From the NCBI GenBank assembly GCA_019634625.1, contig JAHCBA010000014.1, positions 62,001-126,000 on the forward strand: a stretch of DNA of 64,000 nucleotides, written 5' to 3'. Source of the stretch: Verrucomicrobiia bacterium. GTDB taxonomy: Bacteria > Verrucomicrobiota > Verrucomicrobiia > Limisphaerales > CAIMTB01. Position numbers and translations under genes: made by a program. Shown here piece by piece: positions 1-64,000 of this stretch. The first letter of the stretch is position 1. Every line of letters starts with the position of its first letter. Below the pieces are notes generated by a model. It did not search any database. It was given only the letters and a program-made list of their open reading frames with translations, and was not told where the DNA came from.

Positions 1-299
1 GCCGCCTTCACAGCCTCCGTGCAGGGCGGCGTCCGGCCCTGGGTCGAGCAGGGTTCCAATGTCACGTACAGCGTCGCCCCCGCGGGATCCTGACCGCGCC
101 GCCGCGCGTCGGACAACGCCTCCACCTCGGCGTGCGGTCCGCCCACGTGCCGATGCCAGCCCTCCCCCAGGCATTGCCCGTCCCGCACCAGCACAGCCCC
201 GACCATCGGGTTGGGCGATGTCCAGCCGAGTCCCTTCCGGGCCAGCGCCAGCGCCCGGCGCATCCACCGCCTGTCCTCCCTCGCCTCTCCCTCCGGCAC
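1..299 (-). CDS. ribD: RibD, riboflavin biosynthesis deaminase domain (5' part, cut by window edge)
   Basis: This is the N-terminal part of the bifunctional diaminohydroxyphosphoribosylaminopyrimidine deaminase / 5-amino-6-(5-phosphoribosylamino)uracil reductase of riboflavin synthesis. I translated it directly on the minus strand. It begins with RRALALARKGLGWTSPNPMV, the usual RibD opening, then carries the zinc and catalytic deaminase signatures: GGPHAEVEAL (HAE at about residues 56-58) and LEPCSTQGRTPPC (two Cys ligands at about 84 and 93). The start is either GTG at 299 or ATG at 263; the ATG lies directly before RRALALARKG, so both are plausible. The reductase domain lies outside the window. 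It follows the DUF1553 gene on the same strand by about 14 bp. Confidence 0.9.
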   Translation of the reverse strand, partial: MPEGEAREDRRWMRRALALARKGLGWTSPNPMVGAVLVRDGQCLGEGWHRHVGGPHAEVEALSDARRRGQDPAGATLYVTLEPCSTQGRTPPCTEAVKA

Positions 300-312
300 T
301 TCGCCCCCCGGT

Positions 313-3300
313 TCAATACCGCGTGATGACCTCGTGCAGGTTCAGGACGACGCGCGCCGCGTTCGACCACACCGCCAGTTCCACCGCCGGGAGGTCGTAG
401 GCCACCGGGGCGTTCCCCACCCGGATCAACGCCGCCGCCTGGTCCGGCCGGTCCTGATACAGCACCCGCTGCCGTTCCACGAACCGCAGCAGCGACTCCC
501 GCTCCGCCGGCCTCGGGTCACGCAACAGCGCCAGCCGGAACAACCTCTCCACCCGCGCCCCATCCCCGCGGGCATCCCGCATCAACCCCTCCGCCAGCAC
601 CCGGCCCGCCTCCACAAAGGTCGGATCGTTCAACAGCGTCAGCGCCTGCTGCGGCGTGTTCGAGGGCAGCCGCGAGGCCACACATTCCTCCCGCGACTGC
701 GCATCGAAGTTGGCCAGCATCGGATGCAGGAACGTCCGCTGCCAGTGCATGTACAAGCCACGCCGGTACTGCCGCTCGTCGAGGTCCGCCCGGTAATCGC
801 GATCGGGAAACTGAAGGTTCACGTAATACGCGGGGGGCTGGTACGGAAACACACTTGGCCCCCCCACCTCCCGCTCCAACAGCCCGGCAATGGCCAGCGC
901 GTTGTCCCGCACCAGCTCCGCCTCCAGCCTCCGTGGCGACTGGTGCGACAACCACCGGTTGTCCGGGTCCCGTTCCCGTGCAGCCTCGGACGGCTCGGAG
1001 GCCTGGCGGTACGTCGCCGAGGTCACCAGCAGCCGCACCATGTGCCGCATGTCCCACGCCGCCGGAGCCGGTCCTTCCGCCACCGGACTGGCCACCATGG
1101 TCGGTTCCATGAACTCCGCCGCCAGCCAGTCCAGCAGTTCCGGATGACTCGGCCATTCCCCCTGCAATCCCAGGTCTTCGATCCGCGCCGAAATCCCCGC
1201 CCCAAAGAACTGCGCCCAAAGCCGGTTCACGAAGTTCCGCGCCGTAAGCGGGTTCTCCCGCGAGGTCAGCCACGACGCCAGATCCAGCCGGCTCAACCGG
1301 CCCGCCGGCTCCTCCCCGTTCCCCGTTCCCCCCATCCCCGGCGCCAACACCTTTGGCGGCGCCGGACCCACCACCTCCCCGCTTTCGTCCATCCAGTTCC
1401 CCCGGGGCAACTCCCGCGTCACCAGGGCGTTCGTGGACACCGTGACCTGTGTCCAGGCCCTGCCCTCCCGGCACTCGCGGATCTCCATGTCCAGCCCGCG
1501 CAGTCCGGCCAGCACCTCCCCGTCCCATGCCGTGCTCCGATGAAAGGCAGCCGGCACGCCACGGTCGGCTCCTTCTCCAAAGAACGGGGCCGCAACGTCC
1601 TCCACCCGGCTCACCCAATGCCCCGGTTCCAGCGCCAGCGGCGACACCGAGATCCGCACCCGGCGCGCCACGTTCCCCGGAATCGTCACCGACAACACAT
1701 CCCCCCGGGCTGCGCGCCACGGACGTTCCACCAGCGCGATCGCCGACACGCCGCGCCCCTCCGCCACCGCGCCCGCCGGCAACCGCCAGCCCCGGTGCAC
1801 CCCCAGAATGTCATGCCCGTTGGCGTATCGCGGCTCTTTCTCCACCGCATCCGCAAACACAAACCGCAACGCCTCCTCCGTCGCCTCCCCCGCCCGCCGC
1901 CAGCGTGCCGCCCATTGCACCGTCGCCGTGCGCCGTCCCCCCCGCAGCAATCCCTCGCCCTCCACCTGCGGCAGCAACTCCAACCGCAATGCCGCCACCC
2001 ACCCCGCCGGCAATTCGAACTCGAACCGGTCCTGCGTGACCCGCGATCCGCGAAAGGACACCGACCCGTCGTCCCGCCATTCCAACTCCTCCGCGGCCAC
2101 CCGGTTGGTGCCCGCCATCGACGTCACCTCCCGCGGCCCCAGCACCCGCCACCCATCCGGATGCACCGACAGGAAATCGCGCACCCCCATGCGCCACTCC
2201 CGAAGAAGCGTCCGTGTTTCCTCCGACCCCATCGCCCGTTCTCCCGCGGCACGCTCCAGGTCCGACGCCCGCGCCTGCAACCGGTCGATCCGCCGCAACA
2301 AGGCCGGACTTTCCACCTCGATCTCCGGCGGGAACGGGTGGTCGTTGCTCCACCCGCCCAGATCCGGGTTCGGCGTGTACACGTAGTCCTGGTACACCCC
2401 CCACTGCTGGACGTCCGCGAAGAAGGCCGAGAAGGCATAGAAGTCCCGCAGCGTGAACGGATCGTACTTGTGATCGTGGCATTCCGCGCAGGCCAGCGTC
2501 GCCCCCAGCCAGGCCGTCGAGACCGTGCGCACCCGGTCCGCCTGGTACTTCGCCAGGTACTCCTTCGGCTGCGCCCCCCCCTCGCGCGTCATCATGTTGA
2601 GCCGGTTGAACCCCGTGGCCACCTGCTGCGCCACCGTCGGCTCGGGCAGGAGATCCCCCGCCAACTGGTCCCTCGTGAACTGGTCGAACGGCAGATTCCT
2701 ATTGAACGCCTCAATCACCCAGTCCCGGTAGGGAAAGATCCGCTGGTTCTGGTCCCCATGGTACCCGACCGTGTCCGCAAACCGTACCGCATCCAGCCAC
2801 GGAATCGCCTGCCGCTCCCCGTAATGCGGCGAGGCCAGCAACCGCTCCACCTGCCGCTCGTAGGCGTGCGGGTCCGTGTCCCGCTCGAACGCCGCCGCCT
2901 CCTCCGGCGTCGGGGGCAGCCCCACCAGGTCCAGACTCAACCGCCTCAGCAGCGTCCGCCGGTCCGCCTCCCGGGCCGGCTCCAACCCCTCCTGCACCAG
3001 ACGCTCCCGCACCAACGCATCCACCGGGTGCCCCGTCGCCCACCCCGCCGGAAGCGCGTCCGGAACCGGCGGCCGTTCCACCGTCATGAACGACCAGTGC
3101 GGCTCATACTCCCCGCCCTCCGCCACCCAACGCCGCAACAACCCGATCTGCTCCGCCGTCAGCGGCTTGTGCACCGACGCCGGCGGCATCAATTCCTCCG
3201 GATCCTCCGCGGTCAGACGCCGCACCATCTCGCTCCCGTCCGGATCGCCCGGCACCAGCACCCCGCTCGACACCGCCGCCTCCCGCTCGTCCACACGCAA

Positions 3301-3480
3301 CCGCGCCTTCCGCTGGGCCGCATCCGGCCCATGACACTGGAAGCAGTGATCCGACAGAATCGGGCGGATGTCTCGGTTGTAGCGCAGCGGCTCCGCGCCC
3401 TCCGCCCATCCCCCCGCCACCAGGAACGCCAGCGCCAGGGCCCCCGGCACCCACCGCGGCTTCATGGACCTTCGCATCAT
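313..3480 (-). CDS. PSCyt1 / DUF1549 / DUF1553 secreted protein
   Basis: A large exported protein of the planctomycete-type cytochrome c family. A signal peptide (about residues 1-29) precedes a PSCyt1 c-type heme motif CFQCH at 46-50. The DUF1549 (PSCyt2) region runs from about 145 to 350 and holds a second CxxCH, CAECH at 331-335. The C-terminal third is DUF1553 (PSD1), with the typical motifs NRLWAQFFG, TYRQASE and NTPQQALTLLNDPTF. The middle (about 430-660) is not a LamG domain as in the other two family members of this window; it looks like a beta-rich insert of unknown type. Alternative ATG starts lie at 3477 and 3465. The biochemical role of the family is not established; genes of this kind usually pair with DUF1501, but no partner is visible here (ribD follows). 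Confidence 0.93.
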   Translation of the reverse strand: MMRRSMKPRWVPGALALAFLVAGGWAEGAEPLRYNRDIRPILSDHCFQCHGPDAAQRKARLRVDEREAAVSSGVLVPGDPDGSEMVRRLTAEDPEELMPPASVHKPLTAEQIGLLRRWVAEGGEYEPHWSFMTVERPPVPDALPAGWATGHPVDALVRERLVQEGLEPAREADRRTLLRRLSLDLVGLPPTPEEAAAFERDTDPHAYERQVERLLASPHYGERQAIPWLDAVRFADTVGYHGDQNQRIFPYRDWVIEAFNRNLPFDQFTRDQLAGDLLPEPTVAQQVATGFNRLNMMTREGGAQPKEYLAKYQADRVRTVSTAWLGATLACAECHDHKYDPFTLRDFYAFSAFFADVQQWGVYQDYVYTPNPDLGGWSNDHPFPPEIEVESPALLRRIDRLQARASDLERAAGERAMGSEETRTLLREWRMGVRDFLSVHPDGWRVLGPREVTSMAGTNRVAAEELEWRDDGSVSFRGSRVTQDRFEFELPAGWVAALRLELLPQVEGEGLLRGGRRTATVQWAARWRRAGEATEEALRFVFADAVEKEPRYANGHDILGVHRGWRLPAGAVAEGRGVSAIALVERPWRAARGDVLSVTIPGNVARRVRISVSPLALEPGHWVSRVEDVAAPFFGEGADRGVPAAFHRSTAWDGEVLAGLRGLDMEIRECREGRAWTQVTVSTNALVTRELPRGNWMDESGEVVGPAPPKVLAPGMGGTGNGEEPAGRLSRLDLASWLTSRENPLTARNFVNRLWAQFFGAGISARIEDLGLQGEWPSHPELLDWLAAEFMEPTMVASPVAEGPAPAAWDMRHMVRLLVTSATYRQASEPSEAARERDPDNRWLSHQSPRRLEAELVRDNALAIAGLLEREVGGPSVFPYQPPAYYVNLQFPDRDYRADLDERQYRRGLYMHWQRTFLHPMLANFDAQSREECVASRLPSNTPQQALTLLNDPTFVEAGRVLAEGLMRDARGDGARVERLFRLALLRDPRPAERESLLRFVERQRVLYQDRPDQAAALIRVGNAPVAYDLPAVELAVWSNAARVVLNLHEVITRY

Positions 3481-3537
3481 GCCCCATTCTGAACACGTTT
3501 CCCCCTTCCCTGTCCACGCTCCTGCCCAGCCTTCCCA

Positions 3538-3581
3538 CGGAGGGACGATCTCCGCGAGTCCTCATCCCATCGCTCCACCCC
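3538..3581 (+). repeat. Solitary inner module of the 159-bp MITE-like repeat
   Basis: The stretch carries GGAGGGACGATCTCCGCGAG followed by a TCCTCATCCCATCGCTCCA-type tail. It matches the inner part of the 159-bp elements (for example 53330-53375) but lacks both terminal inverted repeats. It lies between two divergent genes. The same module recurs at 45588, 58541 and 58738. Confidence 0.6.
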
Positions 3582-3724
3582 CTTGCCGGCGTAAGTCCTC
3601 AAGCCTGAACCGACAAGGGCCGATAGTCCCTCCATTCAAGAATCGTCGGAGCGCGATCCCAACCCCAACCCAGAGGTCCCCGCCGGGAACCCCCGGGGAC
3701 CGTCTTCCACTCCCCCCATTCCTC

Positions 3725-5116
3725 ATGCCTCGACCCCACCTGACCCTGTCCCTCGTGCCGATCCTCTCAGCCTTGCTGATTCCCGCGAAGGCCCCGGCGG
3801 ACCGACTCTGGAACGCCAGCACCATGGATGTGCCCCGACGCTCGTTCAACGTGGTCGCCTACGGGGATGGCGTGTTCGCCGCCGGGAACGGGTTCGGGGA
3901 CATTGTGACCTCCACCAACGGCGGGGCCAACTTCGCCTCCCGGTTGTTTGTCCAGGGACGCGATGTCACCGACATTCAATACGGCGACACCGGCGGCGGG
4001 CAGATGGGCTTCCTCGCCACCATGCGGTCCGGGTTCAACAACTACTTCGTCTATCGTTCCCTCGACCGCGGTCAGACCTGGACCGAAGAATCCGCCGCCT
4101 ACTTCGCCGGCGCCTCCGGGGCGGCCACCAAGATTTCGGTGGCTCAGGACGGCACCCTGACCGTGGTTCGTGGAGCAGCCGGCAGGACCATCGCCCATGA
4201 CGGAACCCACTACTACTCGATCCAGCGCGGCGAAGGTTCCAGCACGGTGCTCCGCTCCGGCAACGGCCGCCATTTCACCCTTCTGGCGGAACGTCCCTTC
4301 GAAGCCGATGCCCTGGTCCGCACTTCGGCTGGACGCTACCTGGTGGTGGGCATCCAACGCCCGCTGGACAGTCCCCGCATTCCCGTCGCCTTCCCCTTGG
4401 TGGACGATCCCGCCACCTACGCCGATCCCTTCATCGTCATGGCCGGCACCACCGGCTACCTCTCCTCCGTCATCGAGGCCGCCGGACGGTTCTTTGCCGT
4501 GGGCGGCTCGGACAACTTCACCCATCACAACCTATTCTCCTCCGCCGACGGCCTGACCTGGGAACGGGAACTCCTCCACCCCGACATTGCCGCCCTGCCC
4601 TTCCCAGCCCTGGACCTCGGCAGCATCGTGGCCGGCGGTCAGGCGATCGTGGCCGTGGGCGCCTACGGCATCGTCCATGCCGAACTCTCCTACGAAAACG
4701 CCGATCCCGACGCCGACCCGCAACCCGGATTCGCCACCTGGATCGCCTCCTTCCCCATTCCCGCCGGCCAGCGGGGTCCCGACCACGACCCGGACGGCGA
4801 CGGCCTTCCGAACCGCGTCGAATATGCTCTGGGTGGCAACCCCGCCCTGGCACTCACAACGGATCGCCCCGTTCCCCTCCTGCCCATGATCGACGGTCAG
4901 CACTACCCGGCCCTGCAATTCACCCGCCTCCGCGCCGCGCTGGGGGTCAACGTGGTGGTCACCGCCTCCACCTCAATCCCGCTGGACGCTCCGGTCGGGA
5001 CCGTCGAGGAGGTGGTGGCACTCGATCACGGGTTGGATCAGGTGACCTTGCGCGCCAGCCGGCCCCTGTCGGAAACGGGCGCCCTCTACTTCCACCTCAA
5101 GGTGACGGTGCCGTAA
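3725..5116 (+). CDS. Secreted sialidase-like/BNR-type repeat protein
   Basis: A 463-residue exported protein. The start chosen at ATG 3725 opens a signal peptide (MPRPHLTLSLVPILSALLIP, cleavage after about residue 25); the frame remains open upstream but without a signal. The body has recurrent units such as VVAYGDGVFAAGNGFGDI, YRSLDRGQTWTEES and FSSADGLTWERE, which resemble BNR/sialidase-type beta-propeller blades (S-x-D-x-G-x-x-W). The C-terminal part holds DPDADPQPG and GPDHDPDGDGLPNRVEYALG, a calcium-binding, thrombospondin-3-like Asp-rich motif common in verrucomicrobial secreted proteins. No catalytic residues could be assigned, so an enzymatic role is not claimed. It is divergent from the PSCyt1 gene and convergent with the glycosidase-like gene. 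Confidence 0.8.
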   Translation: MPRPHLTLSLVPILSALLIPAKAPADRLWNASTMDVPRRSFNVVAYGDGVFAAGNGFGDIVTSTNGGANFASRLFVQGRDVTDIQYGDTGGGQMGFLATMRSGFNNYFVYRSLDRGQTWTEESAAYFAGASGAATKISVAQDGTLTVVRGAAGRTIAHDGTHYYSIQRGEGSSTVLRSGNGRHFTLLAERPFEADALVRTSAGRYLVVGIQRPLDSPRIPVAFPLVDDPATYADPFIVMAGTTGYLSSVIEAAGRFFAVGGSDNFTHHNLFSSADGLTWERELLHPDIAALPFPALDLGSIVAGGQAIVAVGAYGIVHAELSYENADPDADPQPGFATWIASFPIPAGQRGPDHDPDGDGLPNRVEYALGGNPALALTTDRPVPLLPMIDGQHYPALQFTRLRAALGVNVVVTASTSIPLDAPVGTVEEVVALDHGLDQVTLRASRPLSETGALYFHLKVTVP

Positions 5117-5178
5117 CCCCTTCGCTCACCCGACGCCTGATCGCCCCCCCCGATCCCAGGAACGCCTCCTTCGCATCC

Positions 5179-7464
5179 TCAATCCCCTTCCCGCCGGATC
5201 AGGTAGTACGGCGTCCGATCACGCGATCCGTCGATCCGGAACGCGCCGTCGGTCACCGGCAGCGTCCTGCCCGTCCTCCGACCTCCGTGGTCCAGCAACT
5301 CGACCACGAACACGCCCGGCCGCCGCACTTGCAGGTCGGCCACCACGGCTTCCAGCATCACCGGCGGGCCACCGCGCTCCACGAGGACCGAATCGTCGTC
5401 CACCCGCATCCCGGTGTTGCGTGCCCTGGCCATCGCCACCAGCAGCCAGTGCCGTCCCGAAGCCAGATCCGCATCCCGGTCCCGCGCCGTGACATACACC
5501 GCTCCGAACCGGCTCCGAAGGATGATCGCCACCTCCCCAAGTGGCGCGGGACGATCCATCGCAAACCCAACCACCGCCTGGGTGGCGGACGTGTCGATCG
5601 TGAAGTGCCCGTCGTGCCGCGTGGCCCCCTCCCTCCAGCGTAGTTGGCCCGTGGACGCAACATGCACGTCGCCTTCCAGGTACGGACCGAGATCGAACGT
5701 CGGCGTGTCACGTTGGGTCTCGACGAACTCCACCTCGCACCGGGCCACGGCAAGCGCCCGCGAGGGAACCCGGTCGCTGTCGAACGTGCGCACGTCATAG
5801 TCCGGACTCCCCACCGTGTCCTCGAACCCGAGCCGCCCGGCCAGCAGGCCGGGGAGGTGCACGTGTCGGACGGCCCGGACCTGCGACCGCGCGACGTCCC
5901 CGCGCAGCACCTGTCGGGCCACTGCCGGAAAGATTCCCAGCACCTGCGGAGCCGTGGCGTCCCACCGGTCCCGGCCGATCCGCCCGCTGAACCTCCCGTC
6001 GTCCTGGTTCTGGAACAGGTAGCTCACGTCCCAGCCCTGAAGTCCCATGCCGTAGGCGCCCACAATGGCCGGCCCCTCCACGCCCCATTCGTTGGGAAAC
6101 ACGTGGATCCACTCCGACAACATGAACGGCCGGCCCGCCACCTGTTCCATGCCGGTGCTGAGCACGCCCGAGCCGGGAACGCGGACCATCGAGGCGTTGT
6201 CGATTCGGGGCGGTTCGCCACCCCCGAAATAGTTATGGCGGTCCACGGGGCCCACGACCTGGTCGGTGTGCAGATTGGCGTAATGGCTGAACATCCGCCC
6301 GGCGTGCCAGTTGGAGGCAATGATCTCGCCCGCGTAGCCCGTCCCCCGAATGCCCGCCACGATCCGCTCGTAGGCCTCCCCCTGGAGCGTGTGGAGAAAC
6401 TCCAGGGTATCCAGCAGCCGCTGCCGCCGGAACTGCTGGGAACCGGACAACTGCTGCGGATCCCAGAACCACGGATTGCCCAGCGGCAGGACATTGCGTC
6501 GGTCAAGGTGTTCCGCCTCCCCATCCGGGGGAGCCACCTCATTCGAGAAACTGCCCAGCGCCCGGCGCCCCCAGGCCTCCACCAACCCGTCCTGCCCCCC
6601 GTACCTTCCGCGCAACCAGTCGCTGAACTGCCCGGCCACCCTCCGCCGCAACGTCGCACTCCGGCGCAGCGGTTCCATCGACGTGTAAAACAGAATGCTC
6701 GCCTCGTTCACGATCTCCACAAACGCCACCGCCGGGTCCTCGGCGTAGGTCAGTCCCGAGTACGGGTTCCGATGGCGGAGGATGGCCCGCAGTTGCTCGA
6801 TGGTCGCCTCCTGAAGTTCCCGAGAGTAGTACAGCGTGCTGTTCCCGCCCCCCACCCGCGCGTCCGGCCCCTCCAGCGCCCCGAACTCCTCCGCGTACGG
6901 CACCCGCGCCAGATCGCCCCGACCCACCCGGATCGTCCCGAAGGCCTGCGACAGCTTCAGGTAGATGCCCGCCTTCCGGAACTGTGCGTTCTGATAGTCG
7001 AACCGATCGAGCGCTTCGGGATCGAACCCCACGGCGCTGTCTTCCACCTGGATCCCTGCCCAACCCGGCCCGTCGGCCCACTTGTGCAGCCGCACCGAAT
7101 TGATCCCGAACCGCCGATACAACGCCGCGCGCCGGTCGGCCACCTCCCGGGACGGCGCAGCTCCTGACCGGTAGCAGAGGTTCAATCCCCAGAGCCGGAT
7201 CGGTTGACCGTCGTAATACAGGTCCCCACCGCGCGCCTCGATCCGCCCATGCCGCCCCGCCGGCGCCTCCAGCCAGTCGCCCATATCCAACTCGCACGCC
7301 CCCTCCCCGTCAGCCTCAGGCGTGAACGCATACCACCGCTCCATGTCCGCCTCTCCCCGCATCCGGTCCGGGACCCTCTCCGCAGACTCCTCGCCCCACG
7401 CCATTCCACTCCAGCCGCCCAACGCCAACACCACGAGGAATCCCCTCACACACCATGGTCTCAT
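5179..7464 (-). CDS. Secreted clan-A-like glycoside hydrolase
   Basis: An exported protein of about 761 residues. I chose ATG 7464, which gives the signal peptide MRPWCVRGFLVVLALGGWSG; ATG 7476 adds four residues, and the frame stays open to 7626. After a short beta domain it contains a TIM-barrel region: IRLWGLNLCYRSGAAPS, INSVRLHKWADGPGW, then VAFVEIVNEASILFY, where the Asn-Glu is a good candidate acid/base, and RPFMLSEWIHVFPNEWG, where the Glu of SEW is a candidate nucleophile. This order is typical of GH5/GH42-like clan A enzymes. The C-terminal 200 residues look like a beta-sandwich. The substrate cannot be told. Downstream it converges with the BNR-type gene. Confidence 0.8.
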   Translation of the reverse strand: MRPWCVRGFLVVLALGGWSGMAWGEESAERVPDRMRGEADMERWYAFTPEADGEGACELDMGDWLEAPAGRHGRIEARGGDLYYDGQPIRLWGLNLCYRSGAAPSREVADRRAALYRRFGINSVRLHKWADGPGWAGIQVEDSAVGFDPEALDRFDYQNAQFRKAGIYLKLSQAFGTIRVGRGDLARVPYAEEFGALEGPDARVGGGNSTLYYSRELQEATIEQLRAILRHRNPYSGLTYAEDPAVAFVEIVNEASILFYTSMEPLRRSATLRRRVAGQFSDWLRGRYGGQDGLVEAWGRRALGSFSNEVAPPDGEAEHLDRRNVLPLGNPWFWDPQQLSGSQQFRRQRLLDTLEFLHTLQGEAYERIVAGIRGTGYAGEIIASNWHAGRMFSHYANLHTDQVVGPVDRHNYFGGGEPPRIDNASMVRVPGSGVLSTGMEQVAGRPFMLSEWIHVFPNEWGVEGPAIVGAYGMGLQGWDVSYLFQNQDDGRFSGRIGRDRWDATAPQVLGIFPAVARQVLRGDVARSQVRAVRHVHLPGLLAGRLGFEDTVGSPDYDVRTFDSDRVPSRALAVARCEVEFVETQRDTPTFDLGPYLEGDVHVASTGQLRWREGATRHDGHFTIDTSATQAVVGFAMDRPAPLGEVAIILRSRFGAVYVTARDRDADLASGRHWLLVAMARARNTGMRVDDDSVLVERGGPPVMLEAVVADLQVRRPGVFVVELLDHGGRRTGRTLPVTDGAFRIDGSRDRTPYYLIRREGD

Positions 7465-8053
7465 CGCCCGGATCATGCCCAGCCAGGGCAGAATGGCCAA
7501 CCCACTGTCCCTCAGGATATCGAATAATAGGTCAGGCCTCTTTTGCTCCGCACCGCGCCCGAACACGCCTCCCCCACCCACAAACCCTATCAGGTAGCTG
7601 AGGATGACTTCGTCGTTCGAAGTCAACAGTACATGGCCTGTCTTGTTATTTTAGACCAAGATCAAAGGTATTGTGCCCGGCTTTATATTTGGATTGTTGA
7701 CCGAGCGACCTGGCGCCCTACCGGACCAATCTCGGATCGATTCCCCCTCTCCTCTCGATGATATCGCCTCGCCGCTCCTAACCCGCCCGTACGCCGCCAA
7801 CCTTGCCCGCCCTGTAGGCGGAACCGTCGATCGTCTGGATGGGCCCACTCCCGGAACGCGTCGCCCACCTGGTCTTCCCCCAGAATGCGAACACGGACGC
7901 CGAATCCCTTCCCGGCGGTCGCAACCCGCCCGCCACGCCTCACTTCACCCCCCTAACCCCTACCCTGCTGCGAAGCGCTCATTCCGGGTTGGATGTCGTT
8001 GTTGCGGGGTTCCGCCGAGTTCAGCAGGGCGTCGCGCAGTTGCTCCGCCAGCA
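7465..8053. other. Gene-poor spacer with an AT-rich repeat
   Basis: About 590 bp between the glycosidase-like start and the degenerate prepilin fragment. It includes the unusually AT-rich repeat at 7622-7701, described separately. Downstream of that I see only short frames without coding character. The minus-strand stretch 7956-8050 can be read as MMLAEQLRDALLNSAEP, in a different frame from the pilin-like fragment, and may be its frameshifted tail. Confidence 0.5.
7622..7701. repeat. AT-rich GTCAA...CCTGYCTT repeat (locus 1)
   Basis: The block opens with GTCAACA (7622-7628) and closes with its reverse complement TGTTGAC (7695-7701). Inside is GGCCTGTCTTGTTATTTTAG, which matches the units at 19003-19135 and 27765-27832. 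It is far richer in A+T than its surroundings. It may be a REP/BIME-like sequence related to the RAYT transposase at 26.7 kb; that link is an inference from similarity to the block upstream of that gene. Confidence 0.6.
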
Positions 8054-8275
8054 TCATGCCGACAACCCGTCCGCCCGCACCACAACCACCCAGTTCGGGT
8101 AACGGTCGCCGTGCCCATCCGCATGAACCCGAATTGCCACACCCACCCGCCCCAACCCGTCCTGGCATCGCACCCGGATCGACTTCGCCCGGGCGTTCGC
8201 CAGCGCCGGTAACGTGACAATGCCGAGCACGATCAACCCGACGACCGGCGCCATCATGTCGATCCGCGCGAACCC
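8054..8275 (-). pseudogene. Degenerate prepilin-like fragment
   Basis: The minus-strand frame reads GFARIDMMAPVVGLIVLGIV, then LPALANARAKSIRVRCQDGL and VHADGHGDRYPNWVV. This follows the plan of the prepilin-like proteins elsewhere in the window: cleavage site G^F with an acidic residue at +5 (Asp here), a hydrophobic helix ending in LPAL, then a K/R-rich and C-x-x-x-L-x-x-x-G region. It stops after about 74 residues, whereas intact relatives have 220-325. Similarity seems to continue in another minus frame downstream (VVGMMLAEQLRDALL), which suggests a frameshift. No convincing start precedes it; the frame opens at ATG 8365. It could instead be a short functional family member. Confidence 0.45.
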
Positions 8276-8455
8276 TTGATCCGACCGGTTCCCAGCCCCC
8301 TCCTTCCTGCACACGCCACCCGAGCCCAACCCCAGCCTCGGCCCCGCCGCGGACCGGCGCCGCACGATCCCGCCCCCGGCCGGAAAGGATGGACCCCGTG
8401 TCTCGAATGCGCGCCGACGCCATTGGCCGGGGTCCCCCTGTCAAGCGATCCACCC

Positions 8456-9244
8456 TCACACGACTTCCGGTGCCTGCCCGGATTCCACCCCGGCCCGCCA
8501 TTCCCGCACGGCGTCCCGCATCAGCGCCGCCGCCTCCAACCGTCGCCGCACAAACCTGGGAGTGAACCACGGGAAGGTCCCCACCAGGTCGTGGGTCACC
8601 AGGATCTGCCCGTCGCAATCCGGGCCCGAACCGATCCCGATCGTCGGGATCTTCAACCCCCCCGTGAGTTCTCCGGCCACCGCAGGCACCACCAACTCGA
8701 GAACCACGGCGAACGCCCCGGTTTCCTCCAGGGCCCGGGCGTCCTCCATCAACGCCCGGCGCTGGACCTCGTCCCGCCCCTTGATCCGGTACCCGCCCTC
8801 TTCCAGCACATGCTGCGGAAGCATCCCCAGATGCCCCATGAACGGAATGCCGTCCTCCACGATCGCCCGCACCGACGGCAGAATCATGCACCCACCCTCC
8901 GCCTTCACCGCCTCCGCGCCGGCAGCCATTAATCGTCGCGCGCTCACCACCGCCCGGTCCGGCTCGTCGTAACTGCCGTATGGCAGATCCCCAACCAGCA
9001 GTGCCCTCGGTCGCGCCCGCGCCGCCGCCCGCACGTGATGCTCCATCTCGTCCAGCGTCACGTGGGTCGTGTCCGGATACCCCAGCACCACCATCCCCAA
9101 CGAATCCCCCACCAGCAGCACCGGCACCCCCGCCTCATCCAGCATCCGGGTCATCGGATAGTCATAGGCCGTCAACGCCGCAATCCGCCGTCCCTCGGCC
9201 TTCCACCGCGGCAGCATCCCCGGAACGATCTTGGTCGCCTCCAC
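8456..9244 (-). CDS. panB: 3-methyl-2-oxobutanoate hydroxymethyltransferase PanB
   Basis: PanB transfers a hydroxymethyl group from 5,10-methylenetetrahydrofolate to 2-oxoisovalerate, giving ketopantoate, the first step of pantothenate synthesis in the cytoplasm. Visible family motifs are ALTAYDYPMTRMLDEAGV, VLLVGDSLGMVVLGYPDTTH (metal-binding Asp), GDLPYGSY, GHLGMLPQHV, VLELVVP (the Glu matches the proposed catalytic Glu) and IGIGSGPDCDGQILV. With a GTG start at 9244 (VEATKIVPGM) the protein has 262 residues, the usual length. The frame is open upstream to 9430 but that sequence has no family character. ATG 9217 is an alternative. It is divergent from the five-gene membrane module, with only about 100 bp between. 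Confidence 0.95.
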   Translation of the reverse strand: MEATKIVPGMLPRWKAEGRRIAALTAYDYPMTRMLDEAGVPVLLVGDSLGMVVLGYPDTTHVTLDEMEHHVRAAARARPRALLVGDLPYGSYDEPDRAVVSARRLMAAGAEAVKAEGGCMILPSVRAIVEDGIPFMGHLGMLPQHVLEEGGYRIKGRDEVQRRALMEDARALEETGAFAVVLELVVPAVAGELTGGLKIPTIGIGSGPDCDGQILVTHDLVGTFPWFTPRFVRRRLEAAALMRDAVREWRAGVESGQAPEVV

Positions 9245-9343
9245 CCCCGCAACGCTGCCGCCCCCTGCGAGACCGGAACAAGCATAATACCGACCTTCGT
9301 CGGATGGCGCCGTTCCCGGCCGCTCACCCACACTGCCTTCCTC

Positions 9344-9886
9344 ATGACCCGCACAATGACCTGGCTGCTCGGACCCGAATCGGTCGCCGCCGCCGTTGGC
9401 GCCGCGGTCCTCTGGTACTGTGCCCGTCACGCCTCGGGAACCGGACGGGATGTGGAACTGATGGAGCGTCTCGTCGTCCTGCTTCCCCTCCTGGTCGTGG
9501 TGCCGGTCTTCCTGACCATCCTCGCACCCGGGGCGACGGCCACCTGGACCTGGCTCACCCGGGCCCTGGTGGTGTCGTTCGTCGTGGCGGGCTTCCTCAC
9601 CCTGCGCGTCGTCGAGGGTTTTGGCTCGGGCGCCAAAGGTCAGGACGCCGCCATGATCGTCTCCCTATGTCTTACCAGCATGGTCGCCGGGGCGGGCTCG
9701 GCCATCGCCGGGGCCATGGTCCTGTCACAACGGGACGCCGCCTTTGCCGCCTGGTTCAAAGCCCGTCCTGTCCTGGCCTCGCTGATAACGCTCGCGGCCT
9801 CCGTCCCGATCGGCATCGCCCTGCTCTTCGTCCTCTGCGTCGTCGGCGGCGTCCTCCTCGGCGCCTGGTCCGCATTCCGCCGATGA
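9344..9886 (+). CDS. Multi-pass membrane protein, gene 1 of an uncharacterised five-gene module
   Basis: A 180-residue integral membrane protein with about five hydrophobic segments: residues 10-25, 45-65, 72-92, 105-128 and 142-172. I chose ATG 9344 (MTRTMTWLLG); ATG 9356 is a close alternative. No family is recognised and no catalytic motif is visible. It opens a run of five + strand genes with gaps of 48, 28, 10 and 19 bp, which suggests one transcript starting in the 100-bp gap shared with panB. It could be a structural or assembly partner of the larger membrane proteins downstream, but nothing in the sequence proves this. Confidence 0.75.
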   Translation: MTRTMTWLLGPESVAAAVGAAVLWYCARHASGTGRDVELMERLVVLLPLLVVVPVFLTILAPGATATWTWLTRALVVSFVVAGFLTLRVVEGFGSGAKGQDAAMIVSLCLTSMVAGAGSAIAGAMVLSQRDAAFAAWFKARPVLASLITLAASVPIGIALLFVLCVVGGVLLGAWSAFRR

Positions 9887-9934
9887 CCCGGTCGCTCCCT
9901 CCCATCCCTCTCCAACCCACCCAGCCTGATTCCC

Positions 9935-11341
9935 ATGGAACGTTTCCTGCACTCCCTTCGTGCCTACCCGGCTCTCGCCGGCATCACCACCTTCGTCCTG
10001 ATCTCCGTGACCCTCGCCGTGTTGCTGGGGACACTCATGCACCGATCCGGGGCTTCCCTGAAACCCCTGGTCTTCTTCTTCGGATTCCTTGCCATCGTGG
10101 CCGTTCCCCAAGGCACGGTGCATCTCCTCGATGTCCTCGCCCATCGCCGCGCGGTTCGCCTGCACGCCGAACAGCCCCCTCCATCGGACACCGGATCGCC
10201 GTCACAGCCGGCATCGCCTGCCCAACCTGCCCCCGGCCTGAAGCCGGTCTCCTGGGACCTCATCTTCGGCCCCGGCGCGGATCCTTCCCTGATCACCGAC
10301 GCCAAGCGGGGCCTCGACGCCATCGTGGGTGCCGCTACCGAAGCAAAACTCTCCTTCAATCGCTCCGGGGAATCCGCCCTCGCCGCCCGCTTCAACACGC
10401 CGCTCGAAGCCCTGCAGGCTCTCGACCGCTACGGAACCTTCTTCCAGTTCGCCCAGGCGTCCGGCAGCGACGACTGGGGCTGGACCGCCCGTCGCCACGG
10501 CGGCCAGGGCGAATGGAACCACCTGGTCGCCGCCGGCAACGAACTCTATGCCTGGAGCGGCGCCACCCGCGAAGGCGTCGAGGCGCGCCGCATTCAGGCG
10601 CTCGGCCCCATCCCCGCCGCCACCGCCGCCTCCGGCGCCACCGCCACCGCCGCCACCGCCGCCACCGCCGCCTCCGGCGCCTCCCCCGCCGGCACCAGCC
10701 CCGGGCGTCAATCCGTCTCCCATCGCCTCGTCGCCAACACCCCCGTCATGGCCTGTTTCGTCGGCATCAATCTCGTCTTCGCCGTGGGCTGGTTCTTCAA
10801 GGGCTCCGCCTGGGCCACACGTCAGTCCCCGCCCTCCAACACCCCGGCCCTCGATGCCCAATCCCTTCGCGAACGCCTCCTCGCCATCAACCACGGAGAG
10901 ACTCCCGTCACCGTCCGAACCGCCGACGACGGACGGGCCATCGAAATCACCTGGCGCTACGCCGACGCCCGCTGGCTCGACCTCATGCGCGTCCACCGGG
11001 TCCGCCGCACCCACAAGCTTGTCCTCCTCCCCGACGAATCGTCCCGCACGGTCCGCGTTCGCGAATTCTGGAGTGCCTTCGACGCCTCGGCCGGTCTCGA
11101 CGGACTCCGCCTCCACTGGGAGGCCGCAACCGGCATGCAGTTCTTTCAGTTCGAACACCGCCGTGTCTTCGGCGCGCAACTCGATGCCGACGGAAGGCCC
11201 ACCGGCGAACTCAGCGCCGCCTACACCTTCAACCTCCAGGAACTCAAGGGTCCCGTCGCCGACGTCGTCACCGCAGCCGGCTGGACCTGGCAGCCGGTCC
11301 TGTGGAACGCCCCCGCCGGCTTCCGCTGGCTGACCGAATGA
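9935..11341 (+). CDS. Membrane protein with Ala-rich linker, gene 2 of the five-gene module
   Basis: A 468-residue protein. Two transmembrane helices lie near the N-terminus (about 15-37 and 45-66), followed by a Pro/Gln/Ser linker and a globular region (FNTPLEALQALDRYGTFFQF, GDDWGWTARRHGGQ-like). A low-complexity Ala/Thr/Ser/Gly stretch at about 228-255 comes from GCC/ACC codon runs. A third helix sits at about 268-290 (VMACFVGINLVFAVGWFF). The C-terminal domain holds FFQFEHRRVFGAQLDADGRP and YTFNLQELKGPVADVV. From memory, this C-terminal style occurs in uncharacterised proteobacterial membrane proteins; I cannot verify that here. No enzyme motif is evident. Confidence 0.75.
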   Translation: MERFLHSLRAYPALAGITTFVLISVTLAVLLGTLMHRSGASLKPLVFFFGFLAIVAVPQGTVHLLDVLAHRRAVRLHAEQPPPSDTGSPSQPASPAQPAPGLKPVSWDLIFGPGADPSLITDAKRGLDAIVGAATEAKLSFNRSGESALAARFNTPLEALQALDRYGTFFQFAQASGSDDWGWTARRHGGQGEWNHLVAAGNELYAWSGATREGVEARRIQALGPIPAATAASGATATAATAATAASGASPAGTSPGRQSVSHRLVANTPVMACFVGINLVFAVGWFFKGSAWATRQSPPSNTPALDAQSLRERLLAINHGETPVTVRTADDGRAIEITWRYADARWLDLMRVHRVRRTHKLVLLPDESSRTVRVREFWSAFDASAGLDGLRLHWEAATGMQFFQFEHRRVFGAQLDADGRPTGELSAAYTFNLQELKGPVADVVTAAGWTWQPVLWNAPAGFRWLTE

Positions 11342-11369
11342 CCCCCTCCCATTCCCGGAATCCACCTCC

Positions 11370-12365
11370 ATGTCGCTCAAGGCGCTCACGGTCCTCAGTT
11401 GGTCCCTCTGGGGCGTTCTCGCCCTCGGCGTGGCCGTCGTGTCGGCGATGCTCCTGACCGAACGCCGCCACAGCCCCGAACTCGGCCGCGAAGCCTCCGT
11501 CGGCCTCGTCGTCATCCTCGTCGCCCTCCTCGCTGCGGCCGGGCTCATCCTCCACCTCCTCGCCCGCAAACAGTCCTTCGCCGGGCTGGTCATCGTCTCC
11601 CTCTTCTTCGCGTCACCCCTCGTCCTCATCCTCGCGCGCCAGGCAAAGTTCAGCCTCGTCACCTGGCTCGCCCGACGCGAATTCGCCCGCATCGGCGCCC
11701 ATTCCGACCCGGTGGCCGCCCCGATGGCCCGTGCCATCCTTGCCGATGACGCCCCTGCCCTGGCGCTCCTGCTTCGATCCCATTCCCCGCCCCCCGCCGT
11801 CCGCGACCGGGCCGGGCTCGACCTCGTCGCCCTGGCCTGTGTCGCCATGGTCCAGTCGAAGGCCAGCGCCGAACCCCTGCGCATCCTCCTCGATGCCGGG
11901 GCCGACCCCGCCGCCTCCCGCCTGCCCGAGGACCTTCCCCTGGTCGGCTTCCTTGTCCTCAACGCCGACCGCGCGCCCCACGCCGCCGATGGCCTGACCC
12001 TCCTGCTCGCGCACGGTCTCGACCCCAATACCCCGCTGCCGCGTTCCGGCGATCTCCCCCTCGCCCTCGCCGCAAGGCACCTGGATCTGGTCCGCATCCT
12101 CCTCGACCACGGCGCGGACCCGGACCGCCTCGATGGCAACGGGGACAGCCTGGTGGTTCGCTTCATCGGAACCCAGGCCTGGGACGCCGCCCTGCTCCTG
12201 ATCGAACGGGGCGCCGCCCTCGACCACGTTTCCTCGGCGGGCACGTCCGTGGACTACTACCTCCGTGAATGGCGCAACGGCGTCCATGGCGAACCCTCTC
12301 CCGAATGGGACCGCGTCCGGGCCGCCATCGACCGACGCCGCCAGCCCGTGCCACCCTCACCCTGA
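11370..12365 (+). CDS. Membrane-anchored ankyrin-repeat protein, gene 3 of the module
   Basis: A 331-residue protein with three N-terminal hydrophobic segments (about 8-30, 43-65 and 70-90) followed by an ankyrin-like solenoid. Repeat signatures are PLRILLDAGADPAAS, LTLLLAHGLDPNTPLP, LPLALAARHLDLVRILLDHG, ADPDRLDGNGDSLVVRFIG and AALLLIERGAALD. Ankyrin repeats mediate protein-protein binding; here they would project from the membrane, probably into the cytoplasm. It sits 28 bp after gene 2 and 10 bp before gene 4. The binding partner is unknown. Confidence 0.85.
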   Translation: MSLKALTVLSWSLWGVLALGVAVVSAMLLTERRHSPELGREASVGLVVILVALLAAAGLILHLLARKQSFAGLVIVSLFFASPLVLILARQAKFSLVTWLARREFARIGAHSDPVAAPMARAILADDAPALALLLRSHSPPPAVRDRAGLDLVALACVAMVQSKASAEPLRILLDAGADPAASRLPEDLPLVGFLVLNADRAPHAADGLTLLLAHGLDPNTPLPRSGDLPLALAARHLDLVRILLDHGADPDRLDGNGDSLVVRFIGTQAWDAALLLIERGAALDHVSSAGTSVDYYLREWRNGVHGEPSPEWDRVRAAIDRRRQPVPPSP

Positions 12366-12375
12366 TTCCCATCCC

Positions 12376-13692
12376 ATGCACTGGTTCCTCTACATCCTCC
12401 TCGCCCTCCCCGTCGCCGCCCTCGGACTCCTCTGCGGCGGTTACATCGGAGACCATTGCGTCCGCTGGTACCGCATCTCCAGCTTCGAGGGAGGCTCCGG
12501 GTACTTCGTGGTCGGCCTCGCCCTTCTCGGCGGCGTCGTCGGTCTCGTCACCGCCCTGGTGACCGCCGGCGCCCTGGCCCCGCAACAGGGTCCCGGCTAC
12601 CTCAAGGCCTTCGGCACCTCCACCGGCATCGTCCTCGCCATGGCCTGTCTCGCCCTCCTGTCCTGCTGGCTGCTCGCCGACATCCCCCCGCGCCTCCACG
12701 GCCGTGAACTGACGATCGAGGTCGAAGTCCGCCTCCCGGCCGATGCCCCTTCGCCCCGCGACGCCCAGGGCGAATCCCGCATCGAACTCCACTCCGTGGC
12801 CGGCCGCACCTCACGCGCCTCGCAGAGGGGAACCCTCCGCCCCAACGAGGCCCGCCTCGAAAACGGACGTTGGATCGTCCCCGGAGACGTCTTCCTCTTC
12901 ACCATGCGCGGACACCGTTCCCTGTCCTTCCGCCTCGATGGCGGGGAAATCACCGGATTCCTCGCGCCCATCCCAGCCCGGCCCGGACCCGACTTCCTCG
13001 CCTGGAGCGACTGGTACCCGCGCCCACCCGCCCCCAATCCTCCCTGGCCGGACTCGCGACTCTCCTACCGCTTCCGACTGCGGACGATCGAACCGCCGCC
13101 TCCCCCTCCGTCCGCGGAGGAGTCTCGAGCCCGTGAAGAGGCCGAAGCCCAGGCCCGCTTCGATGCCATTCCCGCCGACGCCCCCTTCGATGTCTGGCTC
13201 GCCTATTCCCGCCACAACGCCACCGACCTCCGCGCCACCATCGCCACCGAACGCCTCCTCGCCCGGCCCGATCTCGCCTCTGAACTCGCCCGGCGCATGC
13301 AGCTCAGCGACATCGAACCCGCCACCGACGCCCTTCGCTTCGTCCGCCGCATCCCCCATCCCTCGCCGGATCTGGTGGATCCTCTCCGCGCTGTCGCCCG
13401 GACCCTCGGGGAACGTCTCCGCGAATTCAACGTGACCCCGGTCGAGGTCGATCCCTCCTACGAGAAGGCCGCGGACATCTCCCGCCTCTTCAGTGCCTGG
13501 TTCCCGGCCGTCTCCCATCTGCGCGAACGCCTCGGCACCGATTTCACCTCCGAACTCGCCACGATCCTCACCCTGGCCCGCCAGCGGCCCGACAGCCAGG
13601 CCCTCCGCGCCGATGTCGTGCGCGTCGCAAGTCATTACCTCCACGAATGGGCCGGCGTCGCACCCCTCCCCACCGATCCCAAACCCCGCTGA
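12376..13692 (+). CDS. Membrane protein with large soluble C-terminal region, gene 4 of the module
   Basis: A 438-residue protein. ATG 12376 (MHWFLYILLALPVAALG) was chosen because it opens a hydrophobic N-terminus 10 bp after the ankyrin gene. Three transmembrane helices are visible (about 1-25, 38-60 and 82-100). A beta-rich domain follows (LTIEVEVRLP, GDVFLFTMRGHRSLSFRLDG, WSDWYPRPPAPNPPW), then a Pro-rich linker, an Ala/Glu helix and an all-alpha region (FDVWLAYSRHNATDLRATIA, LASELARRMQLSDIEPATDA). The last part looks like a degenerate helical-repeat domain. No known family is recognised. The soluble part may work with gene 5, which is also helical. Confidence 0.75.
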   Translation: MHWFLYILLALPVAALGLLCGGYIGDHCVRWYRISSFEGGSGYFVVGLALLGGVVGLVTALVTAGALAPQQGPGYLKAFGTSTGIVLAMACLALLSCWLLADIPPRLHGRELTIEVEVRLPADAPSPRDAQGESRIELHSVAGRTSRASQRGTLRPNEARLENGRWIVPGDVFLFTMRGHRSLSFRLDGGEITGFLAPIPARPGPDFLAWSDWYPRPPAPNPPWPDSRLSYRFRLRTIEPPPPPPSAEESRAREEAEAQARFDAIPADAPFDVWLAYSRHNATDLRATIATERLLARPDLASELARRMQLSDIEPATDALRFVRRIPHPSPDLVDPLRAVARTLGERLREFNVTPVEVDPSYEKAADISRLFSAWFPAVSHLRERLGTDFTSELATILTLARQRPDSQALRADVVRVASHYLHEWAGVAPLPTDPKPR

Positions 13693-13711
13693 ACCACCGC
13701 CCCGCCCGCCC

Positions 13712-14764
13712 ATGTCCGCGTCCCCCGCCGACGACCCGCGCCTCGCCGCCTTCCCACCCGCGCTTCGAGCCCTGCTCGATGCCGAACTGGCCGCCGGCAA
13801 CCGGATCATCGAGGTCGCCAGTTGCTTCCCCGCCCCGCCCGCCGGCGCCTACGCCAAACTCGCCGCCCCCGTCACCACCCGGCCCCGTGCCTCGGACGAA
13901 TCCCTCCGCTTCCACGACCACAATTCCTCCTGCTACGCCGGCGAATTCACCGACGCCAGGCGGTTCCATTTCGTCCTCGAACCCCCTCGTCCGCCCGAAC
14001 CGGAGGTGGACATGGACGCCCTCAGGGCCGCCCGCGAGGCCTCCTACGCCGCCGCCAACGCCCGCGCCCTCACCCCCACCGCACCCCCCACGCCACCCCC
14101 GCCCCGATCCAGTCGCGCCCACCCGGTCCCTCCCCGCCCCCCCGCCAGTCTCGTGGACCGCTTCAAGGCCAGCATGGTCATGGACTATGAGAAATGGCAC
14201 GACGGCACCGGCTATGACCTCGCCCTGATTCGTCAGGCCACCGACGCCGAACGCGCCCTCATCGAGGAACTTCTGGTCCACCGCTCGCCCCGCAACTGGC
14301 GCGACGTCGAGGCCCTCTCCGCCCTCGGCCACGATCGTCCCCGGGTCCGCGCCGCCCTGCTGGACGCCTTCGCCGACCGGGATGCCGAAGTCCGCCTCGC
14401 CGTCCATCGGCACGCCCCCGGACTCCTCACCGAGCAACGCCGCATCGCCTCCCTGGTCGCCGCGTTGGAGCACGCCGACTTCTACGCCGGCCTCACTCAG
14501 GCGCTCATGGAGGTCCGCACCTTCCACCCCCCGCCGGTGATCGAGGCCCTCTGGCGCGGCCTGGAAACCCGCGCCCCCGGCATCGCAGTCCACTTCGCCG
14601 CCCTGCTCTGCTACCTGCACGGCCAGGCCTCTTCCCCCTTCGACATGAGCCAGCGCCCCTACTTCCTCAGCTTCCATACCGACCGCCCGGAAGATCGCCT
14701 GCCGAAGATCCGCGAATTGCGCGACCGTCTCGCACCGTTCCCCGTCCGCCCCCACGAGACCTGA
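13712..14764 (+). CDS. HEAT-repeat-like soluble protein, gene 5 of the module
   Basis: A 350-residue protein without signal peptide or transmembrane segments. The N-terminal part (about 1-85) is followed by a Pro-rich linker (TPTAPPTPPPPRSS). The core begins at MDYEKWHDGTGYDLALIRQA and continues in HEAT-like helical pairs: LVHRSPRNWRDVEALSALG, HDRPRVRAALLDAFADRDAE, VRLAVHRHAPGL, LTQALMEVRTFHPPPVIEAL. HEAT-type repeats act as scaffolds. It is the last gene of the run, 19 bp after gene 4 and convergent with the methyltransferase. The pairing of HEAT and ankyrin scaffolds with three membrane proteins is the distinctive trait of this operon. No function can be assigned. Confidence 0.8.
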   Translation: MSASPADDPRLAAFPPALRALLDAELAAGNRIIEVASCFPAPPAGAYAKLAAPVTTRPRASDESLRFHDHNSSCYAGEFTDARRFHFVLEPPRPPEPEVDMDALRAAREASYAAANARALTPTAPPTPPPPRSSRAHPVPPRPPASLVDRFKASMVMDYEKWHDGTGYDLALIRQATDAERALIEELLVHRSPRNWRDVEALSALGHDRPRVRAALLDAFADRDAEVRLAVHRHAPGLLTEQRRIASLVAALEHADFYAGLTQALMEVRTFHPPPVIEALWRGLETRAPGIAVHFAALLCYLHGQASSPFDMSQRPYFLSFHTDRPEDRLPKIRELRDRLAPFPVRPHET

Positions 14765-14794
14765 ACCTCCCCCTCCCCTCTCCACCCTCCACCC

Positions 14795-15559
14795 TCATCC
14801 CCGGGTCCCGGTCAACCACACCTGGCTCGCCACGAACGCCGGCAACCACCGCACCGGCGACGTCCGGACGGGCCCCACCCGGAACCTCCGGCGCATCGCC
14901 GCCCGAAGCCGCTTCCAGTTGAACCCCTTGTGGTCGTGCAGCAGGGGCCCCAATGCGCTCCGGTGCAGCGGACGTTCCACATGCTGCGCCTCGCCCGCCC
15001 ACACCGCCCGCCACAACTCCCCCGCCGTGTGCGGCGTCGTCCCCGGATAATCCCCCACCCCCCGCCACCCGTTCAGCGTCCGCACCGCCTGCTTGATCAC
15101 CGCCGATGCCCCGATCTCCACGGGCACCGACACCAGCAACGTTCCCCCGGACGCCAGCCACCGTTCAAACGACGCCAGGCACACCTCGAAGTCGGGCAGA
15201 TGTTCCAGCACTTCCATGCACACCACCGCATCGAAGGCCCCCTCCCACGCTCCGGAATCCAGTTCGTCCACCCTCACGAACGACAGCCCCTCCCGCCCCC
15301 CGAACCGCCGCCGGTTGCTCTCGATCAGGTCGCCCGCCACCTCCGCACCCACCGCCTCCCGCGGTGCCTGCCCGGATTCCATCAGCAACGCCAGGTACGT
15401 CCCGTCCCCGCAGCCGTAGTCGAGCACCCGCTTCCCCGCAAACTCCCGGCTCAGTTCCAGCGCCGTGCGAAACCGCGCCGCATGACTCCACGCAATCAAC
15501 CGGCTCCGCGAGCCCATCTGCTTCCGGGCAAATGCGCCCTCCCCGATCGCTTCGTTCAT
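14795..15559 (-). CDS. Class I SAM-dependent methyltransferase
   Basis: A 254-residue methyltransferase of the class I fold. SAM-binding motif I is VLDYGCGDGTYLALL, the acidic end of beta-2 follows at VGAEVAGDLIESN, and a later core motif is FDAVVCMEVLEHL, with LLVSVPVEIG after it. The C-terminal 80 residues (HDHKGFNWKRLRAAMRRRF) look like a substrate cap. Its ATG overlaps the stop of the upstream glycosyltransferase as ATGA, so it is translationally coupled and is the third gene of a glycosyltransferase operon. It probably methylates a sugar or polyprenyl-linked glycan precursor; that target is inferred from context. Confidence 0.88.
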   Translation of the reverse strand: MNEAIGEGAFARKQMGSRSRLIAWSHAARFRTALELSREFAGKRVLDYGCGDGTYLALLMESGQAPREAVGAEVAGDLIESNRRRFGGREGLSFVRVDELDSGAWEGAFDAVVCMEVLEHLPDFEVCLASFERWLASGGTLLVSVPVEIGASAVIKQAVRTLNGWRGVGDYPGTTPHTAGELWRAVWAGEAQHVERPLHRSALGPLLHDHKGFNWKRLRAAMRRRFRVGPVRTSPVRWLPAFVASQVWLTGTRG

Positions 15560-16680
15560 GGCCCCCTCCCCCCAGCGTCTCCCACCCGAAGTCTTGCCAC
15601 CGCCTCATACACCGCCTCGGTCGCCGCCGCCCGGCTGTCCCACGAGTAACTCATCGCCGTCCGTCGGGCCGCCTCCCCCAGACGCCGCCCGAACCCGGCG
15701 TCCGACTCCAGCCGCTTCAGCGCCTCCCGCCATGCCACCCCATCGCCGGCATCGACCTTCAATCCGTTCACCCCGTCCTCCACCCATTCCGCCGCCCCAA
15801 TGTCACGCCCCACCACCACCGGCAGCCCCGACGCCATCGCCTCCGCCACCACCATCCCGAAGGCGTCGTACCGCGATGGATACACAAAGACATCCGCCGC
15901 CCGATATGCCCGGGCCACCTCCACCTCCGGCCCCCGCAACGCCAACCGCCCGGCCACCCCAAGCTCCTCCGCCCGCGCCGCGTACCAGCCCGCCGCCGAC
16001 CGCGTCACCGCCACCAGCCGAACCCCGGGGAAGTCCCGCAACACCTCGATCGCCGTTGCCAGTCCCTTGGTCGCCTCGCCCACGAACAACCACATCCGCT
16101 CCCCCGCCCCCACCCCGTATCGCGCCCGGCACCGCCCCCGTTCCCCATCGTCCACCGGCGGACGAAACATCGCCGTGTCAATGCCGTGGTGGATGACGCT
16201 CATCGGACGGCGCCACCCGTAATGGCGCGCCAGTTCCTCAGCCACCCGCGCCGAAACCGCGATCGCATGCGTCGCCCGACGCTGCCGGTAAAACGCCGCC
16301 TCGACCGGATGCACCAGCCCCGCAAACACCCGCTCACGCACCGTCGCCGGCCGCTGCGCCAGACGTCGCGCCGCATTGCACACGTGCGCCGTAATCACAT
16401 CAGCATTCCAACAGGTCAATCCCTGCGCATGAATCACGTCATAGGCCCGTCCCCGCATCGCCCAGGTCGCCCCCGCCAGAAAACTGAACACCGTCAGCAG
16501 CGACGTCCTCCGCCACGCCCGAACCGGCCGGTACTCCCATCCCGGTTCCCGCTCCACCGCAAACCGGCTGGACACGATCTCGACCCGGTGCCGGACCGCC
16601 AGCCGGCGCGCCAGTTCGATCCCATACCGTCCCTGTCCCAACCCGGGATCGAAGTCATGCACCACCAGCGCCAGCCTCAT
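15556..16680 (-). CDS. Glycosyltransferase, GT4/GT-B type
   Basis: A 374-residue GT-B glycosyltransferase. The start MRLALVVHDFDPGLGQGRYG at 16680 is typical for the family (hydrophobic strand, then a Gly-rich loop), and the frame open upstream has no such character. Domain 1 includes YDVIHAQGL and THAIAVSARVAEELARHYG. Domain 2 starts near VIHHGIDTAMFRPP and ends in the nucleotide-sugar site VYPSRYDAFGMVVAEAMASG, which has the E-x7-E-like pattern in weakened form. It transfers a sugar from a nucleotide-sugar donor to a glycan acceptor on the cytoplasmic face. It overlaps both neighbours by ATGA, so the three genes form one coupled operon. Confidence 0.9.
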   Translation of the reverse strand: MRLALVVHDFDPGLGQGRYGIELARRLAVRHRVEIVSSRFAVEREPGWEYRPVRAWRRTSLLTVFSFLAGATWAMRGRAYDVIHAQGLTCWNADVITAHVCNAARRLAQRPATVRERVFAGLVHPVEAAFYRQRRATHAIAVSARVAEELARHYGWRRPMSVIHHGIDTAMFRPPVDDGERGRCRARYGVGAGERMWLFVGEATKGLATAIEVLRDFPGVRLVAVTRSAAGWYAARAEELGVAGRLALRGPEVEVARAYRAADVFVYPSRYDAFGMVVAEAMASGLPVVVGRDIGAAEWVEDGVNGLKVDAGDGVAWREALKRLESDAGFGRRLGEAARRTAMSYSWDSRAAATEAVYEAVARLRVGDAGGRGP

Positions 16681-17807
16681 GCCGCCTCCCCCTTCCCCGT
16701 CCCGCCATCCCCTCCCGTCAGCGACCTCACCAACGCCGCAAACCGCCCCCGCAACACCTCGTACCCGCATTCCGCACGCGCCCGTTCCGGCAACCTCCGG
16801 GCCAGCTCCCGCCAGTCCTGCCGTTCCCGCACCTCGCGGATCCTCGCCGCCAGCCGCTCCGGATACCCCCGGTCCACCGCCCCCTCGAAATTCAGCAGCA
16901 TCGGCTCGGGCAGAAGCAGCGGCGCCTCCCCCACCCGGCTCGCCACAATGAACCGCCCCGCCGCCATGTACTCCGGCAGCTTGCCCGTCGTCCGCACCTG
17001 CCCCGCCAGGTTGTTGGTCTGCGTGGACACCGCGATATCGAACAACCGCACCGTGGGCTGGACCTCCTCGTACGGTATCCTCCCCGCAAACCGCACCCGA
17101 TCCTCCACGCCGAGCCGCCGCGCCTCCCCGCGCAACCACGGCAACCCGTCGCCATCGCCCACGATCAACCCGCTCACCCCAGCCTCATCCCCCAACCGCG
17201 CCAGGGCCCCGATCAGGTCCCAGCCGTAACAGATCCCCAGCCGCGGGCTGTACACCGTGGACCCCAGCACGCCCACCACCAACCCGTCCGGCAACCCCAG
17301 CCGACGTCGCACCCGCTCCAGCACGTCGCTTCCGATCGGGCCCGGATCAACGTACCCGTCCCGGATCAGTTCCACCCGCCGGTAACCCTGCACCAGCAGC
17401 CATTCCCGGTGCCGGGTTCCCCGCACCACAATCGCCGTCGCCCCCCCCTGGACCCGTCCTTCAATCCACCGAAGCAACGGCAGGCGCCAGCCCGCCCCAA
17501 TCCCCGAAGCCCGCGCCATCTCGTACACCGCATCCCCCGTGTCCAGCACGTACCGCCCTCCCGTCCGCCTCGCCCACCACGGAACCAGCCAGCCCCCGGG
17601 CATCGCCGTGTTGATCACGTACACCAACCCCGGTCGCCCTTCGCGCAACGCCCGCCACCACCGGATCGCCGTCGCCCACCGGCCCCCTTCCCGCAGCAGG
17701 ATCGTCACCCCCCCGTCCGGTGGTCCCAGTCCCCGGGCCAGCTCCCGCGCCCGCTGCGCCTCCACACTGCCCGCACCCCCGTGCACCAGCATCGTCACCC
17801 CGCCCAT
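16677..17807 (-). CDS. Glycosyltransferase, GT4-like
   Basis: The first gene of the operon, about 376 residues with ATG 17807; ATG 17828 and 17792 are close alternatives, the latter giving MLVHGGAGSVEAQRARELA. It shows the GT-B layout: an N-terminal Rossmann domain (GLVYVINTAMPGG, GRYVLDTGDAVYEMARASGI), a linker with VRDGY-like and LGLPDGLVVGVLGSTVYSP, and a C-terminal domain with IVGDGDGLPWLRGEARRLGV and LFDIAVSTQTNNLAGQVRTT, then TGKLPEYMAAGRFIVASRVG, the nucleotide-binding end. Its stop overlaps the next ATG. It is divergent from a methyltransferase starting at 17859, so both may share a control region. Confidence 0.88.
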   Translation of the reverse strand: MGGVTMLVHGGAGSVEAQRARELARGLGPPDGGVTILLREGGRWATAIRWWRALREGRPGLVYVINTAMPGGWLVPWWARRTGGRYVLDTGDAVYEMARASGIGAGWRLPLLRWIEGRVQGGATAIVVRGTRHREWLLVQGYRRVELIRDGYVDPGPIGSDVLERVRRRLGLPDGLVVGVLGSTVYSPRLGICYGWDLIGALARLGDEAGVSGLIVGDGDGLPWLRGEARRLGVEDRVRFAGRIPYEEVQPTVRLFDIAVSTQTNNLAGQVRTTGKLPEYMAAGRFIVASRVGEAPLLLPEPMLLNFEGAVDRGYPERLAARIREVRERQDWRELARRLPERARAECGYEVLRGRFAALVRSLTGGDGGTGKGEAA

Positions 17808-17858
17808 GGTCGGTCGATTCGACTTCATCGCGCCCGCAGGCCCCGCCACCGTAGCGGG

Positions 17859-18863
17859 GTGAGCGTGGACTGGGAAGAGAGCGCCTGCGCCCTCTGCGGC
17901 GAACTCGACGGCACATCCGTCCTCGCCATTCCCCAACCCGACGCCCCAGCCGGCGTCGCCCATCTCTGGCAGTGTCGCTCCTGCGGACTCCGTCGCCTGA
18001 ACCCACGCCCCTCCCCGGGCGCCCTCGGCCACTACTACGCACTCGCCCAGGGCTACAACGCCTTCCTGGGACGCACCCGCTCCCCCCATGTGCAGCGGGT
18101 CTGGGATTTCCTTCGCGACGCCCACAGCCGGCCCCCATCCCTTCGCGGCTGGCGCCGGATCGTCGCCCCGCTGGCCGCCCCCATCGCCCGGTGGGCCTTC
18201 GACATCAATCTTCGCCTCGACGGCCCCCGCCCTCCCCGCGTCCTCGAGATCGGCTCAGGTTACGGCGACATCCTCATCTACCTCCAACAGCGCGGCTGCG
18301 ACGTGCTCGGAGTCGATCCCAGTCCCCAGGCCGCGGAGGCCGGACGGCGCCACGGCATTGACATTCGGGTTGGGTGCGTCGCCGATCTCCAACTCCCCGA
18401 CGCCTCCTTCGACGCCGTCATCCTCTGTCACAGCCTCGAACACGTGCCCGACCCCAACCGCGAACTCGGCGAAGCCGCCCGCCTCCTCCGGCCCGAAGGC
18501 CAGCTCCACCTCGCCGTGCCCAACGGCCACGCCGTGCGCCTCACCCTCGACGGCCTCCACTGGGCCCACCTCTCCCATCCCCTTCACCTCTGGTACTTTG
18601 ATGCCCGCTCCCTCACCCGGCTCCTCGCCCGACACCGCCTCGTTCCCATCCGCCCCCCCGTGACCACCAGCCGGCATCACCCGTTCCAGCACGGGTGCCG
18701 TGAATTCCTCCACGGCCAACCGCTTGCCGCCACCCGCCAACTCCTCCGTTTCCTCAGCGCCTCCCTCCGCACCCCCGACGGCGGCGACGTCCTCCGCCTC
18801 ATCGCCGCCAAGTCCCCAACGCCGGACCCCGCCCCTCCACCCGTTCCCGATACGCCCGCCTGA
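17859..18863 (+). CDS. SAM-dependent methyltransferase with N-terminal zinc-like domain
   Basis: A 334-residue protein, GTG start at 17859 (or GTG 17865). It begins with a four-cysteine cluster, CALCGE and QCRSCGLRRLNPRP, like the zinc-binding head of sugar C-methyltransferase families. The class I core then follows: VLEIGSGYGDILIYL (motif I), VLGVDPSPQAAEAGRRHGI, FDAVILCHSLEHVPDPNREL, LLRPEGQLHLAVPNGHAV. It is divergent from the glycosyltransferase operon with about 50 bp between starts, and is likely part of the same glycan locus. The exact methyl acceptor is unknown. Confidence 0.88.
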   Translation: MSVDWEESACALCGELDGTSVLAIPQPDAPAGVAHLWQCRSCGLRRLNPRPSPGALGHYYALAQGYNAFLGRTRSPHVQRVWDFLRDAHSRPPSLRGWRRIVAPLAAPIARWAFDINLRLDGPRPPRVLEIGSGYGDILIYLQQRGCDVLGVDPSPQAAEAGRRHGIDIRVGCVADLQLPDASFDAVILCHSLEHVPDPNRELGEAARLLRPEGQLHLAVPNGHAVRLTLDGLHWAHLSHPLHLWYFDARSLTRLLARHRLVPIRPPVTTSRHHPFQHGCREFLHGQPLAATRQLLRFLSASLRTPDGGDVLRLIAAKSPTPDPAPPPVPDTPA

Positions 18864-18950
18864 CCCATCAACCCCGCCTCGCGAACCCACCGAACCCACC
18901 CCCCAACCTTTACCCCCTCAACGGCCAACCGCGGACACCCTCGCAACAAC

Positions 18951-18980
18951 GCAAACTGCGTGCATATGCACGCAGTTTGC
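18951..18980. repeat. Perfect 30-bp palindrome
   Basis: GCAAACTGCGTGCAT (18951-18965) is followed directly by its exact reverse complement ATGCACGCAGTTTGC (18966-18980), with no spacer. It could be a bidirectional terminator hairpin, an operator for a dimeric regulator, or a recombination site. The absence of a loop fits a protein-binding or recombination site better than a terminator. Confidence 0.8.
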
Positions 18981-19002
18981 AACCATTCGACAAGGTCACC
19001 GA

Positions 19003-19135
19003 GTCAATCTCAATGCGCCTGCCTTAGTATATTTGGTCTCGAGGTCAATCTTAGTAAGCCTGTCTTTGTATATTTTGGGATGCCCCGCGCCTCCTGCGCA
19101 GTCAATTTAAAATGTCTGACTTGCTATTTGTTGAC
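19003..19135 (+). repeat. Three tandem AT-rich GTCAA...CCTGYCTT units (locus 2)
   Basis: Three related units are spaced 40-57 bp apart. Unit 1 (19003-19036) has GTCAATCTCAATGCGCCTG and CTTAGTATATTTGG. Unit 2 (19044-19079) has GTCAATCTTAGTAAGCCTG and TCTTTGTATATTTTGG. Unit 3 (19101-19135) has GTCAATTTAAAATGTCTGAC and ends in TGTTGAC. They match the blocks at 7622-7701 and 27765-27832. They lie in a spacer upstream of the subtilase gene and may be REP-like mobile repeats. Confidence 0.7.
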
Positions 19136-19197
19136 CGATGCCTGGCGACTGAGCTCTCCCCCTCCCCACCTTCGCCGCTTCCTCGCCGGACCCGTCG

Positions 19198-20613
19198 ATG
19201 CTACTACTGCACGCCATGCCGCTGCACTGGCTCGCCCGCTTCCTCGCCGCCTGGCTCCTCCTGCTCCTGGGCCCGGCCCTCGCGGCCGAACCACCGGGCA
19301 ACCTGCGCTGGGATCGCGAGCATCGGCGCGTGGACGCCAACTTTCACGACTGGCCCCTCGACCAGGTCCTCGAACGGATTGCCTCCGCCACCAATTGGCG
19401 CGTGCTCGTCGAACCCGGCCTGAATGCCACCGTGGCCGCCCGCTTCGAACAGCGCTCCGAACGCGAAGCGCTTGCCCTGCTCCTCGGCGACCTGAATTTC
19501 GCCCTGCTCCCCGGCCGCGACACCCCTTCCCGTCTCCTGGTCTTCCGTTCCCAGTCCTCGCTCGCCACCGTCCCGATCGAACCCCGCGCGACGTCGCCCG
19601 GTGCCCCTGAATCCTCCCAGCCCATCCCCAACGAGCTGATCGTCCGGCTCAAACCCGACGCCTCCATCACCATCGAGGAACTCGCCCGCCGCCTCGGAGC
19701 CCGCATGGCGGGCTCCATCGATTCCCTCGATGCCCACCGACTGGTCTTCGACGATGCCGAAGCCGCCGACTCCGCCCGTGCCCTGCTGGCTGCGGACGAC
19801 GATGTCGCCTCGGTCGAAGCCAATCATCCCCTCAGCCTCCCCTCCCGCATCGATCCCCTTCCAGGCGCCATTCCGCCCCCGCTCGGACTTCGGGCCCGCC
19901 CGATCACCGACGGTTCCTCGGTCATCGTCGCCCTCCTCGACACCTCCCTGCCCCATGGCGGCTTGGCCCATCCGGATTTCCTGCTCCCGACCGTCTCCCT
20001 CACGCCTCCCTCCGGCGTACCCACCGAAGGACTCACCCATGCCTCCGGGATGTTCGAAACCATCCTCCAGGGACTCAGCGTCACCCAGTCCGGCCCCGAC
20101 GGCACTCCGGTACGCATTCTCCCCATCGACATCTATGGGGGCCGTTCGCAAACCTCCACTTTCGAGCTGGCCCAGGGCATCGTCGCCGCCCTCGAACGAG
20201 GCGCGGACATCCTCAACCTCAGTCTCAGCGGCCCGAACCCCAGTCCCGTCGTACAGGATGTCCTCCGCCAGGCCTCCGCCGCCGGGGTGCTGGCGTTCGC
20301 CGCACCCGGAAATCAGCCCACCGGCACCCCCACCTACCCCGCCGCCTACCCGGATGTCCTCGCCGTCACCGCCAGCGATCACCGCGGTCAAATCGCCCCC
20401 TACGCCAATCGGGGAACATTCGTGGATCTCATCGCCCCCGGCACCTCCATCGTTCCCCACGCCGGCGAAGCCTTCGTCGTCCAGGGCACCTCCGTCTCGA
20501 CCGCCTACGCCAGCGGCCTCGCCGCCGGCCTCCTCGCCCAACCCAACACATCGCCCTCCACCGTCACCACCCACCTGCACGACCGCATCGGCTTCCGTCA
20601 CCTGCCGCCGTAA
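19198..20613 (+). CDS. Secreted subtilisin-like (S8) protease with N-terminal STN-like domain
   Basis: A 471-residue exported protein (ATG 19198, or 19216 giving [19 protein letters not shown]). The signal peptide ends near AAEPP. Residues of about 40-110 ([39 protein letters not shown]) look like an STN/secretin short domain. A linker and a propeptide-like region precede the S8 core. The catalytic triad is visible: Asp in [11 protein letters not shown] (about 249), His in [13 protein letters not shown] (about 281) and Ser in [17 protein letters not shown] (about 430); Asn of FAAPGNQ (about 376) would be the oxyanion residue. The His motif is weaker than the usual HGTHVAG, so activity is likely but not certain. 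Confidence 0.82.
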
Positions 20614-21100
20614 CCCCGACTCCCCCGCTCGCCACCTCTTCCAACAACCCGATGCCCGAAAGAACTGGCCAGGGCATGGCCCAGCAGATTTTTCGGGAGG
20701 CCCTTGCATCTTCGCAAGTCCTTGGCGCAGTCGGAGCCAGTTGTCAGAGCGGACGGAGGTTCGACACGGGGGTCGCAGCGCGCAGCGACGTCCTCCATCT
20801 GGAATGTTGGACGTCGTCCGGCAACCAGCCGGGCAGTGGTCGGGCACAGCGCCGTTCGCGTATTTCCAGGATGGCGGAGCGGTCCGTCGTGCGAGGATAT
20901 CGCGCCACCCCTGGCGTTCGGCATCGCCTCGAACCGCCAACCGAAGGGTTGGCCTGCCTTGGCTCCGGCTTCACACCTCCGCCCGCGTGAACAGCCGCCA
21001 GCGCCGCATCAGCGCCCCAAGCCACTCGACGTGCAAGGCCGGCGCATCCCCGCCACTCTCAAATCTTGCCCGCGCTCATCTTGCCCATTATCAAACGGCA
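20614..21100. other. 487-bp spacer with atypical composition, containing a doubtful open frame
   Basis: The region between the protease and the prepilin-like gene loses the strong C-over-G bias of the + strand. It contains an inverted repeat CGACGTCC ... GGACGTCG around 20788-20819 and an open + frame (20652-20990, 112 codons, [20 protein letters not shown]...). The frame has no recognised domain, no clear ribosome site and many Arg/Ser/Gly codons. It may be a remnant of an inserted repeat rather than a gene. Confidence 0.4.
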
Positions 21101-21889
21101 ATGCATTCCCGCTGCCCGTCGCCCGCCCCCAGACGCGGTTTCACCCTCATCGAACTGCTCGTGGTGATCGCCATCATCGCGATCCTCGCCAGCCTGCTCC
21201 TGCCGGCCCTCGCCAAGGCCAAGGAAAAGGGGAAGTCCGCGTCCTGCATCAATAGCCTCCGCCAGATGGGCATCGCCCAGAAGGTGTACTCCAGCGACTA
21301 CGACGAACGCTATGTCCACACCTTCCAGGTCCGCGGTGCCAACGTCTTCCGCAAAGCCTGGTTCAACTTCCTGCAGCCCTACCAGCAGACCACCAACCTC
21401 CTCCTCTGCCCGAACAAGACGAAGAAGTTCCGCGAGGCCATCGCCATGTATCCCAGCGATCAGCAGGATCATGCGGTCTCCAACTACGCCATGAACTTCC
21501 GCCTGGGCGGCTGCGACTGGCCCGGAAGCTGGGATGTCCGGGATTGGCCCCCCCTCCGCGATTCCGCCGTCCGCAGCCCCTCGTCCACAGTCCACCTCAC
21601 CGATGGCGGCTCCCGCCCCGTCAACACCCCCGACCCCTTCCGCTGCGTCACCCCGGCCTCTCCCGAAAAACCCGGCTGCTGGATCGTCCATGACCCCCGT
21701 CACGATGCTCCCTGCACCGGTTGCGTCACCTCCCCCGGCGATCCCAACTGGGGCGGCCCCCACCTCCGACATAATCAACGCAGCAACGTCCTCTTCGCCG
21801 ATTCCCACGTCTCCGTCCGCCGCGCCTCCGAATGGTACTGGTCGGATACCCCCTGGCTCAAACCCGACGTCGGCGGCGCCGGCCTCTGA
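21101..21889 (+). CDS. Prepilin-type N-terminal cleavage/methylation protein
   Basis: A 262-residue type-IV-pilin-like (pseudopilin) protein. The leader [13 protein letters not shown] precedes the prepilin peptidase site G^[18 protein letters not shown], with Glu at +5. The hydrophobic helix ends in [14 protein letters not shown], followed by the family pattern [20 protein letters not shown]. The C-terminus carries [16 protein letters not shown], the conserved H-x-G/Q-x-x-N-V-L-F-A-D-G/S-H motif of this verrucomicrobial and planctomycete family. It stands upstream of a PSCyt1/DUF1501 pair. Whether it forms pili, belongs to a secretion pseudopilus or is a surface protein is unknown. Confidence 0.92.
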
Positions 21890-21988
21890 TCCCGCTCGGC
21901 TCCGTCCCGGCCTCCGCCCCGACCCGCTCCACAGCGTCCCAACACCCCGGCCCGACTCCACCCCCCCCACCCCCCCTCCCGTCGCCGC

Positions 21989-24900
21989 GTGAATACCGTC
22001 CGTCGTCTCCCCGCCCTCGCCCTCGTCTTCCTTCACCTTGCCCAGGCCCGCGTCGATGCCGAGGTCGTGGACTTCAATTTCCACATCCTCCCCCTCCTCT
22101 CCGATCGCTGCTTCGCCTGCCACGGTCCCGACGATCAGGCCCGCAAGGGACGCCTCGACCTCCACACCCGCGAAGGCGCCCTCCGCGGCGGACGCTCCCG
22201 CGAACCCGCCATTGTCCCCGGCAATCCGGATGCCTCCGAACTCCTCGCCCGCATCCTTGCCTCCGATCCCAACGACGTCATGCCTCCCCCGGAGGCCAAA
22301 CTTCCGCCGTTCACCCCCGAAGAAACCGACCGGCTCCGGCGGTGGATCGAACAGGGAGCGGAGTTCAAGGAACACTGGGCCTTCCTGCCCATCGTTCCCC
22401 CCGCCATCCCCGCCCTCGACGATTCCACCCCGCCCGCGGTCAACGACATCGACCGCTTCGTCCGCACACGCCACCACCAGGAGGGACTCCCCTCCCAACC
22501 CGAAGCCGCCCCGGAAACCCTCCTCCGCCGCGTCACCCTCGATCTCATCGGTCTTCCCCCCACGCCGGACGACATCGCAGCCTTCCTCGCCGACCCCTCG
22601 CCCGCCGCCTACGAGGCCGCCGTCGATCGCCTCCTCGCTTCCCCTCACTACGGGGAACGCATGACCCAGGAATGGCTCGACCTCGCCCGCTACGCCGATA
22701 CCTACGGCTACCAGTCCGATGTGGACCATGACCTCTCCCCGTGGCGCGACTGGGTCCTTCGTGCCTTCAACGAGAACCTTCCCTGGGACGACTTCATCAC
22801 CTGGCAGCTCGCCGGCGACCTCCTCGACCAACCCTCCCCCGACCAGATCCTCGCCACCGCCTTCAACCGCCTTCATCGCCAGACCAACGAGGGCGGCAGC
22901 ATCGAGGAGGAGTTCCGCGCCGAGTACGTCGCCGACCGTGTCCACACCATGGGCACCGCCTTCCTCGGCCTCACCCTCGAATGCGCCCGCTGCCATGACC
23001 ACAAGTACGACCCCATCTCCCAGCGCGATTACTACCGCCTCTTCGCCTTCTTCAATTCCATCGACGAGTCCGGCCTGTACTCCCACTTCACCCGCGCCAC
23101 CCCCACTCCCGTCATGCGCCTCTGGGAAGGCGACACCGAACGGCGGCACCGCGAACTCCTCGAAGCCCGCCTCGCCCTCGAGGACGCCTTGACCGCCCGC
23201 CGCGCCACCGCCCGCCCCCGCTTCGAACGCTGGCTCGCCCACACCCGCTCCTCCGAACCGCCTCCCGTCCCCGATCCCGTCGCCCATCTCCCGTTCGAGA
23301 CGATCGAGAATCATCGCACCCCGGACTCCCTCTCCACCAACCTCGTCCGCCTCCACGACAACCCCGAACTCGTCCCCGGCCGCGTCGGACAGGCGATGAA
23401 GTTCAGCGGCGACAACTCCGCCGTCCTCCCCCGTGCCGGCCGATTCGGCCGCACCGATCCCTTCACCTTCTCCCTCTGGCTCCAGCCCGCCGACACCGCT
23501 CCCCGCGCCGTGGTCTTCCATGCCTCCCGCTCCTGGACCGATTCCGGCAGCCGCGGCTATGAACTCGTCCTCGAACACGGTCATCCCTTCTTCGGCCTCA
23601 TTCACTTCTGGCCCGGCAACGCCGCCGCCGTCCGCACCCGCGACCCTCTCCCTCCCGGTGTCTGGTCCCATCTCACCGTCACCTACGACGGCTCCGGCCG
23701 CGCCGCCGGCATCCGCATCTACCGCGACGGCCTCCCCCTCCCCCTCGATATCGTCCGGGACCACCTCGCCAAGGACATCCAGCATCGCGCCGAATGGGGC
23801 GATTCCGATGTCGGCGGCGTCCCCCTCACCCTCGCCGGCCGCTTCCGCGACAATGGCTTCAAGGACGGCCTCATCGACGAGTTCCGCGTCTTCAATGCCG
23901 AACTCACCCCCGTCGAGGTCGCCCTCCATGCCGGTCTCCCCCATCCCCTCCCCAGCCTCCCCGAAACGGCCTGGCTCGCCCACTTCCTCGCCCGTCACGA
24001 CGACGCCTCCCTCGCCCTCCGAGCCCGCTGGCACGAAGTCCTCGTCGCCGAAAACAACCTCGTCACCCCCGTCCGCGAAATCATGGTGATGCAGGACCTC
24101 CCGGAACCGCGCCCCACCTTCGTCCTCCAGCGCGGCGCCTACGACAGCCCCGGCGATGCCGTCCAGCCCGGCACCCCCGATCGCCTCATGCCCATGGATC
24201 CAGGCCTGCCCCGCAACCGCCTCGGCCTCGCCCGCTGGATCACCGACCCCGCCCATCCCCTCACCGCCCGCGTCGCCGTCAATCGCATCTGGAAACACCA
24301 CTTCGGCCAGGGCCTCGTCGGCACCACATGGGACTTCGGCGCCCAGGGTGAACTGCCCTCCCACCCCGAACTCCTCGACTGGCTCGCCCACCGCTTCGTG
24401 AGTTCCGGCTGGGATCGCAAAGCCCTCCATCGCCTCATCGTCACCTCCGCCACCTATCGCCAGGCCTCCTCCGCCCCCCCCAACCTCCTTGCCCGCGACC
24501 CCGAGAACCGCCTGCTCGCCCGCGGCCCCCGCCATCGCCTCGACGCCGAACAGATCCGCGACGGCGCCCTCGCCGCCAGCGGCCTCCTCGTCCCCACGCT
24601 CGGAGGCCCCGCCGTCAAACCCTACCAACCTCCCGGCGTCTGGGAGGATGCCGGCACCGGCAAGTCCTACACCCAGGACAAGGGTGACAAACTCTACCGC
24701 CGCAGCCTCTACACCTTCTGGCGCCGCACCGCCCCGCCGCCCAGCATGCTCACCTTCGACGCCACCTCCCGCGAGGTCTGCACATCCAAACGCGACGCCA
24801 CCACCACCCCCCTCCAGTCCCTCGTCCTCCTCAACGACACCCAGTTCGTCGAAGCCGCCCGCGTCCTTGCCGAACGCCTTCTCACCGATCACCCCCACGA

Positions 24901-25153
24901 TCCCGCCGCCCGTGCCCAAGACGCCTTCCTTCGCCTCGTCGGCCGCGCCCCGGATGACCTCGAAACCGACCTCCTCGCCCTCCTTTACACCGAACAACGC
25001 GCCCATTTCCGTGCCCATCCCGACGACGCCGAAGCCTTCGTCGCCATCGGCGAACGGCCACGCGACCCATCCCTCCCAGCCCCCGAACTGGCCGCCACCA
25101 CCGTCCTCACCAGCGCCGTGATGAACCACGACGAATTCGTCATGAAGCGCTAG
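21989..25153 (+). CDS. PSCyt1 / DUF1549 / LamG / DUF1553 secreted protein
   Basis: A 1054-residue exported protein with a GTG start (MNTVRRLPALALVFLHLAQA). Heme motif CFACH lies at 41-45 (PSCyt1), DUF1549 covers about 150-350 with CARCH at 332-336, and a LamG/concanavalin-like domain occupies about 460-630 (FTFSLWLQPADTAPRAVVFH, WSHLTVTYDGSGRAAGIRIY, GLIDEFRVFNAELTPVEV). DUF1553 fills the C-terminus (NRIWKHHFGQGLVGT, TYRQASS, TPLQSLVLLNDTQFVEAA). The insertion of LamG suggests carbohydrate binding. It is followed 35 bp later by a DUF1501 gene, the usual pair. The pair is often found among polysaccharide-use genes, but its reaction is not known. Confidence 0.95.
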   Translation: MNTVRRLPALALVFLHLAQARVDAEVVDFNFHILPLLSDRCFACHGPDDQARKGRLDLHTREGALRGGRSREPAIVPGNPDASELLARILASDPNDVMPPPEAKLPPFTPEETDRLRRWIEQGAEFKEHWAFLPIVPPAIPALDDSTPPAVNDIDRFVRTRHHQEGLPSQPEAAPETLLRRVTLDLIGLPPTPDDIAAFLADPSPAAYEAAVDRLLASPHYGERMTQEWLDLARYADTYGYQSDVDHDLSPWRDWVLRAFNENLPWDDFITWQLAGDLLDQPSPDQILATAFNRLHRQTNEGGSIEEEFRAEYVADRVHTMGTAFLGLTLECARCHDHKYDPISQRDYYRLFAFFNSIDESGLYSHFTRATPTPVMRLWEGDTERRHRELLEARLALEDALTARRATARPRFERWLAHTRSSEPPPVPDPVAHLPFETIENHRTPDSLSTNLVRLHDNPELVPGRVGQAMKFSGDNSAVLPRAGRFGRTDPFTFSLWLQPADTAPRAVVFHASRSWTDSGSRGYELVLEHGHPFFGLIHFWPGNAAAVRTRDPLPPGVWSHLTVTYDGSGRAAGIRIYRDGLPLPLDIVRDHLAKDIQHRAEWGDSDVGGVPLTLAGRFRDNGFKDGLIDEFRVFNAELTPVEVALHAGLPHPLPSLPETAWLAHFLARHDDASLALRARWHEVLVAENNLVTPVREIMVMQDLPEPRPTFVLQRGAYDSPGDAVQPGTPDRLMPMDPGLPRNRLGLARWITDPAHPLTARVAVNRIWKHHFGQGLVGTTWDFGAQGELPSHPELLDWLAHRFVSSGWDRKALHRLIVTSATYRQASSAPPNLLARDPENRLLARGPRHRLDAEQIRDGALAASGLLVPTLGGPAVKPYQPPGVWEDAGTGKSYTQDKGDKLYRRSLYTFWRRTAPPPSMLTFDATSREVCTSKRDATTTPLQSLVLLNDTQFVEAARVLAERLLTDHPHDPAARAQDAFLRLVGRAPDDLETDLLALLYTEQRAHFRAHPDDAEAFVAIGERPRDPSLPAPELAATTVLTSAVMNHDEFVMKR

Positions 25154-25188
25154 ACTTGGACATCCTCCTTCATCCCCTCCACACCCCC

Positions 25189-26667
25189 ATGAATCCTCCC
25201 TCCCTCTGTGTCGGCCCCGTTCCCGCTGCCCACCTCAGCCGCCGGGGCTTCCTCAACCGTTTCGGCTTCGGCCTCGGTGGCATCGCCCTCGCCCATCTCC
25301 TCCAGCCGTCCCGCACCCTCGCCGCAACTCCCACCCCCGGTCCCGGCCCCGACCGCGGAGTCCTCGGCGGCCAGCTCCACCACGCGGCCCACGCCAAACG
25401 CGTGATCTTCCTCTTCATGGCCGGCGGGCCGTCCCAGCTCGAAACCTTCGACTACAAACCCCTCCTCAACGAGCGCAACGGTCAGCAGCTCCCCGATTCG
25501 GTCCGCATGGGCCAGCGCCTCACCGGCATGTCCGGCAACCAGGCCTCCCTCCCCCTCGCCGGCTCGATCTTCAAGTTCGCCCGGCATGGCCAGTCCGGTG
25601 CCTGGCTCAGCGAACTCCTCCCCTGCACCGCCCGCGTCGCCGACGACCTCTGCATCGTCCGCTCGATGTACACCGAGGCCATCAATCACGACCCCGCCAT
25701 CACCTTCCTCCAGACCGGTTCCCAGATCTCCGGCCGCCCCAGCATGGGCGCCTGGGTCCACTACGGCCTCGGCAGCGACAACGAAAACCTCCCCTCCTTC
25801 GTCGTCCTCATCACCCGCGGCAAGGTCGATCAACCCCTTTACGCCCGCCTCTGGGGCAGCGGCTTCCTCCCCGCCCAACATCAGGGCGTCCAGTTCCGCG
25901 CCGGCAAGGAACCCGTCCTCTACCTCAACAATCCCGACGGGATCGCCCCCGAAAGCCGGCGCCTCATGCTTGATCGCCTCCGCGATCTCCACCAGCACGC
26001 CGCCGACCGCTCCGGTGACCGCGACATCGACTCCCGCATCGCCCAGTACGAAATGGCGTACCGCATGCAGACCAGCGTCCCCGAGGCCACCGACCTCTCC
26101 GGCGAACCCGACAGCGCCTTCGACCTCTACGGACCCGATTCCCGCAAGCCAGGCACCTTCGCCGCCAACTGCCTCCTCGCCCGCCGCCTTGCCGAACGCG
26201 GCGTCAAATTCATCCAGCTCTACCACCAGGGCTGGGACCAGCACGGCGGACTCCCCAACGGCATCCGCCAGCAGTGCAAGGAAACCGACCAGCCCTCCTA
26301 CGCCCTCCTCACCGACCTCAAACAACGCGGGCTCCTCGACGACACCCTCGTCGTCTGGGGCGGCGAATTCGGTCGCACCAACTATTCCCAGGGCAAACTC
26401 ACCGCCACCGACTACGGACGCGACCATCACCCCCGCTGCTTCTCCCTCTGGATGGCCGGCGGCGGCGCCCGCCCCGGAACCACCTACGGCACCACCGACG
26501 ACTTCGGCTACAACATCGCTGAAAACGGCGTCCATGTGCACGACTTCCACGCCACCCTCCTCCACCTCCTCGGCGTCGATCACGAACGCCTCACCCACTT
26601 CTTCCAGGGCCGCCGCTTCCGCCTCACCGACGTCCACGGAAAGATCATCCAGCCCCTCCTCGCCTGA
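25189..26667 (+). CDS. DUF1501 protein (Tat-exported)
   Basis: A 492-residue DUF1501 protein, a family related to the alkaline phosphatase/sulfatase superfamily. ATG 25189 gives a twin-arginine signal, LSRRGFLNRFGFGLGGIALA. Core motifs are VIFLFMAGGPSQLETFDYKP, RSMYTEAINHDPAITFLQTG, GWDQHGGLPNGIR, VVWGGEFGRTNYSQG, GRDHHPRCFSLWMAGGG and VHDFHATLLHLLGVDHERLT; the Asp and His residues are likely metal ligands by analogy with the superfamily. It is the partner of the upstream PSCyt1 protein. Activity and substrate are not known. It converges with the RAYT transposase 40 bp away. Confidence 0.93.
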   Translation: MNPPSLCVGPVPAAHLSRRGFLNRFGFGLGGIALAHLLQPSRTLAATPTPGPGPDRGVLGGQLHHAAHAKRVIFLFMAGGPSQLETFDYKPLLNERNGQQLPDSVRMGQRLTGMSGNQASLPLAGSIFKFARHGQSGAWLSELLPCTARVADDLCIVRSMYTEAINHDPAITFLQTGSQISGRPSMGAWVHYGLGSDNENLPSFVVLITRGKVDQPLYARLWGSGFLPAQHQGVQFRAGKEPVLYLNNPDGIAPESRRLMLDRLRDLHQHAADRSGDRDIDSRIAQYEMAYRMQTSVPEATDLSGEPDSAFDLYGPDSRKPGTFAANCLLARRLAERGVKFIQLYHQGWDQHGGLPNGIRQQCKETDQPSYALLTDLKQRGLLDDTLVVWGGEFGRTNYSQGKLTATDYGRDHHPRCFSLWMAGGGARPGTTYGTTDDFGYNIAENGVHVHDFHATLLHLLGVDHERLTHFFQGRRFRLTDVHGKIIQPLLA

Positions 26668-26707
26668 CGGTCCGTCCACACGTGCCACCAGAACCAGATG
26701 CCGAGAC

Positions 26708-27688
26708 TTACTCCACCGCATCCACCCGGAGATCGCGCAGCACGGTAAGCCCAGGGATGGGAGCGCGCCGTATGATCCTTGCGCCGCTCTTCCGACGCTT
26801 GCCGAACCTGTCCCGGTGCCGCTCCCACATCTGGTCCACGAACTCCTTCGATCCCAGGAACACCCCGTCCGTCATGTGCCGGATCCGTAACCGCAGGATC
26901 TGACCCAGCGGCAGTTGTCCGCCCCGCGCCAGCTCCGCCTTGATTGCCTCCGGATCCAACACCCGCTTGTCGCTCCGCCCTGACGTCCCGCCGATCACGT
27001 ATAGCGCCAGGCGATATTCTGCTGACGCAGCGCTCCAGTCCTGGGTCTCCAGAAAGCCCATGATTCCGCGGCGGATGACCTTGTCGCCGGTGAGGGCGGC
27101 GGCGTAGCCGCAGAAGCGGTAGTCCTTGGGATCGTTGACCAGCCCGGCGCGGACGGGATTGAGGTCGATGTAGGCGGCGATGGCGCGGAGGGTGCTGGGA
27201 CAGTCCTCCACCAGGACGCTGCGGAAGCGTTCGCCCCAGAGGTAGCCGGTGCGGTCGTGACGGCGGTTGTACCAGCGGGAGAAGCGTTGCTTGAACTCCT
27301 GAAGGAAGACGGAGAGATCGGCGATGCGGGAGAGGACCGCCTGGCGGATGTCGTCCGGGAGGGGCTGGCCCTTGTTGACGGCAGCACGTGCGAGGGTGGG
27401 GAGAGTGGACTTGGGCCCGTAGAAGTCCTCGAGTTTGGCGAGGATGACATCGTCCGGGATGGAGTCCGGGAGGGGCTTTGGAGGAACGCGGATGAGGAGA
27501 TGGAAGTGGTTGGACATCATGCAGAAGGTGATGATGTCGATTTCGCAGAACCGGGCGAGGTGATGGAGGATGTTGAGGAGTTTGTGCTTGGCGGAGTCGT
27601 CGAGGAGAGGGAGGCGACCGGCGACGCGGGACATGCAGTGATAGACCGCCGGGAGGGTGGGGTCGGCTGTGATGCGTGGGGTTCTCAT
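26708..27688 (-). CDS. REP-associated tyrosine transposase (RAYT), Y1_Tnp family
   Basis: A 326-residue RAYT-type transposase. ATG 27688 (MRTPRITADPTLPAVYHCMS) matches the usual family start. The HUH metal motif is FCMMSNHFHLLIRVP. Further family motifs are FSRWYNRRHDRTGYLWGERF (one of its Tyr residues could be the nucleophile), AYIDLNPVRAGLVNDP and YRFCGYAAALTG. These enzymes act on single-stranded REP-type hairpins. AT-rich repeats stand just upstream at 27765-27832. The 5' two thirds of the gene (27050-27690) show the opposite G/C strand bias from every other minus-strand gene here, which points to recent acquisition. It is full-length and uninterrupted. Confidence 0.9.
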   Translation of the reverse strand: MRTPRITADPTLPAVYHCMSRVAGRLPLLDDSAKHKLLNILHHLARFCEIDIITFCMMSNHFHLLIRVPPKPLPDSIPDDVILAKLEDFYGPKSTLPTLARAAVNKGQPLPDDIRQAVLSRIADLSVFLQEFKQRFSRWYNRRHDRTGYLWGERFRSVLVEDCPSTLRAIAAYIDLNPVRAGLVNDPKDYRFCGYAAALTGDKVIRRGIMGFLETQDWSAASAEYRLALYVIGGTSGRSDKRVLDPEAIKAELARGGQLPLGQILRLRIRHMTDGVFLGSKEFVDQMWERHRDRFGKRRKSGARIIRRAPIPGLTVLRDLRVDAVE

Positions 27689-27764
27689 GAGGTGGGCGTG
27701 GGTGGAGAGACAGGGCTGGTGAACAGAATGACGGGCGAAAGGGTGAGCACTGGGTCTGAATTGC

Positions 27765-27832
27765 GTCAAGAGTAAAGGGCCTGCCTTGTTATATAAAGAG
27801 TTAAGTTTAAAGTGCCTGACATTTTAACTGAC
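27765..27832. repeat. AT-rich GTCAA...CCTGYCTT repeat pair upstream of RAYT (locus 3)
   Basis: A direct unit GTCAAGAGTAAAGGGCCTGC with CTTGTTATATA faces an inverted unit, read on the minus strand as GTCAGTTAAAATGTCAGGC. The direct unit matches loci at 7.6 and 19.0 kb; the inverted unit matches the third unit of 19101-19135. Lying about 77 bp upstream of the transposase start, it may be a substrate repeat of that enzyme, as REP sequences are for RAYTs. That role is inferred. Confidence 0.65.
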
Positions 27833-27918
27833 ATCGCGGCGTCGGGTCACCGTAGAATCCCTCGGAACGGCAGCCCTCACGCCGAGATGTTCGGTAACGC
27901 ACCGTCTCTTTCGCCGCC

Positions 27919-28077
27919 GTGCATCCCGAAGTTGTGGGGAGAGGTGCGAACTCCGCCAAGCGTCGCTTCGGAGGGCCGAGTTCTATGAGGCCGCAACGGT
28001 GTGGAGCATTGGGTTGAGGACTCACAGATCTCGTCCCTCCGATTCGCTGCCTCCTCATCCATAACTCCGGGATGCAC
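27919..28077 (+). mobile_element. 159-bp MITE-like element, copy A
   Basis: The element starts GTGCATCCCGAAGTTGTGG and ends in CATAACTCCGGGATGCAC, a nearly perfect terminal inverted repeat. Copies B (38720), C (53294, inverted) and D (29451, inverted and degenerate) have 158-159 bp and the same ends. No transposase is encoded. Short open frames within it (a GATKRRDEICESST-like reading) are not genes. Copy A ends 70 bp before the HDOD start, so it may carry or displace that gene's promoter. Confidence 0.8.
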
Positions 28078-28147
28078 CGCTTTCGCCGGGTGCCCCATCC
28101 CAAGGCTGGTCAATCGCCCCGCCGCACGCCACGCTCTTCGAGCTCTG

Positions 28148-29023
28148 ATGACTCCGCGTACCCCCGCCGAATTCCGCGGCGCAATCCGCAAGATCCAACG
28201 CCTGTACGCGACCCCCGAAGTCCTCAGCCGCGCCCTCCGGTTGGTGAAGGAACCCGACGTCAACCTTGAGAACGTCGGCCATCTGGTCGGCAAGGACGCT
28301 GCCCTCGTCGCCGATGTCATCCGCCTGAGCAACAGCGCCCTGTTCAGCCGAGGCGAAAGCTGCGTGGACCTCCAGCTTGCCCTCCAGCGACTCGGCCTCG
28401 AAGAGGTCATCCGCGTCATCGAACTCAGCCTCAGCAAACACATCTTCGGCAAGGGCCTCGCCAACTACGGCCTCACTGCCGCCCAATACTGGCGAAGCTC
28501 CCTCCTCGCCGCCCTCCTCATGGAGCAACTCGCCTTCATCCATGGCGTCGATGCTCCGGAGGCCTACACCATCGGCATCCTCCATGCCCTCGGCCGCGTC
28601 CTTATCAATGAGGTCCTCGACGAAGTCGCCCATGGCCCCCCCTGGGACCGCTCGGAATCCCTGGAAATCTGGGAGGTGTCCCGCGTGGGCTTCACCCACG
28701 CCGAAGCCGGGGCCCTCCTCCTCGGCGAATGGGGCTTCCCCCCAGCCATCGTCAAACCCATCGAAAACCAGCTCGGCACCCCCAGCGTCGTCCCCGCCCA
28801 CACCCCGATCGGCATGCTTCGCCTCGTCCGCCTGGTTCTGACCCACGACACCGAAGCCGGCCTTGCCCCGCGCCCCGCGGAGTTTCCCATCGACCTCCTC
28901 GGCTGGGCCGGATTCGCCTCGCCAGGGGAACTCCTCGAACTGCTATCCGAAGCCCAACAGCAACTCGACGAGGTCGCCGCCAGCCTCGAAGTCGCCGATC
29001 AAGAGGTTCCGGAAGGGCTGTAA
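28148..29023 (+). CDS. HDOD domain protein
   Basis: A 291-residue protein with an HDOD domain, a catalytically degenerate relative of HD phosphohydrolases found in signalling proteins. I chose ATG 28148 (MTPRTPAEFRGAIRKIQRLY) because the open frame upstream belongs to the repeat. Motifs include LATPEVLSRALRL-like helix, VGHLVGKDAALVADVIRLSN, VDLQLALQRLGLEEVIRVIE and the middle HALGRVLINEVLD, with FTHAEAGALLLGEWGFP. The C-terminal residues EVPEGL and the TAA stop (29021-29023) lie inside the complement of the RNase P RNA gene, so the two genes overlap tail to tail by about 20 bp. Confidence 0.9.
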   Translation: MTPRTPAEFRGAIRKIQRLYATPEVLSRALRLVKEPDVNLENVGHLVGKDAALVADVIRLSNSALFSRGESCVDLQLALQRLGLEEVIRVIELSLSKHIFGKGLANYGLTAAQYWRSSLLAALLMEQLAFIHGVDAPEAYTIGILHALGRVLINEVLDEVAHGPPWDRSESLEIWEVSRVGFTHAEAGALLLGEWGFPPAIVKPIENQLGTPSVVPAHTPIGMLRLVRLVLTHDTEAGLAPRPAEFPIDLLGWAGFASPGELLELLSEAQQQLDEVAASLEVADQEVPEGL

Positions 29024-29407
29024 GCCGAATTCTGTCTGCCCGCGTCACCGCGGGGAGAGGACCATTTCTCTTAGCGGCCATACCCGGGACCCGTCCGCTC
29101 GCGCGGAACCGGAGCGGGCCGCTCCAGGGCCCCCTATTTGGCCTTGCTCCCGACGGGGTTTTCCGTGCCGCTCCGCTTGCGCTCGGCGCGGTGGGCTCTT
29201 ACCCCACCTTTTCACCCTTGCCACCCCGGCCCGAAGACCGGAGTTCGGCGGTATGTTCTCTGTGGCACTGTCCGTCGAGGGGCCTCGCGGCCCCGTCTCC
29301 CATGCGTATCCCCGGTCTTCCCGGGGTTGCATGGCATCGCGCCCTGTGGAGTTCGGACTTTCCTCCCTTGGAATGAACCAAGAGCGGCCCTCCGCCCTTC
29401 CGGAACC
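29005..29407 (-). ncRNA. rnpB: RNase P RNA (bacterial type A)
   Basis: The catalytic RNA of ribonuclease P, which trims the 5' leader of tRNA precursors. Read on the minus strand, it shows the universally conserved GGAGGAAAGTCCGAACTCC-like block near the 5' end, GGTAAGAGCCCACCG in the middle, and the 3' ACAGAATTCGGCTTACAG. The two ends pair as P1: GGTTCCGGAAGGGC at the 5' side and GCCCTTCCGGAACC at the 3' side, 14 perfect pairs. The length of about 403 nt is usual for type A. Its 3' end lies antisense to the last codons and stop of the HDOD gene. Exact ends are uncertain by a few nucleotides. Confidence 0.96.
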
Positions 29408-29412
29408 CCTCC

Positions 29413-29442
29413 ATCCTATCCCCCCCTCCGCCCGCGCCGCAA
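29413..29442 (-). promoter_or_regulatory. Possible sigma-70-like promoter of rnpB
   Basis: On the minus strand TTGCGG (29442-29437) and TAGGAT (29418-29413) are separated by 18 nt. TAGGAT ends about six bases before the 5' G residues of the RNase P RNA. The match to TTGACA/TATAAT is moderate, but the position fits. No other promoter in the window could be placed against a known transcript end. Confidence 0.4.
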
Positions 29443-29450
29443 GCACCGCG

Positions 29451-29609
29451 GTGCATCCCCGAGTTGGGGTGAGAAGGCAGCCATTCCGAGGGACAAGCTC
29501 CGCGAGTCCGCCACCGAATGCTCCCCACCGTTGCCGGCTCCTGGAACTCGCCCCCCCCGAGACCGCCCTTCGCGAAGCTCGCACCGCCCCCCAGTGCTCC
29601 GGAATGCAC
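29451..29609 (-). mobile_element. 159-bp MITE-like element, copy D (degenerate, inverted)
   Basis: It begins GTGCATCCCCGAGTTGGGG and ends in GTGCTCCGGAATGCAC. Between them are the recognisable blocks GAGGGACAAGCTCCGCGAG, CACCGTTGCCGGCTCCTGG and CCTTCGCGAAGCTCGCACC in the order of copy C. It differs at many positions from copies A-C, so it is the oldest copy. It lies immediately upstream of rnpB on the other side of its probable promoter. Confidence 0.7.
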
Positions 29610-29835
29610 GGCGCGAAGCGAAACGCGTCCATCCAAGGTTGACGGCACGATGCCCATTGGAGTAATGGCACTCGCACATCGTGGTTCAGGACCGGCCGCA
29701 CCAACTCCGGCCACCAGCGAACCCCACGCAAAACGCCCACCTCCCACCTCCCACCCCCCTCATCTCAACGCGTCGTGCAACGGCGCGCGCGAGCTCAGGC
29801 CGTACGCAGGCACGCGGGCGCATCGTCCCACCCCG

Positions 29836-30393
29836 ATGAAAACGTTCGCCGCACTGCTCCACCATTCGCGTCTCGCCGACGCCAGCATCCTCCCGTCCGC
29901 CCTCGCCAGGCCAGGACCAGGCCGTTCCTCACGATCCGATCCGTTCTATCACGAACGCTGGCGCGTTCACCTCGTGGGCTCGGTCAGCACCCTCGGTGAG
30001 CAACAACGCCTTCATGCCCAAGGTTCCGGATATGGTGATCCCTTGGGCCCGGTCGAGATCCAGATCGACCTTTCCCTCGTCCCCTTCGAAGACGGACGTC
30101 CCCGCCTTCATCGGGCTTTCCGGGCCACCGGACGTTCCCGCTCCACCACGGCCGGCGGCGATGTCCTCGTCATCGGCTTCGTCGGCACCCTGCGCTGTGA
30201 GATCGTCCGGGACGACGATCCATCCGGGGGGGCCCGCGTCGGGTTCGAACTGGCCTGGCAAACTCTCCCTGACGGCTTGGGCACCCTGTCCGGCGCCATC
30301 GGTGCGGGTATCATCCGTGGTCGCAGTCATCCCGAAGGCGGCTACCACGGCCAGACCACCGGCACCCTCGCACGCCCCGCATCCGCCGGTTGA
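29836..30393 (+). CDS. Hypothetical protein
   Basis: A 185-residue protein (MKTFAALLHHSRLADASILP...), not recognised. ATG 29836 was taken because sequence upstream is repeat-derived. The second half looks like a beta-rich domain: WRVHLVGSVSTLGEQQRLHA, VEIQIDLSLVPFEDGRPRLH, VLVIGFVGTLRCEIV, and a Gly-rich end GTLSGAIGAGIIRGRSHPEG-GYHG, loosely like allene-oxide-cyclase or other small barrel proteins. It has no signal peptide or membrane segment. It converges with the rhomboid gene. The regular codon use supports it as a real gene. Confidence 0.55.
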   Translation: MKTFAALLHHSRLADASILPSALARPGPGRSSRSDPFYHERWRVHLVGSVSTLGEQQRLHAQGSGYGDPLGPVEIQIDLSLVPFEDGRPRLHRAFRATGRSRSTTAGGDVLVIGFVGTLRCEIVRDDDPSGGARVGFELAWQTLPDGLGTLSGAIGAGIIRGRSHPEGGYHGQTTGTLARPASAG

Positions 30394-30498
30394 GGGTGGG
30401 CTGTCGGGAATCCCAAGGGAATAGTCCATCGGTTCCCCGCCTCCGATCTGCCACACCGCCCGTCGCCCGTCGCCGGATCCGACCGGCCAATGCCTCCC

Positions 30499-31401
30499 CT
30501 ATGGCTCGCGCATGCGTTGCCGCGCCTTCTCCAGTATGCGCCGCTCCCGCTCGGTCAGACTCTGGATCCCGTGCGCCGAAATCTTGTCGAGGATCGGATC
30601 CACCTCCCGGCGCATGAAGTCCTCCGGTGTCTCCACCGGACCCCGCCCCCCGCCGGCCCCCGGATTCAGCCCCCCTAGGCCCTGGCCCGCCGGAACCGAC
30701 ATCCGCCCGGGCCGCCGCCCCAACCCCCCGAATGGATTCAGCCGCCGCAACCACGCCCGCCCATCCTCATGCAGGAACAGCCGCACATAGGCCACCCCCG
30801 TCAGAAGACCCCCCAGATGCGCCCCGTGCGCAATGCCGCTGTGCAGAAAGGCCACCCCGAACACGCTGAATCCAAACAGAATCCAGAACAGCGTCATCGA
30901 CTTCAGCCGCACCGGGAAGACGTACAGAAAGAACATCACCTCCCGCCCCGGAAAAAGGAAGCAGTACGCCCCGATCAAACCCAGCACGCTCCCCGAAGCG
31001 CCCACCGTGTACCCCTGCCCGTAGTTCGGGTACCACGCCTGACAGCCCACCTCGAGCAGTCCACCGAACACGCCCGCTGACAGATAAATCTTCCAGAAAC
31101 GCCGCACTCCCACCGTCTCCAGCATCGCCCGCCCAAAAAACCAAAGCGCGATCCCGTTGAACAGGATGTGCCACGGCCACGGCGCGTCGTGCAGAAACTG
31201 GTAGGTGACCAGCCGCCACACCTCAAAGCGCCCCAGCGCCTGCCCGCTCAACCCAAAAATCAGCGTCAGACTCGCACCCCCGTACACCCGCAGCACGCAC
31301 TCGATCAGGAAGATCCCCACCAGCACGATCAACAGCAGGTTCAACGGCGAGCGCCAGCCGCCCCCACCGGATTCCCGCATGTAATCCCGGTCGTACAACA
31401 T
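30499..31401 (-). CDS. Rhomboid family intramembrane serine protease
   Basis: A 300-residue membrane protein with six hydrophobic segments between about residues 19 and 210. The catalytic dyad is visible: Ser136 in GASGSVLGLIGA and His195 in HGAHLGGLLTG; the upstream region HILFNGIALWFFGRAMLE has the conserved H-x-x-x-N of rhomboids. It cleaves transmembrane segments of other proteins. A C-terminal cytoplasmic tail (residues 215-300) ends in a short helical unit, DFMRREVDPILDKISAHGIQ, SLTERERRILEKARQRM, seen on many bacterial rhomboids of this kind. The start ATG 31401 is the first in frame. It lies 33 bp downstream of the DUF1080/ceramidase gene. Confidence 0.93.
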   Translation of the reverse strand: MLYDRDYMRESGGGGWRSPLNLLLIVLVGIFLIECVLRVYGGASLTLIFGLSGQALGRFEVWRLVTYQFLHDAPWPWHILFNGIALWFFGRAMLETVGVRRFWKIYLSAGVFGGLLEVGCQAWYPNYGQGYTVGASGSVLGLIGAYCFLFPGREVMFFLYVFPVRLKSMTLFWILFGFSVFGVAFLHSGIAHGAHLGGLLTGVAYVRLFLHEDGRAWLRRLNPFGGLGRRPGRMSVPAGQGLGGLNPGAGGGRGPVETPEDFMRREVDPILDKISAHGIQSLTERERRILEKARQRMREP

Positions 31402-31434
31402 GCGCGCCGAGCGTAGGCCCGCCCCACCCCGAGA

Positions 31435-33510
31435 TCAACGCCCCAACCGGCCCCACCCCGGCACGGTCTCCGCCACCGCCCGGTGAATGATGTCCTCCAC
31501 CCCGGGCGCCAGCCGCGTCGGACGGTCATAATACCAAAGCGAACTCTCCGCCTCGTACCCGCCCTCCGCCAGGATCCGCCGCGACGGAATGTAACACGGC
31601 ACGTCGTTCGCATACGCGGTGACCCACAACCGCTCGTTTCCGAACTCCCGCTTCAATCGCAACGCGTAGTCCACCACCACTTCCCCGGGCAGAAACACCA
31701 TCGTCAGCCCCTCCCCAAACCGCCATCCCTGCACCGAATACGGCAGCGCCTCAGGCAACCGTTCGCCCCGGTCCAACCGCGCCAACTGCTTCCCGGCATG
31801 GTATCCAACGATGCCGCCCTCCCCCGCCCGCCGCTCCCATTCGGCCCTTTCAGGCAACGCCTGAAACGGCAATGTCAATCGCCGGAATGCCGCCTCCGGC
31901 ATCGCCGGCAGCGGCGTCAAGGACCCCGCCAACACCTCCTTCACGCCGTCCGCCAGCGCCCGCCCATGGCGCCGTGACAGTTCCAGCCCGAAATCGTCAC
32001 CGCCCCGCGGGTTCGGATTGGCGTCCGCCCCGCACCCGATGGTAATCAGGGCCGTCGCCCCGGGGTGTTCCGCCTCGAGGTAGGCTTGCGCATGTCCCGC
32101 CCAGTCGCCGTGATGCGCATTGATCTGGTGCCCCATGGTGGTGCAATGACAGGCGTAGTTCGCCACCAGCGCCCGGATGCCCCCGTCCGGATCCCGCGCC
32201 ACCAGCACCGGCAACGCATGATCCACAGGCCCTCCCCCCGGACGCCGGTTCCCCGCAAACCCGACGGCGCCCTGCCCATGGTACAAACGCCCGCTTCGCC
32301 GGTCCGCCAACGCCTCCAGGGCAACCCGCTCCAGGGCGTCCGTCAATTCGGCCGTGTACCGGTCACTGGCCGCCGCCTCGTCCGCAGTCAGGTCCCGGAC
32401 AAAAATGTTCTCCGCAAATCCCCGCACCATCGGGGCGTAATGGGTGTGCGACGACGCCACCACCACGTCCTCGCGTCCCAATCCGGCCTTCCGCTCCAAT
32501 CGCGCCGCCACCTCGTCGGCCACCGCGGCCGGCACCCCGCAGTTGTCCACGGTGATCAGCACCCGCCCCCCTCCCCCGTCCCCACCCAAAGCCAGCGCCT
32601 TGGCCCACAGCGTCTGCAACGTCTCCGTCGCCATCCCCGACCGCGCCGCATATCCCGTGAGGCGGATCGGATACCCGGGTGTGATGTCCGCGCGGGCCAC
32701 CCCCACCCTCCCTTCCGCCCCCACCGGCATCCCTCCCGCCGCCGAGGCGTCGGCCAGTGCGCGCACCCGGACGCCACGGTACGCGATGGGCGCCCGAAAC
32801 CGGCTCACACTCGCATGCTGGAGCGCGATGTGCCCCTCGCGGTGCCGGGCGAAATTCGGGAACTCATCGAACTTCCCCGCCTGCACGCCCGCCCGAAACT
32901 CCGCTCCCTCCCAATCCACCTCCATGATCCGTTCTCCGTTCAGGTCCTGCCACATCCGGCTGCCCCGCACCACGATCCGTGTCCGGTTGAACTCTCCCAC
33001 CGGCACCAGCGATTTCGGTCCCGGCGCCACCAGTCCATAAATCGACCCCGCCGAAGTCTTCGGATCCTCCGCGTCCGGATGGTTCGCATCGTCGAGAATC
33101 TGCACTTCGGGACCCGTCTGCCACGTCTCCGCCTCGTCCTCCCCGACCCGGACGAGAATCCCCCCGTTGCCGCGCACCGACACCCGCCACTCCACCTCGA
33201 GTTCGAAGTCCCCGTACCGCTTCCGGGTGATGAGATCCACCACCGTCCCGTCAGGACGCGGCACCAGCGCGCCATCCGCCACCTCCCAGCCGTCGTCCGG
33301 AAAATCGTCCCGCCGGAACCCTCGCCAATGCGCCGTGGAAACGCCGTCGAACAGCACCTCCCACGACCCCGCCCCGTCGGCAGCCCCCTCGGCCCGGCTC
33401 GATCCGCTCCCCGCCGTGGCCATCAGCGCCCACGCCGCCGCCATCAGAATCGCTCCCCCGGCCACGCGCCGGCAGGAACCCGCCTTCGTCTGGGATGTCA
33501 CGCCCTTCAT
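31435..33510 (-). CDS. Secreted DUF1080 - neutral ceramidase-like fusion
   Basis: A 691-residue exported protein. ATG 33510 (MKGVTSQTKAGSCRRVAGGA) precedes a signal peptide. Residues of about 45-240 form a DUF1080 (3-keto-disaccharide hydrolase-like) jelly-roll: WEVLFDGVSTAHWRG, VVDLITRKRYGDFELEVEWR, GNGGILVRVGED, GSIYGLVAP. Residues of about 255-690 resemble the neutral/alkaline ceramidase N-terminal domain: GVARADITPGYPIRLTGYAA, VVVASSHTHYAPMVRG, ANYACHCTTMGHQINAHHGD, TIGCGADANPNPRGG. The zinc-type histidines are present, but where Pseudomonas ceramidase has its nucleophile Ser (G-D-V-S-P-N) this protein seems to have Asn, so true ceramidase activity is doubtful. Confidence 0.88.
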   Translation of the reverse strand: MKGVTSQTKAGSCRRVAGGAILMAAAWALMATAGSGSSRAEGAADGAGSWEVLFDGVSTAHWRGFRRDDFPDDGWEVADGALVPRPDGTVVDLITRKRYGDFELEVEWRVSVRGNGGILVRVGEDEAETWQTGPEVQILDDANHPDAEDPKTSAGSIYGLVAPGPKSLVPVGEFNRTRIVVRGSRMWQDLNGERIMEVDWEGAEFRAGVQAGKFDEFPNFARHREGHIALQHASVSRFRAPIAYRGVRVRALADASAAGGMPVGAEGRVGVARADITPGYPIRLTGYAARSGMATETLQTLWAKALALGGDGGGGRVLITVDNCGVPAAVADEVAARLERKAGLGREDVVVASSHTHYAPMVRGFAENIFVRDLTADEAAASDRYTAELTDALERVALEALADRRSGRLYHGQGAVGFAGNRRPGGGPVDHALPVLVARDPDGGIRALVANYACHCTTMGHQINAHHGDWAGHAQAYLEAEHPGATALITIGCGADANPNPRGGDDFGLELSRRHGRALADGVKEVLAGSLTPLPAMPEAAFRRLTLPFQALPERAEWERRAGEGGIVGYHAGKQLARLDRGERLPEALPYSVQGWRFGEGLTMVFLPGEVVVDYALRLKREFGNERLWVTAYANDVPCYIPSRRILAEGGYEAESSLWYYDRPTRLAPGVEDIIHRAVAETVPGWGRLGR

Positions 33511-33607
33511 CGCACCAGATAATCCTCCACTTCGCCAAATTGAAACCATCCGCCACCGTCCCAGCCCTGGTCCGCCGGGAAGAAGTCTGCGGGAACGGGC
33601 TGCTCGC

Positions 33608-34519
33608 TCACAGCCCCTCCGCCCCCCGCCTCACCTGCGGACCATGGACCGCATCGTGCGGCTCAACGTGAACCGTCACATCCACAATCCTCCAGGGCGC
33701 CGCCAGCAACCGGTCCTTCACCGCATGCGCAATCTGGTGCCCGCACCGCACCGAGGCGTCCCCATCCACCAACACGTGGATGTCCATGGTCAGCTCGATT
33801 CCCGCCCTGCGTATCCGGCACTTCTCGATCCCCAGCACTCCGGGCACCGAACCCGCCAGCGCCCGGATCTCCGCCACACGTTCCGGGGCCACCGACGCGT
33901 CCATCAGCTCATTGGCCGATTCCCGAAGCAGCTTCACCCCATTCCACGCGATCACCCCGCAGACCGCCAGCGCCGCCCAGTCGTCCGCCGTCTCGTACCC
34001 CTCCCCCCCCGCCAGCGCGATCCCGATCCCCACAAACGCCGCCGCCGAGGTCAGTGCATCCGACCCGTGATGCCATGCGTCCCCCCGCACTGCCACGCTC
34101 CCGATCCGGCTCCCCACCCGGGCCACGCGACGTGCCAGAAACACCTTGATGCCCACCACGCCCGCCAGCACGGGCAGCGTGAACCACGCCGGACCGTGCT
34201 GCGGATGCCGGATCTCCCCCACGCTGTGCCACGCAATCCAGCCCGCCGCCACCAGCAGCATCGTGGCCACCCATACCCCCGCCAAAGGCTCCGCCTTCCC
34301 ATGTCCAAACGGGTGCTCCTCGTCCGGTGGCCGCGCCGACACATGCATCCCCCCCATCACCACCAGCGAACTGAACGTGTCCGCCGCCGACTCGATCCCG
34401 TCCGCAATCAGCGCGTACGAATGACCCACCACCCCGGTGACGATCTTCACCACCGCCAGCCCCACGTTCACCAGCACCCCCGCCAGGGCCGCCCGCATTC
34501 CTTGGCGATAGGGATCCAT
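33608..34519 (-). CDS. Cation diffusion facilitator (CDF) transporter
   Basis: A 303-residue inner-membrane exporter of divalent metals such as Zn, Mn, Co or Fe, working as a proton antiporter. Six transmembrane helices are visible in the first 200 residues. Signature motifs are SYALIADGIESAADTFSSLV (metal-site Asp residues at about 40 and 47), EEHPFGHGKAEPLAGVW and GDAWHHGSDALTSAAAF (His/Asp of the second half-site). The C-terminal 95 residues are the cytoplasmic ferredoxin-like domain (VLGIEKCRIRRAGIELTMDI, VHVLVDG-type strands, HDAVHG at the end). It lies 20 bp after the LRR gene, likely cotranscribed. The metal cannot be told. Confidence 0.92.
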   Translation of the reverse strand: MDPYRQGMRAALAGVLVNVGLAVVKIVTGVVGHSYALIADGIESAADTFSSLVVMGGMHVSARPPDEEHPFGHGKAEPLAGVWVATMLLVAAGWIAWHSVGEIRHPQHGPAWFTLPVLAGVVGIKVFLARRVARVGSRIGSVAVRGDAWHHGSDALTSAAAFVGIGIALAGGEGYETADDWAALAVCGVIAWNGVKLLRESANELMDASVAPERVAEIRALAGSVPGVLGIEKCRIRRAGIELTMDIHVLVDGDASVRCGHQIAHAVKDRLLAAPWRIVDVTVHVEPHDAVHGPQVRRGAEGL

Positions 34520-34538
34520 GGTCCGCCCTTCCCAACCC

Positions 34539-35399
34539 TCAGCGAAACACCTTCACCCCAGCAGCCTCGATCTCCGGCACCTGCCGCTGTCGCGCCACCG
34601 TCCCCAGCGGATTGCCCGCCAGGTGCAGTCGGAGAAACGGCGCGAACCGCTGCGCCTCATCTCCCTTCACCCACCGCACCACCCCATCGAGATCCTGAAC
34701 CCGGTTCCGTTCGAGCAACAGCAGCTGCACCCGTTCCAGTCCCGTCAGCGGCGCCAGATCCGCCAGTCGGTTGTCGCTCAACGACAGCACCGTCAGTCCT
34801 CGCAGCCCCTCGATCCCCGCCAGGGACTCGATCCGGTTCCCATCCAGATACAACGACGCCAGCCGCCCCAAGGCCCCCAGCGGTCTGATGTCCTCGATCC
34901 GGTTCCCGCTCAGATACAACGCCGCCAGGTTGGTCAACCCTGACAAGGGTACGATGTCCGTCAGGCCGTTGCGCGCCGCGTGCAGGTACTGAAGCGCCGT
35001 CACCCCCCGCAGGGGCGCCAGCGTCTCAACCCGGTTGCTCTGCACATCGAGAAACTGAAGCCGCGTCAACCCGCTCAACGGCCCCAGGTCCGTCACCCGG
35101 TTCCCCGCCAGATCCAGCATGGCCAGATTCCGGCACCGCTCGAGCCCCGCCAGATTCGTGATCCCCCGTCCCCGCGCCTCCACCGTCGAAACCCCGATCA
35201 CGTCGGACTCCACCAGCGGCTCGTCCGTGAAGCGCTTGGCAAACACCTGCTGGCGCACCGCCGCCTCGAGCGCGGGATCCGCAAACAGTCCCGTCGCCCC
35301 CGCCTCCTCGACCCCCATTCCACAAACCGCACAAACCGCACAAACCGCCAGCAAGACCCCTCCCACCCCGCCAAACCATCGTCCCGTTCGCGCGTGCAT
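34539..35399 (-). CDS. Secreted leucine-rich-repeat protein, internalin-like
   Basis: A 286-residue exported protein; ATG 35399 (MHARTGRWFGGVGGVLLAVC) opens a signal peptide with the unusual repeat AVCAVCAVCG. After a cap (LEAAVRQQVFAKRFTDEPLV, characteristic of internalin-like proteins) come about eight 21-22-residue repeats of the form L-x-x-L-x-x-L-x-L-x-x-N-x-I/V-x-D-L-x-P-L: LAMLDLAGNRVTDLGPLSGL, LQFLDVQSNRVETLAPLRGV, LAALYLSGNRIEDIRPLGAL and so on. LRR solenoids bind proteins. The other side of the interaction is unknown. It sits between argF and the CDF gene on the same strand. Confidence 0.9.
   Translation of the reverse strand: MHARTGRWFGGVGGVLLAVCAVCAVCGMGVEEAGATGLFADPALEAAVRQQVFAKRFTDEPLVESDVIGVSTVEARGRGITNLAGLERCRNLAMLDLAGNRVTDLGPLSGLTRLQFLDVQSNRVETLAPLRGVTALQYLHAARNGLTDIVPLSGLTNLAALYLSGNRIEDIRPLGALGRLASLYLDGNRIESLAGIEGLRGLTVLSLSDNRLADLAPLTGLERVQLLLLERNRVQDLDGVVRWVKGDEAQRFAPFLRLHLAGNPLGTVARQRQVPEIEAAGVKVFR
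35321..35347. repeat. Three tandem 9-bp units in a signal-peptide coding region
   Basis: CACAAACCG is repeated three times head to tail. On the minus strand it encodes the CAV-type repeats of the LRR protein's signal peptide. The number of units is a multiple of three bases, so slippage would change only the length of the hydrophobic core. Confidence 0.75.
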
Positions 35400-35467
35400 G
35401 GTGCCGAGTTCTGTCAAACACCACCGCCCCGCGCCAAGCGAAAGCCGCGACCCCACCCGTCAGCCCG

Positions 35468-36406
35468 TCAGCTCACCAGCCATTCCAGAATGGCCTTCTG
35501 AACATGCAGCCGGTTCTCCGCCTGCGTGAAAATCGTGTCCGCATGCGCCTCGAACGTGGCCTCGTCGATCTCCTTCCCCCGGTACGCCGGCAGACAATGC
35601 ATCACCAACGCCCCGGGCCGGGCCAGCGCAACCCGCGCCGCGTTGATCTGGTACCCCGCCAGATCCGACAACCGCTGCGCCGCCTCCGCTTCCCGCCCCA
35701 TCGAAACCCAGACGTCGGTGTACAACACATCCGCCCCCCGCGCCGCCGCATCCACATCCTCGGTCACCGTGATCCGGCCCCCGGCCCGTGCCAGCAACCC
35801 CGCGTCCGGCTGGTACGCCCGCGGTGCCGCAATCCGCAACTCGAACCCGAGCCGCGCCGCCGCCCAGATCCAGCTCGCCGGAATGTTGCACGCCCCGTCC
35901 CCCACGAAGGTCACCACCTTGTCCTCCAACGGCCCCAACCGCTCCCCAATGGTGTGCAGATCCGCCAGGATCTGGCAGGGATGCTCCTCGTCCGTCAGCG
36001 CGTTGATCGTCGGGATCCCCGAGTACGCCGCAAATTCATTCACGTCCCCCTGCGCATAGGTCCGGATGATCGCCCCGTGCACCATCCTCCCCAGCACCCG
36101 TGCCATGTCCTTGATCGGCTCGCCACGCCCCAACTGAATGTCGCCCGCATTCAGGAACAACGGACGCGCCCCCATCTCGTGCAACCCCACCTCGAAGCTC
36201 ACCCGCGTGCGTGTCGAACTCTTCGAGAAGATCAGCGCCCACGTCTGCCCCGCCAGCGGTTGACTCCCCGGCGGTTGACTCCCCGGCGGTTGCCGCGATC
36301 CGGGTTCCCCCGACCGGCCCCGGCCCGCCTTCAGCCGGCCCGCCCGCCCGAGGATCGACTCGATCTCCTCCCGCGTCAGTTGCTCCAGACTCAACAGGTG
36401 CTTCAT
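35468..36406 (-). CDS. argF: Ornithine carbamoyltransferase
   Basis: ArgF makes citrulline from ornithine and carbamoyl phosphate in arginine synthesis, as a cytoplasmic trimer. Conserved motifs are SKSSTRTRVSFEVGLHEMGA (carbamoyl-phosphate loop STRTR), LGRGEPIKDMARVLGRM, INALTDEEHPCQILADL (HPCQ), FVGDGACNIPASWIWAAARL and VMHCLPAYRGKEIDEATFE (HCLP, ornithine site). At 312 residues it has normal length. One oddity is a Pro/Gly/Ser/Gln insertion at about residues 30-52, caused by a 15-bp tandem repeat, placed between the first helix and the first strand. It follows sufT by about 100 bp. Confidence 0.95.
   Translation of the reverse strand: MKHLLSLEQLTREEIESILGRAGRLKAGRGRSGEPGSRQPPGSQPPGSQPLAGQTWALIFSKSSTRTRVSFEVGLHEMGARPLFLNAGDIQLGRGEPIKDMARVLGRMVHGAIIRTYAQGDVNEFAAYSGIPTINALTDEEHPCQILADLHTIGERLGPLEDKVVTFVGDGACNIPASWIWAAARLGFELRIAAPRAYQPDAGLLARAGGRITVTEDVDAAARGADVLYTDVWVSMGREAEAAQRLSDLAGYQINAARVALARPGALVMHCLPAYRGKEIDEATFEAHADTIFTQAENRLHVQKAILEWLVS
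36256..36285. repeat. 15-bp tandem repeat inside argF
   Basis: GCGGTTGACTCCCCG occurs twice head to tail (36256-36270 and 36271-36285), followed by a partial third unit GCGGTTGCC. In frame it encodes the repeated QPPGS segment of ornithine carbamoyltransferase. Because the unit is a multiple of three, copy-number change keeps the frame. Confidence 0.85.
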
Positions 36407-36509
36407 GGCCCGTGTCCCCCGGTCCGGCCCCGGCCGGCGCCGATGGAAGGGACGCTCACTAGCGCACTTCCCTCCCCAACGTCACGCCAGAACATGCACC
36501 CCGCGCGCC

Positions 36510-37064
36510 CTATTCCAGACCCAGGATCCGCCGGCCCTCCCCGGATATCATCGACTGATGCCACGGCGGATCCCAGACGATGTCCACATCCGCCGACTCG
36601 ATCCCGTCCAGCAGAAGCAGCTTCTCCTGCGCATCCCTCGCAATCACCCCGCCCATCCCGCACCCGGGCGCCGTCAGCGTCATCTTCACACCCACCTTGC
36701 TGTTCCCCGACGGCAGCGTCTCGATGACCATGTCGTACACCAGGCCGAGATCGACGATGTTCACCGGAATCTCCGGATCGTAACAGGTCTTCAGCACATC
36801 CCACACCGCCTGTTCATTCACCGGTCCCGATGGCGCCCCACTCCCGGTCCGCGGCGCCGATCCCTCCTCCGGCTTCATCCCCAGCGCATCCAGATCCTTC
36901 GCCGCAATACGGAACAACCCGCCCATCGCATGCACCGTGTACGTGCCGCCCAAGGTCTGGGCAATGTCCACCACCGTGCCCGCCATCAACGTCACGGTGT
37001 TGCCCACGGGAATCTGGATCGCCTCGCAGTCGCGCGATAGCTCAACGGTCGTCGGAGATTGCAT
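36510..37064 (-). CDS. sufT: Putative Fe-S cluster assembly protein SufT
   Basis: A 184-residue protein of the SufT/MIP18 (DUF59) family, an accessory factor in iron-sulfur cluster maturation in the cytoplasm. The N-terminal 75 residues match the SufT-specific head (LSRDCEAIQIPVGNTVTLMA, VDIAQTLGGTYTVHAMGGLF). The DUF59 domain follows: VWDVLKTCYDPEIPVNIVDL, GLVYDM, VGVKMTLTAPGCGMGGVIAR (the conserved Cys of T-x-P-x-C), VDIVWDPPWHQSMIS. A short Ser/Gly/Pro linker at about 68-80 separates the parts. No other suf gene is nearby. Confidence 0.92.
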   Translation of the reverse strand: MQSPTTVELSRDCEAIQIPVGNTVTLMAGTVVDIAQTLGGTYTVHAMGGLFRIAAKDLDALGMKPEEGSAPRTGSGAPSGPVNEQAVWDVLKTCYDPEIPVNIVDLGLVYDMVIETLPSGNSKVGVKMTLTAPGCGMGGVIARDAQEKLLLLDGIESADVDIVWDPPWHQSMISGEGRRILGLE

Positions 37065-37159
37065 GGAACGAATTGGGAATAGGTCGGACGGGGCCGCTTC
37101 CAGCCCCGCACCCGCACTCTAACGGGGCCCGGATTCCGACCAAGTGAAATGTTCCCGCC

Positions 37160-38110
37160 CTACAACCCCAACAGCACCATGCCCGCCTTCAACCAGAACG
37201 GAATCGTCACCGCACTCGCCAGCGAGGTGCCCACCACCACCCGCAAGGCCGTCCCCGCATCGCCCCCGTAATGCCGCGCCATGATGATGGGAAACACCGC
37301 CGCCGGCATCGCGGCATGAAGCAGCAACACCTCCCGCACCTCCCGCGACGCCGGAATCCACCAGGCCAGTCCCAGCATCATCACCGGCACCCCGATCAAC
37401 CGCACCCCGCACGCCAGCAACACCACCCGCCACCGCACCGATTCCCCCATGCCGGGCAGCAGATCCGCCAGCGTCGCCCCGATCAGCATCAGCCCGAGGG
37501 GAATGGCGCAGCGCCCAAGCAGGTGCACCGCCTGCAGAATGGGCGCCGGCACCGCCTCCCGGGACAACACCGCGTTCAGCGCCAGCGTCCCGATAATGGC
37601 GAAGACCGGCGGATTGAGCAGATGCCGCCACCCGCCCCGCCAGGAACGGCCGCTCAACACCGACAACCCCACCAGCCACATGGCCAGTTCCACCCCGATG
37701 TTCTGGACGAAAAGCACCCCCACCGTCCCCGCCGAGAAGAGCACCTGCGCCAGCGGCAGCGGGATGTACCCGTAATTGCAGATCCCCGCCGTCAACGCGA
37801 AGGTCCGCCGCTCCTTCTCTTCCAGCCTCCGCCCCGCCCACCACCCCAGCCCGATTCCGAGCACCGTGGTCCCGAATCCCAGCAACGGCGGCAGCACCAC
37901 GTTGCCCACCCGCCCAAACACCGGGTTCCCCAGGATGGTGTCCGCAATCAGGCAGGGAGTCAGCAGGTTCACCACCATCCGCACCAGACTCGCGTCGGCC
38001 TCGGGCGTCAGCCACTTCATCCGCCGGATGCCGCCCCCCACCCCGATCAACCCCAGCACCGGGAGGATCGCGTTCAGCAGAACCAGGGTGTCGCTCACGG
38101 CCTGTTGCAA
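37160..38110 (-). CDS. AEC (auxin efflux carrier) family transporter
   Basis: A 316-residue inner-membrane protein with about ten hydrophobic helices arranged as two inverted halves. The signature AGICNYGYIPLPLAQVLF (N-x-G-x-x-P-L-P) lies at about residue 105, and a second half-motif is HAAMPAAVFPIIMARHYGGD near 265. AEC carriers export or exchange small organic anions such as malate or lactate in bacteria; the substrate is not predictable here. Its ATG 38110 lies 16 bp inside the end of the upstream hypothetical gene, so the two are translationally coupled. Confidence 0.9.
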   Translation of the reverse strand: MQQAVSDTLVLLNAILPVLGLIGVGGGIRRMKWLTPEADASLVRMVVNLLTPCLIADTILGNPVFGRVGNVVLPPLLGFGTTVLGIGLGWWAGRRLEEKERRTFALTAGICNYGYIPLPLAQVLFSAGTVGVLFVQNIGVELAMWLVGLSVLSGRSWRGGWRHLLNPPVFAIIGTLALNAVLSREAVPAPILQAVHLLGRCAIPLGLMLIGATLADLLPGMGESVRWRVVLLACGVRLIGVPVMMLGLAWWIPASREVREVLLLHAAMPAAVFPIIMARHYGGDAGTALRVVVGTSLASAVTIPFWLKAGMVLLGL

Positions 38111-38652
38111 TCCGCGCCCGTCACGTGCGCCGCCAGCATCCGTATCTCCAGTCCCTGCAACGCTCGCAGCAGCCCGATCGCCTCCTTCTCACCCCCGCCC
38201 GGCCGCGCCACCAACGCCACCGCATCAATAAACGCCATCGGATCCCATTCCCCGTCGCGGATCAGCCGGTACGGCAGCGAGGCGTGCCCCGCCAGCATCG
38301 GCGCCGCCCCCTCCGCCAACCGTTCGAGCAAACCATGCGATCCCACCCGGTGAAACCAGTAGCGCGCGTTCGAATAGTCCGGCTCCCGCCGGTGGATGAT
38401 CCCGTGAACCCACGCCGCATCGCCCCCGGCCAGATCCTGCACCAACCCATGCGCCCCGTCCGGATGATCATGCCACACCAAAACCAGCGCCCGCAGGCAG
38501 TCCGATGCCCCTCCCGCCAACCCCAGGGCTCCCGCCGCCTCTGCAGCCCGCCGCTCCGCCTCCTCCCGCGACCACACCCCGTCCCGCCCCCGCGGCCCGA
38601 GATCCGCCAGCTCCCGCGTGTTGAAAAGCGCCTCAATGACGCCGGCATTCAT
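38095..38652 (-). CDS. Conserved hypothetical protein
   Basis: A 185-residue cytoplasmic protein, not matched to a named family. It begins MNAGVIEALFNTRELADLGP at ATG 38652; the frame is open far upstream, but only antisense to the glycosidase gene. Notable segments are CLRALVLVWHDHPDGAHGLV, AAWVHGIIHRREPDYSNARY, WFHRVGSHGLLERLAEGA and EWDPMAFIDAVALVARPGGG. Several His/Asp/Trp residues are clustered, but I cannot call an active site. From memory such proteins are common in Verrucomicrobiota and Planctomycetota. Its end overlaps the AEC transporter start by 16 bp, suggesting a two-gene operon. Confidence 0.75.
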   Translation of the reverse strand: MNAGVIEALFNTRELADLGPRGRDGVWSREEAERRAAEAAGALGLAGGASDCLRALVLVWHDHPDGAHGLVQDLAGGDAAWVHGIIHRREPDYSNARYWFHRVGSHGLLERLAEGAAPMLAGHASLPYRLIRDGEWDPMAFIDAVALVARPGGGEKEAIGLLRALQGLEIRMLAAHVTGADCNRP

Positions 38653-38719
38653 CACCGCGGCATGCTCCGTCCCCCGACCCGCCTTGTCCAGATTCCCCTG
38701 CTGCCGCCCGGGGCATGCC

Positions 38720-38878
38720 GTGCATCCCGAAGTTGTGGGGAGAGCTGCGAACATCGCGAAGCGTCGTCTCGGAGGGCCGGGTTCCACGAGGCCGCAGTGG
38801 AGTGGTGCAATGGGTTGAGGACTCGCAGAGCTCGTCCCTCCGATTCGCCACCTCCTCACCCACAACTCCGGGATGCAC
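38720..38878 (+). mobile_element. 159-bp MITE-like element, copy B
   Basis: Exactly the same length and orientation as copy A. It starts GTGCATCCCGAAGTTGTGG and ends CACAACTCCGGGATGCAC. Inner blocks CGGAGGGCCGGGTTCCACG and GTTGAGGACTCGCAGAGCTC match copies A and C. It lies between the divergent hypothetical gene and the glycosidase gene, 66 bp before the latter's GTG. Confidence 0.85.
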
Positions 38879-38943
38879 CGCCCAATGCGACTTCGCCCCC
38901 CCGGGACTTGCACCGCACCCCCGCCCCCGTTAACACCCCGCCA

Positions 38944-41025
38944 GTGCATCGCCTCGCCCTGATCCTCGCCGTCCTCCTCCCCTGGCCCGCCCCTGCCCAA
39001 ACCTTCGAAGTCCCCGGTCACCAGGAAACCCTGGAGCCCCTCGAATCCCTCCTCCACCTCCACCGCGTCCTCGGACCCGACACCACCCTCTGGGACCCGT
39101 GGCTCCCCATGTCCGTTCTCGGCTGGCAGACCGACCGCGACCCAGGTACCGCCTCCCTCCGCGCCGCCTATCGCGAACGCCTCCTCCGCCGCCGCATCGA
39201 TCCCGAAGGCTACGTCTCCACCCAGCAGCATGAAGGGCTCGCCCACAGCGAAGGCTGGCCGTTCCCCCTCTGGACCCAGGCCGGCGGCCAGGGCTGGCAC
39301 TTCACCACACGCGGCGTTCCCTACGGCCCGGAACATGCCGTTCATACCGCCGGCTCCGTGGACGACTGGACCCTCCACGGACTGGTCCACGAACGCCTCG
39401 ATCCCGCCTCCGGCTGGACTCTCCGCGCCGCCCCCGACGACGCCCATCCCGTCGCCACCCTCACCTCGCCCCCCTTTCGCATCGAGGCCCTCGTCGCCCC
39501 CTTCGTCCGCCTCAAATGGTCGATGCGCGGATTCGGCCCGGACCTCTTCGCCACCCTCCATTGGCTCCGCGAAGGGGACCCGGATTTCTCCCCTGACCGC
39601 TCCCTCGCCCTCCCTCTGCCCGAGGCGGACGACGCCGTCACCGACGTCAATCTCCCGCTCCACCGTTCCCCCGGCTGGGGCGGTCACCTGGTCCGCTTCC
39701 AGCTCCGGTTCACCCACCTCCAACCCGGCGCCGAACTCACCCTGCTCCGCCTCTTCACCGCCATCGACAGCCGGCACAACATCAACAACGCCGCCTACCT
39801 CCAGGCCTGCGACGATTACCTCCGCTGGACCGGCGACCTCGACTTCCTGCGCCGCAACCTCCAGCGCATGCGCCTTGCCCTCGCCTGGGCCATCCACGAA
39901 TTTCAACTGGCCGACCGTCATCTCGTGGTCACCCCCTGGATCGGACACGACGGCCGCAGCGGTCACCGCCTCGAACCCGGCGGCAAACGCACCCTCCTCC
40001 CGGGCGTCGGCGTCGGTAACAACTACTGGGACCTCCTCCCCTTCGGCGGCGAAGATGCCCTCGCCACGATCTATTACTTCGATGCCATCCGCCGCATGGC
40101 CGCCCTCGAACGCCAGATCGAACGCCACCCCGAATGGAACCTCCCCGCCGGTCCCCTGAGCTTCACCGCCGCCGAACTCCTGGAACTCGCCAACGAAATC
40201 CGTACCGCGGGAAATCAACGGTTCTGGAATCCCGCCACCGGCCGCTTCTTCGGCTGGCGCGATACGCTCGGCAATGGCCACGACTACGGCTTCACCTTCG
40301 TCAATAACGAGGCCATCTACTACGGCTTCGCCGAACCCGCCCACGCCCGCTCCATCCGCGACTGGATCGATGGTCGCCGCCTCGTCCCCGGCGACACCTC
40401 CACCGGACCCGACATCTATCACTGGCGCTTCGGTCCCCGCGCCACCACCCGGCGCAATATCGAAACCTACCTCTGGGCCTGGTCCGACCCCGCCAGCATC
40501 CCCTGGGGAGGCCAGGTCCAGGATGGCGGCTCCGTCCTCGGCTTCTCCTTCCATGACCTCATGGCCCGGCTCCAGCTCAATGGTCCCGACGACGCCTGGA
40601 ACCGTCTCCGCCACATCCTCGACTGGTTCACCGAAGTCCAGCGCGCCGGCGGCTACCGCGCCTATTACGCCGACCGCCAGCGCGGCACCCTCCAGGGCGG
40701 CGGCACCGCCGGCGGACTCGGCCTCGACCACGAGTTCTTCGAAAGCGCCCTCGTGCCCCAGGTCATGCTCTACGGCTTCCTCGGCTTCCGGCCCCGCCTC
40801 GACGGCTGCCTCATCGCCCCACGCCTCCCCGCCGCCTGGCCGTCCCTCACCGTCCGTGGCATCCGCCTCCACAACGTCACCCTCGATGTCACCGCCGAAC
40901 CCCGCCGCCTGCGCGTTCAGGTCCACGGCGTTCCCCTCCGCCCCCTCCGCCTCTTCACCCCCGGAGGCGACGACGCCGAAGTCGCCATCCGCGAAGGCGT
41001 CATCGAAATCGCCACCCCGCTCTGA
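38944..41025 (+). CDS. Secreted six-hairpin (alpha/alpha-barrel) glycoside hydrolase-like protein
   Basis: A 693-residue exported protein with GTG start at 38944 (signal [19 protein letters not shown]). Residues of about 120-270 form a beta-sandwich-like region ([40 protein letters not shown]). Residues of about 280-620 have the helix-rich pattern of six-hairpin glycosidases: [97 protein letters not shown]. The end ([20 protein letters not shown]) is the usual C-terminal beta domain of GH65/GH78/GH94-like proteins. Candidate acids lie in the GGED and LDHEFFE segments. The substrate is unknown. Confidence 0.82.
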
Positions 41026-41072
41026 CACCGACTTCGCTTGCCACCCCGGCCCCCTCTCCCGCACGCTCTCGC

Positions 41073-42632
<1,560 letters not shown>

Positions 42633-42667
42633 CCGCGACGCCGCCCAGCCCCTAGGCTCGCCGTGTC

Positions 42668-44437
42668 ATGTCGGACCCAGGCCCGGTGTCGTCTCAGGGC
42701 AGCCCCCTTCCACGGCAATCCTCACCTTCCCCGCGATCCCGCCATCCCTGGCGCCGTCTCGCCGCGGGACTCGTCCTCCTCACCCTCCTGGCCGCCGTCC
42801 TCGTTTCCATCCGCCCCACCCTCCGCCTCCTCCACCGCTGGCAGGCCTCCAATATCCTCGCCCAGGCCGAGGAACTCATCCGCCAGCAAAGACTCTCCGA
42901 GGCCATCGAACGCCTCGGCGTCGCCCTCCGCCTCGACCCCGCTTCGCCCGCCACCCTCCGCACCCTGGCCACCATCTACTCCCGCTTCGATCTCCCCGAT
43001 GCCTTCCCCATCTGGCGCGCCCTGTTCCTCTCCCCGGGACACACGGATGCCGACCGCCACGCCTGCATCGATCTGGCCCTGAGGTTGAATCGCTTCGACG
43101 TCGCCGAACCCGAACTCGCCCGCCTCCTCGCCCTTCCCCACCCTTCCCCGGCCACCCACGCCCAGGCCGCCGACCTTTACCTCCGCCAGGGTCAGATCGA
43201 TCGCGCCATCGCCTTCGCCGAACGCGCCCACGCCGATGCCCCCGACGATCCCGACCACGCCCTCCGCCTCGCCCGGCTCCGCCTGCAATCCGCGTCCGGC
43301 CCGCAACAGCATGCCGGCGCCGATCTCCTCCGTCCGCTCCTCGCCCCCGACTCTCCCGTCCGCCTCCAGGCCCTCCGCATCCTCGCCGACGAAACCGTCC
43401 GTCCCTCCCCCGCCGCCCACAGCCTGATCGAACACCTGCCCGCCCCCTCCCAGGCCCCGCCTGCGGAAGCCGTGCTCAACGCCGATGTCCGCCTCCGCCT
43501 CGAACCCGGTTCCCGCCCCGAACTCGTCGCCGCGCTCCTTGACCAACTCCAGGGCGCCGCTCCGCCCGATCAGGTCATCCTCGGTGCCTGGCTGAACCGT
43601 GCGGGCGCCTCCCGCGACCTCCTCGACGCCCTCTCCCCCTCCCATCTCGCCGCCCATCCCACCCTCGCCCCCATCCACCTCGAAGCCCTCGCGCGCACCC
43701 GTCAGTGGTCCGCCCTGCAGGAGGCCCTCGACCGGCCGGTCCCCATCGACCCGTGGCAACGCAACGCCCTGCGCGCCCTCGCCGCCACCGGACTCCAACA
43801 GCCGGACCTGTCCCGCGAATCCTGGCGCCGCGCCCTCGCCGAAGCCCGCGACCACCCCTCCAGCCTCGTCGCCCTCGGCGACTGGGCCCTCCGCTTCGGC
43901 GCCCCCGAACCCGCCATCGAAGCCTTCGACCTCCTCACCCGTGACCGCCTCACCCGCCTCCTCGGGTACCGCCGCCTCGCCGCCGTCCACGAACGCACCG
44001 GCGACACCCGCCGCCTCCGCGTCCTCATGCGCGAATGGGCCGCCCACTTCCCCGACGATCCCTGGCCCGAAAACGCCTTCTGCTACCTCAATGCCCTCCT
44101 CCGCCGCGACATCGAGGTCAGCCGCGAAAAGGCCCGATCCCTCGTGGACCGTTTCCCCGATCGCCTGCCGTACCGTGCCACCCTCGCCCTCCTCGAACTG
44201 CGCCGCGACGATCCGCGCGCCGCCGCCCTCCTCTTCGAACGCTTTCCCATCCCCGACGACCTGATCCTCTCCCCTCAGTCCCGACTCGTTTACGCCGCCG
44301 TCCTCCAGGCCATCGGTCGCACCGAGGAAGCCAGGCAACGCCTCCGCAACCTCGATCCCGACCCGCTCCTCCCCGAGGAACGCGAACTCCTGCACCGCAT
44401 CCTCCGCAACGGACCCACCGCTGCACCAGCCCCCTGA
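42668..44437 (+). CDS. Membrane-anchored TPR-repeat protein
   Basis: A 589-residue protein. A Ser/Pro-rich cytoplasmic N-terminus is followed by one transmembrane helix (about 36-58, LAAGLVLLTLLAAVLVSIRP) and a long helical-repeat region. TPR-like signatures are AEELIRQQRLSEAIERLGVA, LRLDPASPATLRTLATIYSR, AADLYLRQGQIDRAIAFAER and AVLQAIGRTEEARQRLRNLD. TPRs bind proteins; the domain probably lies in the periplasm. No enzyme motif is seen. It starts 35 bp after guaB, and converges with the prepilin-like gene. Confidence 0.85.
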   Translation: MSDPGPVSSQGSPLPRQSSPSPRSRHPWRRLAAGLVLLTLLAAVLVSIRPTLRLLHRWQASNILAQAEELIRQQRLSEAIERLGVALRLDPASPATLRTLATIYSRFDLPDAFPIWRALFLSPGHTDADRHACIDLALRLNRFDVAEPELARLLALPHPSPATHAQAADLYLRQGQIDRAIAFAERAHADAPDDPDHALRLARLRLQSASGPQQHAGADLLRPLLAPDSPVRLQALRILADETVRPSPAAHSLIEHLPAPSQAPPAEAVLNADVRLRLEPGSRPELVAALLDQLQGAAPPDQVILGAWLNRAGASRDLLDALSPSHLAAHPTLAPIHLEALARTRQWSALQEALDRPVPIDPWQRNALRALAATGLQQPDLSRESWRRALAEARDHPSSLVALGDWALRFGAPEPAIEAFDLLTRDRLTRLLGYRRLAAVHERTGDTRRLRVLMREWAAHFPDDPWPENAFCYLNALLRRDIEVSREKARSLVDRFPDRLPYRATLALLELRRDDPRAAALLFERFPIPDDLILSPQSRLVYAAVLQAIGRTEEARQRLRNLDPDPLLPEERELLHRILRNGPTAAPAP

Positions 44438-44561
44438 TCCCGGCGGGATCCATCATCGTGCATCCCGGAAAGCATCGGCTCCGAACCCGGCGGCGCCCAC
44501 CCCGACTCCGGCCATCCCGCCAGACACCCCGCCCCACCCAAGCCCCATCCCTTCCGCCGCC

Positions 44562-45242
44562 TCATGGGAAATACCCCGGAATGACGTCGCGCTCGAACAA
44601 CCCGATGATCCCCAACCGCTCCAGTCGCGCCGCGTTGAATCCCTCCACATGCCCGTCCAGCAGGAACCCGTTCGCCAGCCTTCCATGGCGCCCGTGCACC
44701 TCGTACTCGCTCGCCGCCCGGAAGAAGTAGAACTGCTGCGCCCCCAACCCCTCCCGTCCGCGGCTCGTCGTGTCCGCCAGATGCAGATACTCCGTCGGAC
44801 GCCCAATCGCCTCCAGCCGGAATACCTCCCGGAAGGGCCCCCGCGTCGTACCCTCCGGCGGATCCAGCCGCACCCCGTACGTCGTCAGCCAGTTCGTGAA
44901 CCGGTGCGGCGGATAACTCGGGCACACGAACAGCTCGAACGGCCGCAGCCCCGTGTTGGTCGCCAGCAGGCTCCCCCAGGTCACCCCCCGCTGCAACGGC
45001 GCATCCAGAATCACCTCGCCCCGGTGGTCCTCCGCGTACATCAGCGTCGCCATCCCCAGTTGCCGAAGCTGGTTCAAACACACCGTCGCCCGCCCCTTCT
45101 CCTTGGCCCGCCCCAGCGCCGGCAGCAGCAGACTTGCCAGAATGGCAATCACCGCCACCACCACCAGCAGTTCGATCAGGGTGAAACCCCGCCCCCGGCG
45201 GTCCCCCTCGCCCGTTTCCTTCCTGTCACGCCTCGCTCGCAT
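44562..45242 (-). CDS. Prepilin-type N-terminal cleavage/methylation protein
   Basis: A 226-residue prepilin-like protein. A basic leader of 19 residues ([19 protein letters not shown]) precedes [18 protein letters not shown] with Glu at +5. [20 protein letters not shown] and [20 protein letters not shown] continue the family pattern. The C-terminal part ends in [20 protein letters not shown], equivalent to the H-x-G-x-x-N-x-L-x-x-D-G-H motif of relatives. ATG 45242 is the only plausible start. It is a paralogue of the genes at 21101 and 59356. Confidence 0.92.
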
Positions 45243-45294
45243 CGAATGGCGCCCACCCTACGCCACCTTCTCCGCCCGGCCAACATGCCCCCCC

Positions 45295-45498
45295 TCAACC
45301 CCGGTGCCCCAGCAGCCGGGCCGGCAGGAAGAACACCGCCCGGATCAGCGCCAGCAACCCCTCCACCGCCATCGCCGCCACCCGGAACGGCAGCGCCACC
45401 AGCCACACCACGGGCACCAGCAGCACCAGCAGCAGCGCCAGCGGCCAGCACAACACCAGCAACACGCACCATCCGATCATCACCAGCAGAAAGTTCAT
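45295..45498 (-). CDS. Small hydrophobic membrane protein
   Basis: A 67-residue protein starting at ATG 45498 (MNFLLVMIGWCVLLVLCWPL). It is almost wholly hydrophobic up to residue 57 with an RVAAMA break, and probably forms two transmembrane helices with a short basic end (LPARLLGHRG). No family is recognised. It lies downstream of the thymidylate-kinase/RND operon on the same strand, after a solitary repeat module. Codon use and the clean hydrophobic pattern support it. Confidence 0.6.
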   Translation of the reverse strand: MNFLLVMIGWCVLLVLCWPLALLLVLLVPVVWLVALPFRVAAMAVEGLLALIRAVFFLPARLLGHRG

Positions 45499-45587
45499 GT
45501 CGTTCCTCGCTTCCGTTCTCCGCCGAACCCTCATCCCACCCGCCCGCACCCCGCCCGGTTGCAAAACCCTTGCCCCGTTCCCGTCCT

Positions 45588-45630
45588 CCGGAGGGACGAG
45601 CTCCGCGCGTCCTCAATCCAACGCCCCCCC
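45588..45630 (+). repeat. Solitary inner module of the 159-bp MITE-like repeat
   Basis: It contains CGGAGGGACGAGCTCCGCG followed by CGTCCTCAATCCAACGCCC. It matches the inner module of copy C (53333-53375) and lacks terminal repeats. It lies just after the stop of the thymidylate-kinase-like gene. Confidence 0.6.
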
Positions 45631-45636
45631 CAGTCG

Positions 45637-46428
45637 TCACCCCTCCCGATCCCCGGACAGCACCGCCTCGATGCCCGCCCGCAATTCCGCCTGCACCGCA
45701 TCCACCGGCCGATCCCCGTCCACCATCGTGAACCCGTACTCCACCTGCAGATCCCGAAACGCCACCACCAGCCGCTTCTGGTACTCGATGAAGCTGTCGA
45801 ACATGTCGCTCGAAAAACCCAGATCCATCCCGCTCTCCCAGTAGTCCAGCGTGAAGTCCTTCGCGAAATTCCGCTCGATCAGGTTCTCCGGCGACACCTG
45901 CAGGTAGAACACCGCATCCGGCACCAGCGCCATCCCGTACAACTTCCGCAGCCACTCCCGGTCGATGCCCCGCACCAGGTCGCGCGCCATCAGCGTGTAG
46001 ATGTACCGGTCCGCCAGCACGATGCATCCCGCCCGCAATCCCGGCAGAATCACATTGTCGAGCTGGTCCGCAAAGTCGGTCGCATAAAACAGGCTGAGGG
46101 TCGTCCGGCTCAGCGTGTTCCGGTGCTTCGCCTCGTCCAGTTCCTCGCTCACCAGCGTCGATCGCTTCAAACCCACCTGGCTCGTCGCATGCCCCGTCCC
46201 CTCCAGCCAGTCCACCAGCCGCGCAATCTGCGTCGAACGCCCCGACCCATCCGCCCCCTCGATGACGATCAGCCGCCCGCCCAGATCCTCCGCCCGCACC
46301 CCGGGAATCCCATGCCCGTAAAACCGCTTCGCCGACGGCTTCAGCACCAGCACCTCCGGCGGCAGATCCCGCGGCGCCGGCGGACGCGAGCGGTTGCGGG
46401 AACGCGAGGGTCGGGGTGGCCGGTTCAT
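45637..46428 (-). CDS. Thymidylate-kinase-like protein with altered Walker A (Arg for Lys)
   Basis: A 263-residue P-loop protein of the dTMP-kinase family. It has a 50-residue basic N-terminal extension, then LIVIEGADGSGRSTQIARLV. The Walker A Lys (G-x-x-x-x-G-K-S/T) is replaced by Arg; the codon is CGT on the minus strand. Other family motifs are present: TLSLFYATDFADQLDNV, IVLADRYIYTLMARDLVRG (D-R-Y), PDAVFYLQVSPENLIERN. It follows a second family member by 3 bp in the same operon. The change and the extension suggest a specialised, perhaps regulatory or weakly active, paralogue rather than the housekeeping Tmk. Confidence 0.85.
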   Translation of the reverse strand: MNRPPRPSRSRNRSRPPAPRDLPPEVLVLKPSAKRFYGHGIPGVRAEDLGGRLIVIEGADGSGRSTQIARLVDWLEGTGHATSQVGLKRSTLVSEELDEAKHRNTLSRTTLSLFYATDFADQLDNVILPGLRAGCIVLADRYIYTLMARDLVRGIDREWLRKLYGMALVPDAVFYLQVSPENLIERNFAKDFTLDYWESGMDLGFSSDMFDSFIEYQKRLVVAFRDLQVEYGFTMVDGDRPVDAVQAELRAGIEAVLSGDREG

Positions 46429-46431
46429 GGT

Positions 46432-47112
46432 TCAGGACCGGCGGTAGGTGAACCGCGACGGCTCGATCAGTTTCTCCACCAGCCGTCGCACCCGCTGCTG
46501 CTGCGCCTCGATCGGCTGGCCGGCATCCACCAGCCGGAATTCCAGCTCCGTGCTCATCCACAGGTACTGCTCCAGCAGCCGCTCCTGGAACAGCCGGAAA
46601 CTCTCCCGCGGATCGGTCGAAAGCCGCAGATCCATCCCCGCCTCGAAATACTTCGGCTCCAGCCGCTCCGTCCGGATCCGGCTCAAACACAGCTCCAGCG
46701 GCGCCTTGAAGAAGAATGTCAGATGCGCCGGCATGGCGAATTCATAAATCCCCCGCACCCACCCCGGCGGACATCCCCGCACCACGTCCCGCGCGAAGGC
46801 CGCGTAGAAATACCGGTCCCACAACACCAGGTACCCCGCCCGCAACAGCGGCAGCACCTGCCGGTCGTACCGGTCCGCGAAATCCGTCGCGTGCAGCAGG
46901 GAAAACGTCGTCGGCGTCAGCAGTTCCCGGTTCTTCACCTTCGAAGTCGTGTTCCGCACCAGCTCCGACTCCTCCCACTCGCACAGAAACACCTTCACCC
47001 CCTGCATCTCGAGCCAGCGCTGCAACAGCCGGATCTGCGTGGACTTGCCCGACCCGTCGATCCCCTCGAAGGCAATCATCCGTCCCCGCATCCGTTCTGC
47101 GCCAGTACTCAT
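46432..47112 (-). CDS. Thymidylate-kinase-like protein (canonical P-loop)
   Basis: A 226-residue dTMP-kinase-family protein. MIAFEGIDGSGKSTQIRLLQ is a full Walker A with Lys. LLTPTTFSLLHATDFADRYD, LVLWDRYFYAAFARDVVRG (the D-R-Y motif) and PAHLTFFFKAPLELCLSRI follow. Compared with housekeeping Tmk, the nucleotide-specificity region is divergent (FAMPAHLTFFF instead of the usual PD-x-T-x-x-L-D), and the C-terminus (EFRLVDAGQPIEAQQQRVRR) is longer. It lies 6 bp after the RND pump and 3 bp before its paralogue. It may phosphorylate a nucleotide other than dTMP. Confidence 0.88.
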   Translation of the reverse strand: MSTGAERMRGRMIAFEGIDGSGKSTQIRLLQRWLEMQGVKVFLCEWEESELVRNTTSKVKNRELLTPTTFSLLHATDFADRYDRQVLPLLRAGYLVLWDRYFYAAFARDVVRGCPPGWVRGIYEFAMPAHLTFFFKAPLELCLSRIRTERLEPKYFEAGMDLRLSTDPRESFRLFQERLLEQYLWMSTELEFRLVDAGQPIEAQQQRVRRLVEKLIEPSRFTYRRS

Positions 47113-47118
47113 TGCGCC

Positions 47119-50100
47119 TCACTTCACCGCCATTGGTTCCGCCACCGGCGTCTCCACCGCCCTCCCCCGCCCCACCCAGGCCACCAGGTCGCTGAACAGC
47201 GTGTACACCATCGGGATCACCACCAGCGTCAGCACCGTGCTCGTCATCATCCCCCCCACCACCGCAATCCCCATCGGCCTCCGGCTCTCCGAACCGGCCC
47301 CAAATCCCACCGCGATCGGCAGGATTCCCGCCACCGTCGAAATCGCCGTCATCAGGATCGGCCGCAGCCGGATCGCCCCCGCCCGCACCATCGCCGCCGC
47401 CGGCTCCATGCCCTTGGCCCGCATCTGATTCGCAAACTCCACCAGCAGAATCCCGTTCTTCGTCACCAGCCCGATCAGCAGGACCATCCCAATCTGGCTG
47501 AACAGGTTGATGTTCATCGCCGGAATCGCCGGCAGAACCCCCAGCCTTACCAGCGACGACAATGCCCACAACGCCCCCAGCGCCCCGATCGCCGCCAGCG
47601 GCACCGTCAGCATCACCGTGAACGGATGAATCAAACTCTCGAACTGCGACGCCAGCACCATGAACACAATGATCAGCGCCAGCACGATCACCCACAAAAT
47701 CTCCCGCCCCGCGTCCCGCAAATCCCGGGATTCCCCGTACCACGAATACAGGAACCCATCACCCAGCTCCTGCTCCAGCAGGGCCTCCACCCGGTCCACC
47801 GCCGTCCCCATCGTCACCCCCACCGGCGTCGCCGAAATCGTCGCGCTCCGCAGCCGGTTGAACCGCTCGATCCGGTTCGGCGCCACCCCCACCACCCGCT
47901 CCACCACCGAACTCAACTGCACCAGCGCCCCGTCCCGGTTCCGGATGTACAGCCGGTCCAGATCCTGCGGTGTCAGCCGCGACGACCGCGCCAGTTGCGC
48001 AATCACATCGTACTCCTTCCCGTCCCGCTTGAGCCGTGACAAATCCAGGCCCCCGAACAGGATCTGCATCGTCCTCGACACGTCCTGCACCGACAACCCC
48101 AGCGCCGATGTCCGGTCCCGGTCGATCGAGACGCTCAGCTCCGGCTTGTTCATCTGGTACGAGGACTGGACATTCTGCAGGAACCCCGAGGCCCGCAGCA
48201 GATTCGCAATCCGCCCCGCCTCCACGTTCAGCGCCGCCAGGTCGTTCCCCTGGATCACCAGTTGAAACGGCGCACTGAAGCTCCGGTCGATCGCCTTCGG
48301 AATGTTCGGAATCGCAATCGCCCCCTCGATCTCCCGGAAAAACCGGCTCCTGAGCCCCCCGGGCCCGTTCACCAGCTCCTGCACCGACTTGTCCCGCTCG
48401 TCCGCCAGCTTCACGAACAGAATCCCGTTGTTCCCCTGCCCCGGTCCCCCGAATCCCGGCGCCACCAGGGACCCAAAGACATCCACCTCCGGCGTCTCCA
48501 ACAGAATCTCCTCCATCTCCCGCAGCATCCGGTCCGTGTACTCCGGCGTCGATCCTTCCGGCGCCACCACAAAACAAAACAGCCGGCCCTTGTCCTCCTC
48601 CGGCAGAAAATCCCCCTCGAGATGCTGGTACAGCCACACCGTGGTCAGCACCACCCCGGCCCCCACCGCCCCCGTGACCGCCAGCCGGCCCCCCGGCGAC
48701 CACCCCAGCATCCGCCCCAGCAGCCGCGTGTACAGGCTCGTCAACCCGTGCATCCCCGCCTCGAACCCCCGCACCAGGCTCCCCGGCCGCTTCTCCACCC
48801 GCCGCAAAATCCGCGACGACATCATCGGCGTCAGGGTCAACGCCACGAACGACGAAATGATCACCGACCCGGCGATGGCAATGGCGAACTCGACAAACAA
48901 CCGCCCCGTCGCGCTGGTCTGAAACGCCAGCGGCGTGAACACCGCCACCAGCGTCACCGTCGTCGCCACCACCGCGAACGTGATCTCCCGCATCCCCGCA
49001 AACGCCGCCTGCATCGGCGTCTGCCCCTCCTCGATGTGCCGGTGGATGTTCTCCAGCACCACGATCGCATCGTCCACCACCACCCCGATCGCCAGCACCA
49101 GCGCCAGCATGGTCAGGATGTTCACCGAGAACCCCAGCCAGTACAGCACCACGAAGTTCGCAATCAGCGACACCGGGATCGCAATCACCGGGATCAGCGT
49201 CGCCCGGAAATTGTGCAGGAACACGTAGATCACCACCACCACCAGCGCGAAGGCGATCCCCAGCGTCTCCCAAACCTGCCGGATCGCCCGCTCCACATAC
49301 ACCGACTCGTCGTACCCGATGTTCATCTCGATCCCCGCCGGCAGGGTCGGCTCGATCGCCGCCATCTCCGCCCGGATCCCGCTCGCCACCTCCACCGTGT
49401 TCGCCTTCGAGTTCTTGATGACCCCCAGGAAAATGCACGGCATCCCCATCTGCCGCGCCCGCGTCCGCTCGTTCTCCACCCCCTCCCGCGCCAGTCCAAT
49501 GTCCTGCAACCGCACAATCCGGTCCCCCTCCCGCGCCACCACCAGCCGGTTGAACTCTTCCACCGTCTTCAATTCCCCCAGCGTCTGGATGGTCATCTCC
49601 CGGTCGAGATTCTCCACCCGCCCGCTCGGCAGCTCGACGTTCTGCTCCCGCAACGCCTGCTGCACGTCCAGCACCGTCACCCGGTGCGCCGCCATCTTCT
49701 CCGCATCCAGTCCCAGACGCATGGCAAACCGCTGCTCGCCCCCGATCATCACCGACGACACCCCGGACACTGTCTGCAGCCGGTTCTTGATCTGCTGCTC
49801 CGCCAGGGTCGTCAGCTCCAGCGGCGTGAACCGGTCGCTTCGCATCCCAATCCACAACATCGGCCGCGCATCCGCATCCTGCTTCGCCACGATCGGTTCC
49901 TGGATGTCCTGCGGCAGCCGCCCCCGCACGCTCGCCACCCGATCCCGCACATCCTGCGTCGCCACCTCGATCGGCCGGGTCAGATGAAACTCGATGGTGA
50001 TGTTGCTCACCTGCTCCCGGCTCTGGCTCGTCAGCGTCTTGATCCCCTCAATGGTGTTGATCGCATCCTCGATCCGCTCCGTCACCTCCGTCTCCATCAC

Positions 50101-50271
50101 CCCCGCCGACGCCCCCGGATAAATCGTCGTCACACTCACCACCGGGGGATCGATGTCCGGCAGCTCCCGCACCGGCAGCCGCGTCAGCCCGATCGCCCCA
50201 AACAACACCAGGGCCAGGCTCATCATCGACGTGAACACCGGCCGGCGGATGCAGATCTCGGGCAGTTGCAT
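47119..50271 (-). CDS. RND efflux permease, HAE1 type
   Basis: A 1050-residue inner-membrane proton-driven efflux pump. It starts MQLPEICIRRPVFTSMMSLA with the first transmembrane helix; twelve helices and two large periplasmic loops follow the AcrB plan. Motifs include DPPVVSVTTIYPGASAGVME, GVVVDDAIVVLENIHRHIEE (helix 4 with the paired Asp residues for proton relay), FMVLASQFESLIHPFTVMLT and GIAVVGGMMTSTVLTLVVIP. It lies 15 bp after the membrane-fusion partner. No TolC-type outer-membrane gene is in the operon. The substrate is unknown; HAE1 pumps usually export hydrophobic and amphiphilic compounds. Confidence 0.95.
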   Translation of the reverse strand: MQLPEICIRRPVFTSMMSLALVLFGAIGLTRLPVRELPDIDPPVVSVTTIYPGASAGVMETEVTERIEDAINTIEGIKTLTSQSREQVSNITIEFHLTRPIEVATQDVRDRVASVRGRLPQDIQEPIVAKQDADARPMLWIGMRSDRFTPLELTTLAEQQIKNRLQTVSGVSSVMIGGEQRFAMRLGLDAEKMAAHRVTVLDVQQALREQNVELPSGRVENLDREMTIQTLGELKTVEEFNRLVVAREGDRIVRLQDIGLAREGVENERTRARQMGMPCIFLGVIKNSKANTVEVASGIRAEMAAIEPTLPAGIEMNIGYDESVYVERAIRQVWETLGIAFALVVVVIYVFLHNFRATLIPVIAIPVSLIANFVVLYWLGFSVNILTMLALVLAIGVVVDDAIVVLENIHRHIEEGQTPMQAAFAGMREITFAVVATTVTLVAVFTPLAFQTSATGRLFVEFAIAIAGSVIISSFVALTLTPMMSSRILRRVEKRPGSLVRGFEAGMHGLTSLYTRLLGRMLGWSPGGRLAVTGAVGAGVVLTTVWLYQHLEGDFLPEEDKGRLFCFVVAPEGSTPEYTDRMLREMEEILLETPEVDVFGSLVAPGFGGPGQGNNGILFVKLADERDKSVQELVNGPGGLRSRFFREIEGAIAIPNIPKAIDRSFSAPFQLVIQGNDLAALNVEAGRIANLLRASGFLQNVQSSYQMNKPELSVSIDRDRTSALGLSVQDVSRTMQILFGGLDLSRLKRDGKEYDVIAQLARSSRLTPQDLDRLYIRNRDGALVQLSSVVERVVGVAPNRIERFNRLRSATISATPVGVTMGTAVDRVEALLEQELGDGFLYSWYGESRDLRDAGREILWVIVLALIIVFMVLASQFESLIHPFTVMLTVPLAAIGALGALWALSSLVRLGVLPAIPAMNINLFSQIGMVLLIGLVTKNGILLVEFANQMRAKGMEPAAAMVRAGAIRLRPILMTAISTVAGILPIAVGFGAGSESRRPMGIAVVGGMMTSTVLTLVVIPMVYTLFSDLVAWVGRGRAVETPVAEPMAVK

Positions 50272-50286
50272 GGCTCCTCCTCGCTC

Positions 50287-51369
50287 TCACGTCTTCGCCG
50301 GCAGATACGGCGCCGCCGAGGCCTCCGGCGCCAGCATCACCCGCATCCCCGGCGCCACCTTCTGCAATCCCTCCACCACCACCCGCTCCCCCGCCTCCAG
50401 TCCCTCCAGAATCTCCACCCGCGCCGGCAGCCGGAGTCCCACCCGCACCGGACGCACCGATACCGTGTCCTCCGCCCCCACCACCATCACCGTCGCCCGG
50501 TCCCCATCCAGAATCTGGCTCAACGCCGCCTCCGGAATCACCACCGCCTGCTCCCGTACCTCCAGCGTCAGGTTCAAATTCGCAAACATCCCCGGCTTCA
50601 GCAGCCGCTCCTCATTCGGCACCTCCGCCTTGACCAGCATCGTCCGGGTGACCGGCTCCACAAACGGCGCCACGAAAAACACCTCCCCCCGGAACTGCCG
50701 GTCCCTCCACGCCGCCACCCGGATCTCGACGGACTGCCCCACCCGCACCCGCCCCACATACCGTTCCGGCACGTTGAACTCCACCTTCACCGTGTCCAGA
50801 TCCACCAGCCACGTCAGCGTGGTCGCCCGCGTCACCAGTTGACCCGGACTCACCTGCCGCGCCCCCACCACCCCCGCAAACGGCGCCCGGATCCGCGCCT
50901 CCTCCACCGCCCGCCGCCGCCCCGCCACTGCCGCCTCATCCGCCGCCAGACGCGACGCCGCCTGGTCAAATTCCTGGTTCGAGATCAACCGGGCCCCCAG
51001 CAGTTCCCTCGACCGGTCGTACGTCTGCTGACTCAATTGCAGCGCCGCCTCCGACTCCTCCAGCGCCGCCTGCAACCGCGTCTCATCCAGCGTCACCAGC
51101 AACGCCCCCTCCTTCACATCCTCCCCCTCCCGGAACAGGATCGACTCCACAAACCCGTCCGACTCCGACCGCACCTCCACCTGCTCGTTCGCCACCAGCG
51201 ACCCCACCACCGCCAGCGTCTCCTCCACCGACTGCCGCACCGCCGTCACCGCCACCACCTGGATCGTCGGCGCCCCCCCACCGCCCGCCTCGGCCCCTGG
51301 CTTGCACCCGCTCCACACCCCCCCCATCAACAGCAAAACCACGCTTAAACTCGTGAGATGGCGCGACAT
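50287..51369 (-). CDS. RND efflux periplasmic adaptor subunit
   Basis: A 360-residue membrane-fusion protein. I chose ATG 51369 (MSRHLTSLSVVLLLMGGVWS) because it gives an N-terminal signal followed by GCKPG, which may be a lipoprotein Cys. The barrel-sandwich hybrid, helical hairpin and beta-barrel are visible: VVGSLVANEQVEVRSESDGF, LLVTLDETRLQAALEESEAA, LGARLISNQEFDQAASRLAA, RAPFAGVVGARQVSPGQLVT, FNVPERYVGRVRVGQSVEI. The C-terminal membrane-proximal domain ends at GLQKVAPGMRVML. It links the pump at 47119 to an outer-membrane factor encoded elsewhere. The 117-bp duplication lies in its upstream region. Confidence 0.93.
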   Translation of the reverse strand: MSRHLTSLSVVLLLMGGVWSGCKPGAEAGGGGAPTIQVVAVTAVRQSVEETLAVVGSLVANEQVEVRSESDGFVESILFREGEDVKEGALLVTLDETRLQAALEESEAALQLSQQTYDRSRELLGARLISNQEFDQAASRLAADEAAVAGRRRAVEEARIRAPFAGVVGARQVSPGQLVTRATTLTWLVDLDTVKVEFNVPERYVGRVRVGQSVEIRVAAWRDRQFRGEVFFVAPFVEPVTRTMLVKAEVPNEERLLKPGMFANLNLTLEVREQAVVIPEAALSQILDGDRATVMVVGAEDTVSVRPVRVGLRLPARVEILEGLEAGERVVVEGLQKVAPGMRVMLAPEASAAPYLPAKT

Positions 51370-51695
51370 CAAGTCCGGCCAAAGTAGGTAGCCCCCTCCC
51401 GCACCGTCAATCGCGAACCCCACCCCCGCGTCCCCGCCCCGCCAAACCGGTTGGGTGTACACGCTTCAGCGTGAGCCTTCCAAACCACCCCGACACTCCA
51501 GCGCGCGTGCACACCAAACCAACTCCGACCCACCCTCCACCCCCGCGTCCCCGCCCCGCCAAACCGGTTGGGTGTACACGCTTCAGCGTGAGCCTCCCAA
51601 GTCACCCCGACACTCCAGCGCGTGCACACCAAACCAAGTCCGACCCACACCAACCCCGGCGATGGAGCACGCGGGTCTCCCGGCCTCCCGCCGCC
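51370..51695. other. 326-bp spacer with tandem duplication
   Basis: The spacer between the adaptor start and the DUF1501 stop, both on the minus strand, holds two copies of a 117-bp unit described separately. No coding frame is convincing, and no promoter could be placed. Confidence 0.55.
51420..51651. repeat. 117-bp tandem duplication
   Basis: Unit 1 spans 51420-51536 and unit 2 51537-51651, nearly identical. Each has GCCAAACCGGTTGGGTGTAC (with an AACCGGTT palindrome), the hairpin CACGCTTCAGCGTG, and GCGTGCACACCAAACCAA. A few substitutions and a 2-bp deletion separate them. It lies directly upstream of the RND adaptor gene. Confidence 0.85.
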
Positions 51696-53168
51696 TCACG
51701 CCAGAATGGGCTGCACAACGTGGGCCTCGGCGTCCACTCCCGTCAGCTTCTGATCGAGGCCCTGGAACCGGTAGGTGAACCGGCGATGGTCGATCCCCAG
51801 CAGGTGCAGCACCGTGGCATGCAAATCCCGCACGTGAACCGGATCCCGCACGATGTTGTAACTGAAATCGTCGGTCTCGCCGTGGATCGTCCCGCCCCGG
51901 ATCCCCCCGCCGGCCAGCCACATGGTGAAACAGCGCGGGTGATGATCCCGCCCGTAATTCTCCCGCGATAATCCGCCCTGGCTGTAAATCGTCCGCCCGA
52001 ACTCGCCGCCCCACAGAATCAGCGTGTCCTCGAACAGACCCCGCGCCTTCAGGTCGTGGATCAGTCCGTAGGTCGCCTGATCGATGTCCCGGCATTGCAT
52101 CGGCAGTCGCCCGGCGACATTGCCGTGGTGATCCCAGTTGTTGAGATAGACCTGCACGAACCGCACCCCTCGTTCGAGAAGACGCCGTGCCATGAGACAC
52201 GTGGACGCATAGGTCCCCGGCTTCCGCGCCTCGTCGCCGTACAGGCTCCAGGTGCTGTCCGGTTCGTCCGAGATCCTCGTGAGTTCGGGCACGCTGGTCT
52301 GCATCCGGAACGCCATCTCGAACTGCTGGATGCGCGTGTGGGTCTCGGGATCGCCGATCGCCGCGTGCTTCAACTCGTTCAACCGGCGCAGGCCGTCGAG
52401 CTGGTGACGCCGCAGCGCCGCCGGCACGCCCGGCGGATCGTTGATGAACAGGATCGGGTCGCCCTGGCTCCGGAAGGACACACCCGCGTGTTCGCCCGAC
52501 AGAAATCCGCTCGACCACAGCCGTCCGCTGATGGCCTGGATCTGCTCCTTGTTCGTCGGCTCGGCCACCAGCACGACAAACGTCGGCAGATTCTCGTTCA
52601 TGGATCCGAGCCCGTAGCTGATCCACGAACCCATGCAGGCCCGCCCCGGAACCATGCTCCCGGTCTGCATATGCAGGATCGCCGGCTCATGGTTGATGGC
52701 CTCGGTGTGCATCGATCGGATGAAGGCCATGTCGTCCACGCACCGCGCCGTCCACGGCAGCAGCTCGGTGTTCATCCACAACCCGCACTGCCCCGCCGGC
52801 TGAAAGCCCCACTTCGACGGCGCGATCGGGAACCGCGACTGCCCCGAGGTCATCGTCGTCAACCGCTGCCCCATCCGCACCGAATCCGGCAGCTCCTTGT
52901 CGTACCAGTTCGCCATCACCGGCTTGTGGTCGAACAGGTCCATCTGCGACGGGCCGCCCACCATGTGCAGGTACAGCACCCGCTTCACCTTCGGCGCATG
53001 GTGCGGCCGGATCGCGCCGCCCCCGGCCGCGCCGGAAACATCCTCGCCCCACAACCGCATCCGCGGTCCAAGCAACGAGGCCAGCGCCGCAAAGCCCAGC
53101 GCGTTTCGCCCGCGCCCAAAGAACTGGCGCCGCGTCTCCAGACGGATCGTCTCGTCAATCAAGCTCAT
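51696..53168 (-). CDS. DUF1501 protein
   Basis: A 490-residue DUF1501 protein. It begins MSLIDETIRLETRRQFFGRG, where TRRQFF is a weak twin-arginine-like motif, followed by a hydrophobic stretch ALGFAALASLLG. Core motifs are VLYLHMVGGPSQMDLFDHKP, RSMHTEAINHEPAILHMQTG, NNWDHHGNVAGR, ILWGGEFGRTIYSQG, GRDHHPRCFTMWLAGGG and VRDLHATVLHLLGIDHRRFT. The Asp/His residues parallel those of the alkaline-phosphatase-like fold. It is the downstream partner of the PSCyt1 gene at 53516, separated from it by a 347-bp gap in which a MITE-like element sits. Confidence 0.93.
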   Translation of the reverse strand: MSLIDETIRLETRRQFFGRGRNALGFAALASLLGPRMRLWGEDVSGAAGGGAIRPHHAPKVKRVLYLHMVGGPSQMDLFDHKPVMANWYDKELPDSVRMGQRLTTMTSGQSRFPIAPSKWGFQPAGQCGLWMNTELLPWTARCVDDMAFIRSMHTEAINHEPAILHMQTGSMVPGRACMGSWISYGLGSMNENLPTFVVLVAEPTNKEQIQAISGRLWSSGFLSGEHAGVSFRSQGDPILFINDPPGVPAALRRHQLDGLRRLNELKHAAIGDPETHTRIQQFEMAFRMQTSVPELTRISDEPDSTWSLYGDEARKPGTYASTCLMARRLLERGVRFVQVYLNNWDHHGNVAGRLPMQCRDIDQATYGLIHDLKARGLFEDTLILWGGEFGRTIYSQGGLSRENYGRDHHPRCFTMWLAGGGIRGGTIHGETDDFSYNIVRDPVHVRDLHATVLHLLGIDHRRFTYRFQGLDQKLTGVDAEAHVVQPILA

Positions 53169-53515
53169 CGGTTCCTATAGGTTGGGCTTTGAATTCCACT
53201 GACCCGAAAAGTTCCCTGATCCACGCCCGCGGGTTCCGGCCCCCGCCCCGGTGAACGACCCGCATCCCGGCAACGAAAACCCGCTCCACCCCCGTGCATC
53301 CCGGAGTTGTGGATGAGGAGGCAGCGAACCGGAGGGACGAGCTCGGCGAGTCCTCAACCCAACGCTCCACACCGTTGCGGCCTCGTGGAACCCGGCCCTC
53401 CGAAGCACCGCCTGGCGGAGTTCGCACCTCACCCACAACTCCGGGATGCACCGGCCCCACCCCCGCTTCGCGCTTCGCGATTCGCGATCCCCCATTCCCC
53501 ATTCACGATTCGCCA
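53169..53515. other. 347-bp spacer with MITE-like copy C
   Basis: The gap between the paired PSCyt1 and DUF1501 genes has no gene. It holds a full 159-bp class element (53294-53451). In the pair at 25.2 kb the same gap is only 35 bp, so the extra length is largely due to the insertion. Confidence 0.6.
53294..53451 (-). mobile_element. 158-bp MITE-like element, copy C (inverted)
   Basis: Both ends are perfect: GTGCATCCCGGAGTTGTGG at the left and CCACAACTCCGGGATGCAC at the right, a 19-bp terminal inverted repeat. Its reverse complement aligns over its full length with copies A and B. It lies inside a probable operon, between the PSCyt1 stop and the DUF1501 start. Confidence 0.88.
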
Positions 53516-56500
53516 TCACTTGTTCAGGACCTCGTCGAGATTGAGCAACTGGTTGGCCACCATGGCCAGCGCCGCCACCGGAGCCGGCGCAAGCACCGGA
53601 TTCCTCGGCGACTCCCCCACCCCGAGCAGCCGCAGCGCATCCTCCGGAACCGCTTCATAATGCTCCCGCATCCGGTCAAGCGTCTCCCGCACGATCGACC
53701 GCTCCGCGTCCGTCAGCCCCCGCAACAGCACCCTCGACGCCAGCGCGTCAATGGCCGCCTCCTCAATCCCCCGCGCATCCCACCAGGCCGCCTCGGCCAG
53801 CACGCGCGCCGCCTCGACAAACGTCGGATCGTTCAGCGTCGCCAGTGCCTGCAAAGGGGTGTTGGTCCGTTCCCGCCGCACCGAGCACACTTCACGGCTC
53901 GGCGCATTGAAGACCTCCATCGTCGCCGGAGGCGCCGCCCGCTTCCAGAAGGTGTACAGGGATCGGCGATACAGCGCCTCGCCCGAATCCTGCTCGTAAT
54001 GGCGTGTGTTGCTCTCCGGCATCGCCACCGCCTCCCAGACGCCCACGGGCTGGTACGGTCGCACACTTGGCCCCCCCAACCGCGGCACCAGCAGTCCGCT
54101 GGTCGCCAGCGCATAGTCGCGGATCGCCTCGGCATCGAGACGAAACCTCGGACCCCGGCTGAGCAACCGGTTGTCGCGGTCGCGTTCGAGCTTCTCCGCC
54201 GTGACCACCGCCGACTGGCGATACGCGGCCGAGGTGACCATCAGCGTGAACAGGCGCTTCACGTCCCAGCCGCTCTCCCGGAATTCGACCGCCAGCCAGT
54301 CCAGCAGCTCCTGGTTCACTGGCGCCTCACCCACCGTCCCGAAATCCTCCGTCGTGCGTACAATCCCGGTGCCGAACACCTCCTGCCAGAACCGGTTCAC
54401 CGTGACCCGCGCCAGCAACGGGTTCCCGGGCGACACCAGCCACTGCGCCAGACCCAGCCGGTTGCGCGGCGCCCCTTCCGGCATCGGCGGCAGGAACCCC
54501 GGCGTGTCCGCCGTAACCTCGTCCCCCGGCTTGTCGTACTCGCCCCTTCGCAGAATCCGCGCCGTCGGGACCGAATCCTCCCGCTCCTGCTGGATGTGGG
54601 TCACCGGACTGCGCCCCCGGATGCGGTCGCGCTCGCCCTTGAGCAGGGCCACCCGCCGCCCCGCCTCCGCCGTCGGACCATGCACCGCCACCCGGAAGGA
54701 ATCCCGTACCGCCCCGGCTTCAGCCTCCCAGCGTCGAAGCTGAGCCTCGCGTTCGCGACGCACCTCCGCCTCCCGCTTCACCACCTCATCGCCCGCCGCC
54801 CCTTCCACGCCGCCGTCCGAACCCGCGCCCCCCGCCAGTTCCGCGCGCAACGCCTCGATCCCGGCCATCGTCGCCCCCCAGGCGCGACGCCGCATCTCCA
54901 GGGTCGGCGCCGCCGCAAGGGCCCGCACTTCGTACGGTTCCAGCGCCCGCCGGTGCAGCCGCAAATCCTGCACCGCGGCCCCGTCGAGGACGTGCTCCTT
55001 CTCCCGGCTCCCGACCCGCAACGGCAGATCCACCCGCACCGAACCCTCGAGCCGGTCCTGCTCCGCCCGCCCGTTCACACGCTCGCCGTCCAGATACAAC
55101 CTCACCCCGGACGCCCGGCCGGACCCGTCATGGGACACCGTCACGAACTGCCACGCCCCGGGCCGCATCACCTCCTCCGCGCTCCGCACCTTCATCGCCA
55201 CCTGCGGCCAGCGATGCACCACGTGCATCCCGAAGGTCCGCCGGTTGACGAATACATCCCATCCCCGGTGATGCCCCGCCGCATCCTTCATCCGCGCCAC
55301 CACCGAACCTTCAACCCGCCCCTCCTCGGGAATCCACACCCACGCCGAGACGGTCCACGGATCGCCCGCCTCCCAGTCCCCCAGATCGCCCAGATCCACC
55401 GCCCGCTCCGCACCCAGAATCGCCCCCGGCCCGGCCGGCCCATCCTCGCGCCACCCCATCCCCTCCGCCAGCGCCACCCGCCGCACCTCCTCGCCAACCC
55501 GCAGTTCCGCGTCCCCCGCATGGGCCCGATCGAAACGCAACGCCACCGCTTCGTCCTCCAACCGGACCCCGTCCCCCTTCGACCCCTCCTCCCCGCCACC
55601 GTCACGAGCGTCGGCCGCCCAGGCGGCCAGGGCCTCGTCCGCATCGCCAAACAACGCCTCGTAAGCCGCTTCCGCCCGCCGGATCTCCTCCGGCAATTCC
55701 CGCCACCGCCGCCGATCGTCCTCCCCCTGCGGCACCACGATCGCCCCGTCACCCTCCCGCCAGTTCCGGTCAAACCCGGACTGACGCGTGTTCCGGTAGA
55801 ACGCCGCCAGCGCGTAGAAATCGCGCGTCGTCATCGGGTCGAACTTGTGGTCATGACACGCGGCGCAATTCGCGGTCAGCCCCAGGAACACCCACCCCGT
55901 CGTTCCCACCCGGTCGCTCGCGTACAACGCCAGGTTCTCCTCCTCGATGGTGCCGCCCTCGTTCGTCGTGAGGTTGCACCGCTGAAAACCCGTCGCCACC
56001 CGCTGCTCCTCGGTCGGATCCTCCAGCAAATCGCCCGCCAACTGCTCCACCGTGAACCGGTCGAACGGCAGGTTCCGGTTGAACGCCCCGATCACCCAGT
56101 CCCGGTAGGGCCACATCTCCCGGTAATTGTCGAAGTGCAGCCCGTGGGTGTCCGCGTACCGCGCCGCATCCAGCCAGTACCGTCCCCGGTGCTCGCCCCA
56201 ATGCGGCGACTCCAGCAACCGCTCGACGTACCGCTCATACGCATCCGGGGCCGAATCCGCCTCCAGCGCCTCCAGCTCCCCCGGAGCCGGCGGCAATCCC
56301 GTCAGATCCAGCGCCACCCGCCGCCCCAGTGTCCGAAGATCGGCCCCGGGATGCATCGCCAGTCCTTCCCCGGCCAACCGGGCCGCCACAAACGCGTCGA
56401 TCGGGTTCCGGACATCGGTCCCCTCCGGCACCTCCGGCACCGAAGGGCGTACCGGCGCGGTGAACGCCCAGTGCTCCTCCCAGGGCGCCCCCTGCAAAAT

Positions 56501-56878
56501 CCACGCCCGGATCCGCGCCTTCTCCTCCGGCTTGAGCGCCTTGAGCGAATCGGGCGGCGGCATGATGTCCGCCGCATCCTCCGTCTCGATCCGCTGCCAT
56601 AACGGACTCGCCTCCGGATCGCCCGGCACCACCGAGGCGTCCCGTCGCCGCCCCCCCTCAAACACCCCCTCCCGCGTGTCCAACCGCAACCCCGCCTTGC
56701 GCGTCGCCGGGTCCGGCCCGTGACAGGCCAGGCAGTTCTCCACCAGGATCGGGCGGATGTCGCGGTCGAACCGGATCGCTTCCGCAGGGGCCACCGGCAG
56801 GCAGGCCAGCCAGCTCAGCGCGGCCACCGGGAACCATCCCAAAGCAAGCCCTCGCCCGAATGCCGAAAATGTCTTCAT
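53516..56878 (-). CDS. PSCyt1 / DUF1549 / LamG / DUF1553 secreted protein
   Basis: A 1120-residue exported protein. Its signal peptide ends near APAEA. The PSCyt1 heme motif CLACH lies at 49-53. DUF1549 (about 150-360) includes the second heme-type motif CAACHDHKFDP. A Glu/Asp-rich linker precedes a LamG-like domain at about 480-640 (PWTVSAWVWIPEEGRVEGSV, WQFVTVSHDGSGRASGVRLY, AAVQDLRLHRRALEPYEVRA). A coiled Ala/Glu/Arg region follows (EGAAGDEVVKREAEVRREREA-type). DUF1553 fills about 760-1115, with NRFWQEVFGTGIVRT, TPLQALATLNDPTFVEAA and NQLLNLDEVLNK at the end. It is the upstream partner of the DUF1501 at 51696 and divergent from another DUF1501 at 56995. Confidence 0.95.
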   Translation of the reverse strand: MKTFSAFGRGLALGWFPVAALSWLACLPVAPAEAIRFDRDIRPILVENCLACHGPDPATRKAGLRLDTREGVFEGGRRRDASVVPGDPEASPLWQRIETEDAADIMPPPDSLKALKPEEKARIRAWILQGAPWEEHWAFTAPVRPSVPEVPEGTDVRNPIDAFVAARLAGEGLAMHPGADLRTLGRRVALDLTGLPPAPGELEALEADSAPDAYERYVERLLESPHWGEHRGRYWLDAARYADTHGLHFDNYREMWPYRDWVIGAFNRNLPFDRFTVEQLAGDLLEDPTEEQRVATGFQRCNLTTNEGGTIEEENLALYASDRVGTTGWVFLGLTANCAACHDHKFDPMTTRDFYALAAFYRNTRQSGFDRNWREGDGAIVVPQGEDDRRRWRELPEEIRRAEAAYEALFGDADEALAAWAADARDGGGEEGSKGDGVRLEDEAVALRFDRAHAGDAELRVGEEVRRVALAEGMGWREDGPAGPGAILGAERAVDLGDLGDWEAGDPWTVSAWVWIPEEGRVEGSVVARMKDAAGHHRGWDVFVNRRTFGMHVVHRWPQVAMKVRSAEEVMRPGAWQFVTVSHDGSGRASGVRLYLDGERVNGRAEQDRLEGSVRVDLPLRVGSREKEHVLDGAAVQDLRLHRRALEPYEVRALAAAPTLEMRRRAWGATMAGIEALRAELAGGAGSDGGVEGAAGDEVVKREAEVRREREAQLRRWEAEAGAVRDSFRVAVHGPTAEAGRRVALLKGERDRIRGRSPVTHIQQEREDSVPTARILRRGEYDKPGDEVTADTPGFLPPMPEGAPRNRLGLAQWLVSPGNPLLARVTVNRFWQEVFGTGIVRTTEDFGTVGEAPVNQELLDWLAVEFRESGWDVKRLFTLMVTSAAYRQSAVVTAEKLERDRDNRLLSRGPRFRLDAEAIRDYALATSGLLVPRLGGPSVRPYQPVGVWEAVAMPESNTRHYEQDSGEALYRRSLYTFWKRAAPPATMEVFNAPSREVCSVRRERTNTPLQALATLNDPTFVEAARVLAEAAWWDARGIEEAAIDALASRVLLRGLTDAERSIVRETLDRMREHYEAVPEDALRLLGVGESPRNPVLAPAPVAALAMVANQLLNLDEVLNK

Positions 56879-56994
56879 GGGGAGCAGTGCCCAAAGGGTA
56901 AGTCCACCCTCCCCGCCACCTCAATCCCGCATTCCAGAGTGGTCGCCGGTCGCCCCGCCCCTATACTGGACCGCAACACGATCTTCCCACCGCC

Positions 56995-58503
56995 ATGAGC
57001 CACCGCGATTTCACCCGACGGGACTTCGTCCGGACCCTCTCGACCGCCACCCTCGGTGCCTTGTCCGCCGGCGCCCCCCGGGCCTGGGCTTCGGACGCCG
57101 CCAGCCCCGCCCTCCTTCCCGCCACCGCCGATTCGGTGGTGGTCCTCTGGATGGGCGGCGGCATGGCCCACACGGACACCTTCGATCCCAAGCGCTACAC
57201 CCCGTTCGAGAAGGGCCTCGATCCCGCCCGCGTCCTGTCCACCTTCCCCTCCATCCCCACCCACGTGGATGGCATCCGCTTCACCGCCGGTCTCGAACGG
57301 ATCGCCGGAGTGATGGATCGCGGCACCCTGATCCGCACCTACACCGCGGGCGATCTCGGCTTCATCCTCCATTCCCGCCACCAGTTCCACTGGCACACCG
57401 GCTACACACCGCCCCAGACGGTCGCCTGCCCCCACCTCGGCGCCGTCATCGCCCGCACCCTGGGCCCGAAAAACCCCGCCGTCCCCGCCTTCATCAACAT
57501 CGGCCAACGCTTCGAAGTCGGGGAAGGCGAGGAACTCAAGGCCTTCACCACCGCCGGATTCCTCGGCTCCGAATACGGCCCCTTCAATGTCCCCTTCCCC
57601 GATGCCGCCAAGGACGTCGTCACCCCGCCCGGAGGCATGAGCCCGGACCGCTTCGCCAATCGGGACCGCTTCTACCGCCGCCTGCTCGAGGCTTCGCCGG
57701 TCGGCCAGCTCGGCTCCGGGTACCAGCGCGAATCGCTCCTCCGCTCCTTCGACAACGCCCATCGCCTCCTCAGTTCCCCCGCCGCCAGGGCCTTCGACCT
57801 CACCGAGGAAAGCCCCGAAACCGTCGCCCGCTACGTCCCCGGTGGCTGGGATTTCTCACGCCGCCTGGGCGGCGATTTCGTCCGCGACGGCAGCTACGAG
57901 GAACAAAACATCCAGCGCTTCGGACTCGGCTGCCTCCTCGCCCGGCGCCTCGTCGAGGTCGGTGCCCGCTTCATCGAGGTCAGCACCGAGTACATCCCCT
58001 TCCTCAACTGGGACACCCACGAGCACGGCCACGAGAAACTGGTGAACATGAAGAAGGCCATCGACGGCGCCGTGGCCCAACTGGTCCTCGACCTCGAAGA
58101 ACGCGGCCTCCTCGACCGCACCCTCATCATCCTCGCCAGCGAATTCAGCCGCGACATGATGATGGAGGGTCGCCCCGGACAGCCTGTCCAGGACCAGGTC
58201 CCCGTGCCCGACCGCATCGAGTCCATGACCCACTACGGCATGCACCGCCATTTCACCGATGCCGGCTGCGTCCTGCTGTTCGGCGGCGGTCTCAAACGCG
58301 GCCATCTCCACGGCGAAACCTCCGACGAACGCCCCTGTTCCACCGTCCGCGACCGCGTGGTGATCGAGGATCTCCACGCCACCCTCTTCCGCGCCGTCGG
58401 CATCCCCGCCGACCTCGCCTACGAGGTCGAGAAACGCCCGTTCTACGTCACCCGCGACGGCGTCGGCAAACCCATCGGCAGCCTGTTCACCCGCACCATC
58501 TGA
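56995..58503 (+). CDS. DUF1501 protein (Tat-exported), orphan
   Basis: A 502-residue DUF1501 family member with a clear twin-arginine signal (FTRRDFVRTLSTATLGALSA). Motifs are VVVLWMGGGMAHTDTFDPKR, GTLIRTYTAGDLGFILHSRH, FINIGQRFEVGEGEELKAFT, NWDTHEHGHEKLVNMKKAID, IILASEFSRDMMMEG and VIEDLHATLFRAVGIPADLA. It is more divergent from the other two copies than they are from each other: the WGGEFGR motif is replaced by LASEFSRD. It is divergently transcribed from the PSCyt1 gene with 116 bp between, and has no PSCyt1 partner of its own downstream. Confidence 0.9.
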   Translation: MSHRDFTRRDFVRTLSTATLGALSAGAPRAWASDAASPALLPATADSVVVLWMGGGMAHTDTFDPKRYTPFEKGLDPARVLSTFPSIPTHVDGIRFTAGLERIAGVMDRGTLIRTYTAGDLGFILHSRHQFHWHTGYTPPQTVACPHLGAVIARTLGPKNPAVPAFINIGQRFEVGEGEELKAFTTAGFLGSEYGPFNVPFPDAAKDVVTPPGGMSPDRFANRDRFYRRLLEASPVGQLGSGYQRESLLRSFDNAHRLLSSPAARAFDLTEESPETVARYVPGGWDFSRRLGGDFVRDGSYEEQNIQRFGLGCLLARRLVEVGARFIEVSTEYIPFLNWDTHEHGHEKLVNMKKAIDGAVAQLVLDLEERGLLDRTLIILASEFSRDMMMEGRPGQPVQDQVPVPDRIESMTHYGMHRHFTDAGCVLLFGGGLKRGHLHGETSDERPCSTVRDRVVIEDLHATLFRAVGIPADLAYEVEKRPFYVTRDGVGKPIGSLFTRTI

Positions 58504-58540
58504 CCCCGCGGAACCGCGCCCAATCTGTCGCTGACGAGTC

Positions 58541-58591
58541 AGCGATTCGGAGGGACGAGCTCCGCGAGTCCTCAACCCAACGCGCCACACC
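58541..58591 (+). repeat. Solitary inner module of the MITE-like repeat
   Basis: AGCGATTCGGAGGGACGAGC is followed by TCCGCGAGTCCTCAACCCAA and CGCGCCACACC. It is nearly identical to the module in copy C but without flanking terminal repeats. It starts 38 bp after the DUF1501 stop and can form an imperfect hairpin. Confidence 0.65.
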
Positions 58592-58614
58592 CATTCTCCC
58601 CCCTCCGTACTCGT

Positions 58615-58737
58615 ATCGGGCTCCAGAAACCCGCAGGGTTTCCAGAGATTAGCCGGGGGTCGAACCCGGCTCCGCGGGTTCGTCCCCCGGTCTGAAGTCC
58701 CACCCCGCCCACGACCCCGCCAGGGGTCGCAGATCCC
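58615..58737. repeat. 123-bp triple-hairpin repeat, copy 1
   Basis: It contains three hairpins in a row: GAAACCCGCAGGGTTTC, a larger stem GGGGGTCGAACCCG / CGGGTTCGTCCCCC with a 6-nt loop and one mismatch, and CGACCCCGCCAGGGGTCG. It matches 59111-59234 over its whole length with few substitutions and one 1-base indel. Confidence 0.85.
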
Positions 58738-58790
58738 AGCGAATCGGAGGGACGAGCTCCGCGAGTCCTCAATCCAACGCCCCACCCCCT
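58738..58790 (+). repeat. Solitary inner module of the MITE-like repeat
   Basis: AGCGAATCGGAGGGACGAGC followed by TCCGCGAGTCCTCAATCCAA and CGCCCCACC. It directly abuts the end of the triple-hairpin copy 1, so two repeat families stand in tandem here. Confidence 0.65.
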
Positions 58791-58957
58791 TTCTCCCTCC
58801 CCCGTACTCGTACTCAGCCCGAAGGGCGGTACTCGTCCTCGTCCTCGATCCCGCAGACACACCCCCTTCGAACCTCGCCTCATGGCTGCCCCAATGGGTT
58901 CACTCGTGCTCAGACCTGCCATTCCACGTGCGAACTGGGCTGGGCGAGTACGAGTAC

Positions 58958-58981
58958 GATTAAGATTAAGATTAAGATTAA
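58958..58981 (+). repeat. Four tandem GATTAA hexamers
   Basis: The hexamer GATTAA is repeated exactly four times, preceded by GAGTACGAGTACG and followed by GAGTACGGGTACG. It is a short AT-rich island in very GC-rich sequence. Confidence 0.85.
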
Positions 58982-59110
58982 GAGTACGGGTACGAGGCCT
59001 GCCGCAAGACCCTGATGTGCACCCTCTCGAAGGGGGTTGGGTGAGGCGCACCGAGGCGGATCACCGCAGAACTCCCCGTGATCCCACGGATCCTGCGAGC
59101 TTCACCTTCC

Positions 59111-59234
59111 ATCGGGCCCCAGAAACCCGCAGGGTTTCCAGAGATTAGCCGGGGGTCGAACCCGGCTCCGCGGGTTCGACCCCCGGTCAGAAGTCCCACC
59201 CCGCCCACGACCCCGCCAGGGGTCGCAGAATCCC
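59111..59234. repeat. 124-bp triple-hairpin repeat, copy 2
   Basis: Same structure and orientation as copy 1. Here the central stem is perfect: GGGGGTCGAACCCG and CGGGTTCGACCCCC, 14 bp with the loop GCTCCG. The flanking hairpins GAAACCCGCAGGGTTTC and CGACCCCGCCAGGGGTCG are also perfect. Confidence 0.88.
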
Positions 59235-59355
59235 CTCGGTGCAGGCTCTGAGTGGGCGATGCGGAGAACGCGAGGAGAGACGTCACCATGGCGTGCTCGT
59301 CAGGCTTGGCTGCGGCACCGGCCCGCACCCGCCCGTCTCCAACCCACGACCGTCC

Positions 59356-60330
59356 TCACAGCCGCTCGAAGGCGTGGTCCGCCAGCCACTGGTAGTCGCG
59401 ACGCTGGGCGGCCGGCACTGCAAATGGAAGCATCGCCCCACCCTGCCTCGGCGCCTTGCGCGTCGCGACCTCCAACCACCGGTGGATCTCCGAATGGCCG
59501 TCTGCGAAGGTGAGCCCGCCTGCCCCATTGTGATACGAGGCCGGAAGGTCGCTCCATTGCGTCCCCGTCGGATTGTTGACGAACCACCCGTCATTGATGC
59601 TGTCCGGATGCTCGTCGAGAAAAACGAAGATGTTCGCTGGCGCCGTGATGTCGGTGAGCTTCAGGAACTGCTTGAATCCAGGAAACGGGCTCTGTCCGTT
59701 CGGCGTGAGATCGCCCCCGTGTCCGCACGCGGCATTCATCGCCATGCTCCGCACCCTCTTCGACCAGCCGCGCGCCCGCTGCGCCGCGCTCAACGCCGTG
59801 TCCGCCGGGCACTTGTACACCCCCACGGACCGCGCCGTATAAGGCGCCAGCTTGGCCTCGGTGATGAAGGCGAGGTTGGTGTTGTCCGGTTCCAATCCCC
59901 AGGTCATCACGTTGTTCACCCAGCTCCGCCGCTGGGCCATGGTCTGCGTGATCCCGTGGTTGTCCACCAACCGCTCCTCGTTGTCCCCCGCGTACAGGAT
60001 CCACGCCAAACCCATCTGCTTCCCGTTGTTCAGGCAGGCGATCCCCTGCGCCTTGGTCTTCGCCTTCGACAACGCCGGCAACAGCATGCTCGCCAGAATC
60101 GCGATGATCGCGATCACCACCAGCAACTCGATCAGCGTGAATCCCTCCGCACCCCGCCTCAACCCCGGTTGTCCCTCCCCCGGCCCATCCCCGGACCCCC
60201 GTTCCCGCACGGACGAACTCCGCAACTCCGACGTTTCCAATCCCAACCCCTCACCCCGTCCTCGCCAGAGGCGTCCATCCCCTCCCTCTCCCAACTCATC
60301 GCCCATTCGCGGTCCATAGCGGTGGTTCAT
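59356..60330 (-). CDS. Prepilin-type N-terminal cleavage/methylation protein with long leader
   Basis: A 324-residue prepilin-like protein. The core [40 protein letters not shown] and [20 protein letters not shown] is standard; the C-terminus has [20 protein letters not shown], the H-x-G/A-x-x-L-x-F-A-D-G-H motif. ATG 60330 has a good ribosome site (TGGAGGGCATC before ATG) but leaves a 63-residue leader before the cleavage Gly, much longer than usual. GTG 60210 also has a GGAG seven bases upstream and gives a 24-residue leader. I report the ATG start; the true one is uncertain. Confidence 0.9.
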
Positions 60331-60497
60331 GATGCCCTCCAGTCTGCCCAACCCCCTCCCCCGGGCCAACCTTCTAAAGCGGCGCCCTCCGTTCCCCACA
60401 TTCCCCGACTCGCCAGTCGCCACTCGCCCCCCAGCCCAGGACTTCGGGATTGCGCCCGCCCCGATTCATGCCCCGAATCGGCCCGTCCGACCGCACC

Positions 60498-61418
60498 ATG
60501 ACGCCCCGAACGTCCCTCGTCGCACTCCTCGTCGCCCTGTTCTTCGGGACGGGCTGTTCCATCCGTCAACTGGCCGTCAACCGCGTCGCCGACGCCCTGG
60601 CCGGCGGGACCGGCACGTTCGCCTCCGACAACGACCCCGAACTCGTCCGCGACGCCCTCCCCTTCAGCCTCAAACTGATGGAAAGCCTCCTCGCCGAGAG
60701 CCCCCGGCACGTTGGCCTGCTCACCGCCCTCGCCAGCGGCTTCACCCAGTACGGCTACGCCTTCATCGAACAGTCCGCCGATCGCATCGAGGATCACGAC
60801 CTCGACCGCGCCCGTGAACTCCGCCTCCGCGCCCGCAACCTCTACCTCCGGGGCCGCGACTACGCCCTCCGCGGGATCGAGGCCCGGCATCCCGGCTTCA
60901 CCCGCCGCCTCGATGCCAGTCCCGCCCATGCCGTGACGGTTGCCCGCAAGGAGGATGTCCCCCTCCTCTACTGGGCCGCCGCCTCCTGGGCCGCCGCCAT
61001 CGCCCAGTCCAAGGACGACCCGGCCCTCGTCGGCGACCTGTCCCGGGTCGAAGCCCTGATCGATCGTGCCCTCGCCCTCGACCCGTCATGGAATCGCGGC
61101 GCGATTCATGCCCTCCTCGTTCCCTTCGAAATGAGCCGGGCCACCGGCGAAGGCGACCCGGTCCTCCGTGCCACCCGCCACTTCGATCGGGCCCTCGAGC
61201 TTGGCGAAGGCCGCCTGGCCGGCCCGCTGGTCTCCTATGCCGAGGCCGTCTGCATCCCCACCGAAGACCGCGCACGGTTCGAATCCCTCCTCCGCCAGGC
61301 GCTTGCCCTCGACGTCGATGCCGATCCATCCAGCCGCGTCGAGAACCTCGTCGTCCAGCGCCGTGCCGCCTGGCTCCTCCAACGGATCGACGAGTTGTTC
61401 TTGCCCCCGCTGGAGTAA
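60498..61418 (+). CDS. TRAP transporter TatT-type component (lipoprotein)
   Basis: A 306-residue lipoprotein of the TatT (TRAP T-component) family, a periplasmic TPR-like partner of TRAP transporters first described in Treponema pallidum. ATG 60498 opens the signal MTPRTSLVALLVALFFGTGC with the lipobox Cys at residue 20. Helical repeats follow: RDALPFSLKLMESLLAESPR, HVGLLTALASGFTQYGYAFI, ARELRLRARNLYLRGRDYAL, EALIDRALALDPSWNRGAIH, RATRHFDRALELGEGRLAGP. It precedes DctP by 41 bp and so forms the first gene of a TRAP operon. The family binds the solute-binding protein; the ligand is not known. Confidence 0.88.
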   Translation: MTPRTSLVALLVALFFGTGCSIRQLAVNRVADALAGGTGTFASDNDPELVRDALPFSLKLMESLLAESPRHVGLLTALASGFTQYGYAFIEQSADRIEDHDLDRARELRLRARNLYLRGRDYALRGIEARHPGFTRRLDASPAHAVTVARKEDVPLLYWAAASWAAAIAQSKDDPALVGDLSRVEALIDRALALDPSWNRGAIHALLVPFEMSRATGEGDPVLRATRHFDRALELGEGRLAGPLVSYAEAVCIPTEDRARFESLLRQALALDVDADPSSRVENLVVQRRAAWLLQRIDELFLPPLE

Positions 61419-61459
61419 GGCTGTTGGTTCGCGCCCCAAAACCGGTGTATCTCGTCCCG

Positions 61460-62491
61460 ATGAATCGTCGCCAGTTCCTCCGCCATTCGGCCGTCGGCCT
61501 CGCCGCCACCCCCTGGGCCGTCCCATTCGTCGCCCGCGCCGCCGCCCGTCCCGAGTTCCGCCTCGCCATGGCCACCGTGGCCCCCCGCGGTTCGTCCTTC
61601 CACCAGTCCTTCCAGACCATGGCCCGCCAATGGCGCGATGCCTCCGGCGGCCGGGTGGACGTCACCCTCTACCCCGGCACCCAGGGCGGCGAACCGGCCA
61701 TCGTCCGCCGCATGGGCATCCAGCAGCTCCAGGGCGCCATGCTCACCGCCGCCGGCATGGGCCTCATCGACAAGGCCCCCACCGCCCTCCAGCTCATCCC
61801 CATGGCCTTCCAATCCTGGGAGGAGGTCGATCACGTCCGCGATGCCATGCGTCCCCGCCTCGAACAGGCCTTCACCGACAAGGGCTACCAGGTCCTGTTC
61901 TGGGCCGACGCCGGCTGGGTCCGCTGGTTCACCCGTCGCCCCATCCTCCGCCCCGCCGATCTCAAACCGATGAAGATCTTCGCCGCCGCCGGCGACAACG
62001 ACGCCATCGACATCATGCGGGCCTACTACGACCCCGTCCCGCTCGAACCCGACAAGATCTTCACCGCACTCACCACCGGCCTCATCGACGGCGTCCCGCT
62101 CCCCCCCTTCCTCGCCAATTTCACCCAGGTCGCCTCCGTCGCCCGTCACATGCTCGACCTCCGCTTCACTCCCGTCACCGGCGCCCTCCTCGTCTCCCGC
62201 CGCGCCTGGGAACGCATCCCCGCCGACCTCCGCACCCGCCTCGAATCCATCGCCGAGGAAACGGGAGCCGAAGTGCGTGCCCAGAGCCGCGCCGAAGATG
62301 ACGCCGCCATCACCGCCATGCGCGACCGGCAGGGCCTCACCGTCCATCCCGTCACCCCCGATGTGGCAGCCGAATGGCGCCAGGTCATCGCCGAAGCCTA
62401 CCCGCGCCTGCGCGGCCGCCTCGTGCCCGCCCCCCTCTTCGATGAGGTTCAACGCCTCCTCGGGACCTTCCGCACCGCCTCCGGCGCATGA
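61460..62491 (+). CDS. dctP: TRAP transporter substrate-binding protein DctP-like
   Basis: A 343-residue periplasmic solute receptor of the DctP family. ATG 61460 gives a twin-arginine-like signal (NRRQFLRHSAVGLAATPWAV). Family motifs are FRLAMATVAPRGSSFHQSFQ, GRVDVTLYPGTQGGEPAIVR, AFQSWEEVDHVRDAMRPRLE, FWADAGWVRWFTRRPILRPA (region of the ligand-carboxylate Arg), MKIFAAAGDNDAIDIMRAYY and FTALTTGLIDGVPLPP. Binding of a carboxylate or hydrophobic ligand is likely. Its stop overlaps the ATG of the permease gene (ATGA), so they are translationally coupled. Confidence 0.92.
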   Translation: MNRRQFLRHSAVGLAATPWAVPFVARAAARPEFRLAMATVAPRGSSFHQSFQTMARQWRDASGGRVDVTLYPGTQGGEPAIVRRMGIQQLQGAMLTAAGMGLIDKAPTALQLIPMAFQSWEEVDHVRDAMRPRLEQAFTDKGYQVLFWADAGWVRWFTRRPILRPADLKPMKIFAAAGDNDAIDIMRAYYDPVPLEPDKIFTALTTGLIDGVPLPPFLANFTQVASVARHMLDLRFTPVTGALLVSRRAWERIPADLRTRLESIAEETGAEVRAQSRAEDDAAITAMRDRQGLTVHPVTPDVAAEWRQVIAEAYPRLRGRLVPAPLFDEVQRLLGTFRTASGA

Positions 62492-64000
62492 GCGCCCCCG
62501 GATTCCAACCTCCCCCGGCCCCGGCTACCGGCGACCCGCCTCCCCCGGTCGCCGCCGCCAAAATCCGCCCGACAGCCCGCCTCGAGAACGGCGTCCTCGT
62601 GGTCCTCCTCGGCGGCATGCTCCTGCTCCCGGTCCTCGAATTGCTCCGGCGCCGCGGCCTGATCCCCTTCGGCATCCAAAGCCCCGAAGCCTGGCTCGGC
62701 CATTTCAACCTCCTCGTCGGTGTGGTCGGCGGCGCCATTGCCGCCCGGGAAGGTCGTCTCCTCGCCCTCTCCACCCTCCCCCAGTTCCTCCCGCAAAACT
62801 GGATGCGCCACACCGCGTCCCTCGTCGCCGGTCTCGTCGCCGCCGCCATCGCCGCCGCCCTCTGCCTCGCAAGCTGGCAGCTCACCGCCGCCGAAAAGCT
62901 CTCCGGTCGCACCCTCGCCTACGGGATCCCCGTCTGGATCCTGCTCGGCGCCCTCCCCCTTGGCTTCGCCGCCATCGCCCTGCGCCTGGCCTGGCGCGCC
63001 GGCCCCTCCTGGCCCTGGCGCACCGCAGCCTTCACGCTCGCCACCCTCCTCCTCGTCGCCGCCTGGAAACCTCCCGCCGACCCCGCCGCCCTCGTCGTCC
63101 CAGCCCTCCTCCTCCTCCTGCTCGCCGCCATCCTCGGCGCCCCCATCTTTGCCGTCCTCGGCGGCGCGGCGGTCATCCTGTTCTGGGGACGCGGCGACCC
63201 GCTCGCCTCCATTCCCCTCGATCACTACGAACAGGTGGTGAACCCCCTCCTCCCCATGGTGCCCCTCTTCACCCTCACGGGGTACTTCCTCGCGGAAAGC
63301 GGCGCCTCACGACGCCTGGTCCGCGTCTTCCTCGCCTGGTTCGGCTCCATCCGCGGCGGCCCGGCCATCGTCACCGCCCTGGTCTGCGCCTTCTTCACCA
63401 CCTTCACCGGCGGCTCCGGCGTCACCATCCTCGCCCTCGGCGGCCTCCTCTACCCCATCCTCGTCGCCGCCCGCTACCGCGAACGGGATGCCCTCGGTCT
63501 CCTCACCGGCGCCGGTTCCCTCGGCATCCTCCTGCCCCCCTGCCTCCCCCTCATCCTCTACGCCATCGTCGCCAACGTCCCCATCACCCAGCTCTTCCTC
63601 GCCGGCTTGCTGCCAGGTCTCTTCATGGTCGGACTCGCCTCCGCCTGGGGCGTCTATGCCGGACCCCGCCTCACCACCGCCGAACGCCGCTTCAACCTCC
63701 ACGAAGCCCTCGCCGCCTCCTGGGCTGCCAAATGGGAACTCCTCCTGCCGTTCGTGGCCTTCGCCGGCCTCTTCTTCTGCCTCCCCGCCGAAGCCGCCGC
63801 CCTCACCGCCCTCTACGCCCTCCTCACCCAGACCCTCCTCCATCGCGACCTCCACTGGCGCCGCGATGTGCCGCGCGTCATGACCGAATGCGGCCTCCTC
63901 GTCGGCGGCGTCCTCCTCATCCTCGGCGTCGCCATGGGCTTCACCAACTTCCTCATCACCGCCCAGGTCCCCGATCACGCCGCCGACTGGGTCCAGGCCG
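62488..64000 (+). CDS. dctM: TRAP transporter fused small and large permease (DctQ-DctM), cut by window end
   Basis: I translated this from ATG 62488 to the window edge, 504 codons without a stop. Residues of about 30-190 include helices like those of the small DctQ subunit (RLENGVLVVLLGGMLLLPVL, HFNLLVGVVGGAIAAREGRL). From about 205 onward comes the large DctM subunit: VVPALLLLLLAAILGAPIFA, PLLPMVPLFTLTGYFLAESG, FFTTFTGGSGVTILALGGLL, LLTGAGSLGILLPPCLPLIL. It carries the sodium- or proton-driven transport for the DctP-bound solute through the inner membrane. DctQ-DctM fusions are known in this transporter class. The C-terminal end is outside the window. Confidence 0.9.
   Translation, partial: MSAPGFQPPPAPATGDPPPPVAAAKIRPTARLENGVLVVLLGGMLLLPVLELLRRRGLIPFGIQSPEAWLGHFNLLVGVVGGAIAAREGRLLALSTLPQFLPQNWMRHTASLVAGLVAAAIAAALCLASWQLTAAEKLSGRTLAYGIPVWILLGALPLGFAAIALRLAWRAGPSWPWRTAAFTLATLLLVAAWKPPADPAALVVPALLLLLLAAILGAPIFAVLGGAAVILFWGRGDPLASIPLDHYEQVVNPLLPMVPLFTLTGYFLAESGASRRLVRVFLAWFGSIRGGPAIVTALVCAFFTTFTGGSGVTILALGGLLYPILVAARYRERDALGLLTGAGSLGILLPPCLPLILYAIVANVPITQLFLAGLLPGLFMVGLASAWGVYAGPRLTTAERRFNLHEALAASWAAKWELLLPFVAFAGLFFCLPAEAAALTALYALLTQTLLHRDLHWRRDVPRVMTECGLLVGGVLLILGVAMGFTNFLITAQVPDHAADWVQA

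Follow-up and report, generated by a model that had tools for sequence, protein, structure and literature searches.

The five-gene operon analysed here is composed, as judged from sequence comparison, of two separately conserved gene pairs and one local ankyrin gene. The first pair is g1-g2; the second is g4-g5, in which g5 may be replaced by a gene carrying a domain designated Z; the ankyrin gene is g3. The operon lies within a stretch of 64,000 nucleotides (hereafter the window) on contig 14 of a 6.7 Mb genome assembled in 88 contigs. The two pairs are well supported by comparison with related loci (designated below by L numbers, and their genomes by G numbers). Both are found again in other families and orders, at 30-45% identity. 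The gene set is new only in the sense that it has no match to a known kind of system.

The five open reading frames occupy positions 9344-14764 of the plus strand (Table 1) and are separated by gaps of 48, 28, 10 and 19 bp, coordinates and gaps that the first-pass annotation had given exactly. The start of g1 is best set at 9344, because its homologues align from this position. Upstream, the panB gene on the minus strand starts near 9244, about 100 bp from g1; downstream, a methyltransferase gene ends at 14795, about 30 bp from g5. Since panB is divergent and the methyltransferase gene convergent, the unit stands apart from its neighbours at either end. The genes in the flanks (panB, methyltransferase, glycosyltransferases) were named by eye. 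Scans of the operon region revealed no sigma-70 promoter match and only background-level terminator matches. Elsewhere the window contains PSD-type cytochrome genes, DUF1501-type genes and prepilin-like proteins, a content that we take to be verrucomicrobial. It also carries two tandem minus-strand genes of thymidylate-kinase-type appearance (45637-47079) and three large proteins whose N-termini carry CxxCHGPD-type motifs (313-3480, 21989-25153 and 53516-56842), each apparently the product of a planctomycete/verrucomicrobial cytochrome-type gene as judged by eye.

Table 1. Features of the operon region (positions in the window)
Feature	Position	Strand	Length	Remark
Divergent intergenic region panB (-) / g1	9245-9343			Presumed promoter region
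g1	9344-9886	+	180 aa	
g2	9935-11341	+	468 aa	
g3	11370-12365	+	331 aa	
g4	12376-13692	+	438 aa	
g5	13712-14764	+	350 aa	

Homologues of g1, g2, g4 and g5 with 38-64% identity keep the reading frame and have dN lower than dS. By the Nei-Gojobori method, dN/dS was about 0.25-0.5 overall, with dS of 1.0 to 1.8; it was about 0.3 for g1 against L034 and g2 against L033, and 0.34-0.5 for g4 and g5 against L006 and for g1 against L033. These values indicate that all four are true genes under purifying selection.

Among the five proteins, the sole Pfam model above its cut-off was ankyrin, in g3, and no NCBIfam model passed its cut-off for any of them; partner families from the related loci likewise passed no Pfam or NCBIfam model. 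A search of solved structures returned no match for g2 and no meaningful match for g4. AlphaFold2 modelling of g2 and g5 from single sequences gave poor models (pLDDT 46.9 and 52.7), and the fold search performed with them gave weak helical-repeat matches, with nothing below E 0.001. No enzyme motif was found in the operon, no relatives of the genes were found in viral contig and phage collections, and plasmid searches with g5, g1 and the L033 partner gave no match. The first-pass annotation had regarded the layout as one that could not be named; the curated libraries give it no name either, and a matching gene system was not found in the literature search.

The first pair comprises g1, a membrane protein with an N-terminal GPE motif, and g2, in which two N-terminal helices are followed by a domain D1, a third helix and a C-terminal domain D2 (about residues 300-455). 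The product of g1 had been described as a five-helix protein; hydropathy predicts five helices in its homologues but four in the window copy. The three helices originally ascribed to g2 were recovered by hydropathy at residues 13-31, 39-57 and 270-288, and its reported Ala-rich linker is real in the window protein but missing from the homologues. The pair recurs at five loci in three families (the window, L021, L023, L033 and L034). In L006, g1 stands two genes before g4, and in L035, a locus from a third family, another small membrane protein occupies the place of g1, with g2 overlapping g4 by 4 bp. The g2 search of 315 genomes of the class gave loci in several families; full-length homologues were found at six loci beyond the window, one of them disrupted. 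The homologue in L022 (G292, about 7328-8552) contains an in-frame stop or a change of frame and has a decaying look. Weak g2 matches in G248, G883 and G119 were dismissed as noise.

Several further proteins accompany g1 or g1-g2. The 427-aa protein of L006 combines an L033-type domain with a CDCD...CxRCG domain; the former is also encoded 3' of g1-g2 in L033 (52% over 89 residues), and two copies of the latter precede g1-g2 in L021. In L021 an opposite-strand gene for an ankyrin protein of about 400 aa, unlike g3, and one for a 123-aa protein also lie beside the pair (8668-10271). A 521-528-aa protein without a family is encoded at L034:5313-6899, its gene sharing 4 bp with the start of g1; taken by eye as MOG1/PsbP-like (as the 521-aa form), it gained no support from profile comparison. 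An ATSGGEG motif common to the partners in L033 and L034 did not reach significance; scores as high came from 130 of 2000 shuffles.

Domain D2 is also present alone, on plasmids of Rhizobium, Ensifer, Phyllobacterium, Pararhizobium and Streptomyces. These rhizobial and Streptomyces 'hypothetical proteins' consist of a domain of about 170 aa homologous to g2 residues 300-455, and the rhizobial copies share 28-32% identity with g2. Unlike g2, the solo proteins have no membrane part, no g1 partner and other neighbours. On three Streptomyces plasmids (L068, L069 and L070) the D2 homologue directly follows a conserved protein about 165 aa long. This protein matches LpqN below the cut-off (E 0.07), and on two of the three plasmids it is itself preceded by a long protein, which in L069 passes the PPE-family cut-off. 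The Streptomyces context thus hints at secreted-protein biology, without carry-over to the window.

In the second pair, g4 is predicted by hydropathy to contain three helices, in agreement with the first-pass annotation, followed by a domain with a WSDW motif and a C-terminal domain. Its partner g5, which had been described as a soluble HEAT-like protein, is without predicted membrane helices by hydropathy and consists of an N-terminal domain, g5N (about residues 1-110), and a helical, HEAT-like C-terminal part. The HEAT nature of the C-terminal part is only suggestive: no Pfam HEAT model matched, matches to alphaRep, a designed protein, were weak (E 0.012), and a run of helices at 147-303 was seen in a low-confidence AlphaFold2 model.

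A protein with the g4 C-terminal domain is encoded beside a g5N-HEAT, g5N-Z or Z gene at seven loci in four families. The g5N-HEAT fusion occurs in the window, L006 and L020 and the g5N-Z fusion in L049 and L050, and Z alone directly follows g4 in L052 and L053; in L054 Z and g4 are separated by about 1.9 kb. In L020 and L050, g5 is accompanied by a distantly related membrane protein that has the C-terminal domain of g4 (hhalign probability 77.5%, E 1.9e-5; for L050 also hmmsearch 5e-5); for the corresponding protein of L049 the relation is weak. The WSDW domain is present or absent depending on the locus (L053, L054). Two congeners of the window's host carry g4, within the operon in L006 and alone in L007; g4 also stands alone in L051. 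The only g4 match in the genome contig search, L002, proved to be a chance motif in a very large unrelated ORF and was dropped. Two Z-domain fragments, apparently a remnant, were seen in a congener (L059; G004 contig 592, 6859-7067). In L052 (7319-14857) g4 and Z are followed by genes for an ADP-ribosylglycohydrolase, a PD-(D/E)XK nuclease-like protein and a PcfJ-like protein, possibly forming an island.

The remaining gene, g3, encodes three helices by hydropathy followed by ankyrin repeats (Pfam Ank_4, 35.1 bits against a cut-off of 22.7), in agreement with the membrane anchor and the ankyrin repeats first proposed for it. No counterpart was found in the related loci, and g3 appears from these comparisons to be a local gene outside both conserved pairs. 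The two pairs are brought together in one operon in the window and in the congener locus L006, where the order is g1, the 427-aa protein, g4 and g5, without g2 and g3. Composition thus differs within a single genus, to which the window, L006, L034 and L007 all belong.

To describe the distribution, g2, g4 and g5 were each searched in 315 genomes of the class, and the genomes listed agree among the three samples. Counting robust matches only, g2 was found in 7 genomes, g4 in 7, and g5 or g5N in 4. Overlaps amounted to four genomes for g2-g4 (p 3e-6), four for g2-g5 (p 9e-8) and three for g4-g5 (p 3e-5), and to p values of 0.002, 0.0002 and 0.03, respectively, when the window's genus is left out; all these values ignore phylogeny and genome size and have few genomes behind them. 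In G002, G778 and G145 members of the set are split between contigs or separated by about 0.8 Mb, and the association is therefore not merely physical. The first-pass annotation had named co-occurrence in unrelated phyla as support for a system; the co-occurrence found here holds only within one class. It had also likened g2, g4 and g5 to proteobacterial proteins, which is correct for the C-terminal domain of g2 only: a search of 398 sampled genomes from a second phylum (Pseudomonadota by its one named locus) gave no g5, and the sole cross-phylum match of g4 is from Gemmatimonadota. A protein encoded on plasmid 2 of Gemmatirosa kalamazoonensis (NZ_CP007130) resembles g4 in its membrane and WSDW parts, with about 46% identity over 44% of g4, but has another C-terminal half and another downstream gene, whose product gained no support for a relation when compared with g5.

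The reading preferred here, to which slightly less than an even chance is given, is that the five genes specify a membrane-anchored scaffold, accessory and modular in nature, built from two units that are conserved independently. Unit A would consist of the polytopic membrane protein g1 and g2, a membrane protein with two soluble domains, and Unit B of the three-helix membrane protein g4 with its soluble C-terminal domain and the soluble partner g5, whose C-terminal part would be exchangeable, being HEAT-like in g5 and Z elsewhere. The membrane proteins would tether the soluble partners at the inner membrane, and the repeat surfaces of g5 (HEAT-like) and g3 (ankyrin) may bind a client protein or one another. 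As no catalytic motif is present, the scaffold would act through binding and sequestering. According to topology derived from hydropathy, the charge pattern near the helices of g3 and g4 would allow the soluble parts to be cytoplasmic, in which case g5, the ankyrin repeats and the g4 C-terminal domain would share one side of the membrane; the pattern of g2 is ambiguous. The comparisons show the genes themselves, the pairs, co-occurrence at genome level, exchange of partners and a patchy distribution; a physical complex, a cytoplasmic orientation and a binding role of the products are inferred. The membrane complex suggested by the first-pass annotation fits the conserved pairs, but not as a fixed five-gene system, because the pairs are combined differently across genomes. 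Since some members are solitary (g4 in L007 and L051), the units need not cooperate. The patchy distribution, the swapping of genes, the disrupted g2 in G292 and the fragmented Z in G004 suggest a facultative role, most likely a conflict (immunity-like) or stress function and not housekeeping.

The nearest described layout is that of polyimmunity loci (Zhang et al. 2012, PMC3482391), same-strand arrays of unrelated immunity proteins, each against a different competitor toxin; that the window operon is of this type is considered unlikely. Such loci, including Imm-Ank and Imm-HEAT types, have one orientation, small gaps, strain-variable content and recombinases nearby (PMC3482391). The window operon is similarly short and same-strand, encodes ankyrin and HEAT-like proteins and no enzyme, contains five tandem genes with small gaps where four or more are expected, and varies in content between close relatives of one genus (the window, L006 and L034). 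In addition, an ADP-ribosylglycohydrolase, an enzyme class named as an immunity protein (PMC3482391), is encoded near the L052 locus, and three very large RHS/YD-repeat proteins are encoded in the window's genome (G000). The latter, however, are on contigs 2, 7 and 12 and none is on the window's contig, and extended polyimmunity loci have been reported only from certain proteobacteria, bacteroidetes, firmicutes and actinobacteria (PMC3482391). Neither Pfam nor NCBIfam gave a match to an immunity family (Imm, SUKH, SuFu), the generic ankyrin repeats being the only match, and no toxin was recognised beside about 16 loci by eye and in partial Pfam scans, from which toxins with unknown domains would escape. 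Interchangeable immunity genes should also lack fixed neighbours, whereas g1-g2 and g4-g5/Z are fixed across families. The Imm-Ank and Imm-HEAT proteins have their repeat classes in common with g3 and g5 but, unlike them, g3 is membrane-anchored, g5 has an N-terminal domain of its own and is paired with a membrane protein, and neither matches an immunity model. Because no immunity family and no linked toxin were found and the pairs are fixed, membership of the polyimmunity loci is not claimed. The toxin/immunity remnant earlier put forward likewise has neither an adjacent toxin nor a known immunity family in its favour, and no large secreted CdiA or outer-membrane CdiB of a contact-dependent inhibition system (CdiB/CdiA/CdiI) is among the flanking genes as named by eye.

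It is equally improbable that there is no system at all, that is, that independently useful accessory genes are co-transcribed and share neighbours by descent of gene blocks. The solitary g4 of L007, the free-standing D2 of rhizobia and Streptomyces, and the lack of conservation of g3 would agree with this, and the first-pass annotation had stated that homologues found singly with unrelated neighbours would speak against a system, which was seen in part, for the L007 g4 and the rhizobial solo D2. Against it, both pairings recur in different families and orders at the identities given above, in some cases with genes overlapping by 4 bp (L035), and co-occurrence extends to genomes in which the genes are unlinked. 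A role as accessory factors of protein export or effector loading, in which the D2 domain of g2 would serve secreted proteins as adaptor or chaperone, is still less probable: it draws on the LpqN-like protein before the Streptomyces D2 and the PPE-family protein of L069, but no such context surrounds the solo copies of rhizobia, the protein encoded ahead of g1-g2 in L034 is similar by eye without support from profile comparison, and the window operon contains no secretion gene. Least probable is an anti-phage defence module. The accessory genes are patchy, swapped and decaying, and L052 lies near the PD-(D/E)XK nuclease gene, which has weak PADLOC matches. However, PADLOC gave no match for g1, g2, g4 or g5 and matched g3 only through its ankyrin repeats, the operon has no nuclease, NTPase or nucleotide-signalling enzyme, and no enrichment near defence genes is apparent at loci other than L052.

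Returning to the modular scaffold, a more specific and rather doubtful form of it may be outlined, in which interchangeable soluble partners (g5N-HEAT, g5N-Z and Z) would dock on g4-type anchors and act together with g1-g2, making up an undescribed modular membrane recognition system for conflict or stress in one bacterial class. Conflict systems often show such an exchange of partners on a fixed membrane anchor. At least six families without a passing Pfam or NCBIfam model (g1, g2, g4, g5N-HEAT, Z and the CDCD/CxRCG protein) are linked in a network whose members are shuffled, and the g1-g2 and g4-g5 pairs turn scattered 'hypothetical proteins' into testable partnerships.
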